The notes beneath the pieces are model-generated. The model worked only from the letters and a program-made list of their open reading frames with translations, made no database searches and was not told where the DNA came from. A stretch of 64,000 nucleotides of DNA from Nereocystis luetkeana. Its lineage: Eukaryota > Sar > Phaeophyceae > Laminariales > Laminariaceae. The translations under genes and the position numbers were made by a program. The stretch spans positions 5,753,858 to 5,817,857 of the forward strand of contig JARUPZ010000020.1 in the NCBI GenBank assembly GCA_031213475.1, given 5' to 3'. This document shows, one piece after another, positions 1 to 64,000 of the stretch; positions within the stretch are counted from its first letter, which is position 1, and each line of letters starts with the position of its first letter.

Positions 1-3000
1 GCGGATGGCACAGCAGTAGAAGCAGCAGCATCTGCCAATAGTGCTGTTGATGTCTGCCGCTGTGTGTCAGCTGTGGGCTGTGGGCTGTGGGTGGGCTGTG
101 CAGTATGGGTCTCCTTCTGAATTTTGAATTCTTGAATTTTTCAAGATTATCGGCCTTGTTGGACGAAATTTGAAATTTGTATTTTTTCCACCACGCTCTG
201 ATGTATATACGGGCACCTGGTACCAGGTACCACAGGTATTCGATACGTACGTATTCAACCATTGCACATTACGAGTATCAGGACCGGATTGGGGACAGGG
301 TCGCTGCTGCTGTACCAGGTATGTATTAGGTCGTATCATAGGTACAATTAATAGTTGTGTGGACGTATGCGTTGTGCACGTATGAACATGCACCGGCAGA
401 CCTACTGGGAACAGATCTTTACGACAAGGACGGTGTTGCTTGGTTTTTACATACCAGGTACCTGGTATAAGGATATACGGACCACGACCCTTATCTTTAG
501 ATACCACCCCACCACAGGAAACCAACCACCCCGGTGATAAAACTAAACTAAACTCGTTCATGTATACTTGCAACATGGCCATTATCACGTGGCCCCAGGG
601 TTGGTATGATTAAAGTAGTAGTCGCCATGATCGTTCTGTGTGGCGTGTTTCACTCGCCCCAAGGAATAAGCTTCGGTGATGTGCTATGGAGCTGAAGTAG
701 AGCCTTAGAGCAGTAAATCAGTACGTACATAGAACTACATACTTAGATCACAACCCCTGAGCGTGCTCGGTTGGTGCATCCCTGGCCTCTCAGAGCTCCC
801 ACTTCCAAACCGCCTCCTTTCATTACTTGCCGGACCTTTCCAGCAGTTCTTTGTTTTCTCGGTCCTTTCTTGCTTTCTTCTTCTTTCGTTTCGTGTGCGT
901 GCGTGACCTTTCCAGCAGTTCTTTGTTTTCTCGGCCCTTTCTTCCTTTTTTCTTCTTTCGTTTCGTGTTCGTGCGTGCTCTCCGAGCACGGCATCGCGGG
1001 AAGCCCGGCACCGTCGCGGGTGTCAGCGGGTGCTGGCGGGTAGAGGGGGTGTTGCAAGGAGCACGGTCGCCGCTTTCGTGCCTAGGCGTCGCGTGTGCCT
1101 CGAGACACAAGGGATGCATGAACGGACTTTGTCTGGCTTCGATTTATGATTGTTGATAGAGTACTCGTATGTACGAGTTATAAAGGTCGTTCGGGAGGGC
1201 AAGATAATATTCAAGCGGTGCTTATTTTTGCGACCACGCTAAATTTGAAAGAGGGAGGTGTGCAGTTTGAACACCAACGTTATCGAGCTGGCGAACGACG
1301 GCCACGGTGAGCACCGGGCTTCACGCGAGGCGGGCGACGGGGCTGATTGGGGCAGAGAGTTCTAAAAGCTTTCCCCGGACCGAATCGGTAGCGAGGTGGT
1401 CGCGAGAGGGGCGGGCGGCGTACGAGGCTGAGAGAGAAGCTCTTCTGTGCGATTTTTTCTTTTCTTCTTTCTTCTTTTCGACCGGGTGTCAGGTGTTCCA
1501 ATCAGGCAGAAAAATATTACACGAGAGGGGACGGGGATTTTTTTTCCTTTCCGACTTTTCGGGTTCATTTTCATTGTTTTTGCTGCTGTGCCGTGCTGTG
1601 CTTTCGCTTTCTTCGTACATGCAGTACAGACATAAAGCATATCGAAAGAAGAAAATAAGTACAGACAGTAGTACCCTACCTGGGGTATGTACGTACGTAC
1701 GACATCCGCGACGCGAAGCGTATATGTGGCATCCAAGCTGACGTCGGAGCTGTTTTTTCCTGAAGCATGGCGGCGGGACTCTTGGCATTATCTAGTCGCC
1801 GGTTTGCAATTACGATCCTTGAAAAAGCTAAACTCAATCGTGGACCTCTGTTCGCTTCGCATAATTTGGTGTACTTTTTTCCTTCCTGAGCGAGCGTAGC
1901 GGGCGGCGTAGGCCGCCCGCGGAGCGATGCGCCTTGTAACACCTATTTAACCCTTCGGGGCCCGGAGATACCGACCAAAACAACGGTAACTTGTTCTGGG
2001 CTATCAATTACTACCTGTTAACTATTAATGGTACCAGGTACGAATACCTGTATTAGGGGCGTTATTAACCGGACGTTTTTTTTCGCGTTTCGAGGAAAAA
2101 TCCCGGATTACCTTTTTTTTTGGCGTTTCGCGGAATTGTTTCAGCCCTGGCGAAATACCTAAAACATAATTTCCCGAATCGCAGAAAAGTCCCTCATCGT
2201 CGCAGAACATCGGGCAGGTGCACCGTGTGAGCCGTGTGCGCAATGCCACCACTCGGCACTGTACAGGATAGATCATCAGGGTCATCCCCAGGGTCGTCCC
2301 CAGGCCGTGGCTGGTCGTAGAAATCGCCGTGCACAATGAGAACTCTATTCATCCAGTCGACAGAGCCGACCCATCGACATAGCCGAGATCAACACGACAT
2401 CGCCAGCTATTTTCATGTTGTGGAGGGTTTTGTCGCGCCAGGAGTTGAGCTCACGAGGTACGGCGAGGCACGGTCGCCGTTCTAGGAGTCGGGGTATCGC
2501 CTCTCTAGGAGTCGGGGTATCTTTAGCAGCACGATCCAGCGGACGGCCTTGCTTGCGCGCTGCTGGTTTCGACGATTCGATCAGATGGACAAGCGTTGCA
2601 ACCTCATGAAACATGATACCAGACGCTAATACGACCCACCGCACTTTTTTCGCGTTTCCGTGAATTTTCCGGGGAACCCGAAAAAAAAAAGTCCAGTTGA
2701 CAACGACCCTTAGGTATGGTCGTGGCCGATACGAGGTAGTTATCAACCGTCTACTTGTAGCAGCAGCATGAGCGCCCACCAGTACGGGTAGGATCATGCT
2801 GCGCCCGCGCCGTACGACTCCCTGCATCCTTATTAGGACGCCGATTCACATCACGCCCAGTGGCCGTTTCTGTAATCGTCACCTCTTACGTACATATCGT
2901 CAGGTTTCTCCTCTCGAGTCCCAAGGCGGTCAAGGGGGGGCCTTCAGCCGACACAAGTACAGTGCGGAAACATATTTTGTTTCGCTTTTTTCACTGTTGC

Positions 3001-3365
3001 AATACTATTTATGATATGTACATTTGCGATCGTTCATGGCTCCCTATTGAAAATGTCATTTATCCAGTGGTAAGGCTCGAAGCATCGCCCTCACGACAGT
3101 TAGTTTAAGAGAGCGCGGGCTATATATAGACATTAGCTATGTGTCGGGCGCCGGATCAATTCGATGCCCTGATCACACATCACGAAAAGCGCCTCTTACT
3201 CGAAAACATCTCATCATACTACCTCTGCTACCCTCGGCCGAATGGTCGTCTCTCATGATATTGACACCGTTTAAATCCAGATCTCGACGACAAGGCTAAG
3301 CACTCTTAATAGTAGGTGAACCTACCTGGGCCTCTGGTTGGACCGTTGGTAGTGTCTTACACGCA
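1..3365. other. No convincing gene; repeats and short palindromes
   Basis: Holds three occurrences of the CCAGGTACC/GGTACCTGG palindrome (214-230, 452-467, 2031-2041), the 72-bp duplication at 834-980, pyrimidine-rich stretches, and hairpin-prone TTTTTTCGCGTTTC motifs near 2070-2140 and 2645-2692. Open frames here are antisense pairs without codon bias. Same in copy B (44482-47840). Confidence 0.5.
834..980. repeat. 72-bp tandem pyrimidine-rich duplication (copy A; also 45314-45458)
   Basis: Two units starting ACCTTTCCAGCAGTTC, 72 bases apart, each ending GTGTGCGTGCGTG or similar. The long overlapping open frames on both strands here follow from this composition. Confidence 0.85.
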
Positions 3366-3412
3366 CACAGCGTGCATGTACATGTATGTCTACACACCGC
3401 ACAGGAGCTCCG

Positions 3413-3550
3413 GAAATATCAAATTGCTGCTGCTGAGGAAACTCGTTTCATGAAGCAAACACAGCAAAGGATGCCCTCCTTTGCAGATCCAAGGGCCCCA
3501 ATGCCTCCTATTAATAGAGGCCATTGCGAACAGCGTATATGTTGCTTGGT
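3413..3550 (+). CDS. Candidate exon, unknown protein (copy A; also near 47885-48030)
   Basis: After an acceptor ACACCGCACAG the frame reads ELRKYQIAAAEETRFMKQTQ and continues through PSFADPRAPMPPINRG to a stop at 3581. Helical, charged sequence then Pro-rich. In copy B the acceptor reads ACACCGAACAG and one Arg is His. No clear donor and no family. Confidence 0.25.
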
Positions 3551-3965
3551 CGACAGTCTGAAGCTCAAGTTATGGAACTAGGCCGTTTTTCGGTAGGGGG
3601 GCATGATATGTCGTTAGTGTACCAGAAGTAGTAATGCACCTGAAATAAACGGAAACGTACCTGGTGCAATTTTTCATAATAATAGGAGATTTAGTACTTT
3701 ATTTTATGACCGAAAACTGAAGTACAACAGCTCTACCGTACGCCTAGGACACCTACTTGAGATCGGGGGAGTTTCTTTATCCCCCCCTACTCGTTTTTTT
3801 CTTTTCACGACCAACTGTTGCTTCGATTACCAAAACAAAGTCATGCCGCCAGAGGCCGGGACCAACGAGGCGCCGATTCATTAGAAGACTGTGCTTGCTA
3901 AAATCACCTCAGAATCGCACTGTTTGCAACCAGATCACGCACGTGATGGTTTAGCCGGGAAGGTA

Positions 3966-4217
3966 TTATTTGGTGATCTTGCACAGCGGCACCATGACAG
4001 CAGCTGAAAGTACGAGTGTGATCAGCGTTCTTATGTATGACTGCTGTGAACATTTTGTGTTCTTTCGTGAGTGGTCCGTGTAAAATGTTTTCAAGTTTTG
4101 GCCATCGCCTATAATCAAGTTCGACGACCCAGCTTTTGGCCCTCTCCAGTCTACACAGAGTATTTTCGAGACGTCAGTGCGTTCGACAGGCCACGCCAAA
4201 TCAAATAGGCTCATCAC
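3966..4217 (-). CDS. Hypothetical small tail-anchored protein (copy A)
   Basis: 83 codons starting MMSLFDLAWPVERTDVSKIL. A single hydrophobic stretch near the C-terminus (TLITLVLSAAVMVPL) is followed by a Lys-containing tail and stop, the layout of a tail-anchored membrane protein. The frame is intact in copy B (48443-48694) with one conservative Val to Ile change. Intactness carries little weight at this divergence, and no homologue is known to me. Confidence 0.3.
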   Translation of the reverse strand: MMSLFDLAWPVERTDVSKILCVDWRGPKAGSSNLIIGDGQNLKTFYTDHSRKNTKCSQQSYIRTLITLVLSAAVMVPLCKITK

Positions 4218-4527
4218 GTAGGTTCAGCGATGTCATGGAGATTGCGCGTTCCACTTTGCTCGAACGGGCTTGTTTGGCAGGAGTTGTGTCCTCCTGAGTA
4301 CTGTGTCGCGGGAAGTCAAAATGCAGAGGTAAGCCTTGACACTGACACGACTACTGCATCCCACGGCATCGGCCACGCTATGGAATGGAGGCGGCACCCG
4401 GCCATTGCAGCGCCCGCGCCCACATGTAATAGTGTGTGGGAAGGGCATGGCACTGAAATCGGCGCCATGTAATGGTTCTAGAAGCTGATATCGATGAAGT
4501 TTGATTGAGAGTGCGACGAGGGGGTAC

Positions 4528-4650
4528 TTTCCCCCCCTCGCCCCCGCCCCCCCCTATTATATGCCTGGTGTGTATAATATACTTGTACTTCCCCCCCCTC
4601 GCCCCCGCCCCCCCCTATTATATGCCTGGTGTGTATAATATACTTCGTAT
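4528..4650. repeat. 61-bp C-rich tandem unit, two in copy A, one in copy B
   Basis: A unit made of CCCCCCCTCGCCCCCGCCCC followed by TATTATATGCCTGGTGTG occurs twice in copy A; copy B (about 49009-49065) has it once. This explains the 61-base length difference here. Confidence 0.9.
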
Positions 4651-4735
4651 ATATATAGGTTGGGTTGGCGTCGGTTGGCGACGACGCTGTGAAACACGCC
4701 TCTTACTGCGTGAGCTAGACAGCCGGGGTACCGTT

Positions 4736-4826
4736 TTTGTTGTTGGTGTAGTAGTAGTTGTTGTTGTTGTCGTTGTTGTTGTTGTTTTTGTTGTTGTAGT
4801 TGTTGTTGTTTTTTGTTGTTGTGTTT
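4736..4826. repeat. GTT/TTG microsatellite (copy A; copy B 49152-49242)
   Basis: Imperfect (GTT)n with a few TTTTG interruptions. It creates a spurious valine-rich open frame on the plus strand. Confidence 0.95.
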
Positions 4827-4990
4827 TTCGCGGTCACCACAGCTGGCGGTCGAGTTCGATCATTTTTTGCGGGGAGAACCTCCCCTTCTCACGTCGAGGA
4901 GAATCGTATCACGTAGTGTGTATATGGTGAGGCACCCAAGAGGCAGTTACATAGTAAACCCATTGCTGTCTCTGGAACTGGCCACACCAG

Positions 4991-5652
4991 AAACTGAATC
5001 AATTCATTGACGCTGTCATCCATTTGCAAGAACATCCGCCTCAAGAGAGGTTCTTCGTAGGATGCAGCTCGCCCTTCATGCGACTCGTCCGACATATCAC
5101 GGTGTTTGGCGCTTGGTGCAAACAGTGTCTGCCTGGTCGGTGAAAACTGGACGTGCTCCGCCCCGGCATTGTAGGGATGCGAGGGTCTATGGTCATACGA
5201 CTACGGCCATGTATGATAATGAGTGCACCCCCCCACCTCCCTCCCTCTCCTTGTTCTGTTTTTTACACTGCTTCATCACTGATTGTCGCCAGAATCCTTT
5301 CCCCATGTTCATCGCCATGGTCAGCCGCCGTCTCGAGTCAGGCCGATTCTTTGCCAACGATTTTCACGCCGACGGTACGATGCGCGAACTTGACCAGTCA
5401 AACGTCGCCATCGCTGCCGTGCTCGTGTCGACGTGCTCGTTCATGTACAGCTACATATGTGTTTGTACCCCCCCGTACAACGGCCTGCACGAAAACTTTT
5501 TAGTTGTAAACGGAACTCTGTGCTGCCCCGCTTGCTGCTGTCACGCCGTCGCGCCCGCAAAAGGTGTACCCCCAAGAGGGCTACGATCGCGTGTCCAGCA
5601 CGGAGGGGATTCAGGATCTCCTCCTCCGCCACTTCCCGCACATCTCCAACAG
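4991..5652 (+). CDS. Candidate three-exon segment of unknown protein (copy A)
   Basis: Three stretches with strong G/C third positions and splice-like edges. From 4991 after CACACCAG: NQFIDAVIHLQEHPPQERFF and on to GAWCKQCLPG, donor uncertain. From 5293, after a long pyrimidine tract ending GTCGCCAG: FPMFIAMVSRRLESGRFF through DGTMRELDQSNVAIAAVLV. From 5564: VYPQEGYDRVSSTEGIQDLL to HFPHISN, with donor CAACAG|GTCTCC at 5652. Junction phases could not all be reconciled. Downstream, 5690-5849 has a further G/C3-rich frame (AEVAIVWSAARVRPGG) ending in a stop. Family not recognised. Copy B has the same at 49407-50068. Confidence 0.4.
4998..5230. repeat. Dispersed repeat, member 1 (copy A; also 49414-49646)
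   Basis: About 230 bases matching, in inverse orientation, 35122-35358 at roughly 75% identity by eye with almost no gaps. It overlaps the first candidate exon at 4991. Confidence 0.8.
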
Positions 5653-5849
5653 GTCTCCAAGGGCCAGTCGGCCTTCAAGCCGTGGGGGGTGCAGAGCTGA
5701 GCGATGGCGCCGAGGTGGCGATTGTCTGGTCCGCAGCACGCGTGCGGCCGGGTGGCCTAGCGGTAGATGCAGCGGTGGTGGTACCGGTGACTGCAGTGGC
5801 GGCCGTGCCGGCGGCCTCAACGGCAGGTGTTGGAGGGGGTGTGCGATAG

Positions 5850-8800
5850 TGCAGGTTTGTTGGGGGTACTCGCCAGTGTCTCCCACAGCAATGTGCAGAG
5901 GTGCAACAAGATTATCACAGGGTCAAATTGAACACTGCAGTAGGCACGGCGCGGTCCCATCGCGAGGACAGTTCCAGCTCGAGCGCTAACCTCAACTTGA
6001 AGTGGGAGTCAGCGTTAAAATTGAAGGTATAAGGTCGCAAAGCCGCATGTCATATGTTCGTAATATCGAGGTTCAAACTATGGCCGACCGTACCAGAAAT
6101 ACCGTTGAAGTCGCGCTCACGGCTCACTCCAAGGAGAAGGAAAACATCCGTTCACCCTTGAGCAAGGGGGCTAGCGGAGATACGCTTGAGTAAACCGTGG
6201 TATGTCGGTTTTGGGCCAGGCAAACGTTTTTAAGCGGCACGTGGTAGGTACTCGCACAGACCGGAAAGAGGACGGCGGACCTGTTGACGGGCACTTTGCG
6301 GGTTTGGGTTTGCGTGTTCGGTTGGTGAGTTGGACTTGAGAGCATCCGTCTGTGCTGAAGGGATGGATATATCCACATAGGGAAGGAAGTGCAGTAATAT
6401 TCTGGGGAGAATAAGTTGTGTGACGCGCTGACTCCGCAAGTAAACATAAATAGCCGCCACGCCGCTGGTATCTCGCGTAGGAAAGGCACTAGTGACTGCG
6501 TTGGGAGAGTAGGCCAGGTGTGGCCTGCTTCGTTTCCTTCACAGGGTCAGAGGAGAAAATGTTGTTGTCTTTCGCCTACCTCCCGGAAGTGACTCATTTT
6601 TTTGCGGGGGCAAGCGGCCGATCTCTCCTGGTGGAAGACGTGAGTTTAGCGGTGCTCGTTCTTTTTTTCGGTTGTTTTTCAACTTTTGTCAGTATTAATA
6701 CAGTAGTAACGTAATAAGTGTGACCCCGGGCGAGTGTTATCGTTCACAAGTTGCGTTGCTATGCCAATGCCGGGGAACGTGCGTGAACGTCGGGGGCTTA
6801 AACACTACTGTTGTGTGTACCGTACGTGGCATGTGTGTATTAATACTGGTAGTACGTATGTACTTACTGGTGAGTTCATTGCTTTGTGAATGGGCGTTTC
6901 TGTTTATCGATGTATTTTTCGGTCTGAGCGGATGACTGGACGGTGACAACAAAGTGGTAAATGGCACTATGTTAATCTCCAAGCAAGGAAAACAAGGGGC
7001 CGCAGGCCTTGGGACCTTGCGCCTTGCCTGACTTTGCCTTGTCTTACACAGCAGTTGACACAATCAATCAACGTGAACGCTCCAGGACAGCGCCCTGTGG
7101 CTCGCGACTACCTGATGGTTTGATGGGAGGTTGTAGGCTACCGATAGACTACTGCTCTACTTCCGCTCACTTCACGTACGTGGTTTTAGGTGCTTCCGCT
7201 TTCTATTTTTTCTGCTGCGACTGGCACGGACTTACCGGTAAGTATGTCATGTGTTTGGTATGTGTTTGGTCGAACTTCGTTGCACAGTTGTGCAGTAAAT
7301 GTCTTTTCGGACACACCCCATCTGACTTAATGGTTGTTTCGGACCGGTGGACAAGAATATAATTCCCCAATAGCAACGGTGGGTTCACACGTAATAAGGA
7401 AACATGTTCGTGTGCTTTTCGAGGGAGAGCTGGCTGATTGATTCCTATAGCTTATGCTTGTCAGGTCGCTTCTAACGGTTTCCGACGATATCCGAAAGGT
7501 GTGTGTACGTGTCCGCCTGCAAACTAAACCTACGACGCCCACCCCCCAAACGATGCCTATCGAACACCCCTCCGACGCCACCCACTTAGCCGTTGGTCAC
7601 ATCGCTCATCATACTAATCCCAGCTTGTTTGACGTCGCCCGTTTGATGCTGTGCTGTTTTCCTCCTCTCTCGCCGAACATCCTTACGGCCGTTCTTGTAC
7701 TACTCCAGTATCGTTTGGATGACTGCAAAAAATCGAGCATCTTAGGAGTCCCAACCCAAACGCGACCGTCTGTGATCACTGACAAACGTTTAAAATCTAC
7801 TGCGAACTGCTGGCCACTCGCGCCCCCTCGTGGTGGACTCTATTCGACTCGGTTCCCTTCGAGTGGCCGACCCTCCCTGCCTCCCTCTCTCCGTCCCTCC
7901 CTCCCTTCCTCCGTCCCTCCATCTCTCTTCCATCTCTCCTTCCCATTCCAGTCGAGCTGAAGCGATCATAACTTGAGTATGAAGGTGTCAATAAACCAGC
8001 ATTTGATGAAACGCATGAAACAGAAATAGCCACTGGCATCACGACCCTATATACTAATCATGGAAATGTTTCAACGTAACAACGCATTGAAGCCTCTTCG
8101 ATAGTCGTTTTGTGACCACAGAGCTTGGTCTCTCTGCGATGAAGAATCAGCACGGACACGGGGTGTGCTGGATGCCGTCTTTGATTTTGCTTCTGTGTCT
8201 TTCTATGTTTTTCCCGAGAGTGTAGACGAGTAGGCTCTCCAGCTGGACTAAAACCAACGAGCGAAGAAAAGCTAAAACGCACCGCCGAGCCTTATAATGA
8301 TTAGGCGCCGATCCTCTTTTTGTTGAGCCGCCGTTAAATTTCGAACTCGCCGCCGCCGAAAAGACTGAGAGTTTTATGCAACACACGTACTTCAGGCTTG
8401 ACTCACGCATTGATTGAAAAAATCGGTCGGGCGTTAGCCTCGATCGCGCCGTCACGAGCAGGGGTAGCTGACCCAGAGACAGGCCGTTTTCGCTCAGGCT
8501 CGCCTCCGACGGTTCGGTGTGGGGGAACAGCGAAGATTTGGCTAAAAATGATAATCGGAGGTTCGCTTCGTGCTTCGTACCATCAATCAGTCGCTGCGTG
8601 TAATACCGCGAACAAATTGAGACTCATAGCTCACGCTTCGCATATGGCGAGCTCTGCCCATCTGCGTTCTTAAGCTTGAGAATGCCAGGCTTTGATCAGG
8701 TCTCAATTCCTGGTTCCTGGACTAATTCATCTGTGTTATGCTTGAGGTGAAGAAGACATTGGTGGTCATTAGTGAGATATTCATACCTATATCGAACTCA

Positions 8801-9100
8801 GCATTCGTAGGCACTTGTTTTTAATATGTGCCATGAAACGGAGATAGCCAGTTGTGCTCCCGAGCGTATCATACACATATTGAAGTAGTCATCATGCGGA
8901 ATAACTTTTTTTACAGCAGTGCGAAAAACAATCGACCTCGACAGATAACCAACCCAGGGCCAGCCCGATTCGTATCGGGCAATGACAGCGAATAGGGGGT
9001 GTGCACGATGCCCGGGGCAGGTATGGAATGTACGACTGCTGTATGATACGTACTGAGTAAATTATCACTTAGTAAAACTGAGTATCTGTTTTGGTAATTG
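5850..9100. other. No convincing gene
   Basis: Apart from the open frame at 7454-7960, I see no domain, exon pair with matching phases, or RNA gene. A CCTCCCT-rich pyrimidine stretch lies at 7870-7945. Confidence 0.4.
7454..7960 (+). CDS. Hypothetical 168-codon open frame (copy A; also 51866-52372)
   Basis: Reads MLVRSLLTVSDDIRKVCVRV, a His/Thr-rich middle, a hydrophobic stretch (SPNILTAVLVLLQY) and a low-complexity Pro/Ser tail from a CCTC-rich tract. Open in both copies. No splice context or family supports it. Confidence 0.2.
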   Translation: MLVRSLLTVSDDIRKVCVRVRLQTKPTTPTPQTMPIEHPSDATHLAVGHIAHHTNPSLFDVARLMLCCFPPLSPNILTAVLVLLQYRLDDCKKSSILGVPTQTRPSVITDKRLKSTANCWPLAPPRGGLYSTRFPSSGRPSLPPSLRPSLPSSVPPSLFHLSFPFQSS

Positions 9101-9104
9101 CAAA

Positions 9105-9105
9105 T

Positions 9106-9133
<28 letters not shown>
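9105..9133. repeat. TCTG tetranucleotide microsatellite (copy A; copy B 53516-53547)
   Basis: About seven perfect CTGT units, one unit longer in copy B. Confidence 0.95.
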
Positions 9134-9138
<5 letters not shown>

Positions 9139-9246
9139 CGCATGCCTTAGATTTTCGAACACCTTCCAATGATCGATATATAAGGCCGTTACAGACGATA
9201 TTCGTACGACGTATTCGACTCTTGCGGACCTTATAAAGCGGGACCG

Positions 9247-9467
9247 GTTCCACCTGAGTGCGGCAGCCGTTCCCGCACCGCACTTATTCCACTTGAGTGC
9301 GGCAGCCGCACTAAAGTGGGATGCATTCGTGTCTAGAGATTTTCACCGCACTTATTACGTGGGGCCCCGCACTCAATAAAACCGCGCATTCAGGACTGCA
9401 GTCCCATTTTGAGGGCAAATCATTCTAATTCCAAGTACTTTGTTCCCCAAACGGGACTGCAGCCCTA
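9247..9467. repeat. Small repeat cluster with inverted GGACTGCAGTCC ends (copy A; copy B near 53660-53882)
   Basis: TGAGTGCGGCAGCCG occurs twice 40 bases apart (9255-9309). Downstream, GGACTGCAGTCCC at 9393 and GGGACTGCAGCCC at 9453 face each other as a roughly 20-base inverted repeat with a 30-base spacer. It could be a remnant of a small non-autonomous DNA element, but no target-site duplication was found. Confidence 0.5.
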
Positions 9468-9606
9468 AAAGGATTCAGTGGGACCCCCGCCGTACTGAAA
9501 AATCTACGGAGGGAAAGGATTTAACGAAATTTCGAAATGGTGTTCATACCGAAATAATTTACGAACTTCGAAAACGGTGTTGTTATGTGTTGCGTCAGCG
9601 TACGAG

Positions 9607-10215
9607 GTACCAGGTACTACTTCTGCTGTAGGGAGGGAGGTACAAGGAAACAAGGAGGAGCTGGCAGGCAGGCAGGCAGGGAGGGGGGGGGCGAGTGGGA
9701 GGGAGTGACGGAGGAGGGAGGGAGGGAGTGACGGAGGGAGGAGGGGAGGAAATGAGGAAGGTAGGGAGCGAGGGACGGACGGACGAAGAGAAGCGGCAAG
9801 GAGGCAGGGACGGAGGACACCCTTTGCTATTGCCGTGCCGCTTATCGCTTGCAGCACAGTCCAATAATGAATTTTACCCATTTTTCCACTTGAAAATAGA
9901 CTTGACGAAGGTACCAGGTACTACTATTGCTGTAGGGAGGGAGGAACAAACAAGCAACGAGGAGGGGGCAGGCAGGCAGGGAGGCAGGCAGGGAGGGGGG
10001 GGGGCGGGTGGGAGGGAGTGACGGAGGGAGGGAGGGAGCAGGGCGCGGGGGGAGGGAGGAGGGGAGGGAGAGGGGGAGCGAGGAAAGGACGGAGAGAAGT
10101 GGCAAGGAGGCAGGGGCGGAGGATAGCCTTTGCTATTGCCGTGCTGCTTATCGCTTGCAGCACAGACCAAAAATGATTTTTACCCTACTTTTCACTCGAA
10201 AATAGACTAGACGAA
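9607..10215. repeat. 304-bp tandem pair with purine-rich cores (copy A; copy B 54022-54630)
   Basis: Two units beginning GTACCAGGTACTACT, at 9607 and 9911. Each has a GGGA/GGCA-rich core of about 190 bases, then TTTGCTATTGCCGTGC and GCTTGCAGCACAG. The purine strand is the plus strand in both units. Confidence 0.9.
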
Positions 10216-10861
10216 CAGTTTTTCCGCTGGCCTTTGGGGAGCGATTGCTGCTGCTCGACCCGTCACCCCGATTGGGATGCTGGAAGTCAACTCTGATAAC
10301 TGCACATACAGGGGCACCCGAAGAGGTATGGTCTGGACCATGACGATCGCCCCCGCGAGGGCTTCGACCTGATGCGTGCGGCATGGGCATAGCCGTTTGG
10401 AAAGAAATATGTCCGTAGGTGGCCATTGAGTGACCCTGATCGGACAGCCAGACAGACAAACAACTTTTCTGAATCCGTTTGAGAGACCACAAGTGTACCA
10501 CTTGTGGAATTATAGAATAGTTCTGGGCTGATACGGGCCGCGAACTGATTTCCTTGGAGTCGTTTTTTATTAAGCGCGAGGTCGAGGGGAGAGGGGAGGA
10601 GTATGACTGTAACTGCTGTAGATGCGAGTACGTGTAAAGAGCGAAAGATCCCGCTGGTCGGCGGGATACTGTGAAATGCCATGCACCAAGGGAACCGAGT
10701 GCCTCGTACGGAAATAACACAAAAATGAAACAAATCAAATTGAATTGTGTCAACAACAAAAACAACAACACACGTTGATAGAGACTCGGACCATAATAAC
10801 ACAAGCCCGACGCAAGTTGGTGCACGTGGCAGTACCCCCAAAACTTGCGATGTATAAACAC
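10148..10861 (-). CDS. Hypothetical 237-codon open frame (copy A)
   Basis: One of the longest open frames outside low-complexity DNA. It begins MFIHRKFWGYCHVHQLASG, then a hydrophobic segment (VLLFLLLTQFNLICFIFVLF), then Ser-rich sequence. A second frame on the same strand (10287-10871, 194 codons) is open over the same DNA, so composition may explain both. The 3' end runs into the tandem unit at 9911-10215. Copy B (54571-55284) keeps the full length. No family recognised. Confidence 0.25.
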   Translation of the reverse strand: MFIHRKFWGYCHVHQLASGLCYYGPSLYQRVLLFLLLTQFNLICFIFVLFPYEALGSLGAWHFTVSRRPAGSFALYTYSHLQQLQSYSSPLPSTSRLIKNDSKEISSRPVSAQNYSIIPQVVHLWSLKRIQKSCLSVWLSDQGHSMATYGHISFQTAMPMPHASGRSPRGGDRHGPDHTSSGAPVCAVIRVDFQHPNRGDGSSSSNRSPKASGKTVRLVYFRVKSRVKIIFGLCCKR

Positions 10862-10871
10862 TTTTGCCCAA

Positions 10872-12200
10872 GCTCTCTAGATCTAGGACTGGCGAAACGT
10901 TGTCGCTAGAAACGAAGCATCAAGCGCCGGAAGTGTCCCATGCGTCATACCCTCATGCACTGCTAAACAATTGGCATGTACTTCCCACCCTATACTGTAC
11001 CTGCTAGCGCCTTGTGTGTTGCGTCTTTATCAGCAAAACACTTTGCAATTCGTAAAACGAGCTGGGCCCGCACAAGCATCCGATAGACAAGCACGTTCAA
11101 GCCCAACGAGCTCATACACAGGCTACCATCTACTTACCCGCCGTTTTCAGACTCGTAAAATACGGATAATCTTGCTGCGCCGTTTACAGGTCCACCAGGA
11201 CAACCGCTCCCCCGTCCCCGACTTGCCGCTGGCGTCCAATCGGCTAAATGCTAGATGCACATCGAACCTTAGCCCTGACTCGGGGTAGTGCGTCCGAGGA
11301 AGTCACACCGACCACCCCCCCCAACTGTTCATCACGTGGTAGCTTGTCCGAGGCCGTCTACTATCCGTCCCATGTATCAGTTATCGTCATGGACCTATAC
11401 GTATATATTGTAGATGCGTTTATAATGTTGTCTTACCACCCGAAATATGTGAGAAGCCCCGAATGAGCCATGCTAAGGTAAGATTGCAGATACGAGTGTG
11501 TGTACGGTTGCTATCCTGCAGGCGTCATCAAACTTGCCTAGAGCCCAGACTAATATTACTAGAAGCGTTTGACTGTTACTCAATCCCTGCTGAAGAAACA
11601 AAGCGCCCAAAACAGAACACTCGTAGCGCGCAGCAAGGAGGCATGCTTCTCACACACAAAACCAGTGGTCGAGATGCATCAAAGCCGAATATACTAAAAC
11701 TGGCAATACATGCTTTATGCAGGGTCTCAAAACGTCCCTACGTTCTGCACGCACTAGAACTTTAATGAGGCGACATAATTACAACATCGCCTGCAGCGCA
11801 GACGTTTGCTCAGTGTTTATCCAGACCCGCCCTTTACAACCAGTATTGCTCAACACGAAAAACCGCGCATTCAATACTGAACGGAGTATAAACACGGCAG
11901 TGCTACGTATAGCTATCGAGAATGATCACGGATTTGATATGTCTCGGGGTCCCACTCAAAGTCGACTAAGGTTCTTCGAACCAATGCGATAATCGCTAAA
12001 CTGCTGGTGCCACTATATTGACGAGGTCTGCATGCATCTACCTCTCGCCCTCTACCTCTAGCCACGACAAATTCCCTGCTAAGTAGAACGGCGCATCAAT
12101 GTATTCCCTATTGCCGCGAAGCAAGGGCTACAAATTGCCAGTCAAAGGGTAGCGGACCTGAAGCACATCTTCACAATCCCGGCAACGAAAAGCCTCCACA
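10872..12200. other. No convincing gene; one outlying satellite unit
   Basis: Bases 11195-11370 are a diverged unit of the 250-bp satellite (CCCCGACTTGCCGCTGGCG, GTGCGTCCGAGG, GTAGCTTGTCCGAGG). The remaining open frames lack codon bias or motifs. Confidence 0.45.
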
Positions 12201-12204
12201 AATC

Positions 12205-13175
12205 GAGTGCGAGTCCCTTCGTCTGGTAATCTTCCCCTACGATGGAGCAAAACAACTCCCACGACAAAATTGACACCCTCCCGCCCCCGACTTGTCGATG
12301 ACGCTCAACGGCTAGACGCCAAATGCGCGTCGAAATTCGGCCCCAACTGTATACTACCTGCTACGTGATAGCACGTCCGAGGATACCCCACACACTATCA
12401 TCCCCAACTGTATACCATGCAACAACTTGTCCGAGGCAGTCCAGTACCCGTTCCGTGCGAGAGTCCCTTTCTCTGGCAACAATTTTCTTGCGGTGGGGAA
12501 ATACAACTCGCACTACAAAATAGACACCTTCCCGCCCCCGACTTGTTGATGACGCTCAATGACTAGGCGACAAATGTGCATCGAAATTCAGCCACAAATG
12601 TAAACTACCTGCAACGTCCGAGGATGCACCACGGACTATCATCCCCAACTGTATACTACGTAACAACTTGTCCGAGGCTGTCCGATACCCGTCCCGTGCG
12701 AGAGTCCCTTTCTCTGACAATATCTTTCCTACGATGGAGCATGACAACTCCCACTACAAAATAAACACCCCCTCGGCCCCGACTTGTCGATGACGCTCAA
12801 CGGCTAGACGCCAAAAGCGCATCGAATTCGGCCCAACTATATGCTACCTGCTACGTGATAGCGTGTCCGAGGATGCCCCACATACTATCATCCCCAACTG
12901 TATATCACGCAACAACTTGTCCGAGGCTGTTCTATACTCGTCTCGTGCGAGTCCCTTTCTCTGACAAGATTTTCCCTATTGTGGAGCAAGACAGTTCTCG
13001 CAACAATATATATATTTTCCCCCGCCCCCGCCCCCGACTTGTCGCTGAACTTCACCCCCAACCGTTTACCACGTGATAGTGCGTCCGAGGAAGCCCCAAA
13101 TGCAATCACTCCCAACGGTATGTGACCGTGGTAGCTTGTCCGAGGCTGCCCAATATCCGTCTCATGCGAGTTTCT
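12205..13175. repeat. About 250-bp satellite, four tandem units (copy A; copy B about 56630-57600)
   Basis: The anchor CCCCGACTTGT occurs at about 12289, 12540, 12781 and 13036 (periods 251, 241 and 255). Each unit also has a shorter internal repeat built on CCCAACTGTAT and TTGTCCGAGG. Outlying partial units are at 11195-11370 and 13755-13895. Confidence 0.9.
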
Positions 13176-13251
13176 TTAGCTCCCCTTCAGACAAAGTACG
13201 AAGGGAACTTTTTGGTTGACTCCGAAAAATGAGCCTTTAGGCAGAAAATAA

Positions 13252-13615
13252 GCATTTTACTCGGCTGGGCACTCAAAAACACCAATACACTCCTCAAGAT
13301 CCACCCTGAAGTATTCCGAGGGCTTCTGGAGCACTTTTCCGTTTTCCAGAGCCACAATTTGAGTTTGGTCTCAACCAATCAACGTCCTCCGCAGGGTCAT
13401 ATTCATGATTGTTCGTCAGAAATGGGGCCAGAAATAATGGAGTTTTGCAGGTTTTCCCTTCAAACTCATCTTGTCCTCAGAACTGACAACACGGACAAAC
13501 AGTCAAACTACGACTCTGGAGAAACGGAAAACCGCTCCAGAAAGTTCACGGAAAACTCCGGGGGGGCATTCTGAGAGTCTACCGGTGTTTTTGATTGTCC
13601 CGCCAAGCAAAACGC
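13252..13615. repeat. Foldback with about 120-bp arms (copy A; copy B about 57674-58037)
   Basis: Left arm 13252-13371 and right arm 13495-13615 are inverted copies at about 70-75% identity by eye, sharing for example CTCAAAAACACC and TTTTCCGTTTTCCAGAG versus its complement. The spacer is about 123 bases. No protein is encoded. Confidence 0.75.
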
Positions 13616-14241
13616 GTATTTCGGTGAAAACAAATGGTTCTCAGAGCCTAAACATATGTCCCTATAACAGGTGGTCTCAGGTGGAGCAAAAACAACTTTC
13701 GCCGCAAACTAAACTTTCAACTTGGTGCTGACGTGGAGGCGGTCAGACGTCTAATACGCAGCGATCTATAGTCCCAACTGTATTCATTGCAATAGCATGT
13801 CTGAGAATGTCCCATGGGCTACCATCCCCAATTGTTCATCACACCCTGGCTTGTCCGGGGTTGTATACTATTCCTCCCACACAACTACCTTGCCTCAGCG
13901 GTATTCGTAGACTGTGTATATACCAGGTGTAAGATTTGCCCCAAAACATATATCAAACAGTGCCGGGTAGACCCTACACGTTGAATCAGCCGATATGGGT
14001 GCGCACGCGGTTGCCTACCAGTCTGTGCATCTGGCATTCGCCAATAACCCAGGCCGTCAGAAACTCAGAATACGCACCACCTGGCCTAATCCCTATTCCG
14101 TCCTGCAGAACGAAAACCACTGCAGACACCTCACGCCGGGCAACGCTTTCTGCTCGTCCGCACACAGACGTACACCCAGCAGGTCGGTCAAGACACACCA
14201 CACTGTTACTACCACCCTCTCCGGCGTATGTACTACAACGC

Positions 14242-17200
14242 CTAGGCGACGCCCACCCCACGCCGCTTGGCGTAGGACAGGACGTACGCCCCGCTTGTCA
14301 AGGCCTCAGCTTCGGTGACTGGAATCACTTTGTCATCGTTAAACCGGTACCACTGGTTGGCAGTGCCGCGGACGAAGGCCACGTAGTGGCCCGTGTGCGC
14401 TGTGCCCCGGTGGTGCACGACCGCTTGCAAGTCGTACATCACAGGTGCTGCGGTGAGGATGCGGTGGGGGTGGGAGCAGCGTGACGGTATGTCATTGAGT
14501 CAAGCACGTGAGAGAAAACACCCAAGTGCGTGCAGTAGATGGCGATAGGACAAAAAGACACTCGTGTCGTCACGTTATAGCTGCATCAAGCATGCCGTTG
14601 TTCGTCATTTTGATCCTGGCGTGAGTGCATTTGGCGATCGTTAGGAAAAACAGCCGCTTTCTTGAACAATCAAGTGCAGTCCTTCAAGACCTTTCACGTC
14701 AACGTCAGTGAGTGTTGACGGTTCGCGCTACCGCAGAAGCCCGCCACACCAACTAGAACGTCAACAGCACCTCGAATAGTCTAAATATGATGCTCGTTTC
14801 TACTCGGAAGTGGACGAAGCCACAGCAGCTCGTTTTTGCGTCGGCATGAATTACCCCATCGTACGTATCTAGACGGCTACGGTCGCACCGCACATGGAAA
14901 GGTTGCATAAGGTCACCCAAGGTGCCCAGAAATTGATCGACGGATGTAATTGAATATTATTTGTATACAAGCATAAATACGACGTACGGACAGTGAGTAT
15001 ATATGGAGCGCAAGATTGCTTACCCCCGAATAGCCTTCCAACTTCCGTGAAGGGGCCAGCGTCCAGGACGATCGGGATGTCGACCAAGTGTGAAATCTTC
15101 TCCCTTCCACTGATTGGTAGGCGGCAAGGACCACGGGCGGCGCGCGTCGATCGGGTGGGTCACAACGTGCATTTGGACGACCTGGGATAGGACTCCAAAC
15201 AGGTGCACAAACTGGAATGTATCGAACGCCACGTCAAACCCTGCACAAACTGGGATGTATTGAACGCCACGTCAAACCCTGACTCTATGCAAATCGCGCG
15301 ATCTGAAGTTAACGATATGCTATTGTTCCATGCAGCACACCAACATGGAGCGGCCGACGATCTCGTTGACTCCAAGTCTGCAACCACGAAGTAGTCAAGC
15401 CCTGGAACACCAAAACAGACTGTTAGTGTGTCAGATCACGTGCTATGCTTATAGGTATAATGTTGTTAGCATGCCTAAAGAAAGAGAAGACCTGAAGCTT
15501 CAATGGATTCTTGCTTATTTGCTTGTTTTCGAAACATGCGATATCGCCAGCAACGCCTTGGGAAGGCCAAAACGCAGCCCAAATACGCCGAAAGCTTGTT
15601 TTAAGTATGAGGATGACATTGCTGGCCCGAAACGGCGCTTCCAGTGGTCACTCCACTTCCCCACAGCTGTGGGTTTGTAGCAATATTGTTTGATAAACGA
15701 AAAGAGCGCATGCGCAACACGGACAATACAGCAGCACAGGACCCAATCACGTCTACGCCGTCCACGCTGGGAGGTGCCAATAGCAACTTGTGATCTGATG
15801 CCGACATGCGAAATATCGATGGTATCAACCCGACGACAGTCTTATGTGCCCGACGCTTATATGGCATCAATCTCGGCCGAGTAGTTGGCAATTTGTCGAC
15901 TCGGCCCTGCCACACGTGCCAGAAACGTAAAACACGTCTTGCTTCGCCCTGAAGTGTGCGTTTCGATAAGCACATAACTCACCCGGTTTTGGTCATCGCA
16001 AACCGACCGAGCTGCAGAAGCCACTGGTCGGGGCAGCTACCAAGCATGGTCGATCGTTTCCTCCCGTCGGCTATCGCCTGCGGAGCGGCAGTTAAAACGC
16101 AAAATAATCGGTTCATGCTTACGTGCAGGAATTGCTTCCATCGGCTTCGATGCGGACCCCTGCCTCCCTGGTAGTGCTTCGACACCTCGCATCAACTAAA
16201 AGCATTGCCGACATACCAAACAAAAGGTGCGAGCAGATCATCAGCGTAGGGCTATCTGCGATTCCACACCTGAATCATACCAGGACCTGACTGCAGGTAT
16301 CGAATAAGTCGAGGGGGCATGAGGGGAATTCCAAGACCCAAGACAGCGGTAAGCGCTGAACATGAAAGGAGGAAGAAAACGCCAACCTAAAAGGCACAAA
16401 ATTCTGTCACAGGGGGGGGAGAGGTGTTCAGAGGAGCTGCTTCTCTTCGATATATGCGCAGCGACCAATCGACTCAATGGCAGCTCACCTGTCGGCAGTC
16501 CCCGCACGTTTCGATTTGTTCGGTGCCGAAAACCTGCGCTCGTGTGTGCGCATACCGGCGAAAGAACGAAAACCAGCAAGGGTGCGGGGTGCCGTCGTCG
16601 GGGGCATGGGTCATTGTCTGTGCAGCATACATCGATTTCGATGTGCTCGATCCCGCGGTCGCGTGCAATCGAGGTGCGGCACCGAGAACACGCATGCAAT
16701 CAGATTCGCCTGGGACCAACGGGTGTTCATAAAACATGTTTCTTTCTCTCTCGCTTGGTAAGGTGTATCGGCAGGGAAACGCGTTGTACACATCCTTCTT
16801 TGCACAATGTATAACTAAACTTCAAGCAACGTCACGCCAAACCTTCGTGAGCAAGTCGGAGAGCTTCACGGAACGCGCCCCGCCTCCTCCTCCTCCTCCT
16901 CCTCCTCCTCGGCCTCCTCCTCCTCCTCCTCCTCCTCCTCCTCCTCGGTCTCCTCCTCCTCCTCCTCCTCCTCCTCCTCCTCCTCCTCGGCCTCCCCCTC
17001 CTCCTCCTCCTCCTCCTCCTTGGCCTCCCCCTCCTCCACCTCCTCCTCCCCCCCGCCCCCCCCCTCCTCCCCCCCCCCCACTACCTCCTCTTCCTCCAGT
17101 CCCCCCTCCCCCCCCTCGCCCCCCCCCCCCTCCGCCCCCTCGTCCTTTTCTTCCTCTACCTTTTCCTCCTCTTCCCCGTCTTACTTTTCCTCGTCCTCCT

Positions 17201-20200
17201 CCACCTCCTCCTCCTCGTCCTCCTCCCCCCCCCCCCCCCCCCCCCTCCTCGCCCCCCCCCCCCCCCCCCCCGCCCGCCTCCTCCTCCTGCACACCCCCCT
17301 TCCCCCCCTCGTCCCCCCCCCTTCCCGCCTCCTCCTCCCGCGTGCTTGCCCCCTCCGCCCTTGCCAGTCCCCCCTGTCGCACCGTTGGCTGGCAGCTTCT
17401 CCATGGGCACAGGAAGAACGACAAACTCGTCCAGAGATTGCGTTTGCTGCAGGCGAAACACACACGCAGGTAGGCGGCAGTCATCTTACGATTTAAACCA
17501 CCAGTACACAGCGCGCATGAAGACAACACGCCGGATGACAACATCCAACTGGCGCTAAGGCGATTCTACTCCATTTGAGGCAGAAAGGACTTTGCGATCG
17601 TGCGATAGGATTGCAATGCACGCCAGTGTCTGAACGATTGTTGCCGCCCTTTCGCTTTTGGGTAGCCTCTACGTTGTGGCGGGTGCCCGTTCACGTGCTG
17701 CAACGCATTATTCCCGCCAACCAATCAGGGACCGATCAAAACGCGCAGATTCAACTTCCGTGCCCCTGCACTGTTAATGCCATCACTTCGCACCTGGTAC
17801 TGATATGTTTCAAGTGTTGGGACAAAGCCGAAACATCTTGGAGACTCAGGACCACAAACCTAAGAATAGGCCAACCCCTCCCGCTCCAAAATAGTATTCC
17901 ACATAGCTTACCCTGCCACAAGAGCACTTGGAAAGAACGTCGAACTTGCCCGTCATGGCTTCCACCGCCTTGTGGAGGTCTTTCCCCTGCCAATACACAA
18001 TCGCAGGCAAAGCAAGCAGTTGACAAATACGTAAGCACCGATCATGACGCTCACAAGGGCCTACGTGCCGCGTCACCCCAGCGTAGCATAGACCAGGCAG
18101 GTGGCAGTGCGATCGATCCTGATAGCCGTGAGGAGGACATGCGATAAGTCGACCGCCACAACCGAAGGGCAACCACACTAACATCCGCTGGATGGCCTGG
18201 CGGTCACTTAACTTCCAACCGCCCACGGCTACTCTGCCTTGCACACGTGATCCGAGTGTCGCTCAAGATCGCTCTTACCGCAGTTCCCCCGACGCCGGCA
18301 CCTAGGTTGTCCAGGAAGAAACTAAGAACCTCAGCCGCGTCCGCTTGCACGCCGGCGGTGAACTGTTCTCGAAGTGATCCAGATAGCAAGCAGACGAGTT
18401 GGGGGCTCGTCACCAACGCATCGCGAGGCTAGAAGAGGAACAGCTCCCTCATTACGGTTCTCGTTCGTACGTTTGCTAGCGATATGCCACGACACGCACG
18501 CTAGTTGCGGAAGCCACACGAGGGTGAACTCAGGGGCGAAGACATAAGACATTAGGGTTCACCTCTACATACCCATGCTAATCGACACATCGCATAGCTT
18601 GTGCAATTTGGACCTTGGCCGCGGCTATTAAGGTAATGAAGGAGCACCACGACAGCCAGCGTTCGGGCCTATCGTTTCCACATATCGAGGCTGTAAGAGT
18701 GTTCGAGCGCTTCGCACTGCGGCGACGGCCCATTCGGTGTCTCGTCAACGGGTAAGATCAATAGATCGCCTATGTCTCGAACACTTTGCATAGCTGCCCA
18801 TGCCGTTGTTACCAGAGACAAAAGTATGGACGCGTTTCGTCACTTCTCACGTATGGCGATTCGTTGATAGCCTCGAGGACAGTCTGGTTGACCTCGCAGG
18901 CGCCGCCTTCCGGGGCCTTGTCCATGTCCTGATAAATAAAACACGATGAAGTCACGGGAACAAAGCATTGAATGAACAAAAGGAAGGGCCACGAGACACA
19001 TGGGTAACGCAATACGTGCTCACGAGCGTCCTAAAACGGCTGACAGTCAACATTTCCGTCTATATCCCCATTGACTTGCCCCGCTCTTTCAACGCCCGGT
19101 CGAGTCTACACGTACCTCTCTACAGATGTTGCAACAACGATTGCAAAATAAAGACGAGTAGGCAAGCTGAAAATCGTTGCTAGCGCAGAGTGGTTGACGA
19201 TAAAGTACCACACGCCGGCAGGGCACTATCTCGCCGTTTCCACCGACAAAATATAGCTTGATAGGTATCAAATTTCAGTCTGACCTGGAAGAGAGTTCCT
19301 AGTCCTGCCGCCAGTGTCTCCTTGTCCTTCCGGGGCTGGTGTGGTGGGTTTGCTGCAGACCCAGGCGAAAGAGGAAAATACAAGGAAGACGCAGATTAGA
19401 CGCCTATTGGGGCGTAAGCAGGAGTGTGGAGAGAAACACTACCGCGAAAGGCCCGTCCGACGTCACAGCGACTTACAAAGCCACCCGGGCTCGACATCAA
19501 GAGTAACAGCCGTGTGCTGTCGCGATTGCGGACGTACCATGTCCGCACAACTATTAAAAGCTTGGACCTGCTACTGCAGCACGCGCATTCGCCGCAGTAC
19601 GCGCCCGATATAACGATCGGACGCATTCTCGCAAGCAGCTACAGTGTGTGATGGATGTCGATGAGCAAGCAACAGCAGCAGTATACCCCAGCATATTACT
19701 TGCTGGTGTATGACCATGATTCGAGTCCTTGGGAGTCCTCGAATTCGTTAGGATGAGTGTTCCCGTTCAAAGCTAAATGGACGGACAAAAACGGCTATGA
19801 TTCCACCATTTTCAGGGGGAAAGTCTCCTATTCTAGACTTACCCTTGTCCGGCTCCACAGGCTGCTTCATGACACTCTTCACGGCATGGCTGACGATGGA
19901 GATGCTCCGCAGCAGCTGCAGAGCGACATTTGTGGCGCATTGGATGCTCGGGTTTTTCAACCCACTACCTCGCATGGCATCACGAACGTAGGGTTGGATT
20001 GGAGCGAGGAAAGCAAAAAAAGAGTCAAGACCGTTGGCGATGATGTCGTGCCCGGCTGGAAATCACGGTCACACTTGCATAATTTATAAGAGAACCGGCT
20101 GCTAATGACCGCTGAAACCCACGCACGTCCTCAGGAAGACTACCCACGTTTGGGGTCGAAACCATGGCAGTGCGTCGATGTCACCTGTTAGTAAAACCAA

Positions 20201-20390
20201 ACGCAATCAATAAAGCGAGTTTCTCGTGACTGCCAGACGGAATCGTGCAGCTGACACGCATCTCGTATATTCCTAACACTGTCTATTCCCCCCCCAAAGG
20301 TAAAGAGAGAGCACATGCACAAAGCGCTGTGGCTAGTTTCTCTCACGTGCGGTTTGTAGTCTTCTCCGGAGGGGTTCCACTTGATCCGTC
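14242..20390 (-). CDS. Ubiquitin-specific protease (USP/UCH family), copy A, N-terminus not found
   Basis: Cysteine protease that removes ubiquitin from proteins. Exons in transcript order: 20347-20390, 19843-20055, 19285-19352, 18851-18928, 18279-18362, 17912-17986, 17794-17859, 16843-17446, 16489-16533, 15983-16077, 15024-15109, 14242-14447 (stop at 14242-14244). Phases match at every junction except those of the Gly-rich exon 16843-17446, which is 604 bases in this copy and shifts frame by one (540 bases and in frame in copy B). Family motifs appear in the right order: Cys box GLKNPSIQCATNVALQ with the catalytic Cys; AGVQADAAEVLSFFLDNL (the QQDAxEF region); zinc-ribbon pairs KCSCGR and ETCGDC; CPDQWLLQLGRF; KISHLVDIPIVLDAGPF; His box HTGHYVAFV; WYRFNDDKV with the catalytic Asp/Asn position. 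About 530 residues are visible. Exon 20347-20390 is the least certain; a start codon was not identified. The motif order is known family architecture, the splicing is inferred. Confidence 0.85.
15206..15281. repeat. 38-bp tandem duplication in a protease intron
   Basis: Two adjacent 38-base units differing at two positions (GGAATGTATC versus GGGATGTATT region). It lies in the intron between protease exons 15983-16077 and 15024-15109 and is also present in copy B near 59628-59703. Confidence 0.85.
16878..17345. repeat. TCC/GGA microsatellite and C-rich tract coding a Gly-rich loop (copy A)
   Basis: Long TCC runs at the left, then mixed C-runs interrupted by T and CG. On the minus strand it lies inside protease exon 16843-17446 and codes mostly Gly with Arg and Lys. 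It is 64 bases longer than its copy-B counterpart, mostly in the pure TCC part. C homopolymers of up to about 20 bases make sequencing error in length likely. Confidence 0.9.
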
Positions 20391-21081
20391 CTGAAGAAAA
20401 AAGCAAGGAGACGAGCGATAAGGTAAACCCAACAGATGTGTATTACTTCATCTTGAAACCCTCTTTGTTGAAATCTACATGTGCCCTCACTCCTACGTCG
20501 TTTGCCATTACCGGAACAAAAGCGTCCGTCTCAATCACGACTTGAACACAACCTCGCACGCCTGGTCGCGGTCTGCTGTCCCAACGCTTGCCGCTGCGGT
20601 GATATGCAACACAACGCGGAAACCATTTACTTTGCTCGATAAAGAGAGAACGAGGGGGTGGGGGGCAACCACGCCCAGACGATAATGTCCTATACGCTGA
20701 TGAGCGACTAACCACGGAAACATCGACTGGTGCTACTACTGTACGAGGTACGGGCAAGGTATGCATCAAACACAGGGAGTAGACGCAATACAGCAGGGCC
20801 CCCCATGGTAGTTGGCTGTTGTTGAAAGGATAGGTGTGATAGGATGCCCCTGAGTCCGTTGGGATAAAACCAACTACATTGTGGTCGACAATAGTTAATA
20901 TACGATGTTTTCCCGTCTTTGGCATTGTAGCGCATGCTGAACCAAGGCCCTCAAAACGTTCTACCTCGAACGGCTGTCGAAGGATATCGGTGCCACCGGT
21001 CTTGCGCTTCTGACGCTTCCATGTCGTCGCTGTCACCCATCTTTTGGTCCTGTTTGTTTGCGGTATCGCTTGTCGTGTCAG

Positions 21082-21138
21082 GATGACACCGATGCCGATA
21101 CCAACGACGAGTCGGAGTCTGACTCAGACACCGACGAG
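21082..21138 (+). pseudogene. Inverted cassette exon copy
   Basis: Same 57-base cassette as the minus-strand units, with acceptor GTGTCAG before and donor GTACGAAAC after, but on the plus strand. It cannot be spliced into a minus-strand transcript. With the unit at 21181-21237 it forms a head-to-head inverted repeat. Confidence 0.7.
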
Positions 21139-21180
21139 GTACGAAACGATCCTGAAAAGTGTGATAGGGTCGTTTTATAC

Positions 21181-23206
21181 CTTGTCGCCGCCGGCCTCAG
21201 ACTTCGACTCGTCGTCGGTATCGGCACCGGTGTCCTCCTGGTGCGACAAGCGATTCCGAACTCAAACAGGACCAACAGAGGGGTGACAACGACGACATGG
21301 GAGAGTCAGAAGGGCAAGGCTGGTGATAACGGTATCCCTCGACAGACGTACGAGGTAGATAGTTTGAGGGCAACGATATACTTGACCACGCACTGCAACG
21401 TCCGCCACGGGAAATTCTTGTGTGATGTCTATTCTCGACCACAGTTGCCTGTGGTAGTTGGTGATGTCAGACTGAGCTCAGCGGCATCCTATCACAGTTC
21501 TCAGGATCGTTTCGTACCTCATCCGTGTCTGAGTCAGACTCCGACTCGTCGTCGGTGTCTGAGTCAGACTCCGACTCGTCGTCGGTGTCTGAGTCCGTGT
21601 TATCCTGGCACGACAAGCGATACCGCGAACAAACAGGGCCAAAAGAGAGGCGACAACGACGACATGGGAGCGTCAGAAGGGCAAGGCATGTAGTACCGGT
21701 ATCCTTCAACAGACGTAGAAGGTAGACAATTTGAGGGCAGCGATTTACTCGACCATGCGCTGCAACGCCCACGACAGGAAAATATCGTGTGATATCTATT
21801 CTCGAGCACAGTTGCCTGTGGTAGTTGGTGATGTCAGACTGAGCTCAGCGGCATCCTATCACAGTTCTCAGGATCGTTTCGTACCTCATCCGTGTCTGAG
21901 TCATGATCCGACTCGTCGTCGGTGTCTGAGTCAGACTCCGACTCGTCGTCGGTGTTTGAGTCCGTGCTATCCTGGCACGACAAGCGATATCGCGAACAAA
22001 CAGGGCCAAACGAGAGGTGACAACGACGACATGGGAGCGTCAGAAGGGCAAGGAATGTGGTACTGGCATCCTTCAGCAGACGTACGAGCTCGAAAAATTG
22101 GGAACAACAATTTGCTTGATCATATGCTGCAGCGCCCAAGGCGATCAACGATCGTCAACAATCTGCCATACGTGATGCAAATTGGAGATGGAGGGACAAT
22201 TAATACCGTACAGTTTTGTGTACACCCGACATCAAAAGAGTGAGCTGCATTGGATATGTCGCATTTTTGTGCGTACTTAACGACTATGGGCACATTAACG
22301 CCACCTACTAATGTTAAGGCATCATCTTCGGCTGCAGGTCTCTGGTGATTGGGTGTTGTTAAATGGCAATTAGAGCGCTCCCATCACATTCCTCAGAATA
22401 CTTGCGTACCTCGTGGTCGCCGCCAGTTGATCCGGATTCTCCGTCCGTGTCCCCCAACGAACCCTTGCCATCCTGGCATGACAAGTGATATCGCGCACGG
22501 GCACGACCACAATATGGTAGGCAAAGACGTTACGGGCGCGGTTGACGGCACCGGTATCTGTCAGCTGAGCGTAGGAACATCGCCGGCAACGATTCCCACA
22601 ACCATGTGCTGCGGCGTCCACGGTGAGCAACGATCGTATGAGATCTGCACAGAGTAAGAGGATTATGCTGTGGAGGAGGGACCGGACGTGGGGTGCATAC
22701 TTTACTGCCGCAGATTGAGGTGCATATGATACATCTAGTGATGTTTAGTCGCGAAAATTATTGTCGTATCAGCATTGCACGGACGATGCAGAAGGATAAA
22801 ATACGATATGGGCGGGGGTATCCGCACCCGTATCCTTCGGCAGACTCAAGCTTTCCGAAGGCAACGGCCTGCTTGACCGGGTACAACGCCGCCCACGTCG
22901 AGCGACGGGTGACGAGCTCTGCACTAGGGGAAAACAGGATACAGCCTTGCAGGAACAGCAAAACGTCTGGACTAATCGTCACGTCAACACTCTGAACTAC
23001 ACACGTTTGAACACGGTGCGTGGCTGGCGACCATGAGTAATGCCAACTTTTAACACTGTGGTATCGTCCTCGGCATCAGGTTTCCACGCGTGCTGTTCCA
23101 AAGAGCTCGGGTCTACTCCAACGCAGTGCTCGGGATCATGTACCTGTCCGTCGTCACCGTCCGCCAAGGATCCCCCGTCCACGCTTCCAGGTCGGCCCGC
23201 GCCCGG
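21181..23206 (-). CDS. Cassette exons coding Asp/Ser/Gly-rich segments, host gene uncertain
   Basis: Five minus-strand exons, each with a TGCCAG/CACCAG-type acceptor and a GTA(C/T)-type donor: 23144-23206 (63 nt), 22410-22472 (63), 21885-21971 (87), 21518-21604 (87), 21181-21237 (57). All lengths are multiples of three, so any one can be skipped or added without changing frame. Read in phase 0 they are acidic and share a DTD(D/G)ESxS core even between diverged units. Read in phase 2, which is what the flanking exons 23395-23492 and 20347-20390 would require, they are Thr/Arg-rich. The shared acidic core in old units favours phase 0, but the neighbours favour phase 2; this is unresolved. Alternatively they are non-coding repeats with fortuitous splice-like edges. 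Confidence 0.5.
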
Positions 23207-23394
23207 CTGGCACACCAAGCGATGTCGTACAAATACATATCAAAAGTAGGGTGTGGGTGAGAGTCTGAGTGATGGCACAGAGTCATTTCAGTAGATGTCC
23301 CCGATTTGAACGTCTGCGCTCGTACGATTGCCAACTATTGTTAGTTTCTAACGTGCTAATCTTGTTGCGACAAACAATGCCTATAAGACACCAC

Positions 23395-26300
23395 CTTATC
23401 ATGTAGCGGTTCCGCACGGCGAGCCACCAACCCTCATGATGTAGGACCCAGCAGTTGGCGCATTGTTCGCATCGTCCGCTGACGTCTTGTCCCTGACATC
23501 TTACTACCCCGTTTGTGGCTGATGCAAAAATAATACGACCGAGCACTTCGATACCCCACGCATACGTCAAGGTGGGGCCTTACAACGTGACGGCACGTGC
23601 AGGGTGGAACTGACAACACTGCGAAGTACGGCGTAAGTGCACATCATCCGGATTCATGCACATGTGCTCTGACTATCCGGCGAGCCATTTTGCGGTCTGA
23701 CACATGTCGTGAAAAGCCAACACATGTTTGTCAGACGCCAGATGCCAGATAGCACACTACCTGGTAAACAGATGGGTTACACGCACGACCATATTCGAGG
23801 AGACCACCTGATCACAGCCATTGACAAGGTATAGTCGATCTAAAAATGTAACCCGAACGCCATCTTTCGCGAGCTTATAAGCTTATACAACGGTCCAGCT
23901 GACTGCGTCAAGTTTCACGAATCGAACACACGGGGACCACTACCTTTCCGAGCATGGTGTATGCTTTCTGTCCAATCGCTATCACAATATTCTCGAAACC
24001 ACGTATCAGTTTTTGGTATTACTATTTCAGGACGACTCTCGAGATCTCCACACACCGGTACCTGCTGAATGTCACCCCAGTCGCCGATCCCGAGATGAAC
24101 ATTAGACGCTAAGATCTTGACGACCGGAAACGCAAGCGCCACGTAGATGCCCAGGACAGGCGCAACCTTCACCGTCAGAAACCACACGACCCTTCCCACT
24201 AGCGCCACCAGGAAGCGCAGAGTAGACGACATGGATGCCGCTAAGGACGCATCAGGTCTCCCTGACCACACCACCTGAATTACGCCGAGCATCCAAGTAA
24301 AAATCAACCCCGGCGGTCCCAATATTCCATGGCCAGTTTTGTCCACAAACACAGGGAATACTTGGGTCAACACCATCAAGTCAATACTGGTAGTCACCAT
24401 TGTACAAATACCAGGACCTGCATCACCCGCACACCTCTGACGGAAGGTTTGATAGAGTCGGACGCTAAGTCGCCCGCCATTTGTTCAGCGGCAGCCGTCG
24501 CCACCGCTCTCCTTCAAGAAGTGAACAGGGGTCTGGCTCTCGTGGTTCTATTTCTAGTTGTCCGATCTACAGCAAAAGTGCTCACCATCGCGTGAAGGTT
24601 GCCTGGGGGGAAACCCTCCGTCCTTGTGTTGAGGTCGAAAGCCTCGGTAGCCGCAGACACCGACGGGATATCCAGCGCAACGGGGTGCCAGTGGTGACTT
24701 GCCAAGGGCAAGCACAACGTGCGGAACGGTTCGCGTGTCAGATCCTTCTGAATCTAAAGCACGCGGTGTGCGTGTGTAAGGGAGTGGCTGCGTCTGTCGG
24801 CAGATTCTCTTGAGGTGTGGGGCAGCAATAGGATGCACCCGAAATGGTTTCGAAGGCGACGCAGTCAGCACATGTATACAATCCAACTTACGGGTATGGA
24901 TTAGTGTGAGGGGTTGATTACGATGCACCTTACCGCACAAATAAACCTCTGGAACGTTGGTCTATACCCCGAGAGCACGGTTGGACAACGCCAACGGGTT
25001 TCCCGGCAGATATTTGAACAAAACCAATCGATACGCCGAAGTGCGGAAACTCGGGCGATTCATTTGTTGTGTGAAAGTACCTCCATAAGGGTGATATATT
25101 GTCTAGCACATGCGACAACCGCCGACTGCAGAGGCTTCCCTGCAGACACGAGTGCCGCCAGGAAGGCAGGCAGTCACTGCCTTGCGTAATCGACCCACAT
25201 TAAAGGTGGGGGCGCTTTGATCGCGTCAAACCTTCTCCGCTTTCACTTCATACAGAAAGCCGTTCCAGTCAATATCAGGGCACATCGGGTATTGCCTTGA
25301 CACAGGACACTTCCCACTCGGAGCAGAACCTTGCTAGTTCCCTTCCCACCCACTCGCAACTTTAGGTTACACAATTCCATCGACAACCCTGACGGTCAGG
25401 TAGCACCTCCACCAAGTTTACGTTTTGCCTTCCAAGCGTTGAGCAACACCTTGCACAATTGACCAATCGTGGGGGTTAAATGTAAACCACAACCGCCCTG
25501 ACTACGTAACAGTAGCAGCCGTGACGTGCATTGGAGAAGAATTGAACAAAATATACATCGGGTAGTGCGCATTAGTTCTTAACTCGATGCTCACCTTTGC
25601 CCATCGCTGGTGAATGCTTGCGCGGTGTATGACGCCCAAAGCTCCCGCTCAACACACCCAACACGCTCAATACGCCCCGTAAGAACCTCGGACCCCTCGA
25701 TAGAACGCTTCCTGCGTTGCATTAGGAGCTTGTAATCCAGTGCTTGCACCTGCAATAGGCACATACAGGAGGCATGGTGGAACGTGTAAAGGCAGGAAAT
25801 TATCATATGCGTACAAAACCCAGCGCGCATACCTTAGGGATAGCGAAACCGTGCAGCTCAACTGTAAACTGTACTGGCATGTGCTACAACCACCTGAAAC
25901 GTTTAGCCACAGCAGTTTCACATTGGCTCACCCTCATGGCGTCCTTCCAGAAATGAGCATCGTGCTGAGAGTTCCATGGGACGCCACCAACGATGGGCTT
26001 CCGGTCGACCAGGTATATCATAGACTCGCCCGAGGCATGGAAGGAACCTGCACAGGTGGCCGGAGTCACGAAGCAACCCCTCGGACACACGCTTTGAATC
26101 GCGAGCAGGAGCGTAGGACCATTGGTGTTGGGGGAGGGTGGGGACGGGGGGCGATCCAGCGCTAAGACACAATCTGCGAGATATCGTGAAGGCTTCAGGA
26201 TTGGCGCTCCGCACCCTTTTGTTCTGAAATACAAGTGCCTTTTGTACATTAATATCTAGTACAAACTGCCCTTTTTAGCGAGAGAGTGGTAGGTTTCACA

Positions 26301-27286
26301 ACGGTTGGCTGGATTCATTTTTTCCGATCGGAGATAGAACGGGAAGGATGTATAAAAAAATACCGCGGGTCTGTGGTTGCGAGCTTTTGCTTCACTGTAC
26401 TCAAGTTGTATGTATCAGAATATTTGAAACATCCGCGTTAAGAGAGGCGAAGGATACGCTAGGCTGCAAAGCTTGACGGGGTACCGGGCCCACGTGCCGA
26501 CGTACTGCCAAACCCAACCCAGAATTTAATTCAGACATTAGTGTTTTCGCCATCAGTGCACGCGCTTCAATCAAGTTCGTCATGAAACGGTCAGGCGTGT
26601 TGCACGTGTGGTGTCGCTATTTCAAGAGTTCATTCGCACATCATACATGGTTTACCACAACAGGGTTTCCCCAAGGAAGGGTATGCCAAGCCAGGGCTGG
26701 TGCAGGTGGTTCCTCACAAAAGCTCTGGATGAAAAAAAATCCCGAAGCACAGAACGGAAGGCTTACGGCATGGAACAGCTTGTGGAAACGGTAAAGCGTT
26801 TCCGATTATGGCATGTCCGGTGCACTTATGTAGAACTCCGCGCGACGAGGGGAAGCCCGGAAATCACGAAGCCACGTGAACCCTTTGCGGCGCATGGAGC
26901 CCCAATAACCGCAGCATCACCCTTCCCACATGTAGGGAAGCACAGCGTTTGTATATCGAGCAGAGCACCAGACATCCGTTCTGATAGCGGTTCAACGAAA
27001 ACGTTGGGCGTTCCCGCTGAATGCGTTCGATGGCAACACCGCAGAGCCCCAAGCGCCTTCCAGTGTGAATATCGTTTTACTACGGTAGGTTAGCTCACCT
27101 GTCGACCTTTGGGCAGCCCGATGCTGCGGAGGTCCCGCCGCCGTCGTACACTACCATTGCCTTCGTCAGATCGGGCGGCGCTTCTGCAGGTCTTGGTGGT
27201 GGCTCTTCAGCTGGCGAGACGAGCCCTAAGACTAGGCCGATGACGTGTCCTTCACGGTCGGATTTATCTCGATTCGGAGAAGGTTC
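23395..27286 (-). CDS. Multi-exon membrane protein of unknown function (partial)
   Basis: I do not recognise the family. Seven exons with good splice sites join in phase: 27099-27286, 25932-26223, 25595-25749, 24934-25125, 24586-24697, 24062-24436, 23395-23492 (about 470 codons). The exon 25932-26223 has Cys-containing, Pro-rich sequence (PPSPPSPNTNGP) followed by a segment ending HFWKDAMR. The 125-codon exon 24062-24436 holds two or three likely membrane spans (around GLIFTWMLGVIQVVWSG, RFLVALVGRVVWFL and VAPVLGIYVALAFPVVKIL). The last exon has CEQCANC and another hydrophobic stretch. It sits directly upstream of the cassette array and the protease on the same strand, and its last phase fits protease exon 20347-20390. 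The acceptors at 25125 and 24697 were chosen among alternatives to keep phase, so the exact borders are inference. Confidence 0.5.
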
Positions 27287-28401
27287 CTGTCGAGGGCAGA
27301 AGAACGGGGAGCACGACAGAAAATTCAAGCTACGCGGTAGATTGACGGTTCCTCGGGGACGAGAGAGGGCATCGTTAACCCTACTCTCAAGTACGTGGGC
27401 TTACTCGAATGAGGTTTCCCTATGCACGCACTCCTGCAGCCCTTGTCCTATACACGACCCCTGCGACTACAGTACCGCCGATGTCTCCAATCGCCCATCT
27501 CGTTTGCGCGCCATACTAACATGAAGCTGCGGCTCGTGTCATGCAAAAGTCTCGGGCCTTTTATACCTTGGCCGATAAACATTTTCTGCAAAGAGGACAC
27601 CATGAGATGGAATCTTCACGCCCCTGCTACAATCCACGGCGTACTCAAATGGCATTTTGGTTTCGTCAGGGCTTTGTATAACAGTCAGCCAAATGCGAAT
27701 GACAATGGGTCCACCTCATGTTGATACGATACACGCTTAATAGACGTTGTTCGCGAGAGTTCGTCGTTCAGCTCAAAACGGCGCCGAAGTATACGCGGAA
27801 CACGTGGCTTCGTCCATGAATACCTCCGCCAGGGTCAGCACTGCTGAGATACATCTGGCCGAAGCAAATGGAAGTACCGTTATGCTCGAAACCATGCTGT
27901 GCTACATCTACAGGCTTCGAGTACGAATACAACTCAATACGCATGCACGGCTCCTATATACTAGATTAAGAAAAACACCATGAGTAGGCTTCCAGTTGTC
28001 GGTAACTGCTAGAGTTTGTATTTGTCGATAGCTGAACAGGTTCGGTAATAGTAGATTGCTGAAGTATTTTGTAAGAGCTTAGTGTACAACAGTACGTGAC
28101 ATGCGTCGGATCCTGCCATAAACAATGACCTACCAGACAGTGTTTTAGTGGCGCATGATCGCTTAAGAGCACAAGAAAACTCTCCGGCAATAGCCTAACG
28201 ACACGTAATGTCTCGCGCAGTTCCAGAAGAAGAAAGCCCATACCTGTACGAACTTTAAGGCCCACAACCGACTATTAATAGACATCTTAAACCTACGACG
28301 ACCTAAACGGGTTCTTTCAGGGGTTTGAAAGAGACGAAAACGAACCGGTTTGCTTTGATGTAACCACCATCATTTGGTGCCACGTTATCTGGGCCCCATA
28401 T
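27287..28401. other. No gene seen
   Basis: Open frames on both strands overlap and lack splice-bounded coding bias. Probably intron of the minus-strand gene or intergenic DNA. Confidence 0.35.
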
Positions 28402-28707
28402 TTAGTCTTCGTCTTCACGCAGCGTAGGGCACGCAGGACACATGCAACGGCATTTGCACAGCCAAAACTTCCGGACACCGTGGCGAATAGCCCCATAGTA
28501 CCGGTGCACCTTCAATGGGTTCGACATATGTTGTAGCCCTTCGCTTAAACCAAATGTTTTTGCCCGCGGCAGACCAAGATCCATGAGTTCGATATCTAGC
28601 CATTCGCCAAAACAAACTTCAATTGCCCGCGGCAGACCAAATCCCCATGTATCGAGGATAGCCACTTCGCCACTGGTACCCAGCACAGTGAGTACCAGGC
28701 GGCCCAT
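28402..28707 (-). CDS. Hypothetical open frame or exon with internal duplication
   Basis: A 101-codon open frame. Two related segments, WGFGLPRAIEVCF and MDLGLPRAKTF, come from a short duplicated DNA stretch (CTGCCGCGGGCA occurs twice on the minus strand). The end is Cys-rich (WLCKCRCMCPACP). A plausible acceptor lies at the GGTACCAG near 28677 and a possible donor at AAG|GTGCAC near 28511, so it may be an internal exon of the gene on the same strand rather than a separate gene. Function unknown. Confidence 0.35.
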   Translation of the reverse strand: MGRLVLTVLGTSGEVAILDTWGFGLPRAIEVCFGEWLDIELMDLGLPRAKTFGLSEGLQHMSNPLKVHRYYGAIRHGVRKFWLCKCRCMCPACPTLREDED

Positions 28708-29382
28708 AGCCTGTCGAGTTCGCTGTCGGTGACATACTTACACCTCATCTGATACACGTAGCTCGTACGGCATAGCAGCATGACCTACTGCTGTGTACTG
28801 GTATACGAGGATGTCATATTGTCGGGTAAATTGATTGTACTGAGGATACATACTGCCTAGGTAAAGCACAAGGCGCGAAAAGCGACACCAGTGCACAGGC
28901 TTTGCACTATGATATGAACGTACGTATCATGCACACGGTCATACCAATTTAGTAGATCCGACATCGTCCTATAGATGTGCGGTTGAACAATATGATTGAA
29001 CAATATGATTGGTTCGTACAAAGTCCAAAATAATTGAACCGACCACGCAAGGGTGCCGGGTCGTTGAGCTCTATTATATTGTTGCCGTCGTGCTGGTAAG
29101 TTAGGGTCACGAGGTCACGACATACGACACGGGTGCGCCGCCTACCATGTCCCTCTTCATTTCTCCCCCCATCGCCTCCTCTTCGAGAGACCGCTTCATC
29201 AACACACTATTACCGTTGGGGCATATTTCTTTCATCAGCTCTGCGGAGCGCAGCTCATGCTGTACAGTCGAGTAACACACGGACTGAAGTGCTTGTCTCT
29301 GCTCTGTGGTAGACTGTCTGAAGCAAGATCAGCAGGTCTATCACACGCACGCACGGATGGATACACGAATTACCCTCATTAC

Positions 29383-29580
29383 CATGTGGACAACTTTCAG
29401 CAACCACTCGCAAGGGGTGCCCGTCCGTATCAAACAACACACAGTAGTACACACCTCTTCGTAGACATCCTCCGGAGGTAGATCGCTGACATCGAACGGT
29501 GAGCCGGAGATCGGCGTCGCGTAGAACAGCGCAGAAGCCGGCACCACCGAGGGTGGGATGGTGTCGCTCCTCCACAGCAT
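29383..29580 (-). CDS. Candidate exon with filamin-like end (SPFDV)
   Basis: Acceptor GCACGGCAG just above 29580 and donor GTAATG just below 29383 (or an earlier donor GTGTGT at 29455). The frame preferred here reads PASALFYATPISGSPFDV; 'GSPF-V' is the usual last strand of filamin-type immunoglobulin repeats. A second frame is also open and GC3-rich, so the frame is not certain. It lies between the PA14 exons and the membrane-protein exons on the same strand and could connect them. Confidence 0.35.
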
Positions 29581-30628
29581 CTGCCGTGCAATCAGGCGAC
29601 GACAAAAAGTATGATATGTGCACGGGTCCAAGCGAAACGGTTAGACTCTTCTATTCGATGCAAATAGGAGCGGGCCCTTCTCAGCGAACGCACCACAAGG
29701 TAAGCAGCTGCTGTCCTGGCGGCGATGCTTGGAATATTTGAACGTTGAACCATTCACAGAACGTGGCAACGTTTGAGTTTCAGGAGGTGACGCACATGAT
29801 TCATAGCATGCCGAACACAGCCGATGAAGAACGGCACCACTTAAAGTGAACAAAAAATAGCCTTGATGAACTACCATGCGTGGAGGAAGCCCCGCATCTT
29901 GGTTCAACTTCGGCAGCGAACCGCGAGGGGAAAACTGGAGTGTTTCGCGAAGAGGAGATGAGGTCCGTGACGCTCTAATTCGGTTGGGCATAAGACAGCA
30001 CGATAACATACACCCATTCATGCGAAGAACAGGGTACGCAACTGAACGCTGTGCCCCATTCGGAACGACAGCATGAAATGTTGCAAAGTAAATATTAGTG
30101 TCAGATTCGATTTATCCTTATTTTTGTACTGCTGACGTTGCTCAAAGCAAAGGATGCCGAAAATGCATTGCAAAGTGACGATTCGGGAGGGTCGAAAACA
30201 TTGCACGGTCGCACATCCCGTGCAAATCACCCAACGGAAGAGCCGGGTCGTATGGATGGGGGGACAATATCAGCACATATGCTACATGCATCAAATCGGT
30301 ACATGGGGAACGAAGAAGTGGTTCGACAACAAATCATTTGCATAAATCGATGTCGATCGATATAATAAAGGGTTTTGCCAGGGATTTAATGAGGAATTGC
30401 ACACCTCGCGCGAGAGTAACGCAATGCCATGTCATCGTACTTGGATTCGACAGGCACGATATACACATGCTAGCAAAACCAGATGAGAGAAAACCAAAAT
30501 AATCGAAGAAATGAAAAATGTGTCGTGCCCCCCAGGAGAAGTTGCGACAGATAATCCAAAAGAAACAAAATAAACAATACGACAACAAAAGCAAGAAAAA
30601 TAATGAGAATTTAAAGGAGAGGACAACC

Positions 30629-30822
30629 AAAGCACCTTCGAGGCAGTAGCAGAAGTTTGTGGTACGAGTAGCATAGGGAGGCTCTACCTACTCATAGACA
30701 GGTTCTACCGACCGAGAGCACAATCAAAGCACCTTCGAGGCAGTAGCAGAAGTTTGTGGTACGAGTAGCATAGGCAGGCTCTACCTACTCATAGGCAGGT
30801 TATATCTACTATTAACAGTCGA
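30629..30822. repeat. 97-bp tandem duplication
   Basis: Two units starting AAAGCACCTTCGAGGCAGTAG, 97 bases apart, nearly identical over about 75 bases; each contains a smaller repeat on CTACTCATAG(A/G)CAGGTT. Confidence 0.9.
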
Positions 30823-30959
30823 TCTGGAACCTTGCTCTCTTGTCGTCCGTCTCCTTCCTGTTTCGCCAGCCGCCGTTTCGCTACAGCCGTTAGCCCCCCC
30901 TCTCCCCATGCCCATGAGACGCCCCCCATATAACGGATGTGTGGCGTTTCCTACTTAAT

Positions 30960-31265
30960 TTCGCTCCATCTTCGTGCCAAACGCAAAACACAAATAATGA
31001 AAGAAACTAAATAAATCGAATTAAAAAAATAAATATTCTACTACTGTAGCGTAACGAGAACGAAAGAAGAAAACTTAAATAAAACACACAAAAAGCGAAG
31101 GCAAGAAACGACAACAACGAAAAAATAATGACAGCAAAAACTACGACGAGCCGTTGAAGCATCGCTGTCGACCGCCCTGGGGGAGGTGCAACGGACTGTA
31201 CAGCCAAAAAAGAGAAAAAACAAAACAGAAAGACCCACAAGAAAAAATAAATAAGTGGAACGCTC
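30960..31265. other. AT-rich, A-strand-biased segment
   Basis: The plus strand is strongly A-rich with many AAATAAAT-like words, unlike the balanced base content around it. The open frames here are hydrophobic Phe/Leu-rich translations of A-rich DNA and are not accepted as genes. Confidence 0.7.
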
Positions 31266-31267
31266 TA

Positions 31268-32072
31268 TAACTGTCAATTTCGATGCCGCGAGACAAAAAC
31301 CAGATCAATTTCGACCACCAACAGAAAAAAACCCCCAATCGATCCCCACACTCAAAACAATTCATTTTCGGCCCACACGCATAAACCAAGTCAATTTCGA
31401 TGCAATACAAAACCAAAGCTAACTCCGACACTACACCGAAATCAAGTCAAGTTCGATCCCTAGTCTAAAATAAATACAATTTCGATGCCCCGACCAAAAA
31501 ACACGCCAGTTTCGACCCACACATTAAAACCAAGTTATTTTCGACCCCCACATGAAAACCAAGTCAATTCCGATCCCTTCACTGAAATCAAGTCAACTTC
31601 CACTATCCACACAAAATCGAAGGCACTTTCGATCCACACACCAACACCAAGTCATTATCGGTCCGCACACAAAAGCCAAGTCAATTTCGACCACGCATAC
31701 AAAACAAACTTAATTTCGATCCCCACACTAAAACCAAGTCAACATTGGGCCGGAATCAAGAACCAAGTGAATGCGACCCCCCCCATAAAAACAAGTTAAC
31801 TTAAACCCCAACACTGAAATTAAGTCAATTGTGATCTCCACTCTAAAACCAAGTAAATTTCGATACCCGCTCAAAAACCAAAATTATTTTGATCCCCGCA
31901 CTAAAACCAAGTCAATTAAAATCCACACAAAGACCAAGTCATGTTCAACCACTCCACAATAGCCGAGTCAATTCCGATCTCTACACTTAAATCAAGTCAA
32001 TTTCGATCGCCTATCCTGAAACCAGGTCAATTCCGATGCCCACACCACATTCAAGTAAGTCATTTTCGTCCT
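31268..32072. repeat. About 29-bp degenerate minisatellite, about 28 units
   Basis: Consensus unit close to AAGTCAATTTCGATCCCCAC plus ACTAAAACC, repeated head to tail with units of 27-31 bases and heavy divergence between units. The AAGTCA and TTTCGA blocks are best kept. There is no alternation of constant repeat and variable spacer, so it is not CRISPR-like. Confidence 0.95.
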
Positions 32073-32996
32073 GTGTGAGCTGACGTGTCATTCATCCGGA
32101 TGCATTTTCCTGTGGCACAGCAGCAGTACGTACCAGGTACCTGGTATATTATTCATACGTGGACCAACTTGCGTTGTTGACGTGTCCATACTAATAATAT
32201 AGTAAACCCCCGACAAATTATGTAAATCTTTACCAAATTTTACAGTACGGGTGTATGTACGGCCACCTATGATACTGGTAGCCGGACGTCGCTACGCGCC
32301 ATTCCTCCTGCATGTAGCATGTCTTGGGATCATACACGAGACCCACGACCGGCGCGCACACCATCACCAGAGCACAGCAGTCATCGTTTCTTCTTGTTTT
32401 GCTTGGTACGAGGCAGTAGTATGTACCTGATATTTACGTCACTGGTCTTTGTAGTGTTGCGAGTCGTATACTTCATGGGGAATGACTCCTGCAATTGTCA
32501 GGGACGTGGTAGTTAGTGGCTGTGCTGCACCCTTTATCAGACAGTCCGGAAAGACCTGGAGATCGTTGATATGTGTATGGTGTTTTTTGGTTCGATTGCT
32601 CTTTTTTCACTGCATGCCCGCGAGTCGTCGCTCTGACAGCACCCCAGGCAGCAGGCGTGTTCCTCTCTGTATTCACAACTACCGTGCGTTTCGTACGGTG
32701 CAGGCAGCACTCCAGACTGCAACCGCTCTATTAAATAGTCAGTAGTCACGACTTGGTTAGTTGTTGGAACGAGGGAATTCTATGCTGTAGTTGAGCGGAT
32801 ACGCGCGGCCATGTTAGTTCAGTTTGCACATTGATTTCATTTTGTGTGCGCCTTTTTCGTCTTGTGTATTTTTAGGTGGGAAGCGTCGTGATTCTCAGCC
32901 GAACTTTGATTTTTTCAAGTTTTTTTTCGGATTTCCTAGGGCCCCAGCACCTTTGTGTGGCCACGGACTCTTTGATTTGAGAGTTATGTGAGATCA

Positions 32997-33058
32997 ACAA
33001 CAGCAGCAACAACAGCAACAACATATATACCTGGTAAGTCGTAAGTCGTAAGTCGTAA
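32997..33058. repeat. CAACAG run followed by three AAGTCGT units
   Basis: Imperfect (CAA/CAG)n at 32997-33023, then GTAAGTCGTAAGTCGTAAGT at about 33034-33058. Confidence 0.9.
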
Positions 33059-33476
33059 TAGTACACCGGCGTACCATTAATATTAATACCTCCTTTACTG
33101 GGAAAACTGCCAATGTATGGGAGCAGCAGCGCATTGCTCAAAAGAATACTGTACCACTGCGTCCAAATAACTGAGTATGCCCCGGGTACTCACCTATCGC
33201 ATTTGTTTTTGTACACACTTCCTAGCTGACCCTATACCTGCACCTGACATCACACGTTTCGTAGTTCGTTCGGGCGAACTGCTAAATTCAAAATATGGCC
33301 GATCCGCCATTGAGGCTGAGAGGACCATTACATTCCGTTTGTGTCATCGACCGACCTCCTTTACTATCCAAAAACCGAAAACACTAACCAGCAAAGCAGA
33401 TCACGCGTGAAACATGTCGTTGCATTCCGTGATCGGCGGCCTTGGAAAAATAACTATTCCAAGGTTATGTCCTGTA

Positions 33477-33930
33477 GGGTAAGTATACCCGGGGTATTTC
33501 TTCGGGTGTTACTCGTACCCGGAACTTCTGTAAGTTATGTACGGCATTCATACCTGTACTCGGAACTTCCGTGAGTGCTGTGCAACATCCATACCCGTAC
33601 CCGGAACTTCTGCAGGTTCTGTACGCCAGTGGCATAATACCCGGGGTACGGGTACAACACCCCATACCCGTACCCGGCTTTTGAGTCGGCGAGATACCCA
33701 GAAAATCGGGAAAACACCCGGTACTCGACACCTTGAGGGTACGGGTACGGGGGGAAACAAATACTTGCCCGGAACGGGTGTGAGTTCAGTACGCCAGCTG
33801 ACACATACCCGATACTTCTGTGAGTTATGTAAGACATCCAAAACCTTACCCGGAGCTTAAACCCCTACCCGGAGCCTCTGTGAGCTCTGTCACACTTTAA
33901 AACATCCCTACCCGGGATACGCAAACCCTA
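33477..33930. repeat. About 41-bp degenerate tandem repeat rich in TACCCG
   Basis: CCGGAACTTCTGTAAGTT-like blocks recur at about 33520, 33561 and 33602 (period about 41), then more loosely to 33930 with ACCCGTACCCGG in both orientations near 33640-33680. Confidence 0.85.
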
Positions 33931-34331
33931 CTGAACATATCCTTGACATGTTCAGTTCTGAAAGACACCGCGCCAAGCAATGTCAAGGTAGCCCGCTATA
34001 CCGAACCCATACTATCGCCGTCGTACTGCAGTACACAACTACCAGGAAGAGTAGTTCAAGCGGCCACAAAGAGACCACGCGCGAATTTGTTGAGCAACGC
34101 CCTTTCCGAAAAATGGAGGGAGACACACCATTTGCTTGTCGTGAACGCACAATTTCATTCCACACACAGGCCGGCTGCTTGTCGTGACTGTTTTCTGCAT
34201 TGGTATTGACAGATCCATCGTTGGGGTCGTCGGCTCTGACATAGTATAGCACTAGGCATCACTGCTGCGATAATAATCTGATGGTACACCACGATCGAAC
34301 GAGGGGGCAACTGCTCAAGCAACAGACTAAC

Positions 34332-37300
34332 CTGGACGCTCGCTGCCCCCCCCTCTTCTGTGTACTCAAGGACGATATCATGGTAGGTTCCCTTGATGAG
34401 GTTGGCCAGAACCGTCCGCTCCTTGACTGCCCTTAGGTTTTCTGGACATGACGCACGATATTCACATACGGAGAACGAGGTACCATATGTGTTGTGGGCA
34501 CATTGCGCTCCCCCGGAGTTCGTTTTCGAAGGGAAGACTAATGGGTGCTCACGATACGCTCAGTAAAAAGTTAAACATTAGCACATCGTGCTTACTCAAG
34601 TTCTCATCCATGCATAACGCGCCAACTGCTGCATGGGGTAAACTACTATTTCTACCGCTATATGGCCGTCTCTACCGCTGCCACAGTTGGCCGGGGGGTG
34701 CTTTATGTTTTATAACTGTATCTACTATATACCACCACCACAAGCAAGCGCTCACAGCACACGGTAAATACCTGCCCATGAGTTAATAACCAACTTGTGG
34801 TCGAGAAATAGCCGGAAGCCCCCGTGGGCCCTCACGAAGAGGTGGAACGTTTCGCTCGAAGGAGCGAGAAGCTTTCCTTCCCATCGGGCGGACACGAGCC
34901 CGTGACCGAACGACGTCACCGGGTTTAGCCCCCAATTAAAGGACACCTGATGAGGCGAGAGCGTATGGGCCACGGGTGGGGAGGGGGAGGGGGCGGGGGC
35001 ATTGGAAAGGGATAATCAGGACTACTATTCGTACCTAAATCTATGCGACACTGCCCATATCACACGAGAAAACATCGGGAAAAACGTTCATATACAGCAA
35101 CAACGATTGAGGCTCCGGAAGCGGGTGTACCCAACATCATGCATGGCCGTAGTGGTATGACCATAGAACCTCGCAACCCAAAAATGCCGGGACGGAGCAC
35201 GTCCGGTTGTCAACGACCAGGCAGGCATCGCTAGCACCAAGCGCGAAGCGCCATGATGTATTCGACGAGTCGCGTGGCGGGTGAACTGCATCATGCTGAG
35301 AACCGCTTGGAAGGCGGAGTTTCGTGCATATAGATGACCGCGTCGAATTCATTGACTTGTTTTCCGGCGTGGCCATGGGGGGAGAAACTGTTTTGTTAAT
35401 GCAACTAGCAGCGGCGAAAAATGAAGACACAGGCTGTGAAACCTTCGTGTTCAACCGACAAGAAGTGAACGGACTGACCGCAACATCTAATGCTCAATAT
35501 CATATGGTGTTGGGCCGCCCAATGTCACTCAGAGACTGATATAAAAAGTACCAAACTATCATGCGGCTCTGCTGACATACTGTCCAAGACGTTCAAGATT
35601 GCGGGGTGTCTGATCTGTCCTTGATAAAGTGCCGAATACGCTGCAGAGCGGCATCGTAGCCTACGGCAGCGACCCACAAGGAAACGTTGATGAGCGAAAG
35701 CATGGCGGAAAGTCCAAATATGCTATCGGGCATGGGTACGTACTTATGCCCTAACATACATAGAAACCAACTGTATCATATTAGGGGGATGCTTTGTGTT
35801 TGGGCTCTGTAGCCCGCTCCTGCAGCAAGGTTTGCTTGGATTGTACGCATCAACGCCATACACCCGCCCGTACATCGTGTACCCGCGTTGCCAGGTATTC
35901 CCTCAAGGTGCGCTCTCTCTAAGCCGCGGGGCGGGGCCGCCTCACCTCTGGGTCGATCTTGTGGACAATCGGGGTACCCACCAGCCACTGGTTGTCCCAG
36001 AACTTGGCATCCAAGCCACCAGAGAGCAGCTGTGTCACTGAGGCCTGTGATAGAGCCGAAACGTAGACAGAATGAGAGTTCAGCAACATGTAGAGTTTTG
36101 TGTGCACCCATTACACGTCGTGGAAAACAAACTACGTGGAAACTCATCCTTTGCCCCACGACGCACGGATTTCATCGTTCTTGCTCGATATATTCCATAG
36201 CCAACGCTCGCTCGTCGCATCCTATAGCGGTCGGCACCCAAAGCAATGCGGTGTGCCCGGTCGCCACATGTTCTCCTTGCGCGCATAATAAAGATAGTGT
36301 CCCGCTGAGTGTAAATATACAGCTTAACCCAGGAAAAGCGACCGACCCGAGGGCAACCCAGTATACTTCAATGCCGGCAGTACTATTATAGAAGAACGAT
36401 ACACCAGACACCAGGCATGCTACTTTGTACACGTGAGGTTGTACTGTTCTTCACCTCGTGGGGTCCGGAACCGGGAGCCACGTATGAGGTGAGATACCGT
36501 CCGGGTTTAAGGACTTCCTCGTCCTCCACAAACGGATACCTTGTCCCGGCACCACCAGAAGGGGATGTACCGACCTCAACGGCGTCCGCGTGGTTGCCCG
36601 CAGTGTCACTGTACCACAGAAGCGTTTTGACGAACAGTTGGGGGTGGCATGCATGTCTGTTTATACACGTTTTTGCTACGCAATACATTCGCTTTGCACG
36701 GGTTCGCAGTTTATTTTCTTTCATCCTTTGGTCTCATATGTTTCGGGGAGCAGGACTCCTGGAGCGCGTTTCATTTAGTTGTCTGAGCGTAAACATCAGG
36801 TGCATTTGGATTTTATGTGACCATCTAAGTGAACCTTGTATTTGCGATCAGACTGGTGTACATCTTCCGGCGTGGTGAGTCCTACCTCCGTGCGTGATAT
36901 GCATGTTCAAAATTAAACGTTGCTCAACTGCACATCATACGGGAGTAGAGTTTCTTCAGATGCAGTAAAACGTGCTTCAGCCGGACGCCACAATGGCAAG
37001 AAAGCGTTACTCTTCGGAATTCTCCTAACGACAAAAAAACAAGGTTCGTGCTTCAATCCCCCGGCTTTGTCATCCGAAACAGAGGCACTACGAGAAGCGT
37101 AGCAGCACGGGCTAACCTCCGAGCACGTGGTATTCATGCACACCCCTTTCTCTTATAAACGTATGTGCGCCAGCTACAGTCGCTTGGCGTCCAGGCGTAT
37201 ACGGGCCAATGAATCGGGGGTGATGCGGTGCGCCAAATCAAGCTTCGAACTTCAATCCATCCCTTTTGTTGCTGTTTAGGTTACCGTAAACAATGCAGCG

Positions 37301-40300
37301 AAATTCCACGCGAAACCATTCGCCAAGCGCAAGCGACAATTCACCTCTCGAACGGGAACGGTCCCGGCGGTAGCGGTAGAGGTATCGGGCACATCTCGCC
37401 GTCGACACGAGGTGCGTAGACCGCCACGCCACCATCCGCTTCCCACTCTTGGGAGCCATCCGCGTTGGTGCGGAAAAGCTCCGTGAAAAAGATGTCGCTT
37501 CCTGGGCGTGACAAAGAATACCAAGTACACAAGGGAGGACAACAAGCATGTTCACATCTCGGGCAATCTACAGCTGCCAATCGCAGCTGGGGAGGGGCGT
37601 AAGAGGAAGCGCTATCAAATTTACCCCCCAGTGAACAAAGTCAAGAGGTTTTAAAAGAAGTAACTCGCACAAGGACTGCACGAGTTGCTGCCTCCCCAAG
37701 AATGTTGAAACAAACGAATGACCGAATAAGTGCCGCTGAATAGCGGATCGTGTAAAGCTGGTTTGGGGCAGGCAAACGACCGGCAGTGACTGCCTGTGGG
37801 CTAAAAATACCGTTTGCGAACTAGGAATACCAGGACATTTACGCCTCCCTCCTTGCGGACGACAAAAACAACTCAAAAATACATACCAGGGTATCGTGGA
37901 AAGGAAGCTCCGGAAAAACAAAGCAGGTCCGAGGTAAAACTACCAAGGCTTTTCATGGTGTGTTGCTCGCTCAAAACGTACGGCGCGATGCCGATTGATA
38001 CTGCTATTCAAAAAGCAATGTCGCAGTGTGGCGTGGCGTGGATGTGCGGTGCGATCATCTGTTCAATAGGCGGCTTCTTACGGTGCGGTGGACGATGCAC
38101 TGTACAAAACTCAGGTGCATTTCGCGGTTTACCGTAGAGCTAAACTGTACCCGGAACGCAACCTATATTGCGGCTCTCGGCGCTTTCGCCTCCACCAGCA
38201 GACAGGACTTGCAGTATATAACATTGTACGTACTTCACTCAGCACGTGCCCATATGACCGTGTAGCGGAACGATACAAGCGTCAGCCATAGACTGGGCGA
38301 TAAAATGGGCCTGATGATTATTGTAGCGAGCATTATCTTGTGACCTGAATACTAAACGACAAAATATGCTTGTCGGTCACAACACCATCGTAAGCGCCGG
38401 AACGTTTCAAGGGAAACCATAATAAACTTGAGCGAACCGATCCCGGCATGAAACAATATCAAGCCACCACAAAAGAATAATGCACTCACCTCCCGTTGTG
38501 GGCTTGCCGTCATCAGTGCGAGCATTGACGTAGAAACTGGTGACCTGTCCCTGTGTGGTGAGCCCCCCGTGTGGTAGGCAGCATCGAGCAGCGGGGGGAT
38601 GTGAACGTATTCAGGTCGCGGATGTTTTGCTGCGGACTATTTCAAACAATAACACCGCCACGAGAAGAAAGACGATGGTGCTCGGCGCGCCCCAAGGGAC
38701 AGCGGACCCGGTAGCTGTTGCTAAACAGTGCAAGTTGGCCGTGACCGCTGGCACGCCTCCACGGCTTCCTTGGTGCTAACGCCGCCTACGAGCGCGCTGA
38801 GCGCACACATTTCATTTCAATTCCTCAACGGCGCATGATTTAGTATTAATAACAGCCCTTGACGCGTTCGGCTCCGTACAAGCCCTGGCGGTTCGCGCTA
38901 TTGACAGCACCTCCGCGCATTCAGCATCCCACAAGAACGATATTTGTGTAACCTAGCCACGGCGCTTCATCTGCTAATACGCCTGGGAATGGATTCGTGT
39001 TAGTACCTGAAAACAAAAACGAAGAATGTCGCATGGTAGAGATCTGGGATAACATATATATAGCAAATCAACCAAATCCGTGACGGGGGAAAAAAACTCT
39101 TTGCCACCAAAACAAATGATCGATGATGCTCCCTCCCGACACAAAAAAAAAGCGCTGTGCGGGGTCAACGTCGCGGCGTCGAGCTAGAAGCTGAAAATAA
39201 GTCAGCATTGCTTTTTGCTCAAAACGTTCTGCTGGACAGCGCACAACCAAACCCAGACCGTAGGGTAGCAGCGTAGACACGGACGCGCGAGCGTGAACGA
39301 TTCGCACGTTTCTGGTAGGCCCATGGGATTGGCGGCCGGCAGCACGAGAATGCTGCCCCCCCTGTGAAACATTTATTGTACAGATAAAGTCGCAAGCTAT
39401 GTGGTCCTGGTTTATTGCTGTTGGGCGCGTGCAAGCAACAAGAAGAATCTACCCACACACAGCTATCGATAGTCGGCTGCGTGCTGCTATACTGCACTTC
39501 GCCGAGACCGGGATTTCGACGGCGCTGCCCGCATTCTGTGGAAGCGCGCCACACCTCTAGCTCACGGGCAAGTTGTTGCTGTGCGTGCAGCTGGGCTTGA
39601 GCCTTGCGGCCAAGGCTGCATGCACTACTCGCCTGAAGTTCTGCATGATGTTGCTGTATGCACTCGTACGTACCTACTACTCTATACGGAAATGTAAGGA
39701 ACCGTTCATTTTCATATTTATACTCGGACGGTCCCTACACTTCCGGACAGAGTGGTACGGTAGTTTTTTTTAATTCCATCATTTTCTCAAGTGAGGCCGC
39801 CGTGTCATGCGTGCATCTGAACGCTAGGGGTGACTCGCTTCCTGCTGCATCAAGGCCCGATCACAGATGGTCTTCGCTGTAGCGATGGTGCCGGATGTGA
39901 TGACAATCGCTCGGCGTGTGGCCGCGTTCATGTCTGGCATCGTTTTCCCGATACAATGAAGACTGGTCGTCCTTATTTTTTCCTTCTTCATCTCGGGATA
40001 TTTGTCGAATTTCCTATCAACAGTTGACGTATCAAAAGAGGGTCAACTTTGGAGCAAATTTCTTGTCGGTTACTTGTCGGGTTCAAGCGCGGGTTGCATT
40101 GCTGTGCGCACAAAGCCCTAGCAGAGGGGATGACACATATTTTTTCTTTAGTATTGTCGAGTAGTTCTCCCCTGAAGACCAAGAACGAATAGAACCTGAA
40201 GAAAACGTTTTTTTCAGCATATTTCCAATCGTATAGAAAATAATCTGCAGATCAATTCATAACCGGCCATCCCCTCTTTCTCCATCGACTGGGTGCGTTT

Positions 40301-41236
40301 GTCGAACGCGATAATCCCATTCGTTTCCTGTGTCGAGTAATCACTTATTTGCTGCAACCGTGAATGTATTCTAAAACCAAGTGATTAGGGTGGTGCCAGA
40401 CTAGTCTAGAAAAAAAAATGTTTTGTTTCAACGGTTTGTTGAATAGACTAGACATTTTGTTACGTCTAACACGAATCCATTCCCAGGTCTAGCAGTAATA
40501 ATCAGAACGTCCATTTATCCATAGAGCGAATATGAATATTCAGAACAAAGCTGGTACGAGCTCTATAGTTTGGCGCACCTCTTGGATTTCATCAACACTG
40601 TCATCCCCGGCGTTGCCGCCGTGAAGAACTCCGCGGGTGACGACGGTCTCCACGGGGGACGCCTGGCACTCTGATCGTTGAGCAGACACAGGAATGTCCC
40701 GGCCGATCGCGCTGGGTGGCAGCACCTATTAATAATCATAATCGAATCATGGCCACATAACGTGCTCGGTCAGCTGCAGACAAACGTTGCTGAGTGAGGA
40801 CTACCTGGTGTATTGTCACTGCAGATGCGATATAAGTTTTGAATGCCAGCACATTGTAGTGTTCGATTCAAATCGAAAACGATATTATTCCGGACTATCC
40901 ACGATAATCAGGTACAGTCTCAATCGTGCAAGAACTGTGATATTTGCAGAGTCTGATGAAAGCACGGTGCGTGGACCCAAGGTCTGACAAAGGGGGGAGC
41001 TACGTAGCTGTTAGCAGCATGGACGTGCGCCTGATACCTGGACACAAATCCAAAAAGGAGTACCAGTGCATTTTACAACGCTCAATGCTTGTGTTTTGTT
41101 TCTCCTACTTACTACTATTAATACGTTGCCTACACGCACTACTACGTTGTCTACGTCTGTCGCTGTATTCTTCACGATCAACGCCAGTCGCAGGTCCCTG
41201 CCTGTGACCACTGGTTCGTCAAATCGCTCAAAACAT
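34332..41236 (-). CDS. Large filamin-repeat plus PA14-domain protein (partial gene)
   Basis: Exons joined in phase: 41140-41236, 40579-40725, then (after a gap where I could not place exons) 38490-38550, 37345-37501, 36455-36608, 35946-36044, 34772-34946, 34332-34441. Exons 38490-38550 plus 37345-37501 begin a filamin-type repeat (VTSFYVNARTDDGKPTTGG, then SDIFFTELF). Exon 36455-36608 adds DTAGNHADAVEVG and KPGRYLTSYVAPGSGPHE, the familiar 'PG-Y-v-Y-p-sG' strands. The PA14 domain follows: GGLDAKFWDNQWLVGTP (35946-36044), FNWG, VSARWEGKLLAP and FRLFLDHKLVINSW (34772-34946), and GTYHDIVLEYTEEGGAA (34332-34441). PA14 and filamin repeats are typical of extracellular carbohydrate-binding or adhesive proteins; the role here is inference. 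The start and the continuation below 34332 were not found. Confidence 0.75.
35122..35358. repeat. Dispersed repeat, member 2, in the PA14 intron
   Basis: Inverse-orientation relative of 4998-5230. It lies in the intron between PA14 exons 35946-36044 and 34772-34946. Its minus-strand frame matching CLPGR and DVLRPGI...RGSMV is broken by stops, so it is a decayed copy here. Confidence 0.8.
38558..40578. other. No placed exon; likely intron of the filamin/PA14 gene
   Basis: A few GC3-rich minus-strand stretches (for example RRAIVITSGTIATAKTICD near 39850-39930) could be exons, but I could not place both splice sites with matching phase. Confidence 0.35.
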
Positions 41237-41353
41237 CTGCGAGATATACGGCGAAGCCATTAAAGAAAACAAATGAATGCCTGTTCTTCGCTGTATTAAG
41301 CTAGCCTGCACCTGGTGGGTGGCATGCCCGTTGGCACACTATTAATAACCGAC

Positions 41354-41582
41354 CTGCGCAATGCGTAATTCGTCCCTGCGACCCCTCGGCACGAAGGCGC
41401 TTCGGTGCTTCTTATGCGAGACGGCCGCCCTCAGGCCTGAGGCCGTGTTGGAGAAAGAGGCGCTCCACGGGCCGATGGTGGAGGCCTCAGCATCCTCGCC
41501 GCTTCCAATGGCAGGGACTACGAAAAAAACGTTAGGCACGGGAGGTGGGGGGGGGGGGTTGGCCGACGCCTGGTGATGCAGG
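41354..41582 (-). CDS. Candidate Pro-rich exon upstream of the filamin/PA14 gene
   Basis: Acceptor with a strong pyrimidine tract ending TTCCGGCAG just above 41582, donor GTCGGT at 41353. The frame codes a Pro run then VPNVFFVVPAIGSGEDAE, with strong G/C third positions. Its end phase (0) does not fit the next exon at 41140-41236, which needs phase 2, so either the donor or the membership is wrong, or the C homopolymer length is in error. Part of this exon is also copied in the foldback at 41667-41921. Confidence 0.4.
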
Positions 41583-41666
41583 CTGCCGGAATACACAAAA
41601 AAAATGTTTTGCCTTTACTCTGAAGACCTAAGTTTCAAAAGCGAACGAGGGTACTCATCAACCTAA

Positions 41667-41921
41667 TGGGGAGTCCGGCAGACAGCGACGAGCCGCCCCC
41701 CCCCCCTCTTATGCACCCAACGTTTCGTATACTTTGAAAGGCGGCGTCATATGAAGCAGTGAGAACGCCGAGGCCACCACCGTCGACATTCGACGGTGGT
41801 GGCCTACGTGTCCTCGCTGCTTCCTATGGCGCCGTCTTATAAACCAAGCAAAACATTGGGTGCGGGAGAGGGGGGAGATGTGGTCGATCGGCTCGTCGCG
41901 ACGCAGTCTGCCGGACTCCCC
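41667..41921. repeat. Foldback (inverted repeat) derived from the neighbouring exon region
   Basis: Arms 41667-41786 and 41790-41921. The centre, 41772-41804, is a perfect 15-base inverted repeat around a 3-base loop (GGCCACCACCGTCGA / TCGACGGTGGTGGCC). The arms then diverge but both end in CTGCCGGACTCCCC or its complement. A third, direct copy of the right arm is at 41476-41591 inside the candidate exon. Confidence 0.85.
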
Positions 41922-42598
41922 AAAACCCGTGGCTATAAAATGGCAGGAGCGACCGAGGGTGCGAATCAACCGAATCCGTAGACCCCACTAAAGGGTGCGC
42001 CATCCACCCTGGGGCTGCGTTGGGGGGAGAGGGAGGCACTTCGTTACTTTTATTGATGGAGGTTGTGGCTCTCTGTGATAGTTTTAGCACTGCAGATCCG
42101 ACAATCGAGATTGGTGCCAGGCGCAGGCAGCACAAAACGCTACCAGGTGCATTGCCAACTTGATGTCACACACAACAGACCGCATCAACACGAGAAAGAA
42201 AAATACATGATGGCCCCAAGAAAAGCAACTGCATATCGGAGCGGATTTGAAACGGGGGCATGGGCTTCGCGGTGTGGACACTGCTTTTACAGAGTAGCGT
42301 GAAGAAAGAGGGGCATACTTTTTGTTTCACATCATAAGCTCGTAGCGACAACAGCGTGAACGATCTCCGTGCCGCCTCCGGCATCAGGGATCAGATAAAC
42401 AAACACTATTGATCACATAGTTCGTATGCGGACTACAGTACGACACCAAGGTAGGCTCATATGCCACACTGAGCGATACCAGGTACCAAGTACGTATTGG
42501 TAGACAGATTTGGGGAGGTGCATACGTAGCTATCATACGGGGAAAAAACGGCTATCGACTCCAGCACAACTGCCACCAGCTTAGCATAGACGTGCATC

Positions 42599-42832
42599 AT
42601 GTATGAAGTCCTAGAAAAGCCTTGGGGTCGTATTGATAGAGTTCTGCATGCTATGGTCGCGAGCGCAGGGAATGCCCTTGAAACGGTTTCGCTGACAAGC
42701 TTAAAACTAGAGGGGGTCTCACTTATTTCCATTGATACAAGTACGAGTAGGTACGACAAACATGTTCCTCGCTCCATCTTAGCCGGCGATTTGGAAGCGT
42801 TTGCCTACAATCGAGATGCCGCAGTGATGTAG
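42599..42832 (+). CDS. Hypothetical open frame
   Basis: 77 codons from MYEVLEKPWGRIDRVLHAM to DLEAFAYNRDAAVM and a stop. The composition is protein-like, but the opposite strand has an equally long open frame (42457-42777), so strand and reality are both uncertain. Confidence 0.2.
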   Translation: MYEVLEKPWGRIDRVLHAMVASAGNALETVSLTSLKLEGVSLISIDTSTSRYDKHVPRSILAGDLEAFAYNRDAAVM

Positions 42833-42987
42833 CGTATTTCGATCCAGTTTGCTGGCTGGCGTGATATTCTCTGCTACGACCGTCGGGCAGAAGGCCACCC
42901 CCGACCGATCACGATCACAGCCCACGGGGGGCGTCACATCTTCAATATTGAACACCGCTTCAAAAAGAAACGACTCACAGAACAATC

Positions 42988-43431
42988 ATGCTCCTGCAGT
43001 ATCGCTATGAAACCGGATCACACCGCAAAAATGAGCGGAATCGTTCTGTGATGCCAATATATGATAATAATACTCCGAATGAATCACCTGGCTTCGCCTC
43101 GGGAAGCGCGGGGAAGTCCCTTACGTCGAAGCCTCTTCCTACTGCGCTCGAAATCTGTCGAAAGATGAACGCACGCGGGGAGCGAGCGTGTTTTGTTCGG
43201 GTGTTCCATCAGCCGCCCAGTTGTTACATCGTACCTGGTATGTATGATACGTATGTACCGCCGTATAATCATGCGAGTAACGTTCGATGTTTCTACGATA
43301 CCATACCATATAATACCAATACCAGTACGGAATGCTCGAGAGGCGCAATAATTTCTTTCGGCTTTCGGAGGGCGGATCTCAACTACGATACTGCTGTATG
43401 CCGTGTCTCCAGACCTATCTTCGCTGCGTAA
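42988..43431 (+). CDS. Hypothetical open frame, possible exon
   Basis: A 147-codon frame. The part from SPGFASGSAGKSLTSKPLP to RVFHQPPSCYIV has G/C-rich third positions and is followed by a possible donor GTATGT near 43240. The downstream part looks like read-through. No family recognised; nothing in the neighbourhood supports a function. Confidence 0.25.
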   Translation: MLLQYRYETGSHRKNERNRSVMPIYDNNTPNESPGFASGSAGKSLTSKPLPTALEICRKMNARGERACFVRVFHQPPSCYIVPGMYDTYVPPYNHASNVRCFYDTIPYNTNTSTECSRGAIISFGFRRADLNYDTAVCRVSRPIFAA

Positions 43432-43605
43432 GGAGGAGCGCGCAGCGAGTGCTTTTCACGCGAACGCTTGATTCCTCCTGGCACCTGCGGCACCGGCACC
43501 AGCTGTTGCTACGACGATCCCTCTGGTGGCAACGGAGCTACTCGTACATACCTGGTAGGTATCATAGTGGTGCTCGTTTACGATCAAGAACGTTCTTCAT
43601 TCTAC

Positions 43606-43665
43606 ACAACAACAGCAGCAGTTTCAACAACCGAGCTATCGCAACAACAGCAGTAGCAGTAGCAA
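43606..43665. repeat. CAACAGCAG-type imperfect trinucleotide run
   Basis: ACAACAACAGCAGCAG and later CAACAACAGCAGTAGCAGTAGC; interrupted, and not clearly coding. Confidence 0.85.
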
Positions 43666-43692
43666 TTCCGAGCCAGCAAAAAAGTCACTTAC

Positions 43693-43871
43693 CATGGGCC
43701 GGACGGCACGTAGTCCACCGAGCCCGACGTGTCCCATAGCACGGCTGACCTCGTAGATTACGGTTTCGTGGCCGACGTGTAGGCCGACTTGGAACAGCAG
43801 CGATGCTGTCGCGGCAAATACCGTAACAGCATGCCGCATCATCCCCGCTCGAATCCCCGACATGGCACTTG
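43693..43871 (-). CDS. Candidate exon with hydrophobic segment, unknown protein
   Basis: Acceptor CACCACACAG just above 43871 and a near-consensus donor GTAAGTGA just below 43693. The frame reads MSGIRAGMMRHAVTVFAATA and continues with a hydrophobic stretch (ASLLFQVGLHVG) and VIYEVSRAMGHVGLGGL. A further minus-strand frame near 43440-43530 (GIVVATAGAGAAGARRNQAF then stop) could be its last exon, but a plus-strand Cys-rich frame there (CGTGTSCCYDDPSGG with donor GTAGGT at 43554) competes. A minus-strand frame near 44390-44440 (CEIPRALPPVQIAKFL) could be an upstream exon. Family unknown. Confidence 0.4.
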
Positions 43872-46800
43872 CTGTGTGGTGATCTCGAACGCTGCCGCTT
43901 CACAGGCGGACCACCCCTGAGACAGGATGGCCCGCGAAGAGTAAGAGCCGCCCGGTTGAGCAACTCTTCCCAGCTCGTGCCGCTCTAAGCGGCTCCGGTA
44001 TCTTTGTCGTTGTTTGTTGCCTTTCAAAAAAACATTTCAGTTCATCTCCGCTCCGCGGGGTTGTTATGTACAGTAGAGCATGCCTCATATTCACAACGAA
44101 ACCCCTTGCTCGGCTGAAAAAACAAAAAAAATGCTCCCTGTACGAAACAGCGAGGACGAAAGGGAGTGTGGTCTCAAGGTAGACACGCGTGCGGTCGCGG
44201 TATACTGCGCCTCTCTCCCTGGAATTGAGCAAGGTACTGGCTACTCGGTTGTGCGTCATTTCGTCGGTGCACCTGGTGTTGGTTCCGGCCAAGCAGCATC
44301 AACTTTGTTCTGCTCAAGGAGCACAGCAGCAGTGCTTTGCATCCATGGCCGGTCTCTCTGCGGACGAGACGTGAGATATCGCCACTGCAAGGAACTTGGC
44401 GATCTGGACTGGCGGCAGCGCTCGTGGAATCTCGCACATGATGTCGGTTCGTGCGGGGATACACGCGTATAAAACTAAGGTGCGGATGGCACAGCAGTAG
44501 AAGCAGCAGCATCTGCCAATAGTGCTGTTGATGTCTGCCGCTGTGTGTCAGCTGTGGGCTGTGGGCTGTGGGTGGGCTGTGCAGTATGGGTCTCCTTCTG
44601 AATTTTGAATTCTTGAATTTTCAAGATTATCGGCCTTGTTGGACGAAATTTGAAATTTGTATTTTTTCCACCACGCTCTGATGTATATACGGGCACCTGG
44701 TACCAGGTACCACAGGTATTCGATACGTACGTATTCAACCATTGCACATTACGAGTATCAGGACCGGATTGGGGACAGGGTCGCTGCTGCTGTACCAGGT
44801 ATGTATTAGGTCGTATCATAGGTACAATTAATAGTTGTGTGGACGTATGCGTTGTGCACGTATGAACATGCACCGGCAGACCTACTGGGAACAGATCTTT
44901 ACGACAAGGACGGTGTTGCTTGGTTTTTACATACCAGGTACCTGGTATAAGGATATACGGACCACGACCCTTATCTTTAGATACCACCCCACCACAGGAA
45001 ACCAACCACCCCGGTGATAAAACTAAACTAAACTCGTTCATGTATACTTGCAACATGGCCATTATCACGTGGCCCCAGGGTTGGTATGATTAAAGTAGTA
45101 GTCGCCATGATCGTTCTGTGTGGCGTGTTTCACTCGCCCCAAGGAATAAGCTTCGGTGATGTGCTATGGAGCTGAAGTAGAGCCTTAGAGCAGTAAATCA
45201 GTACGTACATAGAACTACATATTTAGATCACAACCCCTGAGCGTGCTCGGTTGGTGCATCCCTGGCCTCTCAGAGCTCCCACTTCCAAACCACCACCTTT
45301 CATTACTTGCCGGACCTTTCCAGCAGTTCTTTGTTTTCTCGGTCCTTTCTTCCTTTTTTCTTCTTTCGTCTCGTGTGCGTGCGTGACCTTTCCAGCAGTT
45401 CTTTGTTTTCTCGGCCCTTGCTTCTTTTTTTCTTCTTTCGTTTCGTGTGCGTGCGTGTTCTCCGAGCACGGCATCGCGGGAGGACCCGGCACCGTCGCGG
45501 GTGTCAGCGGGTGCTGGCGGGTAGAGGGGGGGTTGCAAGGAGCGCGGTCGCCGCCTTCGTGCCTAGGCGTCGCGTTTGCCTCGAGACACGAGGGATGCAT
45601 GAACGGGCTTTGTCTGGCTTCGATTTATGATTGTTGATAGAGTATGTACGAGTTATAAAGGTCGTTCGGGAGGGCAAGATAATATTCAAGCGGTGCCTAT
45701 TTTTGCGACCACGCTAAATTTGAAAGAGGGAGGTGTGCAGTTTGAACACCAACGTTATCGAGCTGGCGAACGACGGCCACGGTGAGCACCGGGCTTCACG
45801 CGAGGCGGGCGACGGGGCTGATTGGGGCAGAGAGTGATAAAAGCTTTCCCTGGACCGAATCGGTAGCGAGGTGGTCGCGAGAGGGGCGGGCGGCGTACGA
45901 GGCTGAGAGAGAAGTCCTTCTGTGCGATTTGTTTCTTTTCTTCTTTCTTCTTTTCGACCGGGTGTAAGGTGTTCCAATCAGGCAGAAAAATATTACACGA
46001 GAGGGGACGGGGATTTTTTTTCCTTCCGGACTTTTTGGTTTTATTTTCATTGTTTTTGCTGCTGTGCCGTGCTGTGCTTTCGCTTTCTTCGTACATGCAG
46101 TACAGACATAGAGCATATCGAAAGAAGAAAACAAGTACAGACAGTAGTACCCTACCTGGGGTATGTACGTACGTACGACATCCGCGACGCGAAGCGTATA
46201 TGTGGCATCCAAGCTGACGTCGGAGCTGTTTTTTCCTGAAGCATGGCGGCGGGACTCTTGGCATTATCTAGTCGCCGGTTTGCAATTACGATCCTTGAAA
46301 AAGCTAAACTCAATCGTGGACCTCTGTTCGCTTCGCATAATTTGATGTACTTTTTTCCTTCCTGAGCGAGCGTAGCGGGCGGCGTAGGCCGCCCGCGGAG
46401 CGAAGCGCCTTGTAACACCTATTTAACGCCTTCGGGGCCCGGAGATACCGACCAAAACAACGGTAAGTTGTTCTGGGCTATCAATTACTACCTGTTAACT
46501 ATTAATGGTACCAGGTACGAATACCTGTATTAGGGGCGTTATTAACCGGACGTTTTTTTTCGCGTTTCGAGGGAAAATCCCGGATTACCTGTTTTTTTCG
46601 CGTTTCGCGGGATTTTTTCAGCCCTGGCGAAGTACCTAAAACATAATTTCCCGTATCGCAGAAAAGTCTCTCATCGTCGCAGAACATCGGGCAGGTGCAC
46701 CGTGTGAACCGTGTGCGCAATGCCACCACTCGGCACTGTACAGGATAGATCATCAGGGTCATCCCCAGGGTCGTTCCCAGGCCGTGGCTGGTCGTAGAAA

Positions 46801-48442
46801 TCGCCGTGCACAACGAGAACTCTATTCGTCCAGTCGACAGAGCCGACCCATCGACATAGCCGAGATCAACACGACATCGCCAGCTATTTTCATGTTGTGG
46901 AGGGTTTTGTCGCGCCAGAAGTTGAGCTCACGAGGTACGGCGAGGCACGGTCGCCGTTCTAGGAGTCGGGGTGTCGCCTCTCTAGGAGTCGGGGTATCTT
47001 TAGCAGCACGATCCAGCGGACGGCCTTGCTTGCGCGCTACTGGTTTCGACGATTCGATCAGATGGACAAGCGTTGCAACCTCATGAAACATGATACCAGA
47101 CGCTAATACGACCCACCGCACTTTTTTCGCGTTTCCGTGAATTTTCCGGGGAACCCGAAAAAAAAAAGTCCAGTTGACAACGACCCTTAGGTATGGTCGT
47201 GGCCGATACGAGGTAGTTATCAACCGTCTACTTGTAGCAGCAGCATGAACGCCCACCAGTACGGGAAGGATCATGCTGCGCCCGCGCCGTACGACTTCCT
47301 GCATCCTTATTCGGACGCCGATTCACATCACGCCCAGTGGCCGTTTCTGTAATCGTCACCTCTTACGTACATATCGTCAGGTTTCTCCTCTCGAGTCCCA
47401 AGGCGGTCAAGGGGGGGCCTTCAGCCGACACAAGTACAGTGCGGAAACATATTTTGTTTCGCTTTTTTCACAGTTGCAATACTATTTAGGATATGTACAC
47501 TTGCGATCGTTCATGGCTCCCTATTGAAAATGTCATTTATCCAGTGGTAAGGCTCGAAGCATCGCCCTCACGACAGTTAGTTTAAGAGAGCGCGGGCTAT
47601 ATATAGACATTAGCTTTGTGTCGGGCGCCGGATCAATTCGGTGCCCTGATCACACATCACGAAAAGCGCCTCTTACTCGAAAACATCTCATCATACTACC
47701 TCTGCTACCCTCGGCCGATTGGTCGTCTCTCATGATATTGACACCGTTTAAATCCAGATCTCGACGACAAGGCTAAGCACTCTTAATAGTAGGTGAACCT
47801 ACCTGGGCCTCTGGTTGGACCGTTGGTAGTGTCTTACACGCACACAGCGTGCATGTACATGTATGTCTACACACCGAACAGGAGCTCCGGAAATATCAAA
47901 TTGCTGCTGCTGAGGAAACTCATTTCATGAAGCAAACACAGCAAAGGATGCCCTCCTTTGCAGATCCAAGGGCCCCAATGCCTCCTATTAATAGAGGCCA
48001 TTGCGAACAGCGTATATGTTGCTTGGTCGACAGTCTGAAGCTCAAGTTATGGAACTAGGCCGTTTTTCGGTAGGGGGGCATGATATGTCGTTAGTATACC
48101 AGAAGTAGTAATGCACCTGAAATAAACGGAAACGTACCTGGTACAATTTTTCATAATAATAGGAGATTTAGTACTTTATTTTATGACCGAAAACTGAAGT
48201 ACAACAGCTCTACCGTACGCCTAGGACACCTGCTTGAGATCGGGGGAGTTTCTTTATCCCCCCCTACTCGTTTTTTTCTTTTCACGACCAACTGTTGCTT
48301 CGATTACCAAAACAAAGTCATGCCGCCAGAGGCCGGGACCAACGAGGCGCCGATTCATTAGAAGACTGTGCTTGCTAAAATCACCTCAGAATCGCACTGT
48401 TTGCAACCAGATCACGCACGTGATGGTGTAGCCGGGAAGGTA

Positions 48443-48694
48443 TTATTTGGTGATCTTGCACAGCGGCACCATGACAGCAGCTGAAAGTATGAGTGTGATC
48501 AGCGTTCTTATGTATGACTGCTGTGAACATTTTGTGTTCTTTCGTGAGTGGTCCGTGTAAAATGTTTTCAAGTTTTGGCCATCGCCTATAATCAAGTTCG
48601 ACGACCCAGCTTTTGGCCCTCTCCAGTCTACACAGAGTATTTTCGAGACGTCAGTGCGTTCGACAGGCCACGCCAAATCAAATAGGCTCATCAC
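48443..48694 (-). CDS. Hypothetical small tail-anchored protein (copy B)
   Basis: Duplicate of 3966-4217, same length, with TLITLILSAAVM in the hydrophobic stretch. Confidence 0.3.
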   Translation of the reverse strand: MMSLFDLAWPVERTDVSKILCVDWRGPKAGSSNLIIGDGQNLKTFYTDHSRKNTKCSQQSYIRTLITLILSAAVMVPLCKITK

Positions 48695-49406
48695 GTAGGT
48701 TCAGCGATGTCATGGAGATTGCGCGTTCCACTTTGCTCGAACGGGCTTGTTTGGCAGGAGTTGTGTCCTACTGAGTACTGTGTCGCGGGAAGTCAAAATG
48801 CAGAGGTAAGCCTTGACACTGACACGACTACTGCATCCCACGGCATCGGCCACGCTATGGAATGGAGGCGGCACCCGGCCACTGCAGCGCCCGCGCCCAC
48901 ATGTAATAGTGTGTGGGAAGGGCATGGCACTGAAATCGGCGCCATGTAATGGTTCTAGAAGCTGATATCGATGAAGTTTGATTGAGAGTGCGACGAGGGG
49001 GTACTTTCCCCCCCTCGCCCCCGCCCCCCCCTATTATATGCCTGGTGTGTATATACTTCGTATATATATAGGTTGGGTTGGCGTCGGTTGGCGACGACGC
49101 TGTGAAACACGCCTCTTACTGCGTGAGCTGGACAGCCGGGGTACCGTTTTTGTTGTTGGTGTAGTAGTTGTTGTTGTTGTTGTTGTCGTTGTTGTTGTTG
49201 TTTTTGTTGTTGTAGTTGTTGTTGTTTTTTGTTGTTGTGTTTTTCGCGGTCACCACAGCTGGCGGTCGAGTTCGATCATTTTTTGCGGGGAGAACCTCCC
49301 CTTCGCACGTCGAGGAGAATCGTATCACGTAGTGTGTATATGGTGAGGCACCCAAGAGGCAGTTACATAGTAAACCCATTGCTGTCTCTGGAACTGGCCA
49401 CACCAG

Positions 49407-50068
49407 AAACTAAATCAATTCATTGACGCTGTCATCCATATGCAAGAACATCCGCCTCAAGAGAGGTTCTTCGTAGGATGCAGCTCGCCCTTCATGCGAC
49501 TCGCCCGACATATCACGGTGTTTTGCGCTTGGTGCAAACAGTGTCTGCCTGGTCGGTGAAAACTGGACGTGCTCCGCCCCGGCATTGTAGGGATGCGAGG
49601 GTCTATGGTCATACGACTACGGCCATGTATGATAATGAGTGCACCCCCCCACCTCCCTCCCTCTCCTTGTTCTGTTTTTTACACTGCTTCATCACTGATT
49701 GTCGCCAGAATCCTTTCCCCATGTTCATCGCCATGGTCAGCCGCCGTCTCGAGTCAGGCCGATTCTTTGCCAACGATTTTCACGCCGACGGTACGATGCG
49801 CGAACTTGACCAGTCAAACGTCGCCATCGCTGCCGTGCTCGTGTCGACGTGCTCGTTCATGTACAGCTACATATGTGTTTGTACCCCCCCGTACAACGGC
49901 CTGCACGAAAACTTTTTAGTTGTAAACGGAACTCTGTGCTGCCCCGCTTGCTGCTGTCACGCCGTCGCGCCCGCAAAAGGTGTACCCCCAAGAGGGCTAC
50001 GATCGCGTGTCCAGCACGGAGGGGATTCAGGATCTCCTCCTCCGCCACTTCCCGCACATCTCCAACAG
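49407..50068 (+). CDS. Candidate three-exon segment of unknown protein (copy B)
   Basis: Counterpart of 4991-5652 at +44416. The pyrimidine tract and acceptor before 49709 and the edges of the third stretch (49980-50068) are unchanged. The follow-on frame near 50106-50265 carries Gly to Ser and Val to Met changes but stays open. Confidence 0.4.
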
Positions 50069-53000
50069 GTCTCCAAGGGCCAGTCGGCCTTCAAGCCGTG
50101 GGGGGTGCAGAGCTGAGCGATAGCGCCGAGGTGGCGATTGTCTGGTCCGCAGCACGCGTGCGGCCGGGTGGCCTAGCGGTAGATGCAGCGGTGGTGGTAC
50201 CGATGACTGCAGTGGCGGCCGTGCCGGCGGCCTCAACGGCAGGTGTTGGAGGGGGTGTGCGATAGTGCAGGTTTGTTGGGGGTACTCGCCAGTGTCTCCC
50301 ACAGCAATGTGCAGAGGTGCAACAAGATTATCACAGGGTCAAATTGAACACTGCAGTAGGCACGGCGCGGTCACATCGCGAGGACAGTTCCAGCTCGAGC
50401 GCTAACCTCAACTTGAAGTGGGATTTAGCGTTAAAATTGAAGGTATAAGGTCGCAAAGCCGCATGTCATATGTTCGTAATATCGAGGTTCAAACTATGGC
50501 CGACCGTACCAGAAATACTGTTGAAGTCGCGCTCACGGCTCACTCCAAGGAGAAGGAAAACATCCGTTCACCCTTGAGCAAGGGGGCGAGCGGAGATACG
50601 CTTGAGTAAACCGTGGTATGTCGGTTTTGGGCCAGGCAAACGTTTTTAAGCGGCACGTGGTAGGTACTCGCACAGACCGGAAAGAGGACGGCGGACCTGT
50701 TGACGGGCACTTTGCGGGTTTGGGTTTGCGTGTTCGGTTGGTGAGTTGGACTTGAGAGCATCCGTCTGTGCTGAAGGGATGGATATATCCACATAGGGAA
50801 GGAAGTGCAGCAATATTCTGGGGAGAATAAGTTGTGTGACGCGCTGACTCCGCAAGTAAACATAAATAGCCGCCACGCCGCTGGTATCTCGCGTAGGAAA
50901 GCACTAGTGACTGCGTTGGGAGAGTAGGCCAGGTGTGGCCTGCTTCGTTTCCTTCACAGGGTCAGAGGAGAAAATGTTGTTGTCTTTCGCCTACCTCCCG
51001 GAAGTGACTCATTTTTTGCGGGGGCAAGCGGCCGATCTCTCCTGGTGGAAGACGTGAGTTTAGCGGTGCTCGTTCTTTTTTTCGGTTGTTTTTCAACTTT
51101 TGTCAGTATTAATACAGTAGTAACGTAATAAGTGTGACCCCGGGCGAGTGTTATCGTTCACAAGTTGCGTTGCTATGCCAATGCCGGGGAACGTGCGTGA
51201 ACGTCGGGGGCTTAAACACTACTGTTGTGTGTACCGTATGTGGCATGTGTGTATTAATAGTACGTATGTACTTATTAGTGAGTTCATTGTTTTGTGAATG
51301 GGCCTTTCTGTTTATCGATGTATTTTTCGGTCTGAGCGGATGACTGGACGGTGACAACAAAGTGGCAAATGGCACCATGTTAATCTCCAAGCAAGGAAAA
51401 CAAGGGGCCGCAGGCCTTGGGACCTTGCGCCTCGCCTGAATTTGCCTTGTGTTACACAGCAGCTGACACAATCAATCAACGTGAACGCTCCAGGACAGCG
51501 CCCTGTGGCTCGCGACTACCTGATGGTTTGATGGGAGGTTGTAGGCTACCGATAGACTACTGCTCTACTTCCGCTCACTTCACGTACGTGGTTTTAGGTG
51601 CTTCCGCTTTCTATTTTTTCTTCTGCGACTGGCACGGACTTACCGGTAAGTATGTCATGTGTTTGGTATGTGTTTGGTCGAACTTCGTTGCACAGTTAGT
51701 TGTGCAGTAAATGTCTTTTCGGACACACCCCATCTGACTAAATGGTTGTTTCGGACCGGTGGACAAGAATATAATTCCCCAATAGCAACGGTGGGTTCAC
51801 ACGTAATAAAGAAACATGTTCGTGTGCCTTTCGAGGGAGAGCTGGCTGATTGATTCCTATAGCTCATGCTTGTCAGGTTGCTTCTAACAGTTTCCGACGA
51901 TATCCGAAAGGTGTGTGTACGTGTCCGCCTGCAAACTAAACCTACGACGCCCACCCCCCAAACGATGCCTGTCGAACACCCCTCCGACGCCACCCACTTA
52001 GCCGTTGGTCACATCGCTCATCATACTAATCCCAGCTCGTTTGGCGCCGCCCGTTTGATGCTGTGCTGTTTTCCTCCTCTCTCGCCGAACATCGTTACGG
52101 CCGTTCTTGTACTACTCCAGTATCGTTTTGATGACTGCAAAAAATCGAGCATCTTAGGAGTCCCAACCCAAACGCGACCGTCTGTGATCACTGACAAACG
52201 TTTAAAATCTACTGCGAACTGCTGGCCACTCGCGCCCCCTCGTGGTGGACTCTATTCGGCTCGGTTCCCTTCGAGTGGCCGACCCTCCCTGCCTCCCTCT
52301 CTCCGTCCCTCCCTCCCTTCCTCCGTCCCTCCATCTCTTTTTCATCTGTCCTTCCCATTCCAGTCGAGCTGAAGTGATCATAACTTGAGTATGAAGGAGT
52401 CAAAAAACCAGCATTTGATGAAACACATGAAACAGAAATAGCCACTGGCATCACGACCCTATATACTAATCATGGAAATGTTTCAACGTAACAACGCAAT
52501 GAAGCCTCTTCGATAGTCGTTTTGTGACCACAGAGCTTGGTCTCTCTGCGATGAAGAATCAGCACGGACACGGGGTGTGCTGGATGTCGTCTTTGATTTC
52601 GCTTCTGTGTCTTTCTATATTTTTCCCGAGAGTGTAAACGAGTAGGCTCTCCAGCTGGACTAAAACCAACGAGCGAAGAAAAGCTAAAACGCACCGCCGA
52701 GCCTTATAATGATTAGGCGCCGATCCTCTTTTTGTTGAGCCACCGCTAAATTTCGAACGCGCCGCCGCCGAAAAGACTGAGAGTTTTATGCAACACACGT
52801 ACTTCAGGCTTGACTCACGCATTGTTTGAAAAATCGGTCGGGCGTTAGCCTCGATCGCGCCGTCACGAGCAGGGGTAGCTGACCCAGAGACAGGCCGTTT
52901 TCGCTCAGGCTCGTCTCCGACGGTTCGGTGTGGGGTAACAGCGAAGATTTGGCTAAAAATGATAATCGGAGGTTCGCTTCGTGCTTCGTACCATCAATCA

Positions 53001-53515
53001 GTCGCTGCGTGTAATACCGCGAACAAATTGAGACTCATAGCTCACGCTTAGCACATGGCGAGCTCTGCCCATCTGCGTTCTTAAGCTTGAGAATGCCAGG
53101 CTTTGATCAGGTCTCAATTCCTGGTTCCTGGACTAATTCATCTGTGTTATGCTTGAGGTGAAGAAGACATTGGTGGTCATCAGTGAGATATTCATACCTA
53201 TATCGAACTCAGCATTCGTAGGTACTTGTTTTTAATATGTGCCATGAAACGGAGATAGCTAGTTGTGCTCCCGAGCGTATCATACACATATTGAAGTAGT
53301 CATCATGCGGAATAACTTTTTTTACAGCAGTGCGAAAAACAATCGACCTCGACAGATAACCAACCCAGGGCCAGCCCGATTCGTATCGGGCAATGACAGC
53401 GAATAGGGGGTGTGCACGATGCCCGGGGCAGGTATGGAATGCACGACTGCTGTATGATACGTACTGAGTAAATTATCACTTCGTAAAACTGAGTATCTGT
53501 TTTGGTAATTGCAAA

Positions 53516-53553
<38 letters not shown>

Positions 53554-54570
53554 CGCATGCCTTAGATTTTCGAACACCTTCCAATGATCGATATATAAGG
53601 CCGTTACAGACGATATTCGCACGACGTATTCGACTCTTGCGGACCTTATAAAGCGGGACCGGTTCCACCTGAGTGCGGCAGCCGTTCCCGCACCGCACTT
53701 ATTCCACTTGAGTGCGGCAGCCGCACTAAAGTGGGATGCATTCGTGTCTAGAGATTTTCACCGCACTTATTACGTGGGGCCCCGCACTCAATGAAACCGC
53801 GCTTTTAGGACTGCAGTCCCATTTTGAGGGCAAATCATTATAATTCCAAGTACTTTGTTCCCCAAACGGGACTGCAGCCCTAAAAGGATTCAGTGGGACC
53901 CCCGCCGTACTGAAAAATCTACGGAGGAAAAGGATTCAACGAAATTTCGAAATGGTGTTCATACCGAAATAATTTACGAACTTCGAAAACGGTGTTGTTA
54001 TGTGTTGCGTCAGCGTACGAGGTACCAGGTACTACTTCTGCTGTAGGGAGGGAGGTACAAGGAAACAAGGAGGAGGGGACAGGCAGGCAGGCAGGGAGGG
54101 GGGGGGCGAGTGGGAGGGAGTGACGGAGGAGGGAGGGAGGGAGTGACGAAGGGAGGAGGGGAGGAAATGAGGAAGGTAGGGAGCGAGGGACGGACGGACG
54201 GAGAGAAGCGGCAAGGAGGCAGGGACGGAGGACACCCTTTGCTATTGCCGTGCCGCTTATCGCTTGCAGCACAGTCCAATAATGAATTTTACCCATTTTT
54301 CCACTTGAAAATAGACTTGACGAAGGTACTAGGTACTACTATTGCTGTAGGGAGGGAGGGACAAATAAACAACGAGGAGGGGGCAGGCAGGCAGGCAGGC
54401 AGGAAGGCAGGCAGGGAGGGGGGGGGGCGGGTGGGAGGGAGTGACGGAGGGAGGGAGGGAGCAGGGCGCGGGGGGAGGGAGGAGGGGAGGGAGAGGGGGA
54501 GCGAGGGACGGACGGAGAGAAGTGGCAAGGAGGCAGGGGCGGAGGATAGCCTTTGCTATTGCCGTGCTGC

Positions 54571-55284
54571 TTATCGCTTGCAGCACAGACCAAAAATGAT
54601 TTTTACCCTACTTTTCACTCGAAAATAGACTAGACGAACAGTTTTTCCGCTGGCCTTTGGGGAGCGATTGCTGCTGCTCGACCCGTCACCCCGATTGGGA
54701 TGCTGGAAGTCAACTCTGATAACTGCACATACAGGGGCACCCGAAGAGGTATGGTCTGGACCATGACGATCGCCCCCGCGAGGGCTTCGACCAGATGCGT
54801 GCGGCATGGGCATAGCCGTTTGGGAAGAAATATGTCCGTAGGTGGCCATTGAGTGACCCTGATCGGACAGCCAGACAGACGAACAACTTTTCTGAATCCG
54901 TTTGAGAGACCACAAGTGTACCACTTGTGGAATTATAGAATAGTTCTGGGCTGATACGGGCCGCGAACTGATTTCCTTGGAGTCGTTTTTTATTAAGCGC
55001 GAGGTCGAGGGGAGAGGGGAGGAGTATGACTGTAACTGCTGTAGATGCAAGTACGTGTAAAGAGCGAAAGATCCCGCTGGTCGGCGGGATACTGTGAAAT
55101 GCCATGCACCAAGGGAACCGAGTGCCTCGTACGGAAATAACACAAAAATGAAACAAATCAAATTGAATTGTGTCAACAACAAAAACAACAACACACGTTG
55201 ATAGAGACTCGGACCATAATAACACAAGCCCGACGCAAGTTGGTGCACGTGGCAGTACCCCCAAAACTTGCGATGTATAAACAC
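54571..55284 (-). CDS. Hypothetical 237-codon open frame (copy B)
   Basis: Duplicate of 10148-10861 with a few amino-acid changes and no change in length; the same doubts apply. Confidence 0.25.
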   Translation of the reverse strand: MFIHRKFWGYCHVHQLASGLCYYGPSLYQRVLLFLLLTQFNLICFIFVLFPYEALGSLGAWHFTVSRRPAGSFALYTYLHLQQLQSYSSPLPSTSRLIKNDSKEISSRPVSAQNYSIIPQVVHLWSLKRIQKSCSSVWLSDQGHSMATYGHISSQTAMPMPHASGRSPRGGDRHGPDHTSSGAPVCAVIRVDFQHPNRGDGSSSSNRSPKASGKTVRLVYFRVKSRVKIIFGLCCKR

Positions 55285-58200
55285 TTTTGCCCAAGCTCTC
55301 TAGATCTAGGACTGGCGAAACGTTGTCGCTAGAAACGAAGCATCAAGCGCCGGAAGTGTCCCATGCGTCATACCCTCGTGCACTGCTAAACAATTGGCAT
55401 GTACTTCCCACCCTATACTGTACCTGCTAGCGCCTTGTGTGTTGTGTCTTTATCAGCAAAACACTTTGCAATTCATAAAACGAGCTGGGCCCGCACAAGC
55501 ATCCGATAGACAAGCACGTTCAAGCCCAACGAGCTCATACACAGGCTACCATCTACTTACCCGCCGTTTTCAGACTCGTAAAATACGGATAATCTTGCTG
55601 CGCCGTTTACAGGTCCACCAGGACAACCGCTCCCCCGTCCCCGACTTGCCGCTGGCGTCCAATCGGCTAAATGCTAGATGCACATCGAACCTTAGCCCTG
55701 ACTCGGGGTAGTGCGTCCGAGGAAGTCACACCGACCACCCCCCCCAACTGTTCATCACGTGGTAGCTTGTCCGAGGCCGTCTACTATCCGTCCCATGTAT
55801 CAGTTATCGTCATGGACCTATACGTATATATTGTAGATGCGTTTATAATGTTGTCTTACCACCCGAAATATGTGAGAAGCCCCGAATGAGCCATGCTAAG
55901 GTAAGATTGCAGGTACGGGTGTGTGTACGGTTGCTATCCTGCAGGCGTCATCAAACTCGCCTATACCCCAGACTAATATTACTAGAAGCGTTTGACTCTT
56001 ACTCAATCCCTGCTGAAGAAACAAAGCGCCCAAAACAGAACACTCGTAGCGCGCAGCAAGGAGGCATGCTTCTCACACACAAAACCAGTGGTCGAGATGC
56101 ATCAAAGCCGAATATACTAAAACTGGCTATACATGCTTTATGCAGGGTCTCAAAACGTCCCTACGTTCTGCACGCACTAGAACTTTAATGAGGCGACAAA
56201 ATTACAACATCGCCTGCAGCGCAGACGTTTGCTCAGTGTTTATCCAGACCCGCCCTTTACAACCAGTATTGCTCAACACGAAAAACCGCGCATTCAATAC
56301 TGAACGGAGTATAAACACGGCAGTGCTACGTATAGCTATCGAGAATGATCACGGGCTTGATATGTCTCGGGGTCCCACTCAAAGTCGACTAAGGTTCTTC
56401 GAACCAATGCGATATGATCGCTAGACTGCTGGTGTCACTATATTGACGAGGTCTGTATGCATCTACCTCTCGCCCTCTACCTCTAGCCACGACAAATTCC
56501 CTGCTAAGTAGAACGGCGCATCAACGTATTCCCTACTGCCGCGAAGCAAGGGCTACAAATTGCCGAGTCAAAGGGTAGGGGACCTAAAGCACATCTTCAC
56601 AATCCCGGCAACGAAAAGCCTCCACAAATCGAGTGCGAGTCCCTTCGTCTGGTAATCTTCCCCTACGATGGAGCAAAACAACTCCCACGACAAAATTGAC
56701 ACCCTCCCGCCCCCGATTTGTCGATGGCGCCCAACGGCTAGACGCCAAATGCGCGTCGAAATTCGGCCCCAACTGTATACTACCTGCTACGTGATAGCAC
56801 GTCCGAGGATACCCCACACACTATCATCCCCAACTGTATACCATGCAACAACTTGTCCGAGGCTGTCCAGTACTCGTCCCGTGCGAGAGTCCCTCTCTCT
56901 GACAACAATTTCCTTGCGGTGGGGAAATACAACTCGCACTACAAAATAGACACCTTCCCGCCCCCGACTTGTTGATGACGCTCAACGACTAGGCGACAAA
57001 TGTGCATCGAAATTCAGCCACAAATGTAAACTACCTGCAACGTCCGAGGATGCACCACGGACTATCATCCCCAACTGTATACTACGTAACAACTTGTCCG
57101 AGGCTGTCCGATACCCGTCCCGTGCGAGAGTCCCTTTCTCTGACAATATCTTTCCTACGATGGAGCATGACAACTCCCACTACAAAATAAACACCCCCTC
57201 GGCCCCGACTTGTCGATGACGCTCAACGGCTAGACGCCAAAAGCGCATCGAATTCGGCCCAACTATATGCTACCTGCTACGTGATAGCGTGTCCGAGGAT
57301 GCCCCACATACTATCATCCCCAACTGTATATCACGCAACAACTTGTCCGAGGCTGTTCTATACTCGTCTCGTGCGAGTCCCTTTCTCTGACAAGATTTTC
57401 CCTATTATGGAGCAAGACAGTTCTCGCAACAATATATATATTTTCCCCCGCCCCCGCCCCCGACTTGTCGCTGAACTTCACCCCCAACCGTTTACCACGT
57501 GATAGTGCGTCCGAGGAAGCCCCAAATAAACTCCCAACGGTATGTGACCGCGGTAGCTTGTCCAAGGCTGCCCAATATCCGTCTCATGCGAGTTTCTTTA
57601 GCTCCCCTTCAGACAAAGTACGAAGGGAACTTTTTGGTTGACTCCGAAAAATGAGCCTTTAGGCAGAAAATAAGCATTTTACCCGGCTGGACACTCAAAA
57701 ACACCAATACACTCCTCAAGATCCACCCTGAAGTATTCCGAGGGCTTCTGGAGCACTTTTCCGTTTTCCAGAGCCACAATTTGAGTTTGGTCTCATCCAA
57801 TCAACGTCCTCCGCAGGGTCATATTCATGATTGTTCGTCAGAAATGGGGCCAGAAATAATGGAGTTTTGCAGGTTTTCCCTTCAAACTCATCTTGTCCTC
57901 AGAACTGACAACACGGACAAACAGTCAAACTACGACTCTGGAGAAACGGAAAACCGCTCCAGAAAGTTCACGGAAAACTCCGGGGGGGCATTCTGAGAGT
58001 CTACCGGTGTTTTTGATTGTCCCGCCAAGCAAAACGCGTATTTCGGTGAAAAAAAATGGTTCTCAGAGCCTAAACATATGTCCCTATAACAGGTGGTCTC
58101 AGGTGGAGCAAAAACAACTTTCGCCGCAAACTAAATTTTCAACTTGGTGCTGACGTGGAGGCGGTCAGACGTCTAATACGCAGCGATCTATAGTCCCAAC

Positions 58201-58663
58201 TGTATTCATTGCAATAGCATGTCTGAGAATGTCCCATGGGCTACCATCCCCAATTGTTCATCACACCCTGGCTTGTCCGGGGTTGTATACTATTCCTCCC
58301 ACACAACTACCTTGCCTCAGCGGTATTCGTAGACTGTGTATATCCCAGGTGTAAGATTTGCCCCAAAACATATATCAAACAGTGCCGGGTAGACCCTACA
58401 CGTTGAATCAGCCGATATGGGTGCGCACGCGGTTGTCTACCAGTCTGTGCATCTGGCATTCGCCAATAACCCAGGCCGTCAGAAACTCAGAATACGCACC
58501 ACCTGGCCTAATCCCTATTCCGTCCTGCAGAACGAAAACCACTGCAGACACCTCACGCCGGGCAACGCTTTCTGCTCGTCCGCACACAGACGAACACCCA
58601 GCAGGTCGGTCAAGACACACCACACTGTTACTGCCACCCTCTCCGGCGTATGTACTACAACGC

Positions 58664-61600
58664 CTAGGCGACGCCCACCCCACGCCGCTTGGCGTAGGAC
58701 AGGACGTACGCCCCGCTTGTCAAGGCCTCAGCTTCGGTGACTGGAATCACTTTGTCATCGTTAAACCGGTACCACTGGTTGGCAGTGCCGCGGACGAAGG
58801 CCACGTAGTGGCCCGTGTGCGCTGTGCCCCGGTGGTGCACGACCGCTTGCAAGTCGTACATCACAGGTGCTGCGGTGAGGATGCGGTGGAGGTGGGAGCA
58901 GCGTGACGGTATGTCATTGAGTCAAGCACGTGAGAGAAAACACCCAAGTGCGTGCAGTAGATGGCGATAGGACAAAAAGACACTCGTGTCGTCACGTTAT
59001 AGCTGCATCAACCATGCCGTTGTTCGTCATTTTGATCCTGGCGTGAGTGCATTTGGCGATCGTTAGGAAAAACAGCCGCTTTCTTGAACAATCAAGTGCA
59101 GTCCTTCAAGACCTTTCACGTCAACGTCAGTGAGTGTTGACGGTTCGCGCTACCGCAGAAGCCAGCCACACCAACTAGAACGTCAACAGCACCTCGAATA
59201 GTCTAAATCTGATGCTCGTTTCTACTCGGAAGTGGACGAAGCCACAGCAGCTCGTTTTTGCGTCGGCATGAATTACCCCATCGTACGTATCTAGACGGCT
59301 ACGGTCGCACCGCACATGGCAAGGTTGCATAAGGTCACCCAAGGTGCCCAGAAATTGATCGACGGATGTAATTGAATGTTATTTGTATACAAGCATAAAT
59401 ACGACGTACGGACAGTGAGTATATATGGAGCGCAAGATTGCTTACCCCCGAATAGCCTTCCAACTTCCGTGAAGGGGCCAGCGTCCAGGACGGTCGGGAT
59501 GTCGACCAAGTGTGAAATCTTCTCCCTTCCACTGATTGGTAGGCGGCAAGGACCACGGGCGGCGCGCGTCGATCGGGTGGGTCACAACGTGCATTTGGAC
59601 GACCTGGGATAGGACTCCAAACAGGTGCACAAACTGGAATGTATCGAACGCCACGTCAAACCCTGCACAAACTGGGATGTATTGAACGCCACGTCAAACC
59701 CTGACTCTATGCAAATCGCGCGATCTGAAGTTAACGATATGCTATTGTTCCATGCAGCACACCAACATGGAGCGGCCGACGATCTCGTTGACTCCAAGTC
59801 TGCAACCACGAAGTAGTCAAGCCCTGGAACACCAAAACAGACTGTTAGTGTGTCAGATCACGTGCTATGCTTATAGGTATAATGTTGTTAGCATGCCTAA
59901 AGAAAGAGAAGACCCGAAGCTTCAATGGATTCTTGCTTATTTGCTTGTTTTCGAAACATGCGATATCGCCAGCAACGCCTTGGGAAGGCCAAAACGCAGC
60001 CCAAATACGCCGAAAGCTTGTTTTAAGTATGAGGATGACATTGCTGGCCCGAAACGGCGCTTCCAGTGGTCACTCCACTTCCCCACAGCTGTGGGTTTGT
60101 AGCAATATTGTTTGATAAACGAAAAGAGCGCATGCGCAACACGGACAATACAGCAGCACAGGACCCAATCACGTCTACGCCGTCCACGCTGGGAGGTGCC
60201 AATGGCAACTTGTGATCTGATGCCGACATGCGAAATATCGATGATATCAACCCGACGACAGTCTTATGTGCCCGACGCTTATATGGCTTCAATCTCGGCC
60301 GAGTAGTTGGCAATTTGTCGACTCGGCCCTGCCACACGTGCCAGAAACGTAAAACACGTCTTGCTTCGCCCTGAAGCGTGCGTTTCGATAAGCACAGAAC
60401 TCACCCGTTTTTGGTCATCGCAAACCGACCGAGCTGCAGAAGCCACTGGTCGGGGCAGCTACCAAGCATGGTCGATCGTTTCCTCCCGTCGGCTATCGCC
60501 TGCGGAGCGGCAGTTAAAACGCAAAATAGTCGGTTTCATGCTTACGTGCAGGAATTTCTTCCATCGGCTTCGATACGGACCCCTGCCTCCCTAGTAGTGC
60601 TTCGACACCTCGCATCAACTGAAAGCATTGCCGACATACCAAACAAAAGGTGCGAGCAGATCATCAGCGTAGGGCTATCTGCGATTCCACACCTGAATCA
60701 TACCAGGACCTGACTGCAGGTATCGAATAAGTCGAGGGGGCATGAGGGGAATTCCAAGACCCAAGACAGCGGTAAGCGCTGAACATGAAAGGAGGAAGAA
60801 AACGCCAACCTAAAAGGCACAAAATTCTGTCACAGGGGGGGGAGAGGTGTTCAGAGGAGCTGCTTCTCTTCGATATATGCGCAGCGACCAATCGACTCAA
60901 TGGCAGCTCACCTGTCGGCAGTCCCCGCAAGTTTCGATTTGTTCGGTGCCGAAAACCTGCGCTCGTGTGTGCGCATACCGGCGAAAGAATGAAAACCAGC
61001 AAGGGTGCGGGGTGCCGTCGTCGGGGGCATGGGTCATTGTCTGTGCAGCATACATCGATTTCGATGTGCTCGATCCCGCGGTCGCGTGCAATCGAGGTGC
61101 GGCACCGAGAACACGCATGCAATCAGCTTCGCCTGGGACCGACGGGTGTTCATAAAACATGTTTCTTTCTCTCTCGCTTGGTAAGGTGTATCGGCAGGGA
61201 AACGCGTTGTACACATCCTTCTTTGCACAATGTATAACTAAACTTCAAGCAACGTCACGCCAAACCTTCGTGAGCAAGTCGGAGAGCTTCACGGAACGCG
61301 CCCCGCCTCCTCCTCCTCCTCCTCCTCCTCCTCCTCCTCCTCCTCCTCGGCCTCCCCCTCCTCCTCCTCCTCCTCCTCCTTGGCCTCCCCCTCCTCCACC
61401 TCCTCCTCCCCCCCGCCCCCCCCCTCCTCCCCCCCCCCCACTACCTCCTCTTCCTCCAGTCCCCCCTCCCCCCCCTCGCCCCCCCCCCCCTCCGCCCCCT
61501 CGTCCTTTTCTTCCTCTACCTTTTCCTCCTCTTCCCCGTCTTACTTTTCCTCGTCCTCCTCCACCTCCTCCTCCTCGTCCTCCTCCCCCCCCCCCCCCCC

Positions 61601-63704
61601 CCGCTCCTCGTCCCCCCCCCCCCCCCCCCCGCCCGCCTCCTCCTCCTGCACACCCCCCTTCCCCCCCTCGTCCCCCCCCCTTCCCGCCTCCTCCTCCCGC
61701 GTGCTTGCCCCCTCCGCCCTTGCCAGTCCCCCCTGTCGCACCGTTGGCTGGCAGCTTCTCCATGGGCACAGGAAGAACGACAAACTCGTCCAGAGATTGC
61801 GTTTGCTGCAGGCGAAACACACACGCAGGTAGGCGGCAGTCATCTTACGATTTAAACCACCAGTACACAGCGCGCATGAAGACAACACGCCGGATGACAA
61901 CATCCAACTGGCGCTAAGGCGATTCTACTCCATTTGAGGCAGAAAGGACTTTGCGATCGTGCGATAGGATTGCAATGCACGCCAGTGTCTGAACGATTGT
62001 TGCCGCCCTTTCGCTTTTGGGTAGCCTCTACGTTGTGGCGGGTGCCCGTTCACGTGCTGCAACGCATTATTCCCGCCAACCAATCAGGGACCGATCAAAA
62101 CGCGCAGATTCAACTTCCGTGCCCCTGCACTGTTAATGCCATCACTTCGCACCTGGTACTGATATGTTTCAAGTGTTGGGACAAAGCCGAAACATCTTGG
62201 AGACTCAGGACCACAAACCTAAGAATAGGCCAACCCCTCCCGCTCCAAAATAGTATTCCACATAGCTTACCCTGCCACAAGAGCACTTGGAAAGAACGTC
62301 GAACTTGCCCGTCATGGCTTCCACCGCCTTGTGGAGGTCTTTCCCCTGCCAATACACAATCGCAGGCAAAGCAAGCAGTTGACAAATACGTAAGCACCGA
62401 TCATGACGCTCACAAGGGCCTACGTGCCGCGTCACCCCAGCGTAGCATAGACCAGGCAGGTGGCAGTGCGATCGATCCTGATAGCCGTGAGGAGGACATG
62501 CGATAAGTCGACCGCCACAACCGAAGGGCAACCACACTAACATCCGCTGGATGGCCTGGCGGTCACTTAACTTCCAACCGCCCACGGCTACTCTGCCTTG
62601 CACACGTGATCCGAGTGTCGCTCAAGATCGCTCTTACCGCAGTTCCCCCGACGCCGGCACCTAGGTTGTCCAGGAAGAAACTAAGAACCTCAGCCGCGTC
62701 CGCTTGCACGCCGGCGGTGAACTGTTCTCGAAGTGATCCGGATAGCAAGCAGACGAGTTGGGGGCTCGTCACCAACGCATCGCGAGGCTAGAAGAGGAAC
62801 AGCTCCCTCATTACGGTTCTCGTTCGTACGTTTGCTAGCGATATGCCACGACACGCACGCTAGTTGCGGAAGCCACACGAGGGTGAACTCAGGGGCGAAG
62901 ACATTAGGGTTCACCTCTACATACCCATGCTAATCGACACATCGCATAGCTTGTGCAATTTGGACCTTGGCCGCGGCTATTAAGGTAATGAAGGAGCACC
63001 ACGACAGCCAGCGTTCGGGCCTATCGTTTCCACATATCGAGGCTGTAAGAGTGTTCGAGCGCTTCGCACTGCGGCGACGGCCCATTCGGTGTCTCGTCAA
63101 CGGGTAAGATCAATAGATCGCCTATGTCTCGAACACTTTGCATAGCTGCCCATGCCGTTGTTACCAGAGACAAAAGTATGGACGCGTTTCGTCACTTCTC
63201 ACGTATGGCGATTCGTTGATAGCCTCGAGGACAGTCTGGTTGACCTCGCAGGCGCCGCCTTCCGGGGCCTTGTCCATGTCCTGATAAATAAAACACGATG
63301 AAGTCACGGGAACAAAGCATTGAATGAACAAAAGGAAGGGCCACGAGACACATGGGTAACGCAATACGTGCTCACGAGCGTCCTAAAACGGCTGACAGTC
63401 AACATTTCCGTCTATATCCCCATTGACTTGCCCCGCTCTTTCAACGCCCGGTCGAGTCTACACGTACCTCTCTACAGATGTTGCAACAACGATTGCAAAA
63501 TAAAGACGAGTAGGCAAGCTGAAAATCGTTGCTAGCGCAGAGTGGTTGACGATAAAGTACCACACGCCGGCAGGGCACTATCTCGCCGTTTCCACCGACA
63601 AAATATAGCTTGATAGGTATCAAATTTCAGTCTGACCTGGAAGAGAGTTCCTAGTCCTGCCGCCAGTGTCTCCTTGTCCTTCCGGGGCTGGTGTGGTGGG
63701 TTTG
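58664..63704 (-). CDS. Ubiquitin-specific protease, copy B, cut by window end
   Basis: Duplicate of the protease at 14242-20390. Exons seen: 63637-63704, 63203-63280, 62638-62721, 62271-62345, 62153-62218, 61266-61805, 60912-60956, 60405-60499, 59446-59531, 58664-58869. The exon carrying the catalytic Cys would lie beyond base 64000 (expected near 64195), so its state is unknown. The Gly-rich exon is 540 bases, a multiple of three, so the frame runs unbroken from SLDEFVVLPVPMEKLP to SVKLSDLLTK. Substitutions relative to copy A are mild, for example Ile to Thr in VDIPTVLDAG and Thr to Asn next to the donor at 60405. The splice dinucleotides used in copy A are kept here. Either copy, or both, could be functional; if the copies are alleles this is the same gene. 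Confidence 0.8.
61304..61708. repeat. TCC/GGA microsatellite and C-rich tract (copy B)
   Basis: Counterpart of 16878-17345 with a shorter TCC run. The minus-strand Gly-rich frame is open across the whole tract and joins the conserved protease segments on both sides. Confidence 0.9.
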
Positions 63705-64000
63705 CTGCAGACCCAGGCGAAAGAGGAAAATACAAGGAAGACGCAGATTAGACGCCTATTGGGGCGTAAGCAGGAGTGTGGAGAGAAACACTACCGCGAA
63801 AGGCCCGTCCGACGTCACAGCGACTTACAAAGCCACCCGGGCTCGACATCAAGAGTAACAGCCGTGTGCTGTCGCGATTGCGGACGTACCATGTCCGCAC
63901 TACTATTAAAAGCTTGGACCTGCTACTGCAGCACGCGCATTCGGCGCAGCACGCGCCCGATATAACGAGCGGACGCATTCTCGCAAGCAGCTACAGTGTG

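Follow-up and report, generated by a model that had tools for sequence, protein, structure and literature searches.

Short phase-neutral exons coding for disordered sequence are known from the PEVK region of titin, and ubiquitin-specific proteases (USPs) of the USP30 type have a membrane segment before the USP domain; the cassette exons and the host gene described here are likened to these by description only. In mammals, the skipped exon 7 of USP15 and USP4 is a cassette coding for a 29-residue Ser-rich stretch of linker, and USP15 in its long isoform has another preferred substrate (PMC5343593). By analogy, USP15 exon 7 would be the nearest functional precedent for the present locus, since it indicates that a linker exon can change the substrate preference of a deubiquitinase, and in both cases a cassette exon lies in the linker before the catalytic part of a USP. 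However, the mammalian genes have a single such exon, preceded by DUSP and UBL domains and, in the available part of that account, with no membrane exon described (PMC5343593).

The nearest structural precedents, as set out in the available parts of the respective reports, are the leucine-rich repeat (LRR) exon arrays of brown algae and Tetrahymena and the coding VNTR of LPA. In brown algal ROCO genes, tandem LRR exons of fixed length (72 bp, phase 2, with positively selected sites) are shuffled and alternatively spliced (PMC11378527). The cassettes reported here share the tandem arrangement in a brown alga, but measure 45-87 nt, are in phase 0 and are linker-like and rich in Gly/Asp/Ser/Lys; none is the 72-bp phase-2 LRR exon by which brown algal LRR exon shuffling is recognised. 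Tetrahymena arrays of 90-bp LRR exons, attributed to unequal crossing-over, hold 1 to 51 exons, and so are long tandem arrays as here, but in phase 2, LRR-coding and found in thousands of genes (PMC6564038). The kringle IV-2 repeat of LPA, with 1-40 units per allele, is likewise an exon-bearing tandem repeat within a gene, but its units span 5.6 kb, compared with about 0.37-0.5 kb and one short linker exon here (PMC11462820). Furthermore, a coding VNTR is defined by alleles in a population, whereas here unit number differs between paralogs of one genome. No cassette-exon array in a USP gene was reported in the literature searched, mostly titles and the opening parts of abstracts. We put forward, with a probability of about 0.7, that the array consists of intron-exon units repeated in tandem within a predicted membrane-anchored USP gene, where it would set the length of a disordered linker.

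Cassette exons and their host gene

The window (the whole stretch of 64,000 nucleotides analysed) carries the host gene on its minus strand, in the order 71-codon membrane exon, cassettes, 44-nt linker exon and USP part. The features are:

24062..24274, minus: membrane exon, 213 nt, 71 codons, phase 0/0, hydrophobic, max KD19 2.15
23144..23206, minus: cassette exon E, 63 nt, PGAGRPGSVDGGSLADGDDGQ
22410..22472, minus: cassette exon D, 63 nt, DGKGSLGDTDGESGSTGGDHE
21885..21971, minus: cassette exon C, 87 nt, with an internal 30-bp repeat
21518..21604, minus: cassette exon B, 87 nt, DNTDSDTDDESESDSDTDDESESDSDTDE
21181..21237, minus: cassette exon A, 57 nt, EDTGADTDDESKSEAGGDK
21082..21138, plus: inverted cassette F, 57 nt, antisense to the gene
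20835..21496, no strand: palindrome uniting F and A (self-alignment and RNA fold)
20347..20390, minus: linker exon, 44 nt, phase 0 to 2
19843..19964, minus: USP Cys-box exon, GLKNPSIQCATNVALQLL...
19285..19352, minus: USP exon (paralog comparison, phase chain)
18851..18928, minus: USP exon (paralog comparison, phase chain)
18279..18428, minus: USP exon with QADAAEVLSFFLDNL, 150 nt
17912..17986, minus: USP exon (CSCGR; paralog comparison, phase chain)
16843..17446, minus: G-rich exon, 604 nt, not a multiple of three
14242..14447, minus: last USP exon, His box (TGHYVAFV...NDDKV) and stop (Pfam UCH)

The first-pass annotation had proposed at least five duplicated minus-strand exons of 57, 63 or 87 nt sharing splice borders and flanking intron, plus a sixth copy inverted at 21082-21138. 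All six stand, now with exact borders: AG precedes and GT follows each exon (6/6; in A-E a CCAG acceptor and a GTA donor), and every length is a multiple of three with phase 0 open (6/6). A profile built from intron sequence only, acceptor left out, recovers all six window units (E 2e-11 to 7e-32), which are among its own seeds. Given these matches and self-alignment E-values down to 0.0, a chance origin of the array is excluded. The arrangement is that of tandem exon duplication, with homologous adjacent exons, shared introns and compatible phase.

Two further proposals hold in part. The 367-base period is confined to C, B and A, the spacing being 501 from C to D and 734 from D to E. The suggested comparison of the array with itself aligns adjacent 367-bp units at 86.8% identity over 575 bp, and F with B at 85% over 178 bp. 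Youth, too, applies to some units but not to others: in the 150 nt preceding the exon, identity within the group of C, B, A and F is 0.76-0.85, whereas E and D reach 0.61-0.71 with each other and with these four, the shuffled baseline being 0.64. We take this group to be young, and E and D to be old. An extended exon that also takes in the conserved 3' portion of the intron was ruled out for B and C, since the frame considered meets a stop at the second codon in the exon. In the last 190 nt or so of the cassette introns, matches between the two arrays (about 76-78%) are longest and often end at the exon; this stretch might possibly hold splicing signals.

Twelve exons chain in phase, beginning with the membrane exon and continuing over the cassettes to the USP part: membrane exon and each cassette 0/0, then 0 to 2, 2 to 1, 1 to 0, 0, 0 and 0. 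The joined protein matches Pfam UCH (PF00443) with 34 bits over profile positions 1-108 (gathering cut-off 23.9 bits), and the match begins directly past the cassettes and the linker. The last exon covers positions 198-254, with 57.9 bits for the exon core and 59.7 bits for the open frame. Both the Cys box GLKNPSIQCATN and the His box TGHYVAFV...NDDKV are present, and we take the catalytic residues to lie within them, as in the USP family. With the UCH domain above its cut-off, the host gene is a predicted USP. The cassettes had been called phase-neutral exons, and that they are such exons of a real gene is well supported: their phases lead into a UCH protease, and paralogs keep the frame with differing cassette numbers.

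The exons were found through a diverged paralogous stretch of the window's contig (aligned blocks of 70-78% DNA identity, 11.97-20.8 kb), which has conserved exons and splice sites in common with the window, and it was this comparison that brought the UCH domain to light. When 150 of the 225 open frames with at least 60 aa in 19-44.5 kb were compared with Pfam, with follow-ups and considering the best 25 of 36 families, only PA14 exceeded its cut-off. Rfam and tRNA scans and a search for phage DNA were empty, as was a search of PDB sequences at E 0.1 that used the N-terminal part of the USP. No first coding exon of the USP gene was identified at the window locus. The membrane exon was missed by a codon-position scan, and its amino-acid-changing codon differences outnumber silent ones (28 vs 17, 26 vs 10 and 23 vs 9). 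The same scan flagged an intron stretch of the array, 21403-21278, and thus has false positives. The G-rich exon has a second copy of 540 nt at 61266-61805, 64 nt different in length from the 604-nt one; the first copy might therefore be frameshifted or misread in its G runs, a homopolymer reading error being possible. The length of this exon, the codon differences of the membrane exon and its absence from the codon-position scan count against the proposed reading.

Paralogs and the 90-unit array

The search covered a genome of 465,085,209 bases in 1987 contigs, in which the paralogs lie on the window's own contig (C20). An expanded EsV-1-7 domain family marks brown algae, and this family is expanded here (150 scored matches of 1713 candidates, a lower bound), with matches in 0 of 14 control genomes, which points to a brown algal host. 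The search for further copies of the 367-bp unit, also proposed earlier, scored 40 of 105 candidates and returned at least 88 matches, every one of them on C20. Very common words are skipped by this search, so that dispersal is undercounted and all counts are lower bounds; with the 5.37 Mb unit as query, it failed to return even that unit's own locus. The matches comprise ten near-identical arrays at C20 5.72-6.30 Mb, with 95-100% identity in the best unit, and a further array near 7.86 Mb. For the USP exon of 150 nt there are 14 matches, all on C20: the ten window-type loci, 7.857 Mb and more distant copies at 5.376, 8.153 and 8.196 Mb.

Cassette number ranges from one (8.15 and 8.19 Mb) through five plus F (the ten near-identical loci) and at least seven intact (5.37 Mb) to 90 units over 45 kb (7.86 Mb). 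Both at 8.15 and at 8.19 Mb, a stretch of about 2.5 kb contains, in series, the membrane exon, a single 66-nt cassette and the Cys-box exon. This arrangement links the membrane exon with the USP and reveals a one-cassette state; exon E is the apparent counterpart of this sole cassette. The membrane exon there is 60.6% identical and equal in length; it retains AG/GT and its length without indels at 7.91 and 8.15 Mb, the length being equal also at 8.19 Mb. A 44-nt linker exon was read between the cassette and the Cys-box exon at 8.15 Mb, and 44 nt were counted by eye at 7.86, 8.15 and 5.37 Mb. The 4.2-kb stretch examined at 5.37 Mb holds eight units with 45-nt exons, 7/8 with intact acceptors, spaced 486-515 bp and once 719; the array runs past this stretch, which makes the unit count a lower bound and places the membrane exon outside. 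The intron-profile scan recovers 7/8 of these units and one truncated end unit.

Among the ten window-type loci, E, D, A and F are unchanged, B has five substitutions, and C has three substitutions and, in 2/10, a 30-bp deletion. This is the sole indel within a cassette, intronic indels being of 1 and 2 bp, in a count that leaves out gaps at alignment ends. In L010, the most diverged of these copies, the linker exon lacks one base, which would shift the frame and speaks against the proposed reading.

The array at 7.86 Mb runs from 7906297 to 7861503, with 90 units of about 505 bp that are recovered alike by BLAST, by a border pattern (a 63-nt exon flanked by AG and GT/GC) and by the exon-blind intron profile. 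The border pattern finds a TGCCAG acceptor in 90/90 units; a stricter version finds 73 units. Donors are GT in 73 and GC in 17 units (GTACGAAAC in 69, GCACGAAAC in 17 and GTATGAAAC in 4). The exon measures 63 nt in 90/90 units, whereas introns vary from 420 to 444 nt. The 89 units that were aligned together with their intron fall into 15 exon types, all free of stops, and gap columns number 30 of 448 in the intron and 0 of 63 in the exon, the latter value being forced by the pattern. Older units upstream, at 7907659, 7907474 and 7906970, keep both borders, one with a GC donor. A counterpart of exon E at 7909867 was not recovered by the intron-profile scan.

Proposed growth of the array and competing explanations

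As each unit bears one short phase-0 exon, any number of cassettes could be spliced in or skipped with the frame kept. With each one, a disordered linker joining the membrane segment to the catalytic domain would gain 15-29 hydrophilic residues. Near-identical units would change in number by unequal exchange, which would account for the period being constant, for the big array being homogeneous and for arrays having grown in parallel in paralogs; paralogs would then differ greatly in cassette number because unit number shifts in this way.

In 15/15 chosen exon types, partly picked for being intact, the length is a multiple of three (45-87 nt) and phase 0 is free of stops, compared with 7.8 stop-free types expected after shuffling and 13/15 and 8/15 in the other frames. 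Gly/Asp/Ser/Lys/Thr/Glu make up 86% of their residues, and hydrophobic residues amount to 3.8% in frame against 20% and 27% in the other two. A different explanation would be a non-coding satellite grown within an intron, in which the exon-like segment goes back to one real cassette (E) as its relic, was copied together with the intron DNA and is skipped in its copies. Exons conserved no better than introns would fit such a satellite: among 13 unit types, pairwise identity averages 0.67 in the exon (shuffled 0.63) and 0.69 in the 150 nt of upstream intron (shuffled 0.64). In the big array, exon diversity (0.078; 0.040, 0.121 and 0.072 by codon position) even exceeds intron diversity (0.044). 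With the exon barely conserved and more diverse than the intron, there is no sign of selection on individual residues. Decayed units point the same way: upstream of the big array, one at 7909329 with the donor lost and one at 7906783 with both borders lost, and 2/8 intron-profile hits at L041 without AG. Nevertheless, borders, multiple-of-three lengths, open frame and composition persist in all chosen types, old ones included. The intron profile, in which the acceptor is left out and which provides a fairer count than the chosen types, gives 113 hits, with AG in place at 90/90 units of the big array and at 19/23 elsewhere; among the other four is the reverse arm of a locus on contig C7, out of register with its ACCAG intact. 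The acceptor window is invariant in the array, as are 13% of 8-column intron windows, AG having been part of the search pattern. We thus regard the intron satellite as unlikely.

The F/A inverted pair forms a 662-bp palindrome centred near 21165, with 72.5% identity, and its minus-strand RNA has a predicted fold of -393.6 kcal/mol (20 shuffles: mean -210.07, sd 5.56; z -33). In the pre-mRNA, inverted F would pair back onto exon A, and the modelled hairpin probably keeps, or at least may keep, exon A out of the mRNA. Such strong intramolecular pairing, together with tandem duplicated exons with common borders, could suit a mutually exclusive cluster with one cassette per mRNA, a layout that the first-pass annotation had raised. 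This finds no support in the cassettes themselves, which are all phase 0/0, so that joint inclusion is tolerated, differ in length (45-87 nt) and in one paralog comprise 90 near-identical exons with little to choose between; we consider it very improbable. The same annotation had envisaged repeats that spread ready-made exons. A mobile fold-back element of this kind could explain why tail-to-tail pairs occur both at F/A and at a solitary C7 locus, where two 48-nt exons are in frame. Yet the 367-bp unit matches, among the candidates scored, lie on C20 only, and the whole C7 palindrome as query returns itself and 25 short C20 pieces and no more, counts that are lower bounds in a search that undercounts dispersal. 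Such an element is disfavoured and seems very improbable. The C7 locus (L044, C7:8584163-8584806) is a solitary palindrome of two cassette copies in the same layout as F/A.

Returning to a tandem repeat that sets linker length, a bolder and distinctly tentative version is a coding satellite: an intron-exon unit homogenised and expanded in the manner of satellite DNA, with selection keeping only splice borders, frame and composition. If so, one to about 94 micro-exons, each spliced separately, would determine how far the catalytic domain reaches in these paralogous membrane deubiquitinases, the 90-unit array alone contributing up to 1,890 residues, and the inverted unit would be a built-in RNA brake on its neighbour. 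Within one gene family of one genome, the expansion series of one, five, at least seven and about 90 cassettes raises the questions of how linker length depends on the number of cassettes, what restricts splicing when small identical exons are so numerous, and whether selection on composition only is enough for a coding repeat to evolve.

Surrounding sequence

The window's ends, 1-19648 and 44482-64000, are direct repeats about 98.2% identical with a 44.4-kb period, and ten copies of this repeat, placed by the array matches, lie in both orientations at C20 5.72-6.30 Mb. The PA14 domain (minus strand, 35015-34755 and 34559-34158) scores 33.7 bits against a cut-off of 24; what is likely a second piece reaches 13 bits and so stays under the cut-off. 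That the domain belongs to the same gene is unsupported, as in the one-cassette paralogs it is the membrane exon alone that is linked with the USP. At C20 7935-7953 kb (L030-L031), the PA14 exon forms a tandem array of its own, with 13 copies at about 1.41 kb, its frame open across the matched part in 13/13 copies and in a fourteenth at 7918 kb. Two further tandem repeats lie in the window, at 12236-12975 (241-bp period, 3 copies) and at 31339-32045 (29-bp period, 24 copies).
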